From Dicyema japonicum (lineage: Eukaryota > Dicyemida > Rhombozoa > Dicyemidae), in the NCBI GenBank assembly GCA_011109175.1, contig RDEW01000028.1, positions 167,821-198,672 of the forward strand: a stretch of DNA of 30,852 bases, in the 5' to 3' direction. A program made the position numbers and the translations under genes. Below, in pieces: positions 1 through 30,852 of this stretch; position 1 is the first letter of the stretch; each line of letters starts with the position of its first letter. The notes beneath the pieces were generated by a model, which saw nothing but the letters and a program-made list of their open reading frames with translations, did not search any database and was not told the origin of the DNA.

Positions 1-93
1 GGAGGTCCTTTTCCAAGAAGAGGTTAGGCCTCGGACGTTGAATGAGAGCAGCGAGAATTTCTCCAAAAGATAAGGTTTGTACTTTTCAGACAT
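1..93 (-). pseudogene. LINE endonuclease, N-terminal fragment (runs off left edge)
   Basis: Read on the minus strand from an ATG at 93, the sequence is open for 31 codons to the window edge. It includes the motif SLLSFNVRGL, which matches SFTISSFNVRGL at the start of the APE-type endonuclease of the LINE at 22.1-25.3 kb. The flanking DNA at 91-128 (agagccacgtcaccagctca and neighbours) also matches the sequence just upstream of that LINE (near 25284-25318), so the homology covers the 5' leader as well as the start codon. This is therefore the genuine 5' end of another member of the same family, oriented leftwards. Whether the rest of the element is intact cannot be seen. Confidence 0.75.
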
Positions 94-259
94 GTTAATA
101 CTTTATTAGAGCCACGTCACCAGCTCAACCAAAAAATTAATATTCCTTAAGAATGATTAGTTGGTAGAAGATCATCAGGATTGTCTCAATAATTGAGATA
201 ACCTTCCACATTTAATTTTATTATTAAATTTAGTGAATTTTAAATTTATATTAAAAAAT

Positions 260-1078
260 ATGCTTCCTTGTGTGTTGTCAAAATGGAAGCCACGGAATAT
301 CTTTCAAATACGTAATACATCATACGGTCCTTCCAGTGATCTAATCCATAATCCCAATCGAAATCATTTAACATCAAAAGAACATCCTTTAAAAACCTGG
401 GCTAAGCAAGCTACGGAATATCTTTCAAATACGTAATACATCATACGGTCCTTCCAGTGATCTAATCCATAATCCCAATCGAAATCATTTAACATCAAAA
501 GAACATCCTTTAAAAACCTGGGCTAAGCCTCTTCGAGACATCATGGAGAAGGACGACCCTCCAAAGACACCCCATTTGCTACACGCTGTGTGTAGAACCA
601 AGAAAATAAAGGGAGTGCCTTCTATATTAAAGAAGATTCTGTTTGACCTCGACCTTTATGAGAAAGTATTCTTTAAATAAACTATTAGATCGGGAAAGTA
701 ACTGTTCACAAAAATATCCCAGAAATTAACAGCAAACTGTTGAAGGTAAAACATTTGATCAAAGTGGTCCCTCTGACTTTTCCCGACGGTCTCCCTGTGT
801 CTGTGGAAGAGTTGAGTCAGTGCACTATTAGAGCTGACGGCAGTTTCTCCATTTATGACTACAAAACTGAGAGTCCCTGTGAGGGGGGTGAAACACCAGA
901 GTATGAGACCTGGCTGAGACAGCATGATGCACTAAAAAAGGACCGACGACATAAAATAGACAATTATAAAATTGGAGTTGATTTTTTCCCCCCAGAATAT
1001 GTATATAAGCACAACCAGGACAAACAGGAATACAGATATGAACGTCATAGACTTGACTATTCTAATTCTTGGAGATAG
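260..1078 (+). CDS. MRPL30: Mitochondrial large-subunit ribosomal protein uL30m (MRPL30), frame broken by a tandem duplication
   Basis: uL30m is a structural protein of the mitochondrial 39S ribosomal subunit. From the ATG at 260, a basic, acid-poor leader (MLPCVLSKWKPRNIFQIRN) looks like a mitochondrial targeting sequence. The core runs 543-665 (PHLLHAVCRTKKIKG...), then a 23-nt GT..AG intron at 666-688, then IGKVTVHKNIPEINSKLL and KVKHLIKVVPLTFPDGLP. The VHKNIP-x-x-N-x-KL-x-x-VKHLI block is the signature of animal MRPL30. A C-terminal extension of about 70 residues follows, rich in charged and aromatic residues and ending NSWR at 1078. A 121-bp tandem duplication (287-407 and 408-528) shifts the leader out of frame with the core; removing one copy restores a single frame. 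The start at 260 is preferred over the M543 codon because it supplies the targeting leader. Confidence 0.88.
287..528 (+). repeat. 121-bp tandem direct duplication inside MRPL30
   Basis: Two abutting copies, 287-407 and 408-528, differ at about one position. 121 is not a multiple of three, so the second copy puts the mitochondrial leader out of frame. No AG|GT lies at corresponding positions that would allow one copy to be spliced out cleanly. Confidence 0.95.
666..688 (+). other. 23-nt spliceosomal intron in MRPL30
   Basis: Starts GT, ends TAG and contains an in-frame stop. Its removal joins LYEK to IGKVTVHKNIP in phase 0, exactly as the conserved protein requires. This independently confirms that the introns of about 23 nt inferred in the giant gene are real. 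Confidence 0.88.
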
Positions 1079-1109
1079 TGTTCATTTACAGTCGGTTATT
1101 TATTGGAAT

Positions 1110-1115
1110 AATAAA
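1110..1115 (+). terminator. Candidate polyadenylation signal for MRPL30
   Basis: AATAAA lies 32 nt after the MRPL30 stop codon. The position is reasonable for a compact genome, but a hexamer this short occurs often by chance in AT-rich DNA. Confidence 0.45.
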
Positions 1116-1567
1116 CTGATTTATAATAGCTACAGCTTTTTGGTGGGTAATTCTTAATACACTCGAGGGACTCGAAAAACACATCCACTCAGGTCATATA
1201 TATGGAATTCTGGATGGGGTCTTGATCCTCTCCTTCGATGATATCAAGGATAATGCTGGATCGGCTAGCATAAAGTCAAATATCTCCAATTAATTTATTT
1301 GACAGGAACATTAAGTTCCCGCTGACATAATTGATGAGACTGCTTCTGAGTGTAGCCAGACAATACAAACTCTTTAAAAGACCTCCAATTGTTTCAAACA
1401 TATTCTCAATGCATAACCATTTTTGTTCATTTACATCAATGGAATAGGAGGTAGCAAATTAATTAGGCCATCATAGTTCTCATTATCGCCCTCACCATCT
1501 TCGTCATGTGCTCATCGAGAAAACCCTTCCTGGATGTCTCCATTTGATTCTACATAGGAAGTCAATG
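1116..1567. other. Intergenic, nothing recognised
   Basis: I see no long reading frame, no plausible spliced gene and no repeat shared with the rest of the window between the end of MRPL30 and the SINE-like repeat. Confidence 0.5.
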
Positions 1568-1850
1568 CCGGGTGGCATAGCGGTTAGGTGTCGGGCTTAA
1601 GTGACTAAGGTTACTGGTTCGATTCTCGCTGCTGTTCACCTGGTGGAAGGTTCCACACATCTACGATGCTAAAAGAGTTTGACGAGTGACGCCGTCATCA
1701 GTGGATACTCAGGAACTGGATTGTCTAAAAAGAACCCACACACAAGAAAAAAGAAGTGAAGATCATTCCTTGGTTCTACGATTAGTTAAAATTAACTGTT
1801 CTTTACTTAAATAGTGTGTGTCCTGCCTATGCGGAGCTATAAATATTATG
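1568..1850 (+). repeat. tRNA-derived SINE-like repeat, copy 1
   Basis: The left end carries a pol III promoter pattern: an A-box-like tggcatagcggttagg near 1573-1588 and a B-box-like ggttcgattct near 1617-1627, at tRNA-like spacing. The acceptor and T stems do not pair well, so it is tRNA-derived rather than a working tRNA gene. The body includes gacgagtgacgccgtcatca and the tail aagtgaagatcattccttgg followed by acgattagtta. The same body and tail recur on the opposite strand at 3790-4080, and the tail recurs at 25930-26010 and 26711-26790. Homology with copy 2 continues to about 1850. Confidence 0.65.
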
Positions 1851-2486
1851 GCTCTCGTGAAAAGGCTGTTATAAATATAAAAAGTCGATGGAAGAAGGGT
1901 GTCTAAAGAAAGACTGTTCATTCTCAGAACGTAATACGAATGAGCATAGTAGATTTCCTGACAGAATTCCTTGATGACACTTTCTGGATACAATTTCAGC
2001 AAAAATGAATAAGGAGTCACCAATAAAATTAGGATACAATCACGACGAGACTCAGTGACCCTCGTGAACAGCGCTTTGGAGTAGCTATCGTTCACAGCAA
2101 TGTCTCTCTGTTTCTAATATTGATTTTTCAATGTTTTCTGCCCAATTCTATCAAATTGCCTCAATAGCTCTTACTTGGGTTAGTTCTGGAGTCATGGGTT
2201 AATCTTCTTTTCGTATTTTGGACAGGCATCCAGATATAGCTGATTTCTTTGTGAATTAATACTTTCGGTGGTCTTAAGGTTTTAAAATAATAGCTGATTT
2301 CCTCCCGTTGGTCATGAAACTTTGCAATTTTGAAATAGTCTTTGTCACATTCCGTAAGGTTCCACAGTGAAAGAAACAACGTAACATCACGTTCGACTTC
2401 CAGCATTTAAATTTCCTGGCCTTCTCAGGAGCTGAACAGACATTGCAAGTGCTCTGAGAAAGATTGTTTGACGCGAAGGAGTTCAT
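1763..2486 (-). other. Coding-like stretch, possible spliced gene of unknown function
   Basis: The minus strand holds three fairly long open stretches: 2486-2274 (starts MNSFASNNLSQSTCNVC), 2406-2161 and 2095-1763. Cysteine pairs (CNVC, then KFKC) near the start hint at a small zinc-binding fold, but I could not join the exons convincingly with introns of about 23 nt and recognise no family. A GT..AG candidate at 2144-2170 would join two of the frames. The last 15 or so codons of the 2095-1763 frame lie in antisense SINE sequence, so that end at least is probably not ancestral coding DNA. Confidence 0.25.
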
Positions 2487-2489
2487 GGA

Positions 2490-3120
2490 CGTTAAATCCT
2501 AGACTAGTGGCTTTCCAGCAGCAAACAGATAGATGTTCATTGGGACGTTTTCCACCTCCTCTACACACGAGAGAAAACTAAAAAAATCCCACAATGTTCC
2601 GCTTGGAATGGCGTTGAGCTAATTCCTACATTATTATTACTCCAGGATCACTGTATCAAAGAAAACGAAATGAGTTCTCAGTTAGCCATGTAATCCCATA
2701 AAACAAGGGAGAGGACATGTCCGGTGGGGTGGCGAATCCTGTACAGCTTTTCTCATCGGACATGGCTCAAACTTTTTTTATGATTGTAGATATTTTGATA
2801 GTGTATGGAACAAAGGTAGACTAGCCGCCTTTAAGAGTTTCTGTTGTAATTCGATTAATAAAAATGTGATAGATTTTGTGTTCTGGACAAATTAACTTTA
2901 TTGCAGATTGTGGATAATTTCAAGGACTAGGAGCATGAAAACGTCATCGTGGGTAGAATAAATTGTTCATAAACAAGGTTCCCATATTAGTCTAAGTGTT
3001 TTTGAGATCACTTTTAGGATTCTCATTTTCTTAAGAGAAGTCACTTTGTTCTCAACATGTCGGATAAAAGAGAATCCCTGATCAAAGGTTCCAGAATCCT
3101 CTAAGTTTTGTTAAAATAGC
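2490..3120. other. Unassigned stretch
   Basis: No open frame of note, no repeat shared with other parts of the window and no RNA gene were recognised here. It could hide small exons of an unrecognised gene. Confidence 0.4.
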
Positions 3121-3297
3121 CTTGTTCTTCATATGGATTTTTGGTTCGAGGGAGAGCTCTCTTTTAGAAGTGGTAAACAGCATAACAGAGGACTTTGTTG
3201 CTGATTTGTCGAGCCTCCGCTTCAGAGCCATAGTTCCAACTTGTCAAGCATTTGTTGAGATTACTATCAAAACTTCATGTTCGGGTGGATGTTCATT

Positions 3298-3690
3298 TCA
3301 AATATTTTTTTGAGAAGTTTCCTTGGAAATTTTTGTGATGTCCACAGATATAAGAATTGTCCTTTGATGGGGTTTGAGGAATTTAAATCTTTCCGCAATT
3401 AATTGTGTGAGGTGTGCTGTGGTCAAGTGGTTACCCCAATTCTGTGCTGAGACAAAGGTATTTAGCCTTTCGATGATCCTTGAGACAGGACTCATAATAT
3501 TGGGGGATAGGATGATGGTTCATTTATTGTTTATGTTTTCGAATAGGTTTGGAGACTTGTTTCATATTTCAGGGATTATGTTTGTGTTTATTGATAGGTT
3601 GAAGATATTGATAGTTCCAGAGCTTGATGCCCATGTGCTTCAGTTCACACGTGGTTATGTTGTCTGGTTTTCTGGTCGCTAAGTTGTTGG
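3298..3690 (-). pseudogene. Degenerate LINE reverse transcriptase fragment
   Basis: On the minus strand, 3495-3298 encodes SPVSRIIERLNTFVSAQNWG, then HLTTAHLTQLIAERFKF, then KPHQRTILISVDITK. This has the order and spacing of RT fingers/palm motifs in jockey/CR1/I-like LINEs, where P-x-x-KIFERL is followed by a G-F-R-x-x-x-ST-like block and KPP-x-RT-x-x-x-x-LD-x-SKAFD. The canonical GFR and AFD residues are lost or changed, and frames on either side are broken by stops. It is too decayed to assign a clade. Weaker RT-like reading continues towards 3150. Confidence 0.4.
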
Positions 3691-3789
3691 TCTTAGAACA
3701 TCCTGACTAGTAAAGAGAATCCAGTCTTTGGAGAGTTTCTGTTGTGTTCTTTTGAAAACTCCGTGTAGGAGATAGACGAATAATCCCTA

Positions 3790-4080
3790 CTACTTTGAGT
3801 AGCCGTATTAGTTATAGTTCCTCCCAGACACATACTTTATTTTGAGAAAAGAACAGTTATCATAACTAATCGATGAGGGAAACCAAGGAAGCTCTTCACT
3901 TATTTTTGTTGGATGTGAGTCTTTTTATAGACGATCCGGTTCTGCAGTGAGATGTTGACTGATGACGGCGACACTCGTCAAGCCAAAACATGACAGTGGA
4001 ACCTCCATTCGAAATGTTCAACAGGGAGATTCGAGCTATGGGACAGGAGGCCTTTTGGCCGGTTACACTGCAGTACCCAG
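3790..4080 (-). repeat. tRNA-derived SINE-like repeat, copy 2
   Basis: The reverse complement matches copy 1 in blocks: gacgagtgtcgccgtcatca, aagtgaagagcttccttggt, gattagtta and aactgttctt, in the same order. A B-box-like gctcgaatctc stands at the equivalent place; the A box is weak. Divergence is substantial, so these are old copies. The repeat ends just downstream of the giant gene's last exon. Confidence 0.65.
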
Positions 4081-4203
4081 AAAAGTCTTAAACATTAAAT
4101 GAATTTAAATAAATTTTAGTTCACTGTGATTTTTAAGTTTGTATGTTAATCATAATTTTAAGCCGTTTAATTATATTTGTTATAACAACAAAAAATACAT
4201 CGT

Positions 4204-4849
4204 TTAGGAGAGCTCATAGGGATAGTATCTGCATGTATACGAGCCAATCTTGTTAACACAGTAATGTTGACGTGGACATTTAAACTCTCTGAGCTCACAT
4301 TCATTGATGTCTAAATAATTAAGTAAGGTACCTTTGCACTCTCCACATTGGTCCATGTAAAATCCCGACAGACACTCGCAGTAGTATGACCCAGCCGTAT
4401 CAACGCATTTGCTGTCCTTGGGACACTGGTTCTCAGATGTTTCGCACTCATTTATGTCTATTCAATACTACGAAAGGTACTTTTGCACAATTTTTCAGAC
4501 TTTTCGAAGCCCTCGTTGCACACACAGTCAAATCCCCCGAACGTTTCGACACATTGGGAGTTCTCGGGACAATTGTCTGTCTTTAAAGAACATTCAGGGA
4601 TATCTCAAAGTCATCAAAAACCCAATAACCAACACACGTTCCATTTTCCAATTTAAAACCTTCGGGACACTTCCCTGAGCAGTTGTCACCATTTCCGACG
4701 AAACCTGTCTTGCAGTGACAACCGTGATATCCGTCTATAGTTTCACAAACAGCATCCGAGTGACACTTTGTCGAAACACAATTTAATCTCCCATTTTTTG
4801 TGCAGTGACATTTTTCATCGCAAAGAGGGGAATAGACGGTTTCATTTGT
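4204..4849 (-). other. Domain block: VWC/EGF-like segment and terminal EGFs
   Basis: 4849-4630 reads [20 protein letters not shown], then an EGF-like [19 protein letters not shown], then [13 protein letters not shown]. After a 26-nt intron come [18 protein letters not shown], then (after the 23-nt intron 4458-4480) [18 protein letters not shown], then (after the 21-nt intron 4311-4331) [18 protein letters not shown]. The last EGF is cut short: it reaches GSYTC and then RYYPYELS before the stop, lacking its last two cysteines. The C-terminus is therefore an incomplete domain, either natural or due to a missed terminal exon. Confidence 0.85.
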
Positions 4850-7800
4850 CTGTGATTATGACTTACATTACCAGAATGTACGAGTTCTTATAGAAGCAAC
4901 CACAATCTTCAGGTTTGACGCAATCACTCCCGCTATATACATAGCCTTCCTTGCACATGCAGTCCTCGGAATCAAAGCATATAGGAGAATTAGGTGCACA
5001 GCTTTCTATGCATTTTCCATTAGAATATTTCCACTCCATGTTTCGGGGACATTGAACAGCTAACCAATGTTGAGGCAAGTCTACAGCATTTGGAGTACAA
5101 TCCACTGTTTCTCCAAGATCCCGTTCTGTATCCAATGGAATAACAGTATTCCTCAATGACCTTTCCAAATATGCAAATGCTGGTGTTGGAATGGCACAGG
5201 TCATAAGCACATGACTTAATCAGTTCCTTTATGATATTCTCCTGCATATTACTCATGCATTGCTATATTGCTAACAAGAATAACCTTAAATGGATCAAAT
5301 GAAATTGCTTTCTGGCATATTTTAAAGTACTCCTGATTGCGAGGACATGTTTTCTTTTGCCCACATAAAACATCTTCCAAACAATCCTTTCCCGTAATGG
5401 AGGCATCTGAGCTTGTCCACGAAAGCTCAAAGGCGTTGTGTTCCTTAAATATTTATGCTTTCATACGGCTTTGTCGCTACACGCATTAAAAGACCCGTGT
5501 TCAAAGTCATCAATGGGGTCATCATTTGCGTTCCCACATATCCCAGTGACATTATTGTATTTCCCAACATAAATGGAAAGAATATGGTCGGCGTCGAATT
5601 CGACGGTAAAGTCAAATTTAACGGAAATCATGACCTACTTGTGACCTCATTACTTAACCATTTTATTTTTTTGGAATAGAATGAAGTATCCTGGGTAAAT
5701 AACCGGAGAATGAACTTTCTCATAGTTTACGTAAATCTGGAAATTTCTCAGCAAATCGATCCTCTAAAAGTTACAGGTAACACAACATCGTGGTTGTGGT
5801 ATATTGTGACCCCCTGAATCCACGTGGCATTATCTGAACGCTCTATTTTTCCGTTTTCCGAGTCAATTCTGATATTGATGTAGTCTCCAATAATTTTCCA
5901 CCCCTCAAGTCTGTCTTGAGACAAAATATATCGACACTTTCCTTGGAAGTGTGACCACTGGCCATCGAATAAATGTACGTGGGGATCTCCAAAGACCTTA
6001 CATTCTTTAAGTTCTGCAAGTAACTAAATCGATATGTGAACTGTGGCATTGTCCTTTGTAGCCTAACCCTTTCAGCCCTTCATTGCACTGACAGTAATAT
6101 TTTCCTGGGAGATTGTGACATTTGGCATTTCTGTCACAATTATGAATTTTGTCCGTGCATTCGTTTATGTCTACGAATAACAATATATTATACCCTCGCA
6201 GGTTCCATTTACTTTTCTGTACCCTTCGTAGCATTCACACTTATAGGATCCGGGGCTATTGTCGCAAAATGAATTCTGAGGACACTTGTGACCAAAAATT
6301 CCAATTTCTTCGCACTCATTAATATCTTACAAATCATAGACACAACAGTCTACCAACACACAGTCTACCATTCCCTGTAAATCCTCTTGCACATGAACAT
6401 CTGTAACCATTCACTAGGTTTTCACAAACTGCAAATTTATCACAGTCATTGAATCCATTCTGACACTCGTCAATGTCTGTATAAATTTAACGGTAACCGA
6501 TTGGTTTATTGGAACACTGAATTGACCCAACTTTGATCTGGCTAGGGTCATCAACTGAAGTAATCGAGATGGGAATATCAGTTGGGGATCTGATAGAGAA
6601 TATCCCAACATCAGAACGTGTCGCATTAACGTCAGCCATGCAATTGCACCCCCTTCAGTAAATAGGTCGATTACTTGTTCTGAAGACAAGAGCCACTGCA
6701 TGCGCATTTGAAGTGCGGAAAATGTAGTTTTGGAGTCGAGTACCTTCCCATCAATTGTATTCTTAGACCCATAATTGAATTCTTTATCCATTAATGTACA
6801 AAGTAAACCACATTCGTGCACGTGTATTTGATAGGCAGAAAGCAGTAGCTGTACATTTTGACCAAATTCCTGATTTGGTTGTGGTCAACGTTAACGTATT
6901 TTATGTTAACTTTGGTGTTTGTTACCGTCAAATATGTGGATATTTGAGTAATACCAATTCCTGCTAATAAAATCAGTGGTGACCCTTAATATTTCTGCAG
7001 TACACGTAAAATGGCTTCACATAATAAGAAGGTTGAATGAGTAGTTCCGTGTCATAGGGTAAACTTGATGTCCCCAATTCGCAGTTTTTTGGAATACCTA
7101 CCTCAATGAAACCTCTACCAGTTATTTTATCAGCACAGTGGATGTCCCCCACTTTTACATTGCTATTATTAAAGCTGACAAACTGCAGGCCTGATATGGG
7201 CATGATGTTCCTTGGAATAAGATTCGTTGATTACTTGTTGAAGATTAATCCCCCTTCATTTGCACTTTCGTTTCTTTTAGCATCACATCGGCATTTAAAG
7301 TCAGCAGGACAGGTCTTTGTCCGGGAACATAAACAGTTTGTTGAATTCACCAAGTCTCCTCCTACCCAATATTTCAGTTTAGTCCCCTTGTAGTCAACCA
7401 TCTCTACATTATTAGACAAAACTTGAGTTTTTCCACAAATATACCACAATTCCTAAATGAATGCACCAAACTCTATAACCTGCCAACAGTTATTCAAATG
7501 TTTGAGCATCTCGTGGATCTGAATGTAGTTAGCCTTCTCATAGACTATGTTGATTGTCTCGGTGGTTGATTTAGTCATATTAACTTTTACCTACCAATTA
7601 TAGCATAATCTCACAATAGTTTCGATTACGGAGTGTTTATAATTATACTGACAGCGAACACTGAATGGATCTTGTCCTAGTGCCCCATCTGGGTCTATCG
7701 TGTTGTACTCATTCGATAAGAAATTATAACTTCTTTGAGCCTGTAAGAGTTGGTTGCAGCTTTTTTGAATAACTGAAATGATTAGTGATATCTACAAAAG

Positions 7801-10800
7801 CATTCCAAATCGTGTATTTTAGCCGTTACAGGTGCGGTTATCTGTTCTGCTATAAATCCTCGGATTGGTAGCTCAGATTTATTGATCAGATATCCTTCTA
7901 AAGATTTCTCATCCCTTTTACAAAAACAATGCGTCCCCTCGCACTGTTTATTTTCTGTAGAAATTACTACCAATAAAAACTTGAGTTTATCCAATAATCT
8001 CCCCTTTTGTTGTAAACTGTTTTCATAAAAATGTTCCTCCCAAATTGTAATTGGCTATCCCGAGGACAATTTAATAACACTTTTTGCCGACAATATGAGG
8101 ATGCCGACGTGAGTGAGGTAAGTTGGGAAGTTCTCAAATTATTATAACTGATTGATCGATTATCAGTGACTTCCATTAGGACCTCTTTATTTATAATCTG
8201 AATTAACAGGTGGATAAAACAGTTATTGCGTGCAGGGGGTTGAGGATGATGTGACACCACACGGAAAATGGTTTCTCTGGCCCTCTCTGTCCATCCGGGT
8301 CGATGATAAGACTGTGACTTTTTGTTGGATTAAAGTGAGATTTTATTAACTCTCTTTGGCAGTCGATCGGCAAATCTACAAAGTCTATAAATAATTTACC
8401 TAGTTGTTGGTTACTGCAGACCAAATCCCCAACAACCGCATAAAGTAGTCCATCAGAGTTTATCTTGCTCAGATTAAACGTTTTAATTCCCATAATTGGC
8501 AGACGAGTATGATCAATGATGTATCCTTCATCAATATTTTCAGAATTGACATCACACATGCATTTTTGGGTTACATCTGATGAACATCTACTATGAAGTC
8601 CACATCCACAGGATGGGTATCCATCAGCATTACCCCAGTCTACAATTACTTATATAAAATGCCATAGTTATTATTCCCATCCGCAGAAATCCAGCTCACA
8701 TGACCAGTGATTGGGAAATTACTGCATTTCAGCTTTATGTGTTGTTTGCATGATACGAATTTCGTCATTAATTGCTAGTACATCATATCAACCAAACCTT
8801 AATCTGAGTTAGGCTTAGAAGGTAGTTGATCTTCATGGTTAGTGACGTCGCAGAACCGAAAGTGATAATCCCAGGTCCTGACATTATTTAACTTTAATAC
8901 TTGGATTCAAAATGCTTAGACCTTCATAAGAGCAATATAACTTAAAGGGCTTAAAAGGCCCGGGACCATCGGGATCAATATAATAATAACCGCTAGGAGG
9001 AAGCTCCCCCGACTTAACCCGGAGGAAATTGATTGTATTCAAACATGAGTCATAGATATCTCCAATAACTCAGACTTTACCATAACATTTGATTCGTGAT
9101 TCTGAGAAGATTATGCTAGGAGTATTTATTTTCACAGACGGAACCGATTTGCCCAATACCGTATATATTCTAAATTCACAAACAGCTAAAACATAGTCTG
9201 TCCGGCACAGTCGCAGGTATCAGCGTCCTCGCAAAATATTTCGCTAAGTCGTTTGACGATTCTCTCTCCCGTTGGGAATGTGACATCAATGGAATCATAA
9301 TCTGACAATATTAAGGGACCATACTCTTTATTGCAGATCCACATTTAAGGTGCAATTCTTGAGTGCAATACGCAGAGTTCTTTATTATTAATAAAATGTT
9401 CTCAGTGATGCTGCTCAGAGTGTAGGCCCACCATTGCTTTAAATACATTTTCTACGAATAAATCCACTATCTACCGCTATCTTGAAATTCATAATGGCCG
9501 CAACACCGAATTCAGTTTCCTCACAGTGGACAGGGACACTCACATTTTCTATAAAATTAGACGATTACATGCCATATTTCAGAAAGTACGTATAATTCAT
9601 TGGAAAGTTCTTCATTTTGTACGACAAACAGGAGGAAAAAACATCTACGGTTGCCTAAATACTAAACCATGCTTATATTGAGCACATTCCACCGGTCCTA
9701 CCAAAATTCTGCCTTCGTTTGGAATTTCACTGTGAAATGAAACGATTGGAAGACTAGACTTGTTATTCTCAATTCCAAAGTCGAAAGTATTAGCCTTACT
9801 CTAATATTATAATAAACAAAAGTGGGGGACCTCACAGTTGCATTTTCTATTACTTATGCACATCCCCGTGAAGGAACAGCCACACGACCCATTTACTGCT
9901 CTTCCACCAGGACCATAGTCGAGTTTTTTTAGTTGAGAGTAGAACCCGTCGTCTGGATTTTCGAATAAACTTGAATTCTCGAAATTAAATGTTTTGTTAC
10001 CTTGCATCGATATTCTAAAAACTGAGAGCAGTACTTGTTTGAGGCAATGACTTTGGTGACGAATTGAATAGAATTAAAGTAATCGAGTTTTGTGACCTTT
10101 TCCTTTATTCTCAGAGTACCCCTATTTGTGAGTCACTAAAATGACCTTCTAATGTTCATGGATGTTATTGAATGCATCTTTCCGTGTATACACTTGACGT
10201 ACTCTGGCTGAACATTTCCACTAGAGTCCCCATCACTCCCATCGGGGTCAATTAAGGTTACCATCTCTGAGTCTCTGGTTGTTTGTTTGACCTCATCGCA
10301 ATTCGATAAAATCCCTAATCTTTCATAAACTCGATTCACCAAATTGTCTGGACCCGCATTCAAGGCTATCCAACAGAACCTCATAATTTGAATTCTTGTC
10401 CTTGATATTCCCGGTAATCCCTGTAATTGGGAAGATTTTCTTGTCAATCATCAATCCCTGGTCCACTGTCCGTTCGACTCCGTGGTTAACGCAATTGCAG
10501 GGACTTTTCTTGTTAACACATGACTCATCGTATCCACATGGGCACTGAGTATTAGATTTACATTTACAAGTAACTCTGATTTCGATCCAAGGGCATAAAA
10601 ACTTTGGTCCCTCGCATTTGTGAGTGAGATGTCTGACAAATTCGATACCTTTCCTTTACAAACATATCTAACCACGTGTAATTGTTATTTACCTTATTTT
10701 CTGTGAACAGAATACTGACGAATTCACAATCATCTGAACAGCCGGCAGATTCAACGAGTACTCCACCTTCGTAATAGTTTTTTGGATTCCGATAATCAAC

Positions 10801-12933
10801 CTATGCGTTTTTACGAAAATCACGGATATTCCGATTCCATCACGGAAAACGCATTTTACCTATATTCAGTTTAAAATCAACCATTTCAGCTTTATCATTG
10901 ATTCTAACATTGTAGTACCCATCTCTTGGAGTCTTCACATTCTTGACAACATCATCACAGGATCCGTACAATTCTTACGAATTTTAATCAATCGAACTTT
11001 CACATTTTCCGTTAGCATTTCGTCTCCCGTACTTGCATTTGCAAAGATATCCAGGGACAGTGTCGACGCATACTTCTTCCTCCTCACAAATATTGGACTT
11101 GCACTCATTTATATCTTTGACTCAAATATAAGATTTACTTTTGCACTCATTTTTGCCGTCCCCTTCAAATCCGACTCTGCACTCGCAAAAGTGATTAGCA
11201 CAATCCGCCAATTTGTGGCAGTCCTTATGAGACCAACAATAATTATTTTCTATTTAAAGATTTATATTTTACTAATGCAGATTCCGTTCACTAATTCATA
11301 CCCCTCGTTACATTTGCACGTGTATGACCCAATCGTGTTTAGGCAGTACGAATTTTCAGGACATTCCACAGAAGAACATTCGTTAATATCTACGATTCAC
11401 AGTATTGTTCACCTCCGCAGTATTTGCTTCCATCCCCGTTGAACCCCTCTCGGCACCTGCAGGACCCAAAATGACACATCCCATATTCGCCATTGCAATC
11501 GCCGTCGTTCACACAGTGTTTTAATTCTAAGCACATAAAAGTGGTAATCTCCACCATATTCGCAAATGTAAGAATTTTGTTGGCTGCAGTCATCACTAAC
11601 TGTGCTATGGTTTTCAATGGCATTGCAGAGTCCGTTCTTAGGGACAAGATCTTCACTTGATAAAATTGAAAACCTATCCACAATTTTGTAGACTTGTGTA
11701 ACTTCAATATTTTGGAGTAAAATTCTACATCCCCCATGACTCTTACGCTGGCTAATGTCATCCCCCACTTTGTGCAGTTGTTTACGCTATTTTGAAAAGT
11801 ATTTGTATTAACAGCTTCTTGAAGACACTTATCTCCAAATCTAAGCTCGTGGGTTGGACACACTTTGAAATCTACGTTGACTAATTTCACGCACATTTGA
11901 CCGATTTCTTGCATATCGATTGCTTGTGGTCACTGCACACGGAAGGCGAAAATGTCCCGTTCATATAATGATAACATTTCTTGTTTGTGGGGGTATTCAA
12001 ACTGTAAACTGGACCGTTTATAAATTTCACGTGGTTATTTGTTTGTAACACGTATCCTCCTTGAAGTCCAACCCAATAGGAGACATCGGAGTCACTAGAA
12101 AATTAATAGGTTTTAGACATTATCCCCCGAGAGGATAGTTCAGTCGATATGTCATCGTCAAACGATGCCAAGTCTCCCCCATGTAAGTTACAATAGTAGA
12201 ATCCAGAGAGATAATCAAATTCGTGTTTAATGGCAACATAGCAACTCCCATTAATAAGAACCCACCCATATGGACAGACGTGGGTCATCAAGGTATCTAA
12301 AATAACTTGTGTGTGTACTTATTTCACAAATAAATAATTTAGGAGTCCTGCAGTCTCCAACCCCAAATTTACCGTTATTCCCATCCAAGTATCCACATGT
12401 TTGGTTTTTTGACGAATTCTCCTCTCGTAGTTTGTTAACCCCTCCGTTTTTCCAGTATAATTTATCTAACTTATGATGACCATTACTTATTATTAGATCT
12501 TTCCTGAGTCCAACCCAAAAGCTTTCATTTTTGTTAACAGCCTGTATGCTTTTAAAGATCTTTTCGTAATTAGTGGGGTCCGACAGGGATGCCAGACTTC
12601 CGTTGCAGGAATCATAAGCTTCTTGGTAAGTTTGTTTTTGCGAGTAAATTCTGTAGCAAATTCCGTTAAATTCCTCATAGTAAGGGGGACATTGAGCTAT
12701 TGAATAAACTCACAAGTAACCATGACACCCAGTATGATTCGACCCCTTCTTCCCATCTCCTCGTAAGCCATGTTTGCATATACACTCGAAATTACTGTCA
12801 TCAATATTGACACATTTGGCAAGACTGTGACACGTGAAGGTGGCATGTATTGAACACAAGGAGTGGTCGTTGTGAATCGTAGACAAGACTTATAAATATT
12901 AAATTCCTTACAAATAATAAAAATGAATATCAT
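4204..12933 (-). CDS. Giant secreted modular glycoprotein: EGF, C-type lectin, seven fibrinogen-like modules, VWD-C8-TIL, EGF
   Basis: One minus-strand gene starts at ATG 12933 and stops with TAA at 4204-4206. Splicing 49 introns that I could place gives a continuous protein of roughly 2,450 residues; three further junctions remain unresolved. Exon 1 is only 22 nt and begins a hydrophobic signal peptide (MIFIFIIFLSTIHN). Order: EGF, CTLD x3, EGF-type x4, FBG-like module x7, cbEGF x3, VWD-C8-TIL, VWC/EGF-like, EGF x3. No transmembrane helix is visible, so it is probably secreted and works in adhesion or matrix assembly. Introns placed at 12889-12911, 12697-12720, 12297-12318, 12095-12118, 11872-11894 and so on are mostly 21-28 nt, with about twenty of exactly 23 nt. 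ATTAAA on the minus strand about 33 nt past the stop may be the poly(A) signal. I know of no named orthologue with this architecture. Confidence 0.9.
4872..6013 (-). other. Domain block: von Willebrand factor D, C8 and TIL domains
   Basis: VWD begins [17 protein letters not shown] and continues [13 protein letters not shown]. It closes with [14 protein letters not shown], the usual GLCGN-x-N-x-D-x-x-DDF signature. C8 follows with [24 protein letters not shown] and [21 protein letters not shown] runs [18 protein letters not shown] to [11 protein letters not shown]. This D assembly is known from von Willebrand factor, gel-forming mucins, zonadhesin and tectorin, where it mediates covalent or calcium-dependent multimerisation. 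No CGLC-type disulphide isomerase motif was seen in the part read, so disulphide-linked polymer formation cannot be claimed. Introns of 22-25 nt cut each domain. Confidence 0.9.
6042..6476 (-). other. Domain block: three calcium-binding EGF domains
   Basis: Three successive units begin [30 protein letters not shown] and [15 protein letters not shown]. Each has six cysteines and the D-(I)-(D/N)-E-C plus aromatic-G consensus that binds calcium and makes tandem EGFs rigid. Introns of 28, 23 and 28 nt separate them from each other and from the VWD domain that follows. A rigid calcium-dependent rod between the fibrinogen-like array and the VWD unit is a reasonable inference. Confidence 0.9.
6498..10973 (-). 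other. Seven tandem fibrinogen-like modules of the neurexin-IV/CNTNAP type
   Basis: Each unit of about 180-210 residues follows one pattern: a cysteine, then a Y-x-x-IDPDG...PF-x-V-x-C stretch, a middle part with an x-x-C-x-Q-x-L-x-Y-x-C element, a C-x-C turn, and a close resembling G-L-x-x-x-x-x-LPI...(V)GD-x-x-C. These features match the fibrinogen-like region of neurexin IV/CNTNAP. Units: M1 10973-10340, M2 10314-9668, M3 9644-9081, M4 9059-8400, M5 8375-7796, M6 7772-7119, M7 7097-6498. Clear IDPDG signatures: [11 protein letters not shown] (M2), [19 protein letters not shown] (M4), [19 protein letters not shown] (M5), [17 protein letters not shown] (M6). M1, M3 and M7 keep the cysteine frame but have lost IDPDG. 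Joins between units are 21-25-nt introns. M1 (near 10630-10690), M4 (near 8640-8660) and M7 (near 6790) each contain one junction I could not resolve in frame. Confidence 0.82.
10998..11526 (-). other. Domain block: four EGF-type domains
   Basis: Exon 8 (11526-11413) gives [20 protein letters not shown] and [11 protein letters not shown]. Exon 9 (11389-11273) opens [16 protein letters not shown], the calcium-binding D-I-N-E-C form. Exon 10 (11249-11139) encodes an EGF-like unit ([18 protein letters not shown]). Exon 11 (11114-10998) opens [10 protein letters not shown] and ends [13 protein letters not shown]. Introns of 23-28 nt fall between domains, mostly in phase 1, which is the classic arrangement for exon-shuffled extracellular modules. 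Confidence 0.88.
11555..12933 (-). other. Domain block: signal peptide, EGF and three C-type lectin domains
   Basis: Exon 2 (12888-12721) gives a complete EGF with six cysteines ([16 protein letters not shown], then [13 protein letters not shown]...GC). CTLD1 (12696-12319) runs from [13 protein letters not shown] through WVGLRK and ends [16 protein letters not shown]2 (12296-11895) runs from [13 protein letters not shown] through YWVGLQ and ends with a cysteine pair in [16 protein letters not shown]3 (11871-11555) runs [12 protein letters not shown] to NSYICEYE and is shorter in the long-loop region. Each keeps the W-(I/V)-G core or its remnant and the terminal cysteines. None shows the EPN or QPD plus WND calcium/sugar-binding motifs, so calcium-dependent carbohydrate binding is doubtful and protein-protein contacts are more likely. 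Confidence 0.88.
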
Positions 12934-13288
12934 TAACACTAATATTGATACATTGTGTTATATATTAATAAACCATATGCTGCCTGCTTAATCAATTAGT
13001 GTCAATTACTGTTTTTTTGTCATCAGGTGGGACATTATTTCCAGTAAATTATATACATCTACTGCTCAGAAAATAACCAATCATGTAACATGTGTCTAAT
13101 TACGACAGAATGCAATATGCTCAGTTATAAAAACAATATCAATCAGACTTGCCTGTTGTCACAAATCTATTTCAACTTTGATGACCTTAATGAATTCCCT
13201 CTCATAAACGAATCACAAAGTTTAAAAGATTATAATCATTAAATAATCACATTACTATTTTTGGTGAGGTTTCTTAATTGGATCACAG
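12934..13288. other. Intergenic region between the giant gene and a LINE fragment
   Basis: About 350 bp of AT-rich DNA lies upstream of the giant gene's start codon and must contain its promoter. I see no clear TATA element, initiator or binding-site cluster on the minus strand that I would defend, and no repeat. Confidence 0.4.
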
Positions 13289-14400
13289 TTGAGAAAAATG
13301 TCTAGAAAGCAAAGGATACAAAGGGATGCATCTCGTCTAAAGCTCCTTACGTTCAATGCTAGAAGCTTATCTACGACCTGGTCGAGGAAGATTCTCTGTG
13401 ACGACTTGGAGAGATATGACGTATCCATTGCGTGCCTACAAGAGACGAAAGTTACTTGTAGCCTTGATGAGAGTCATGGTGAATATCGAATAATATGTAT
13501 ACCGAGTGACTCAAAATATTATGGACTTGGATTTGCCATCCATTCAAAGTTGACAAGTGCAGTCCACCGTACATGGAGTGTAAATGACAACATCTGTGTT
13601 ATACAAATCTGTCTAAACGACTTTCCTCCTTCGAAGAGCTTCTGACAATTATAAATGTTTATGAGTCACACTGCGGGAGAGTAGTGAAAGATCCGACAGA
13701 ACTAGACGACTTCTATTCAGCACTGTTACGGACGTACATCAAATTTGAGTCGTCATCACTAATACTCATTGCTGGGGATTTGAATGCGAAAATCGGGATG
13801 AAGAATAACCCGGATGATGTTTTCTTAGGAGAACATGGACGTGGAATAAGAAACCTACCCAGGACAATACTTGGTCACTTTTGTATGGCAAACAACTTTT
13901 TCCTATGTAATACTGCATTTACGCATCCTGCCACAAAACTACGTGGATGGGGAAGCGAAGGAACTCAGAGGGAAAGCTGGTCCCAATATACAATCAAATA
14001 GATTATGTCATACGCCGGGCTAAAGACAAACACCTTCTAGTAAACGCACGTTCATATGAAGGCTCGACGACTGTCAGCGACCACAAGATGGTTATTGCGA
14101 CCTTCACTCTGAAAAAACATGCCATCAAATGCAAGAATGCCAAAAATCACGAATTTGAGAAAATCAGAGGCGACTGAAAGGCTGATTTCCCAACCGGAGA
14201 CTACTGAGAGATGTCAACAATACATTCAGACTCATATGCAGAACGCATTGGTGGATACCTCGTTAGAAGACGCTTGGAAACGCAAAAAAACACCATCAAC
14301 GAAGCTGCTGAGGCATGTCTTGGCAAAAAGAAAAATTCAGGCAGCCGTCCTGTACGTTCATGCTCGGGCACTAAGGAGAACACCGAGAAAAGATGAGATC
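13289..14400 (+). pseudogene. LINE fragment: leader and APE-type endonuclease only
   Basis: A start at 13298 (MSRKQRIQRD) leads into LLTFNARSLS, ACLQETKV, YYGLGFAI and HRTWSVND. After a frameshift near 13640, IAGDLNAKIG, GEHGRGIRN and FFLCNTAF follow. After another near 13970, PIYNQIDYVI and VSDHKMVIATF follow. These are the N, E, D-x-N and SDH motifs of APE endonucleases, in the same order as the LINE at 22.1-25.3 kb, and clearly the same family. The linker after the endonuclease can be followed to about 14400 with several frame changes (NTINEAAEACLGKK), and then the homology stops before the RT. The copy is thus intact at the 5' end and truncated at the 3' end. Confidence 0.8.
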
Positions 14401-14609
14401 GCTGTTAGAATGCATCGGGATCACGTGATGATTAGTTTGGTTTTTACCGTTGTCTTGGGTTGTTAAATAAAAAAATAATTACCTTCGCAAACAGAAAGGC
14501 AGCAAATTATTTTTTCGGATTATTGAGGGTTTACTGTATTGGAATGAGGAATACTATATTCTGAAGACAAACATATAGAAATAGCCATAGCTAACAATTA
14601 TTATTATTA

Positions 14610-15702
14610 CAGTGCGACCCCGAATTGGGGAAATTTTGAGGTTTTCCCCAAAAAAGAGGGTTTTCCTTAAATTTGGGTCTACCCTGTTCGATATACTACC
14701 TTAATAATATAACCAAGATGGATAATTACAATTTTTATATTTTAATAAAAAAATCTGTTAATTTTCGCATCAAACTCATAATATTTGCTTTGAATTGTTT
14801 AGATCAATGACATTTTCTGGAGTCTCTTGCTTAATAACATTTAGCAGCATTGTGAATACACATTTCGCATTGTTTATAACTTGTCGATCATCCAAACGTT
14901 CCAGAAATTGTTCGCTGCAGTCCTCTTCATCACTGCTAGTATCATCTTAGAAGCTCTCCAAAATCGCATTTTCCACAATTTCCGAATCAATCTGACTTTC
15001 TCAGGTGTCCTCTTTTTCCAGACAGTCATATTCCAAAGCCTTTTCAAAGCAATGTCGTATTGAAGTTTCTGTAATCTCCCCCATTCCAATTTCGAACATG
15101 AATAGCATCCAATATTGTGATTCCCTTTATTGCTTCAACAATTTGAGCTACAGGAATTTTATCATGGATAATCGTTTTCATCATCCAATAATTGAAATGA
15201 TTCTTAAATGCCTGTATTATCCCTTGGTCTTAAGGCTGAATTAAGGAAGTTGTGTTTTTTAGAAAAAATTATATTACGTCTACGTTTGAATATTGGGCAG
15301 AAACAGCATGACAAGTTGCATTGTCAATTAATAATGCTATTTTTTTTCTCCCTCATTTCCTCGTTAAATCAAGATAACCAATTTTCAAAAATATTTTTTG
15401 TCATCCAGACTTTTAAAATTATTCTTTTTAAAGTTATTCCTTACCAGGTTAATTAGTTAACTAACCAAGTTAGTTTTCAAAATTATTGATACAGGTTAGA
15501 ATAAATAAATAATAACAAATCAAAAATTATAGAAATATTAATCGTTTATGATAATATAAAATTTTTCTCCAGTAGGGGGTTTATTTCTTTAAAAATCATC
15601 GTATTTTATAGGGATGTCGAAAATATTCCCCCAAAAGCAAGGTTTTCCCAAAAAAAGAAAGTTTCCCCGCTACTTGGGTTTCGCTAATTCGGGGTCGTAC
15701 TG
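14610..15702 (-). mobile_element. pogo/Tigger-like DNA transposon, internally deleted
   Basis: Terminal inverted repeats begin CAGTGCGACCCCGAATT at 14610 and, on the other strand from 15702, CAGTACGACCCCGAATT. Weaker pairing continues inside for another 30 or so bases. Both ends are flanked by TA (14608-14609 and 15703-15704), the duplicated target of Tc1/mariner/pogo elements. The minus strand retains the end of a DDE transposase: IALLIDNATCH (second catalytic aspartate region), NTTSLIQP, then after a stop DQGIIQAFKNHF, and further down an acidic tail. That order is typical of the pogo/Tigger DDE_1 domain. The DNA-binding N-terminus and first catalytic block are missing and several stops interrupt the frame, so the copy cannot encode an active enzyme. 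Confidence 0.82.
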
Positions 15703-15732
15703 TATTAACCCCAGACTTACCATTGTAAGCCT

Positions 15733-16078
15733 AGCACAAACAGTCATAACTAACTAATCCAAGGAAGGAATCAAATTGAGAACAGCTGCTTGTGCCGACC
15801 AAATCCATCTTCCAATACTTCATTACAGGTTTCTGCTTGCGAAGAGAGATGGGGAAGTAAGTCCGCCTTCTTCCATTTTTGTCCCACGTCCTACCGTCGA
15901 GGACCAGCACAAACAGTCATAACTAACTAATCCAAGGAAGGAATCAAATTGAGAACAGCTGCTTGTGCCGACCAAATCCATCTTCCAATACTTCATTACA
16001 GGTTTCTGCTTGCGAAGAGAGATGGGGAAGTAAGTCCGCCTTCTTCCATTTTTGTCCCACGTCCTACCGTCGCGGACA
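15733..16078. repeat. 173-bp tandem direct duplication
   Basis: Copies 15733-15905 and 15906-16078 abut without spacer and are nearly identical; the difference I see is near the unit end (cgtcgagga versus cgtcgcgga). No coding content was recognised. Confidence 0.95.
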
Positions 16079-17640
16079 TCACTTTATTATTTAGCGGAAT
16101 AGTTTTAATAATGCAATCTACATAGGATTTGGTTAGGGAGAAATGTAGGAAGATCTCTTTTAACTACTGTGTCGTGCCAGAAGAACTCGTCGCCTCACGG
16201 GTAAGATCTGTTTGACAAGAGTTGACCTTCGCTGAAAACTCCATCTGTCTTCTGGAGAAATATCACGGTTTAATTGACTTTCCGAATCGTCAGTTTATTG
16301 TACTACTGAGAAATGTCTACAATCCCAAATCTGAGGTGGACAATGTAACCATTCGAGGTTTTAGCTGGAATCAGGCGGTCACTTAGTTTTTTATTATTCG
16401 AGAAGAGTCTCCCCTTTTTCAACATTGAATTAAACTTTGAAATGATTGAAAAACTACCTCTTCACATGAATTCCAAGAAGTAGACTAGTTAATAATTCTA
16501 AGTTGTTCGAGCATCTAAAGACTATCAAAGATAGATAACCTTAGTGTCTTTTTCGAGATTTTCCATGATCAGATCAAAATGTTCACCCTTTAATAAGAGC
16601 CCATTCGGATGGTTATTCATAAATCCTCCTTTTTATACGGCGAATAAACATTCAGATTTTCCCCTTTACTGAAAAATTTTGTAATCTCCTTAAATTCGTA
16701 TTTCTCTGGAAAATTGATATTCTCAGGGTTATTCACAACCATAAAAGACTCACTTTTATTTTTCATCTAAATTCAATATCTCTATAATAAACTTCATAAC
16801 TATAGATTCCGTATAGTTGTGTAAGTAAATTGTCATTGTCGAATAAAATATTCTGAAAACTCAAAAAAATAATCTACCATAGTCATCAAATAATGTTTCG
16901 AGAATGTTTAATTCACATTCGGAAATAGTTTTTACTACTAAATTCCCGTTGGATATTGTAAATAATGTTGATTCATCATTTTCAGGATTTTGGAATAACT
17001 TCCAAGAACAAGCCAAAGAGATCTAAAGTGAATCATTTAATATTTTGAAGGTCTCGATATTATTGACAATAATAGACATATTTTGTTGAAAAACAAGAGA
17101 GATGTAATCAGTATTGTTAAATCCTAATATAAGATAATTTTGACTTTTGTGCTTCTATAATTACTCGGGCTTCGGACGGATTTTTTTAAATTTGATACAT
17201 TTCCCTATGCGGCCTACGGCTGCGTAATGCTTAATTCTTTTTTCCCTAATTTGGTTATAAGCAAAGATTTTATTTAACAATTTTTTAAGTCTTTTTTATG
17301 TACTTTAGTTTTTTATTCATCTTCTTGTATAACGACCGACAAGTTGAAAACCGACATACAGAGAATTGATTGACCACATTCCGTAATATGTTACGTTTGA
17401 TAACAAAAAATTCTTAACGACACAACTGCTCCAAAGTGTTTTGGGCACAATGTCGAGACCGATGAAGTTCTTCGGCAAGCAAATTCATCTTGGTTTCATC
17501 ATCTAGAGAAATGACGAGTTTTGGGTTGTCGTACCGATTTTTTATATATAAAGATCCGTCTAATATATCGAAATATTGTGATTTTTGAGTTATCCAGAAT
17601 TAATTTTTTTCACTAAAAATATAATATTTTAATTTTTTTA
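16079..17640. other. AT-rich region without recognisable features
   Basis: No open frame, shared repeat or RNA gene was recognised in about 1.5 kb. Many stops occur on both strands. Decayed transposon sequence continuous with the RT fragment to the right is possible. Confidence 0.4.
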
Positions 17641-17649
17641 AATATGGAA

Positions 17650-18460
17650 ACCAGATCTCAAAAGTATCCCATGCATGTGGCCTAGATGGGTTACCATTAA
17701 TCAGCTTTAAGCATCTTGACTGCGAGCAAAGGCTGCATTAACAGATTTGTACAATTATTTTATCAATACACACGTTCTCTTAAAAATTCGGGAGAACACG
17801 CCTATTCTGAAAACAGAAAAGTCAAAAGAAAACCCTGCTTCGTATCATCCGGTCTCCATACATGCAAAATATCAAAAGTGTTAGAATAACTTGTTCTAAA
17901 GATAATTTTTCAGGATCAGCTTCAAATTTATCAGCGATGGTTTCAGCAAACCAAAAACTCATATGCGGATAGCCTTGCTTTCTGTGGACATAGGAAAGTT
18001 ATTAACTCTATATCGTAGTCTCTGACTCTGCTACCAAAAATAATGTTTTCAACACACCAAAAACTCATATGCGGATAGCCTTGCTTTCTGTGGACATAGG
18101 AAAGTTATTAACTCTATATCGTAGTCTCTGATTCTGCTACCAAAAATATTTTTGAAACTTGTAATAAAATCCGAATATAAAAATGTGACTGAGTAACTTT
18201 CCGAGCAACATGGGAATAATACGGTACGGCGAACACAACTCAATTTGCCGAACGGTTTACCACAAGGACTCCCACTTTCCTCTACATCACTCAAACTGTT
18301 ATTATCAGTCATTCAAATTTCAATGATCCAGACGTGCTGTTACTGCTTGATGAAATTATTATCGCCGTTAGGAACAGACCCCCATCCTAGCTGAACAATC
18401 TCTTCGTACTTATATATGTAGACGATTTCTTTGTTATTTTTTATTTAAAATGTTCGGGTA
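17650..18460 (+). pseudogene. Decayed LINE reverse transcriptase of a second lineage
   Basis: Plus-strand pieces in several frames follow the RT motif order: GLDGLPLISFKHLDC near 17680-17725; ENPASYHPVSIHAKYQK near 17830-17880; THMRIALLSVDIGKLLTLY near 18065-18115; LNGLPQGLPLS-type motif (NGLPQGLPLSS) near 18255-18285; and IYVDDFFVIFY near 18413-18445. The last two correspond to the conserved (N)G-x-PQG and Y-x-DD blocks. YVDD and NGLPQG differ from the YADN/YADD and GVPQG forms of the endonuclease LINE family nearby, so this is a different lineage, jockey/CR1-like at a guess. Frameshifts, stops and a duplication interrupt it. Confidence 0.6.
17951..18155. repeat. 106-bp tandem direct duplication
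   Basis: The segment beginning ccaaaaactcatatgcggat at 17951 recurs at 18057, offset 106. It lies within the decayed RT and duplicates part of its palm region. Confidence 0.92.
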
Positions 18461-18540
18461 GGCAATTTCACTTCTCTTTAGAGTAGATCAGTTTTCCATA
18501 ATGGTACAGGTAGTTTATCATTATGTTTCTTATTCCCAGG

Positions 18541-18862
18541 CTCCTTCGGTCAATTTCACTCGTTCTTAAGAGAAATCTCGGAAAACTGACCAGCTAAGTG
18601 GAAACGACATCATGTAGCGGCTCCATCCACCAAACTGACATTGTAGCTTATGAACACTCCAGATGATCTTTTCGTTTCGAGGTTGATCGTCACCATCCAT
18701 GCTCCTTCGGTCAATTTCACTCGTTCTTAAGAGAAATCTCGGAAAACTGACCAGCTAAGTGGAAACGACATCATGTAGCGGCTCCATCCACCAAACTGAC
18801 GTTGTAGCTTATGAACACTCCAGATGATCTTTTCGTTTCTAGGTTGATCGTCACTATCTGAG
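18541..18862. repeat. 161-bp tandem direct duplication
   Basis: Copies start at 18541 and 18702 with ctccttcggtcaatttcact and differ at only a few positions. No coding content was recognised. Confidence 0.95.
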
Positions 18863-20507
18863 GAAAGTAATCACTTTCTATCTCTCAAAATATCGTTTGG
18901 AGCTTTATGTGCTCCATAAAAGAAGAGAAACAATAAATTCTCCGAGTGTATATTTTCTATAAGATCGTTTTGATTTTTCAGACATCATTACCTTGAATCC
19001 ATGCTGGTCAGATACCTTCTTTGGTAATCGTCCATCTTAGTTCGTCTCCCGTACCCAAAACTCTTATATTTGAAGTTAAAGTCCTTAATCACAATTGACT
19101 CTTTAATATAACTGAACTAATTTTAAATCTCTTCCGCGTACTTCTTCAAGTTTTTTGAATACAGTTCATCAATAGAAATCCACCTATCGGACCAGAATAC
19201 TTTGATCGCCAGAAATTCATAAAACATCGAGGCAATTATCCTCAGATCTCTAACTCGAAGAGCCGATCGTCGAAAATAGACGTCACAGTCTCCACTAAAG
19301 TTTTACTTTTCAGCAATCACTCACCCCTCTGCCTCTCGTATTTTAAACTATTATCATCTGGTCTTCACACAGAGGCCGCTGCTTTCATAGGTACTAGGCA
19401 GACCCAATAGCTCGCTCCGTGAATGATCGAACCGCACTTGATATTTGATCTCCCGTTTGTTTATACCGGGCACTCGGGAAGATTATGCGGTCTTCCACAG
19501 CGAAGGCAGCTTGGCCAGTTCAAGGTTTTGCTAGGACAGTTCAGGGTTTTGCTAGGACATATCTGGAACACTTAGTTTACTAGTTATGGTCATTTGGAAT
19601 AAATTCATAAAATAACGATAAAATTAATTTATAATTTTAAATAAATTGAGATTATAGTATAAATGTTTGAAGGACATACGATTAAACTAATAAAGTCGAT
19701 TATTATGACGAGGTCCCCTACGTAATGGGAGTCACCCTTCATGATCACGGGTCTAATGTTCTGGAAGAGCCATCGTATCAGTATAGACTCCCCATTCGGC
19801 AGTTTTGTAAGCCAGTTGATTGACCTGATAAAGTCAGACATGCTCGGACCAAACATGTCAGACGTCTAAATGGAGATTGGCTAGAATGCGAACCGATCCC
19901 TAATGGTACAGTACTTTATCCTTTTCAAATCTTCAGCAGTATTCGCTGTAGATCTTTTCCGAAACGATGACTTGAGCTGATTCTCGTTAGAGTAAGTTCC
20001 GTGCAGGTTGAATTCCATTAAAACAGTATTCATTTGCATTGTGAAAGATTGAAAAATTTCGAAAATCATGAAATTTGTACTGCAAAATCAAGATTACTCA
20101 GTTCCAAATACGCGTGGAAGGATTCGAAACTGGATATTTGTCTCAAGGATATATCACACCACAGATTCTAAGAAAGAATGAGTTCAATCATGATAACTGC
20201 CTTCTAATTTATAGTATTTTAAAAGTTTGATGAAATAAGAATATTGTGTTATCTTAAATAGTTGTGATGATAAATATCAATTTAATTAAAAAGAAATTAT
20301 TATATTGAAGTATTTATATATAGTGGTGGATAACTCCAAACACTAAATTGCTCGTAGAAAAGGCGTCTTTGCTAAAAGAGAAATATTTCTAACTACATTA
20401 GAACATTAATTTTGTAAAATAAATTGGCCTAATATATATTTTCAAAAATATTTTTTGTTAAAATAAGGTCAGTCTCTCAAGACCAGAGTCATCGATCAAA
20501 CCATACA
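18863..20507. other. Unassigned region with short open frames
   Basis: Two minus-strand open stretches (20069-19881, starting MIFEIFQSFTMQMNT, and 19856-19629, starting MFGPSMSDFIRSINW) lie in the same frame 24 nt apart and could be exons. I could not find a fitting short intron and recognise no family. A 21-bp direct repeat unit occurs twice at 19516-19557. Confidence 0.35.
19516..19557. repeat. 21-bp direct repeat, two copies
   Basis: cagttca(a/g)ggttttgctaggac is repeated at 19516 and 19537 with one mismatch. Confidence 0.85.
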
Positions 20508-20934
20508 TTATATCAGTCTCTCAATACTAAGCTCATCCGTCTCATCTCTACCTTGACACTGCGCGGTAGCACCTTCGGCTCGCGACATATTACCATTATC
20601 AAAACTCTTCCACCCAAGAATGAAGTGATATCCGCGACGGTAGAAAGTGCGATGAAAATGGCAGAGGGCGGACCTACTTCTCCACCTCTCTTCAGAAGCG
20701 GGATGCCTATATGAACTATTTGAGCATGAATTTGGTCGGTACAAGCAGACGTTTTCCCTTGGATTAATCAGTTATGACTGTTTGTGTTTGGTTTACCAAG
20801 GATATATAAGTCTGATATATGATGCTCCTTAGTTGGCTTTAAAATGTTAGAATGTGAACCAGATTTTGAAGTCTTTGTTTATGACGGGTACTTATAAGCC
20901 TTGATCATTAGGATATTTTCTCTTTGGACTCGTA
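20508..20934. other. Unassigned stretch
   Basis: A minus-strand open stretch (20744-20508) has a composition rich in R and S and no recognisable motif. I do not support it as a gene. The rest of the interval shows nothing. Confidence 0.3.
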
Positions 20935-21165
20935 ATGAGCAGTCTCACTACTCCAATAGGAGGTTTGTCACGATTTGTAGAAATGGTGAGCTTTGGAGGA
21001 ATAATTGAGCATTTAGATTTTAAGAAGTGCTATGAAACTTTGAAAAAGAAACTGATTGATCTTCTCAGTGTTATCAATCTGAATAATCAAACTGTTCTTT
21101 TGACTGATCACTCACTTCAAGACGGGACAGAGTATCACTTTTTTATGCAAGGAAAAATAAATTAA
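20935..21165 (+). CDS. Small orphan reading frame, faint dynein heavy chain AAA-module resemblance
   Basis: An uninterrupted frame of 76 codons from ATG 20935 reads SLTTPIGGLSRFVEMVS, then DFKKCYETLKKKLIDLL and NQTVLLTDHSL. The spacing of a degenerate P-loop-like GGLSRFV, an F-x-x-x-x-x-x-L helix and a hydrophobic VLLTD strand recalls the fourth AAA module of dynein heavy chains. The resemblance is weak and the GK-S/T of a P-loop is missing. A further coding-like stretch (ILFDSENAGYLSVLNQSL) follows in another frame at about 21170-21310. It could be an exon, a decayed gene piece or chance. Confidence 0.25.
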   Translation: MSSLTTPIGGLSRFVEMVSFGGIIEHLDFKKCYETLKKKLIDLLSVINLNNQTVLLTDHSLQDGTEYHFFMQGKIN

Positions 21166-21363
21166 TCTGCAAAATCCTATTTGACAGTGAAAATGCCGGA
21201 TACTTGTCTGTCCTGAACCAATCTCTGATATGTGGCATAGAAAGTTTGAACTATACTTTACATGATAATTCATACAATAGTCTAAATAACCGTAAAACGA
21301 CACATGTCTCAGTTTAACGTTCATACACTGTGCTTTAACAAGTTCACCTGGTGGACAATTCAA

Positions 21364-22004
21364 CAGAATCGTGCTAATATCAAAGTACGTTTCGAACCCC
21401 AGAGAATCAAAGTACTGAACAGTGCTCTAAATAAGTAACAAGCGTACACATGGTCGGCATGTCTGATCATGTGGGTACTGTCCGTGAAGATTACTTCTAT
21501 ACTCCCTTCTTAGAGTCCGTTGGCGAAACCATTCAATCCACTTGGTCACAAGGTGAACAAACTACATGATGGGTCTTCTGTATTCACTTTAATATGTTAC
21601 AGTCATCAACACCTTCACTAGCAACGAAAAAACTGGGAACTTTTGCAAAACTCGAGATCTAGTTTAAGTTGAACCGACTGTCAGTCTCTTCCGAAAAACC
21701 TTCCGATACGATTTTCTCCGCCTATCAAAGATTGAATGAAAATTTGGATGTTATATGGAAAGCCTATCTCATATAAGCAAAACCTTATATTATTATCACG
21801 TAAAAAGGTTCCTGGTTAGCGGAAATTCGTAAACTGAATCTTATAAAAGAGTTATTTTCTTTTCTGTGGTGATTATCGGAGGAATATTCGGTTCTTTTAT
21901 ACAATTTAATTTAAATGAAAAAAAATCGCCTCGTTAAGAAACATCGATCATATCATTTTCATAGATAATACCTGTTGCCTTATTATTAATAGCACTTTCG
22001 AAGA
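21364..22004. other. Intergenic, nothing recognised
   Basis: No long frame, repeat or RNA gene is visible between the orphan frame and the 3' end of the LINE. Confidence 0.45.
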
Positions 22005-22224
22005 ACCAAAAATGTAATTTATTTAATTAAGGTTCCGCTTGTGCCGTATTTTTCTTCAGGTTATTTTTTCCACAATTCTCTTGACTAACTTCCTCCATGC
22101 TCCGCGGTTACAGGACCAAAAATGTAATTTATTTAATTAAGGTTCCGCTTGTGCCGTATTTTTCTTCAGGTTATTTTTTCCACAATTCTCTTGACTAACT
22201 TCCTCCATGCTCCGCGGTTACAGG
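22005..22224. repeat. 110-bp tandem direct duplication at the LINE 3' end
   Basis: Copies 22005-22114 and 22115-22224 are essentially identical and contain the last LINE codons (RGAWRKLVKRI region) and its AT-rich 3' end. Confidence 0.95.
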
Positions 22225-22486
22225 CAGTTATTCCGAGCGTATCCAGATCATCTCCTGTTTTTAGCTTTCGTCCTACATTGGTCAGGTCCTTGTGTAGAAC
22301 CTCTGGCAAAGTTATGCGAGGTCTTCCACGGAACGAGGTATTCACTTCTGGGCACAAATAGTTATCCATTGCTATTTTAGCAGGCGTCATCTGACTCATT
22401 CGAAGGATGTGACCAAACAGACGCAATCTTGATTCCAGGATATCCAGACTCAATGGTCTTGTATTACATACTTTGTATAGATTCTT

Positions 22487-22698
22487 GTTTGTAATTTTTT
22501 TGGCCAGTTGATGCCAAGCAACAGTCGGAGTTGTTTACGATGGAAGGCATCTAGTTTGTCCATTACCGCTTGTGAGACACCCCAGGTTGCAGGTTTGTAA
22601 TTTTTTTGGCCAGTTGATGCCAAGCAACAGTCGGAGTTGTTTACGATGGAAGGCATCTAGTTTGTCCATTACCGCTTCTGAGACACCCCAGGTTGCAG
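22487..22698. repeat. 106-bp tandem direct duplication in the LINE thumb region
   Basis: Copies 22487-22592 and 22593-22698 differ by about one base (cgcttgtgag versus cgcttctgag). 106 is not divisible by three, so the LINE frame breaks. Confidence 0.95.
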
Positions 22699-23034
22699 CG
22701 TTGTACATTAGGACTGGTTTCACGAAGGCATTGTATAGTCTCACACGTAATTGTGTGCTAATTTGTTTGCGATGATTCCAGACTACTCCCATTTTTCCAA
22801 AGGCCGCGACGGCCAACATCTTCCTGTTAGTGATATCCTCAGCATCTCCGAGCAACGACCCCAATTGTTTACAGTATCTTTATTTTTCATCAGTTCGGGT
22901 TAGTTCACGGCGTATGGTAGTTGTCTCCGTCTTTTCCGTATTGATTTTGATGAACCATTTTTCTAGGACATCTGGCATCCTTGTCCGTATATAGTTTAAT
23001 GTTTTCTCGTCGCTGGATATATAGTCGATATTAT

Positions 23035-23246
23035 CTGCATAAATCACTTCAGTTTGAGGTAGATCGCCAATTAATAGTCTGAAGTCTCTGAGTGCCGCCT
23101 CCAGATATGTCACAAAAAGTACCGGTGACAAGGAATCTCTCTGCATAAATCACTTCAGTTTGAGGTAGATCGCCAATTAATAGTCTGAAGTCTCTGAGTG
23201 CCGCCTCCAGATATGTCACAAAAAGTACCGGTGACAAGGAATCTCC
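23035..23246. repeat. 106-bp tandem direct duplication in the LINE RT catalytic region
   Basis: Copies 23035-23140 and 23141-23246 span the stretch between GVPQGDS and YADN and differ at one base (aatctct versus aatctcc). The upstream RT frame runs into the second copy and ends soon after VIYA; the true continuation is in the other copy. Confidence 0.95.
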
Positions 23247-25419
23247 CTGCGGTACCCCGAACGTTGTCTCGAATGGGACAGACTCCAAATTTCTAAAACG
23301 TACACATAGCTGCGTTGTTCCAAGTAATAGACGGATCATTCTGACACTGTCCTCGTCAACCAGCTTCTCCAAGATATCCAAAAGTCTCCCTCTGTGTATA
23401 GAGTCAAAGGCTTTGGACATGTCCATGCCAAGGATGCCAATAGCCCCCTTGTACTTTTGATGTGTTGCACAAAGCCATCGATGTCCCCAGACCACATCAG
23501 CTGTAGATCTCCCTGACCTGAATCCGCTTTGACCGTGAGAGAGAAAGTTCTCGATGTCAGATCCAATCCTGTTCAGCACTATAAGTGATAGTGTCTTGCG
23601 TAGAGTCGTCAATAGTACGATGGGTCTTAAATTCGTTAAGGGGCCTTTAGCTTTGCCCGGTTTTTGTAGTGCAATTAGTGTGCCATTACCCACATCCAGT
23701 GGTGAGTTGTATTTGAATGTTTTGTTGTATATCTCAGTTAATAGTTCAGAGATCTCGGTCGGTGCATATTTGAGAAGTTCTGCATTTATGTTGTCAGGGC
23801 CAGCAGCTCTATTGTTGTTCAGTTTGTCCAGGGCTTTTTTTGTTTCCAGCATCGTTATCGGAATATTTAGTTCTCGTGCTTCACCATCGAATTGTTTGAT
23901 TTTTTCCCCGTGGTTTTGATTGAAGGCCTGCTGATAATGGCTGGATATGGCCGATAGAATTTCATTTTTGTTTAACATAGTCTTTCCAAACTGGTCATGT
24001 ATTGTGATTTTTGATGACTGCGTGTCTCTATTTAGTAGGTGAACAGCCTTGAACATCTGCGCTCCGTTTTTGAGTCTTTCTACTTCTTTAGCCATTCCAG
24101 CAAGTTTATTTTCCTTTATTTCCCTCGTTCTTTTCTTTACTTTATACAGGTTCCGCATGACTCTTAGAGTGTGTTCTTTTGCCTGGTCCTGGCAGGTTTC
24201 GACCTGTAAACGTAGGTTCCTCTGCAATTTGGATAGTTCTTCAAGCTCGTGGTCATAGTGCCCGTTGAAATGCTTCGGTTTTACTCCGACTGTTGAATGG
24301 GCCGCGCACTTTATTGCATTGATGGTGTCTTGCCACAGCTCCCCAGGCATTTTTTCTTTATTCCACTGTCTGATCTTTTCTCTCAATGTATTTTGATAGC
24401 TTTCCCGAGTCGGTCCCACCATGCAGAGTTGCTCTACTGCGAACCTCCCCTCAGATATCCTCATGCCAGCCACTTTGGAAACCCCAAAATGAAACGTGCC
24501 ACAACCAATCTGTGATCACTATCTACTAGTGTCCCTCTGTAGCTCCGAGAATCTGTTAGCAGTGCCTTGTAGGCTTGTTTGCAGATAATGTAATCTATTT
24601 GGTTATATATAGGCTTGATAGTCCCAGATTTGTCCTTTCGGTAGCAGCTCCATGTCGTCTTATGTCTTGTTGAGTGCCTGAAAGCAGTGTTGCATAGAAA
24701 TAGTTTAAATGTATTGCAAAATTCGATAAGCGATTCTCCTGAATGGTTCCTGATCCCCCTTCCATGGCTTCCCATGAATTCTTCGTGACTACTCCCACGT
24801 CCTGCCTTTGCGTTCCAATCTCCGGCGATGTATGTCATGAACGATGTTTCCAAAGATGCATATAGTTGCGACAGGGAGGAATAGAAGTCGTCTAGTTCGT
24901 CTCCATTGATTGATACTCTCACCGAAGTAGGTGCATATACATTAATAATGGAGATTATGGAATTGTTCCTTTCACCGTATTTTAATTGTAAAACACATAT
25001 TCTATCGCTCACCCTCCACGTCTTGTGGATTCGATTGTTCAGTTCTTTTTGTATTGCAAATCCCATGCCGTAGTGTGGGCAATTCGAAGGGTGCAGAATC
25101 AGGCGGAAATCATTGTTGATTTCATCTAGTCCGCCTTTTACTTTCGTTTCCTGTAAGCACGCCACGGTTACCTTGTACGATCCAAGATCCACGCATAAGT
25201 TTCTTCTTTTAGTATCCGATTTTAATCCTCTTACGTTGAACGAGCTAATAGTGAAAGATCTCGAAGAAAAGCACGAAAAAGACATGTGTGCAATAGAGTC
25301 ACGTCACCAGCTCAACCACCTGTTGCATTAGGTTTTAGTTTCTGAAAACTTCTAGGACAGATATATTATGAACAGGATTGGAGATACGCTAATTTTTTAG
25401 GTTTGCATTTCTCATTTTG

Positions 25420-25829
25420 AGTGCTATGCGGGTATCATCCTGCAAGGGCGTGCCTAGAGGGGGCCATAAGGGCAGCAGATCCAAGCCATATAGTTCACGT
25501 TATTAAGTTATGATTACTTTTTCTCGACCTTTTCTCATCATAGATAAGATCGACTGCTAACGATCACGATGCTATACTGACTTCAAGCGCATGGGTTTTA
25601 ATCGATGACAGCGCCTGTCAAGTNAGTGCTATGCGGGTATCATCCTGCAAGGGCGTGCCTAGAGGGGGCCATAAGGGCAGCAGATCCAAGCCATATAGTT
25701 CACGTTATTAAGTTATGATCACTTTTTTCTCGACTTTTTCTCATCATAGATAAGATCGACTGCTAACGATCACGATGCTATACTGACTTCAAGCGCATGG
25801 GTTTTAATCGATGACAGCGCCTGTCAAGT
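25420..25829. repeat. About 205-bp direct duplication joined by an N
   Basis: gtgctatgcgggtatcatcc occurs at 25421 and 25626; the copies are nearly identical over about 204 bp and meet at a single N at 25624. The second copy runs straight into unique sequence. The segment includes gggcgtgcctagagggggcc, faintly like a hAT-type end, but no matching second end was found. Confidence 0.95.
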
Positions 25830-26010
25830 TTATCTTTTATCAGCATTGAAAATAAATTCCTCACAAGCTAGGTGAAAGAAGTTATGGTACAGATTTCAGT
25901 GAATACACCCTGCGGAAAGGATTGTATATAAAGGACTCACATGCAACAAAAAGAAAAAAGGAAGTGAAGAGCATTCTTTGGTTCTCCCTTTCTACGATTA
26001 GTTATCATAA
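25829..26010 (+). repeat. SINE-like repeat, tail part (copy 3)
   Basis: tgcggaaaggattgtatata, aaggactcacatgcaacaaa, aagtgaagagcattctttgg and ctacgattagttatcataac match the order of blocks in the copies at 1568-1850 and 3790-4080. The tRNA-like head is not clear here. The right part is repeated in the duplicated block from 26711. Confidence 0.55.
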
Positions 26011-26429
26011 CGTAACAAAACAATTAAAGTAATTGAATGGCAGTTTTCCCTGACAAATACCAGAGAAATCTTTTTGAACAGCCTTTCGGTTTTCCGACGT
26101 TTGTTACTCGCTTTCGTATTAGGACCCAAGCGATCTTAAAAAAGAGAACGTCTTGTCCCGAAGATTCCGCTCGTCTCTACAGCAACGGGATTAATTAGAT
26201 TGTTTTTGTTACGCCTGGTAAGCTGTAGGTAATATGGATCTCACTAAAAGTGCGGTTTATTTTTTGGCCTTTTTCTCTGTTTGCTCGAGTACGAAGTGTT
26301 TGTAATTTTTTCGATTTTCTGAGTTTCTGCTCGCAGAATTAGAAGCGAAAACATTTCGGTTTTTTGATCGTATAGAGGTCTTGTCGATTAGCAGTTCCGG
26401 TTTTTTACATTTGTGCTTCCTTTAACATT

Positions 26430-26709
26430 CTATAAGGATATACCTTCCAATGATATACTTTTAGCAAATGTTACCTTACTTTGTTGGATAGTTTCGCCAT
26501 TTACCAAACTCTTAACACACATTAATGTACCATGTTGGTTATTTTTTGTCCCAGTCAATGTAGTAATGTGCCTTGCTGAGTGTTTGAATGTAGTATTGCA
26601 CATATTCAATTTATTCATGTTACAAAATTCAACCATATTTTCTCTAGGAAGATTCCTTCTGTTTCTCCTTTGTGATCCAAGGACTCCGTCATGTGCTCAA
26701 CAATCAAGT
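26430..26709 (-). pseudogene. LINE endonuclease remnant, first copy
   Basis: Minus-strand reading gives VLGSQRRNRRNLPREN, then MVEFCNMNKLNMCNTTFKHS, then ARHITTLTG. It matches FMGSHGRGIRNHSGES, LIEFCNTFKLFLCNTAF and RHKTTW of the LINE at 22.1-25.3 kb, so it is the same family. Only the middle of the endonuclease is present. Confidence 0.7.
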
Positions 26710-27211
26710 NAAAGGACTCACATGCAACAAAAAGAAAAAAGGAAGTGAAGAGCATTCTTTGGTTCTCCCTTTCTACGATTAGTTATCATAACGTAACAAA
26801 ACAATTAAAGTAATTGAATGGCAGTTTTCCCTGACAAATACCAGAGAAATCTTTTTGAACAGCCATTCGGTTTTCCGACGTTTGTTACTCGCTTTCGTAT
26901 TAGGACCCAAGCGATCTTAAAAAAGAGAACGTCTTGTCCCGAAGATTCAGCTTGTCTCTACAGCAACGGGATTAATTAGATTGTTTTTGTTACGCCTGGT
27001 AAGCTGTAGGTAATATGGATCTCACTAAAAGTGCGGTTTATTTTTTGGCCTTTTTCTCTGTTTGCTCGAGTACGAAGTGTTTGTAATTTTTTCGATTTTC
27101 TGAGTTTCTGCTCGCAGAATTAGAAGCGAAAACATTTCGGTTTTTTGATCGTATAGAGGTCTTGTAGATTAGCAGTTCCGGTTTTTTTACATTTGTGCTT
27201 CCTTTAATATT

Positions 27212-27490
27212 CTATAAGGATATACCTTCCAATGATATCATACTTTTAGCAAATGTTACCTTACTTTGTTGGATAGTTTCGCCGTTTACCAAACTCTTAA
27301 CACACATTAATGTACCATGTTGGTTATTTTTTGTCCCAGTCAATGTAGTAATGTGCCTTGCTGAGTGTTTGAATGTAGTATTGCACATATTCAATTTATT
27401 CATGTTACAAAATTCAACCATATTTTCTCTAGGAAGATTCCTTCTGTTTCTCCTTTGTGATCCAAGGACTCCGTCATATGCTCAACAATC
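27212..27490 (-). pseudogene. LINE endonuclease remnant, second copy of the duplicated block
   Basis: Same remnant as at 26430-26709 (NMNKLNMCNTTFKHS and so on), with one extra codon-sized insertion near 27238. It belongs to the second copy of the 784-bp duplication, not to an independent insertion. Confidence 0.7.
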
Positions 27491-27494
27491 AAGT

Positions 27495-27877
27495 CTCCAG
27501 CAAAAAATAAGAAACGGGAAGTGGACAGTTTTGCATATATAATTAGAGGGCTTCATAAAACTCTTCTGGCTCTTTTATGTTTCTTGCAACTTTCTCAGAA
27601 GTGAGGGCATAAAGGGATTGGGAAGGAAGGAACACAAACTAATAGTCAATCATATCCGCTGGACATAGAACGATTTTATTGTTATAAATAAATCAATTAT
27701 TTTATGTAAAAAAAAATAGTCAATAAAATTTATCATCTGATAATGGTAAATTAAGTAATTCAAATTAATAAAATTTAAATATAAAAAAAAACTATGTGAT
27801 AAAAAGTCGCAAAAATAAAAATGAAGCGTGCAATTCTTTATTTTTCAAATGAAATTAAAAATATTTGGTTTTCCCAT
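27495..27877. other. AT-rich spacer
   Basis: Contains A-runs and low-complexity AT sequence; nothing else recognised. Confidence 0.4.
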
Positions 27878-27975
27878 CAACAACGACACTTCGTCAACCA
27901 ATAACGACATATGGTCAATGAATAACGACAATAATCAATCAACAATGACACAATAGGCAATCAATAACGACACAA
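27878..27975. repeat. Minisatellite, about five units of 20-22 bp
   Basis: The core caa-x-aataacgacac recurs about every 20-22 bp: caacaacgacac, caaccaataacgacat, caatgaataacgacaa, caatcaacaatgacac and caatcaataacgacac. Units are imperfect. There are no conserved long repeats with unique spacers, so it is not a CRISPR-like array. Confidence 0.8.
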
Positions 27976-27992
27976 AACTTAATTTTTATATA

Positions 27993-28728
27993 GGTCAGGA
28001 GGATTCTACACTCCTACCCGAATTCTCAATTGACCAAGACATAATCCACGCACGAGAAGCCTGGAATGCCACCAACCTCCCCCTCCCTCCTTCACAAGAC
28101 TGCCAGCGAAACCTGGACAATTTATTGTGTTGGAAATCATTTGGACTCCTACTGGAATCGGCCAATCAGCACCGACGCGCTTGTTTGCTTTCGGGGGCTT
28201 CCCCTGAGAGCGGAGCTTGGCTAAACGCCATCCCAAATGGAGCTCTGGGCACCTTTCTGGATAATGAATGCGTTAGAAGTGGTATCTCTTTGCGGCTGGG
28301 ACTGAAAGTATGTGTACCTCACCCGTGCCGATGTGGCATCCTGATAGACTGCTATGGCCTGCAAGAAGAGCTCTGGCAGATCTCCAAGGCACAAGGCTCT
28401 GAATGAGATTGTCAAGCGGGTTATGGATGCTGCTGGATACTCGGCCATTCTTAAACCGGTCGGGTTATGCAGAAGTGACGAGAAACGACCGGACGGGATG
28501 ACCATATTTCCCTTTGAGCCCGAGAAACCACTTGTTTTGGACGTAACATGTACAGACACGTTTGCCCCGAACAATCTCCACGAGTGCGCTTCAAGGGCTT
28601 GCTCTGCAGCCGTAAAAGCGGAGAAGGACAAACTCGAAAAATACGTCGACCTTCCCGATAATGTCAAATTTGTTCCCCTTGCTATGGAGTTTCGGACGTA
28701 TTGGAAACCGGATCACCTCATGCACTGA
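27993..28728 (+). pseudogene. LINE C-terminus with zinc-knuckle and restriction-enzyme-like domain
   Basis: The first frame reads IIHAREAWNATNLPLPPSQ, RRACLLSGASPESGAWLNAI, LRLGLKVCVPHPCRCG and IDCYGLQ. A small deletion near 28350 shifts it into a second frame: ACKKSSGRSPRHKALNEIV, LKPVGLCRSDEKRPDGMTIF, KPLVLDVTCTDTFAPN and FVPLAMEFRTYW, ending at 28728. The C-x-CG...H/C-rich knuckle, R-x-x-H helix and RPDG-(x)n-L-V-x-DVT pattern are those of the C-terminal region of an RT-encoding element family common in invertebrates, where the PD...D residues resemble a PD-(D/E)XK nuclease. The RT itself is absent: the copy is 5'-truncated, with the junction near 27993. Confidence 0.65.
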
Positions 28729-30484
28729 AATTCTCCGTGAACGACGCTGGCTATTTGAGCGAATTTCGCTCGAAATTATGAGAGGGAACAGCCAGACAGC
28801 GGTTGATAGTGCTTGTACTTACGGATATTTCCATCTCCTCGAACAGTTTTATTTTCAACGTATAAGACGAAATTAATCCTAGGCGTATAAGACACATTCA
28901 TTGGTCTAGACTTCAAGAGTTCATCACTTAGTCCATGTTCACGGTAACAGTAGAAGGACTTATATCCATTTTGAAGATAAGTAGACATTTCGTGAACCTT
29001 ACTACTGATAACCATTTGGTTAACAAAAGGGTGAACCTAGAATGACGCGATGGCTTTTCCAGAAGATTGGGCTCGCGATTATGAGAGATAACTCCCATTC
29101 GTGCTCAAAACCTGTAGGTAATAATGGAGACCGGTCATAACAACTATATTTAACAATATTTGATGAAAAAGTTTTACTTGGTTAACTGATCTTATATTGT
29201 TTGTAAAATTATGAAATTGAATTATGTTACTACGTAATATTCAAGTAATAATTAATATAAAGTAAGGCCGAGTCATCGGGAGCTGTTGGTCCAACAACGG
29301 CTGAGTTCTTGCGCGAACTCGGAGGAATGCTTGCCAGAAAGAAAAAAGATCAACGAGAAGGGTTATAACGGAAACAAAAGATTGGAATGGTCATCCTCCG
29401 AGGAAACTCGTTCTCGATCCACGCAGCCGAATTCCTCAACTAACATTTGTTTCTTTGTTAAATGATTGTCTTTAATTTGATAACAAAAAGTAAAGTCAGA
29501 AAAATAAAAACAGCAAAAAAGAATCTCATCATATTGCACATTTAAACAAAATTTGGCTATCAAATAGCTCCAATTCGTATAAAAATAAACAAATACAAAA
29601 TTTAAAAATTTTGCTCCCATTGAAATTAGAAGACATTTATGTATTAATTCACGATTCGAATTATTCAAATTAATTTCACACTTTTTTAATAAAATAGGTT
29701 CAAAACACGAATACGTAACTATATTTGTAATATTGCAACTTAGAATCTTGTTATTTATATTTCCACGAATGTCTCTTTGTTATTGTTATCCTAGTATTTT
29801 GGTAAATGTAATTTCTCAGTTCATTATTTTATATTCATTAACAAACAAAAACGTATTAAATGTGGATGCCAATGAGTAATCCATATTTTGATTATTTTTA
29901 TTATTTGTGAGAAAATAAGATTACGTACCGCAGCAATAAGAGAGAATCGATATTTATAGTTGTAAAACAGAAAATTCAAATCTGACTGGAACGTGATTGT
30001 AAAGCATTCGATTTTTTTTCAAAACATAAATAAGCAACTATATTTTGGTTATATTGCATTACTCGATTCGAATTATTTTTTATTTTATGCTCTCGCTGCA
30101 ACACCTCCTTTGTCTACAATATAATATCAGCCTGATTAAATTGTTTTAAGAATATAAAACCTGCAAACTTAATCGATCCACTTTTGGGATCCTTTTTGTA
30201 CAACACGTCATTATTTCAATTTTACTTTTCACGAAAACTACTTTTTCTCCGTCGTTGAGAATGAGTTAATATAGACGATTTTTACTAATGCAAAAATAGA
30301 CGATGCAATATCATGGTGCAACTTATATCATTATCCTTGCCTACTAATCATTTATGTGATGATCAATTATTATTTTTTTCTTAACTCACTTCGCGAAATT
30401 ATCCGCTACTTTTTGTATTTCTTCGTCCGAGACTGTCTTCATTTCTTTCTAAAATAGAACTATTCAAGAAAATTTGAAACAAAC
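28729..30484. other. AT-rich region, nothing coding recognised
   Basis: About 1.7 kb, strongly AT-rich from 29100 onwards. Minus-strand open stretches at 29015-28776 and 29668-29363 have no recognisable motifs. A pair of short palindromes lies at about 29283-29322 (tgttggtccaaca and gagttcttgcgcgaactc). Confidence 0.4.
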
Positions 30485-30852
30485 ACGGGAACTTCACTAT
30501 TCACGATTTACCTGGAAGCTGTTATGAGGGAACTTAGATCGTTATACCAAGGAAAGGCGGAAGAAGTGATCTACGCGGACGATGTAGACCTAATTTCTGA
30601 AGACAAAGAGGTCCTGGAACACCTATTCGAAAAAGCATCAGATGTACTAGGGAAATGGTTTCTTACTGTGAACAGAGAGAAAACATAACTCACAGAAATA
30701 AGAAGGATGAGTAACGTCCTAGAAGAGAAGTGGCGACAAGTAAAGAAACTCGGTTCATCAATGGGAGATAGCGAAGATAATTTACGAGGAAAACTCTAGC
30801 CAATGCTGCGTTATATAAACTGAAGAATCTATAGCTCAATCAAAGAGGTATC
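30485..30852 (+). pseudogene. LINE reverse transcriptase fragment (runs off right edge)
   Basis: The plus strand reads SLFTIYLEAVMRELRSLY, EEVIYADDVDLISEDKEV and ASDVLGKWFLTVNREKT, then a TAA. It resumes LTEIRRMS, VKKLGSSMGDSED and, one frame over, TRKTLANAALYKLKNL with a further stop. It aligns with SPVLFVTYLEAALRD, EVIYADNIDYIS and LGSLLGDAEDI of the LINE at 22.1-25.3 kb and keeps the canonical YADD box that that copy has lost. It starts abruptly at the RT palm, so it is 5'-truncated, and it is inactive. Confidence 0.82.

What the first reader, a model, noticed from the sequence alone, without database searches (positions are those of the whole stretch)
4204..12933. A giant gene with an apparently undescribed domain order: CTLDs, seven CNTNAP-type fibrinogen-like modules and a VWD-C8-TIL unit
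The sequence directly shows EGF, CTLD x3, EGF, seven tandem fibrinogen-like modules, cbEGF x3, VWD-C8-TIL and EGF in one splice-continuous minus-strand gene with a signal peptide and no visible membrane anchor. In known proteins the neurexin-IV/CNTNAP fibrinogen-like module occurs singly among LamG domains. A tandem array of seven combined with lectin folds and a VWD unit is an architecture I cannot match to any named family. In a simple parasite this could be a surface-coat or host-attachment glycoprotein, or a lineage-specific matrix protein.
Basis: partly seen in the sequence, partly recalled or inferred. Interest (0 to 1): 0.88.

Follow-up and report, generated by a model that had tools for sequence, protein, structure and literature searches.

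The report
Ancient giant mucus/adhesion-type protein gene
A small, dicyemid-like parasite genome carries one intact giant gene for a secreted glycoprotein whose unusual string of domains is shared with acorn worms, chitons, octopuses and a flatworm, so it looks like an old, unnamed animal protein (probably of mucus or glue) rather than an invention of the parasite.

Summary
One minus-strand gene, 12933 to 4204, with 50 introns (mean 23.8 nt), encodes 2,513 aa: hydrophobic N-terminus, EGF, CTLD x3, EGF x4, seven fibrinogen-like modules, cbEGF x3, VWD-C8-like-TIL, EGF tail, no membrane anchor seen. A homology-free splice model already aligns over 2,276 columns with a relative (E=0.0); 0 of 6 controls hit any relative.

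Uncharacterised proteins of an acorn worm and a chiton show EGF, CTLD x3, EGFs and seven modules (their held sequences stop in module 7); Macrostomum fragments together show the whole order; 13 proteins (10 named molluscs, 3 of unnamed source) have seven modules plus VWD without CTLDs. Module order is conserved: 5 of 7 against four relatives, but 3 of 7 against Macrostomum.

Most likely function, inferred: a secreted structural or cohesive mucus/adhesive or surface-matrix glycoprotein. The hints come from relatives in mucus and footprints, by domain content. This copy's CTLDs lack EPN/QPD and WND, and its VWD lacks CGLC. There is no expression evidence.

The parts
4204..12933 (-). whole gene, ATG to stop, 50 introns, 2,513 aa
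12860..12933 (-). hydrophobic N-terminus, probable signal peptide (split by a 23-nt intron)
   Evidence: sequence; highest 19-residue hydropathy of the protein, 1.43; no predictor run
12722..12856 (-). EGF1
   Evidence: Pfam; 55% identity over 45 residues with octopus P0001
12295..12691 (-). CTLD1
   Evidence: Pfam Lectin_C; alignment
11902..12276 (-). CTLD2
   Evidence: Pfam Lectin_C; alignment
11525..11860 (-). CTLD3
   Evidence: Pfam Lectin_C; alignment
10972..11515 (-). EGF2-5
   Evidence: Pfam EGF families; count of four by eye
10301..10959 (-). fibrinogen-like module 1
   Evidence: HMM 68.4 bits
9631..10300 (-). fibrinogen-like module 2
   Evidence: HMM 81.1 bits
9046..9630 (-). fibrinogen-like module 3, diverged
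   Evidence: HMM 12.5 bits, E 1e-4
8362..9045 (-). fibrinogen-like module 4
   Evidence: HMM 97.7 bits; NCBIfam NF040941 E 2e-5, below cut-off
7759..8361 (-). fibrinogen-like module 5
   Evidence: HMM 65.9 bits
7084..7758 (-). fibrinogen-like module 6
   Evidence: HMM 93.9 bits
6499..7083 (-). fibrinogen-like module 7
   Evidence: HMM 62.9 bits
6012..6498 (-). cbEGF x3
   Evidence: Pfam EGF_CA; sequence
5414..6005 (-). VWD, without the first Cys of CGLC
   Evidence: Pfam VWD 67.9 bits; alignment
5058..5386 (-). C8-like region
   Evidence: alignment with relatives; not called by Pfam
4772..5057 (-). TIL and TILa
   Evidence: Pfam TIL below cut-off, TILa above
4207..4765 (-). tail of about four EGFs; the last ends after its fourth cysteine
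   Evidence: Pfam EGF_CA, three stretches; sequence

Best explanation
The gene is the ortholog, in a dicyemid-like animal, of an old and unnamed bilaterian family of giant secreted multidomain glycoproteins. It probably works as a structural or cohesive component of a secreted mucus, glue or surface matrix: disulfide-rich EGF and fibrinogen-like modules form a long chain, N-glycans hydrate it, and the CTLDs, fibrinogen-like modules and VWD give protein contacts. Shown: an open multi-exon gene, its domain order, orthology to proteins of several phyla, no anchor found. Inferred: secretion, a role in mucus or adhesion, and any use at the attachment to host kidney tissue. Classical CTLD sugar binding and CGLC-driven multimerisation are unlikely in this copy.
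For: Colinear BLASTP alignment over ~2,270 columns with P0006, P0008, P0001 and others; seven modules in each of 13 full-length relatives; module order kept, 5 of 7 against octopus, limpet, chiton and acorn worm; CTLD x3 in chiton, acorn worm and Macrostomum. Mucus/adhesion: limpet P-vulgata_2 (2,500 aa, vWFD, EGF x11, Kazal x2, TSP1) found in all pedal mucus types (PMC7333891, passages); Octopus vulgaris P0005 is named 'mucus 2' by its source; sea-star P0019/P0020 carry three modules with VWD, C8, TIL, F5/8 and Gal_lectin, the kind of domain set described for the footprint protein Sfp1 (PMC6410801, PMC9382459, passages). 31 N-glycosylation sequons, 7.3% Cys.
Against: No expression, proteome or localisation data for this gene. 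The P-vulgata_2 link rests on length and domain content, not on an alignment, and Pfam calls neither Kazal nor TSP1 in the limpet relative P0010 at E<=1 (Ruditapes P0015 has a precomputed TSP1). That P0019/P0020 are Sfp1 or Sfp2 is my reading of their domains, not a test. Only 3 of 7 modules are on the diagonal against Macrostomum. Module 3 is weak. CTLD motifs and CGLC are lost in this copy, so its role may have changed.
Confidence: 0.6

Rival explanations
1. It is an internal extracellular-matrix protein, fibrillin-like, that links the axial and peripheral cells, rather than a surface or mucus product.
For: cbEGF tandems and VWD also occur in matrix proteins (established knowledge); no anchor found; two RGD tripeptides.
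Against: The relatives with any reported setting are in mucus or footprints, by domain content.
Confidence: 0.25
2. It is a parasite-specific host-attachment lectin or surface-coat protein, binding host sugars through its CTLDs.
For: CTLD x3 present; dicyemids attach to cephalopod renal tissue with their anterior cells (PMC6854800, passage).
Against: The order is shared with free-living animals; EPN/QPD and WND are absent in all three CTLDs.
Confidence: 0.1
3. The region is two or more genes read as one.
For: No transcript data; 10 of 50 introns were placed by hand with the help of relatives.
Against: The homology-free model alone gives one colinear alignment over 2,276 columns with a single relative.
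Confidence: 0.04
4. The gene was acquired from the cephalopod host.
For: The best hit of the first search was Octopus.
Against: Octopus and P0006 (unnamed source) form a supported pair (97/100) that excludes the window row, which sits on a very long, unresolved branch; Octopus P0001 has no Lectin_C while the window gene has three; identity is only ~27%.
Confidence: 0.01

Closest known systems
Uncharacterised relatives: Ptychodera flava P0023, Liolophura sinensis LOC135461554 (P0022), Macrostomum Mlig002622 (P0021, P0025; also P0003, P0004), Octopus sinensis LOC115209782 (P0001), Lottia LOTGIDRAFT_230443 (P0010)
   Same: N-terminal EGF, EGFs, seven fibrinogen-like modules; CTLD x3 in P0022, P0023, P0004; VWD and TIL in Macrostomum P0003 and in the molluscs
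   Different: Molluscs found here other than the chiton lack CTLDs; several have a longer C-terminus; P0022 and P0023 as held stop in module 7; the window copy has lost CTLD sugar motifs and some VWD cysteines
Sea-star footprint protein Sfp1/Sfp2 type (P0019 Asterias, P0020 Patiria; identity with Sfp1 or Sfp2 not tested)
   Same: Three of the same modules, plus VWD and TIL
   Different: Three modules not seven; F5/8 and Gal_lectin domains; no CTLD in the precomputed Pfam list
Flatworm cohesive proteins Mlig-ap1, Tmed-ap1
   Same: C-type lectin, EGF, vWD, C8, TIL in one secreted protein (PMC6410801, PMC9229212, passages)
   Different: No fibrinogen-like array described in those passages; Mlig-ap1 has KR-rich flanks; sequences not compared here
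CNTNAP / neurexin IV
   Different: No LamG or F5/8 hit and no transmembrane segment found; seven modules, not one

Membership tests
Unnamed bilaterian EGF / seven-module / VWD family | seven fibrinogen-like modules in conserved order | tested here: met
   Seven modules, module 3 weak; 5 of 7 on the diagonal against four relatives, 3 of 7 against Macrostomum
Unnamed bilaterian EGF / seven-module / VWD family | colinear similarity through EGFs, modules, cbEGF and VWD-TIL | tested here: met
   One alignment over ~2,270 columns, 27.7% identity with P0006
Unnamed bilaterian EGF / seven-module / VWD family | CTLD x3 between EGF1 and the next EGFs (CTLD-bearing form) | tested here: met
CNTNAP / neurexin IV | LamG and discoidin domains and a transmembrane segment | tested here: not met
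   No such Pfam hit at E<=1; no 19-residue stretch above 1.43 in hydropathy
Sfp1-type cohesive adhesive proteins | VWD-C8-TIL units with F5/8 and Gal_lectin domains | tested here: not met
   VWD and TILa present, but no F5/8 or Gal_lectin hit
Mucus or adhesive secretion protein (functional kind) | presence in secreted mucus or footprints | not testable with these tools
   No proteome or expression data for this animal; link through relatives by domain content
Ca2+-dependent sugar-binding C-type lectin | EPN or QPD plus WND motifs (recalled definition) | tested here: not met
   Absent in all three CTLDs
VWF / gel-forming mucin type multimerising VWD | CGLC motif (recalled definition) | tested here: not met
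   TGIC in place of CGLC

The most novel reading that the evidence does not exclude
A single unnamed glue or mucus protein, already with CTLD x3 and seven fibrinogen-like modules in the bilaterian ancestor, was kept by a roughly 30-cell parasite that shed most matrix genes because it now serves as the adhesive holding the parasite to its host's kidney; with the only other VWD locus found in the genome (three VWDs, LDL-receptor class A domains and Thr-rich repeats) it would be a minimal two-protein animal glue.
Probability: 0.25. Interest if true: 0.65.

Novelty: new member of a known kind. Interest (0 to 1): 0.45.

Why it matters
It turns an apparent parasite novelty into a member of an old, unnamed bilaterian protein family, suggests a testable link between acorn worms, molluscs, flatworms and sea-star-type adhesives, and points to one retained giant secreted protein in a group of animals reported to have lost most extracellular-matrix genes (PMC6543705, passage).

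Tried and rejected
A shared CTLD insertion uniting dicyemids with flatworms: considered, dropped when chiton and acorn worm also showed CTLD x3. Transfer from the cephalopod host: see rivals. Structure: the longest exon (139 aa, end of module 4 and start of module 5) folded at mean pLDDT 65.5, pTM 0.36; the best Foldseek match in PDB had E 2.0 and probability 0.02: uninformative, neither for nor against the fibrinogen fold. phmmer of module 5 alone against PDB: no hit at E<=10. The first splice model had errors in CTLD3 and in modules 1, 2, 3, 4, 5 and 7, mended by hand; the first homologue search was run with that early model, slightly corrected. Papers: searches with the relatives' accessions, with the domain combination and for a seven-module protein found no description of the family; this covers only the held open-access library. 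A search for dicyemid attachment and glycocalyx returned only unrelated papers among the 12 listed. Annelid, brachiopod, parasitic-flatworm and orthonectid members did not appear in the three protein searches; that is non-detection under word filters, not proof of loss.
Full report
WHAT IS THERE. The window is C113:167821-198672 of a 64.67-Mb genome in 191 contigs. Size and tiny introns fit a dicyemid: Dicyema japonicum has 67.5 Mb and a mean intron of 38 bp (PMC6736024, passages); in Dicyema sp. the median intron is 27 bp, against 57 bp in the orthonectid Intoshia linei (PMC6543705, passages). The species was not identified. A homology-free splice search over 12933-4204 on the minus strand gave an open path with 51 introns. 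With relatives as guide I kept 40 of these and placed 10 by hand: 50 introns of 18-38 nt (mean 23.8, median 23), two of them GC-AG, and 2,513 codons. Control: the homology-free search scored +347 on the real strand and -43 to -232 on the opposite strand and five dinucleotide-block shuffles (one of these paths ended early); only the real strand gave BLASTP hits at 1e-3, the best over 2,276 columns at 26% identity. The codon table came from open stretches of the real strand. For 2 of 50 introns retention would leave the frame open.

ARCHITECTURE. Hydrophobic N-terminus, EGF1, CTLD x3 (Pfam Lectin_C, three stretches), EGF2-5, seven fibrinogen-like modules of 157-205 aa, three cbEGFs, VWD, a C8-like region, TIL/TILa, and a tail of EGFs whose last one stops after four cysteines. 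Pfam does not call C8, and TIL is below its cut-off. No 19-residue stretch exceeds a mean hydropathy of 1.43, the value at residues 1-19; 31 N-glycosylation sequons, two RGD tripeptides, 7.3% Cys, pI 6.7, 283 kDa. A profile of 14 modules, seven from the window and seven from relatives, matches fibrinogen beta (E 1e-4) and fibrillar-collagen C-propeptides (E 2e-4) in PDB over its first ~50 positions. Pfam calls COLFI in 4 and Fibrinogen_C in 2 of the 14 modules; window module 1 has no hit. NCBIfam's fibrinogen-like model hits window module 4 (E 2e-5, below cut-off) and the chiton relative (E 2e-22, four stretches). Module 5 alone finds nothing in PDB, and a low-confidence model of one exon found no fold match. 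The rest of each module carries a CxC...CxCD linker, diverged in some.

RELATIVES. Three protein searches were run. The first (early model, residues 560-1720) gave 4 proteins of 2,409 candidates: Octopus sinensis, Pinctada and two Macrostomum fragments. The second (octopus module region) gave 18 of 5,338: the query itself, 12 named molluscan proteins, three of unnamed source and two sea stars. The third (four-row alignment) gave 9 of 5,458: four Macrostomum pieces, the chiton Liolophura sinensis, the acorn worm Ptychodera flava, and three vertebrate proteins covering 9-19% of the query, which I do not count as members. An HMM made from the seven octopus modules finds seven modules in the window protein (module 3 at 12.5 bits), seven in P0001, P0006-P0011 and P0013-P0018 (13 proteins, ten of them named molluscs), seven with a partial first one in P0002 and P0012, seven with a truncated last one in chiton and acorn worm (module 2 of the acorn worm in two pieces), seven over overlapping Macrostomum fragments, a broken set in P0005, and three in each sea star. 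All 13 have VWD and none has Lectin_C in their precomputed Pfam lists. Chiton and acorn worm carry Lectin_C x3, as does Macrostomum P0004. Their held proteins stop in module 7, so the VWD half is unseen in those two. In Macrostomum, VWD and TIL are called in P0003; in P0021 Pfam called TIL but not VWD. So the N-terminal order is shared by a deuterostome, a mollusc, a flatworm and this animal; the simplest reading is that it is older than their common ancestor and that the CTLDs were lost in the other molluscs. That is inference.

MODULE ORDER. Comparing module i with module j by local score, the window's best hit lies on the diagonal for 5 of 7 modules against octopus, limpet, chiton and acorn worm, and for 3 of 7 against Macrostomum; acorn worm against chiton and chiton against limpet give 7 of 7. 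By my own arithmetic, 5 or more of 7 has a chance of about 0.001 if best hits were random. A tree of the module region puts the dicyemid row on a very long branch (4.52), its place among chiton, acorn worm and Macrostomum unresolved and open to long-branch error; octopus and P0006 form a pair (97/100) that excludes it. That, and the lack of CTLDs in octopus P0001, argues against acquisition from the host.

HOW IT MAY WORK. In the window CTLDs neither EPN/QPD nor WND is present; WND is found in the third CTLD of chiton and acorn worm, and is missing in Macrostomum too. In the VWD domain the first cysteine of CGLC is replaced, and so are two cysteines around GDPH that the molluscs and Macrostomum have (the sea star lacks these two as well). 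Motif meanings are recalled knowledge. So classical sugar binding and CGLC-driven multimers are unlikely here. What remains is a long disulfide-rich, glycosylated chain with many protein-contact modules. Functional hints come from relatives: limpet P-vulgata_2 (2,500 aa, vWFD, EGF x11, Kazal x2, TSP1) was found in all pedal mucus types (PMC7333891, passages); an Octopus vulgaris relative is named 'mucus 2' by its source; the sea-star proteins have a domain set like that given for Sfp1, a cohesive footprint protein (PMC6410801, PMC9382459, passages). The link to P-vulgata_2 is by domain content and length only, and Pfam calls neither Kazal nor TSP1 in Lottia P0010. I hold a mucus/adhesive or surface-matrix role as most likely (0.6) and an internal matrix role as the main rival (0.25).

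GENOME CONTEXT. One exon of the array, used as a query, finds only itself in the genome at E<=1. VWD was found at two places: this gene and C112:910404-913739, with three VWD domains (such counts are lower bounds) and, on the same strand nearby, LDL-receptor class A domains and Thr-rich tandem repeats. That content resembles limpet P-vulgata_3 (C8 x2, vWFD x3, TIL x2, LDLa x5), again by domain content only, and whether it is one gene was not worked out. Lectin_C has 36 exon-level places.

NOVELTY. The parts and most of the order exist in public but uncharacterised proteins, so this is a new member of a known kind whose family I found undescribed in the searches listed. The notable point is retention of a 2,513-aa old secreted protein in a group reported to have lost most genes for extracellular-matrix molecules (PMC6543705, passage).

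Noticed in passing
287-528, 15733-16077, 17937-18148, 18536-18858, 22005-22224, 22487-22705, 23034-23250, 25420-25829; and a pair 781-785 nt apart in 25930-27494: Nine near-perfect (96-100%) duplications, eight of them tandem, each with two copies; units of 106 nt (three times), 110, 121, 161, 173 and 206 nt. Single similar ones occur in L006, L013 and L014 among 19 other loci scanned. Assembly artefact or a recent duplication process; undecided.
   Followed up: partly
22166-25303: Non-LTR-type element on the minus strand: reverse transcriptase (RVT_1) at 23049-24512 and endonuclease at 24464-25303, its frame interrupted at the duplication 23034-23250. An endonuclease-like fragment by eye lies at about 13268-14177 (+), some 340 bases upstream of the gene's ATG; Pfam found nothing in 13588-13998.
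   Followed up: partly
L017 (G000:C112:904500-914400), about 76-9800: The only other VWD locus found: three VWD domains, TIL-like stretches, LDL-receptor class A domains, then Thr-rich tandem repeats of about 167 nt; resembles a mucin or SCO-spondin-like secreted protein.
   Followed up: partly
9572-9549 and 8662-8640: Two GC-AG introns of 24 and 23 nt, placed by hand because they restore the frame and the match to relatives.
   Followed up: partly
689-1078: Plus-strand frame with a weak ribosomal protein L30 match (Pfam E 0.004, below cut-off).
   Followed up: no
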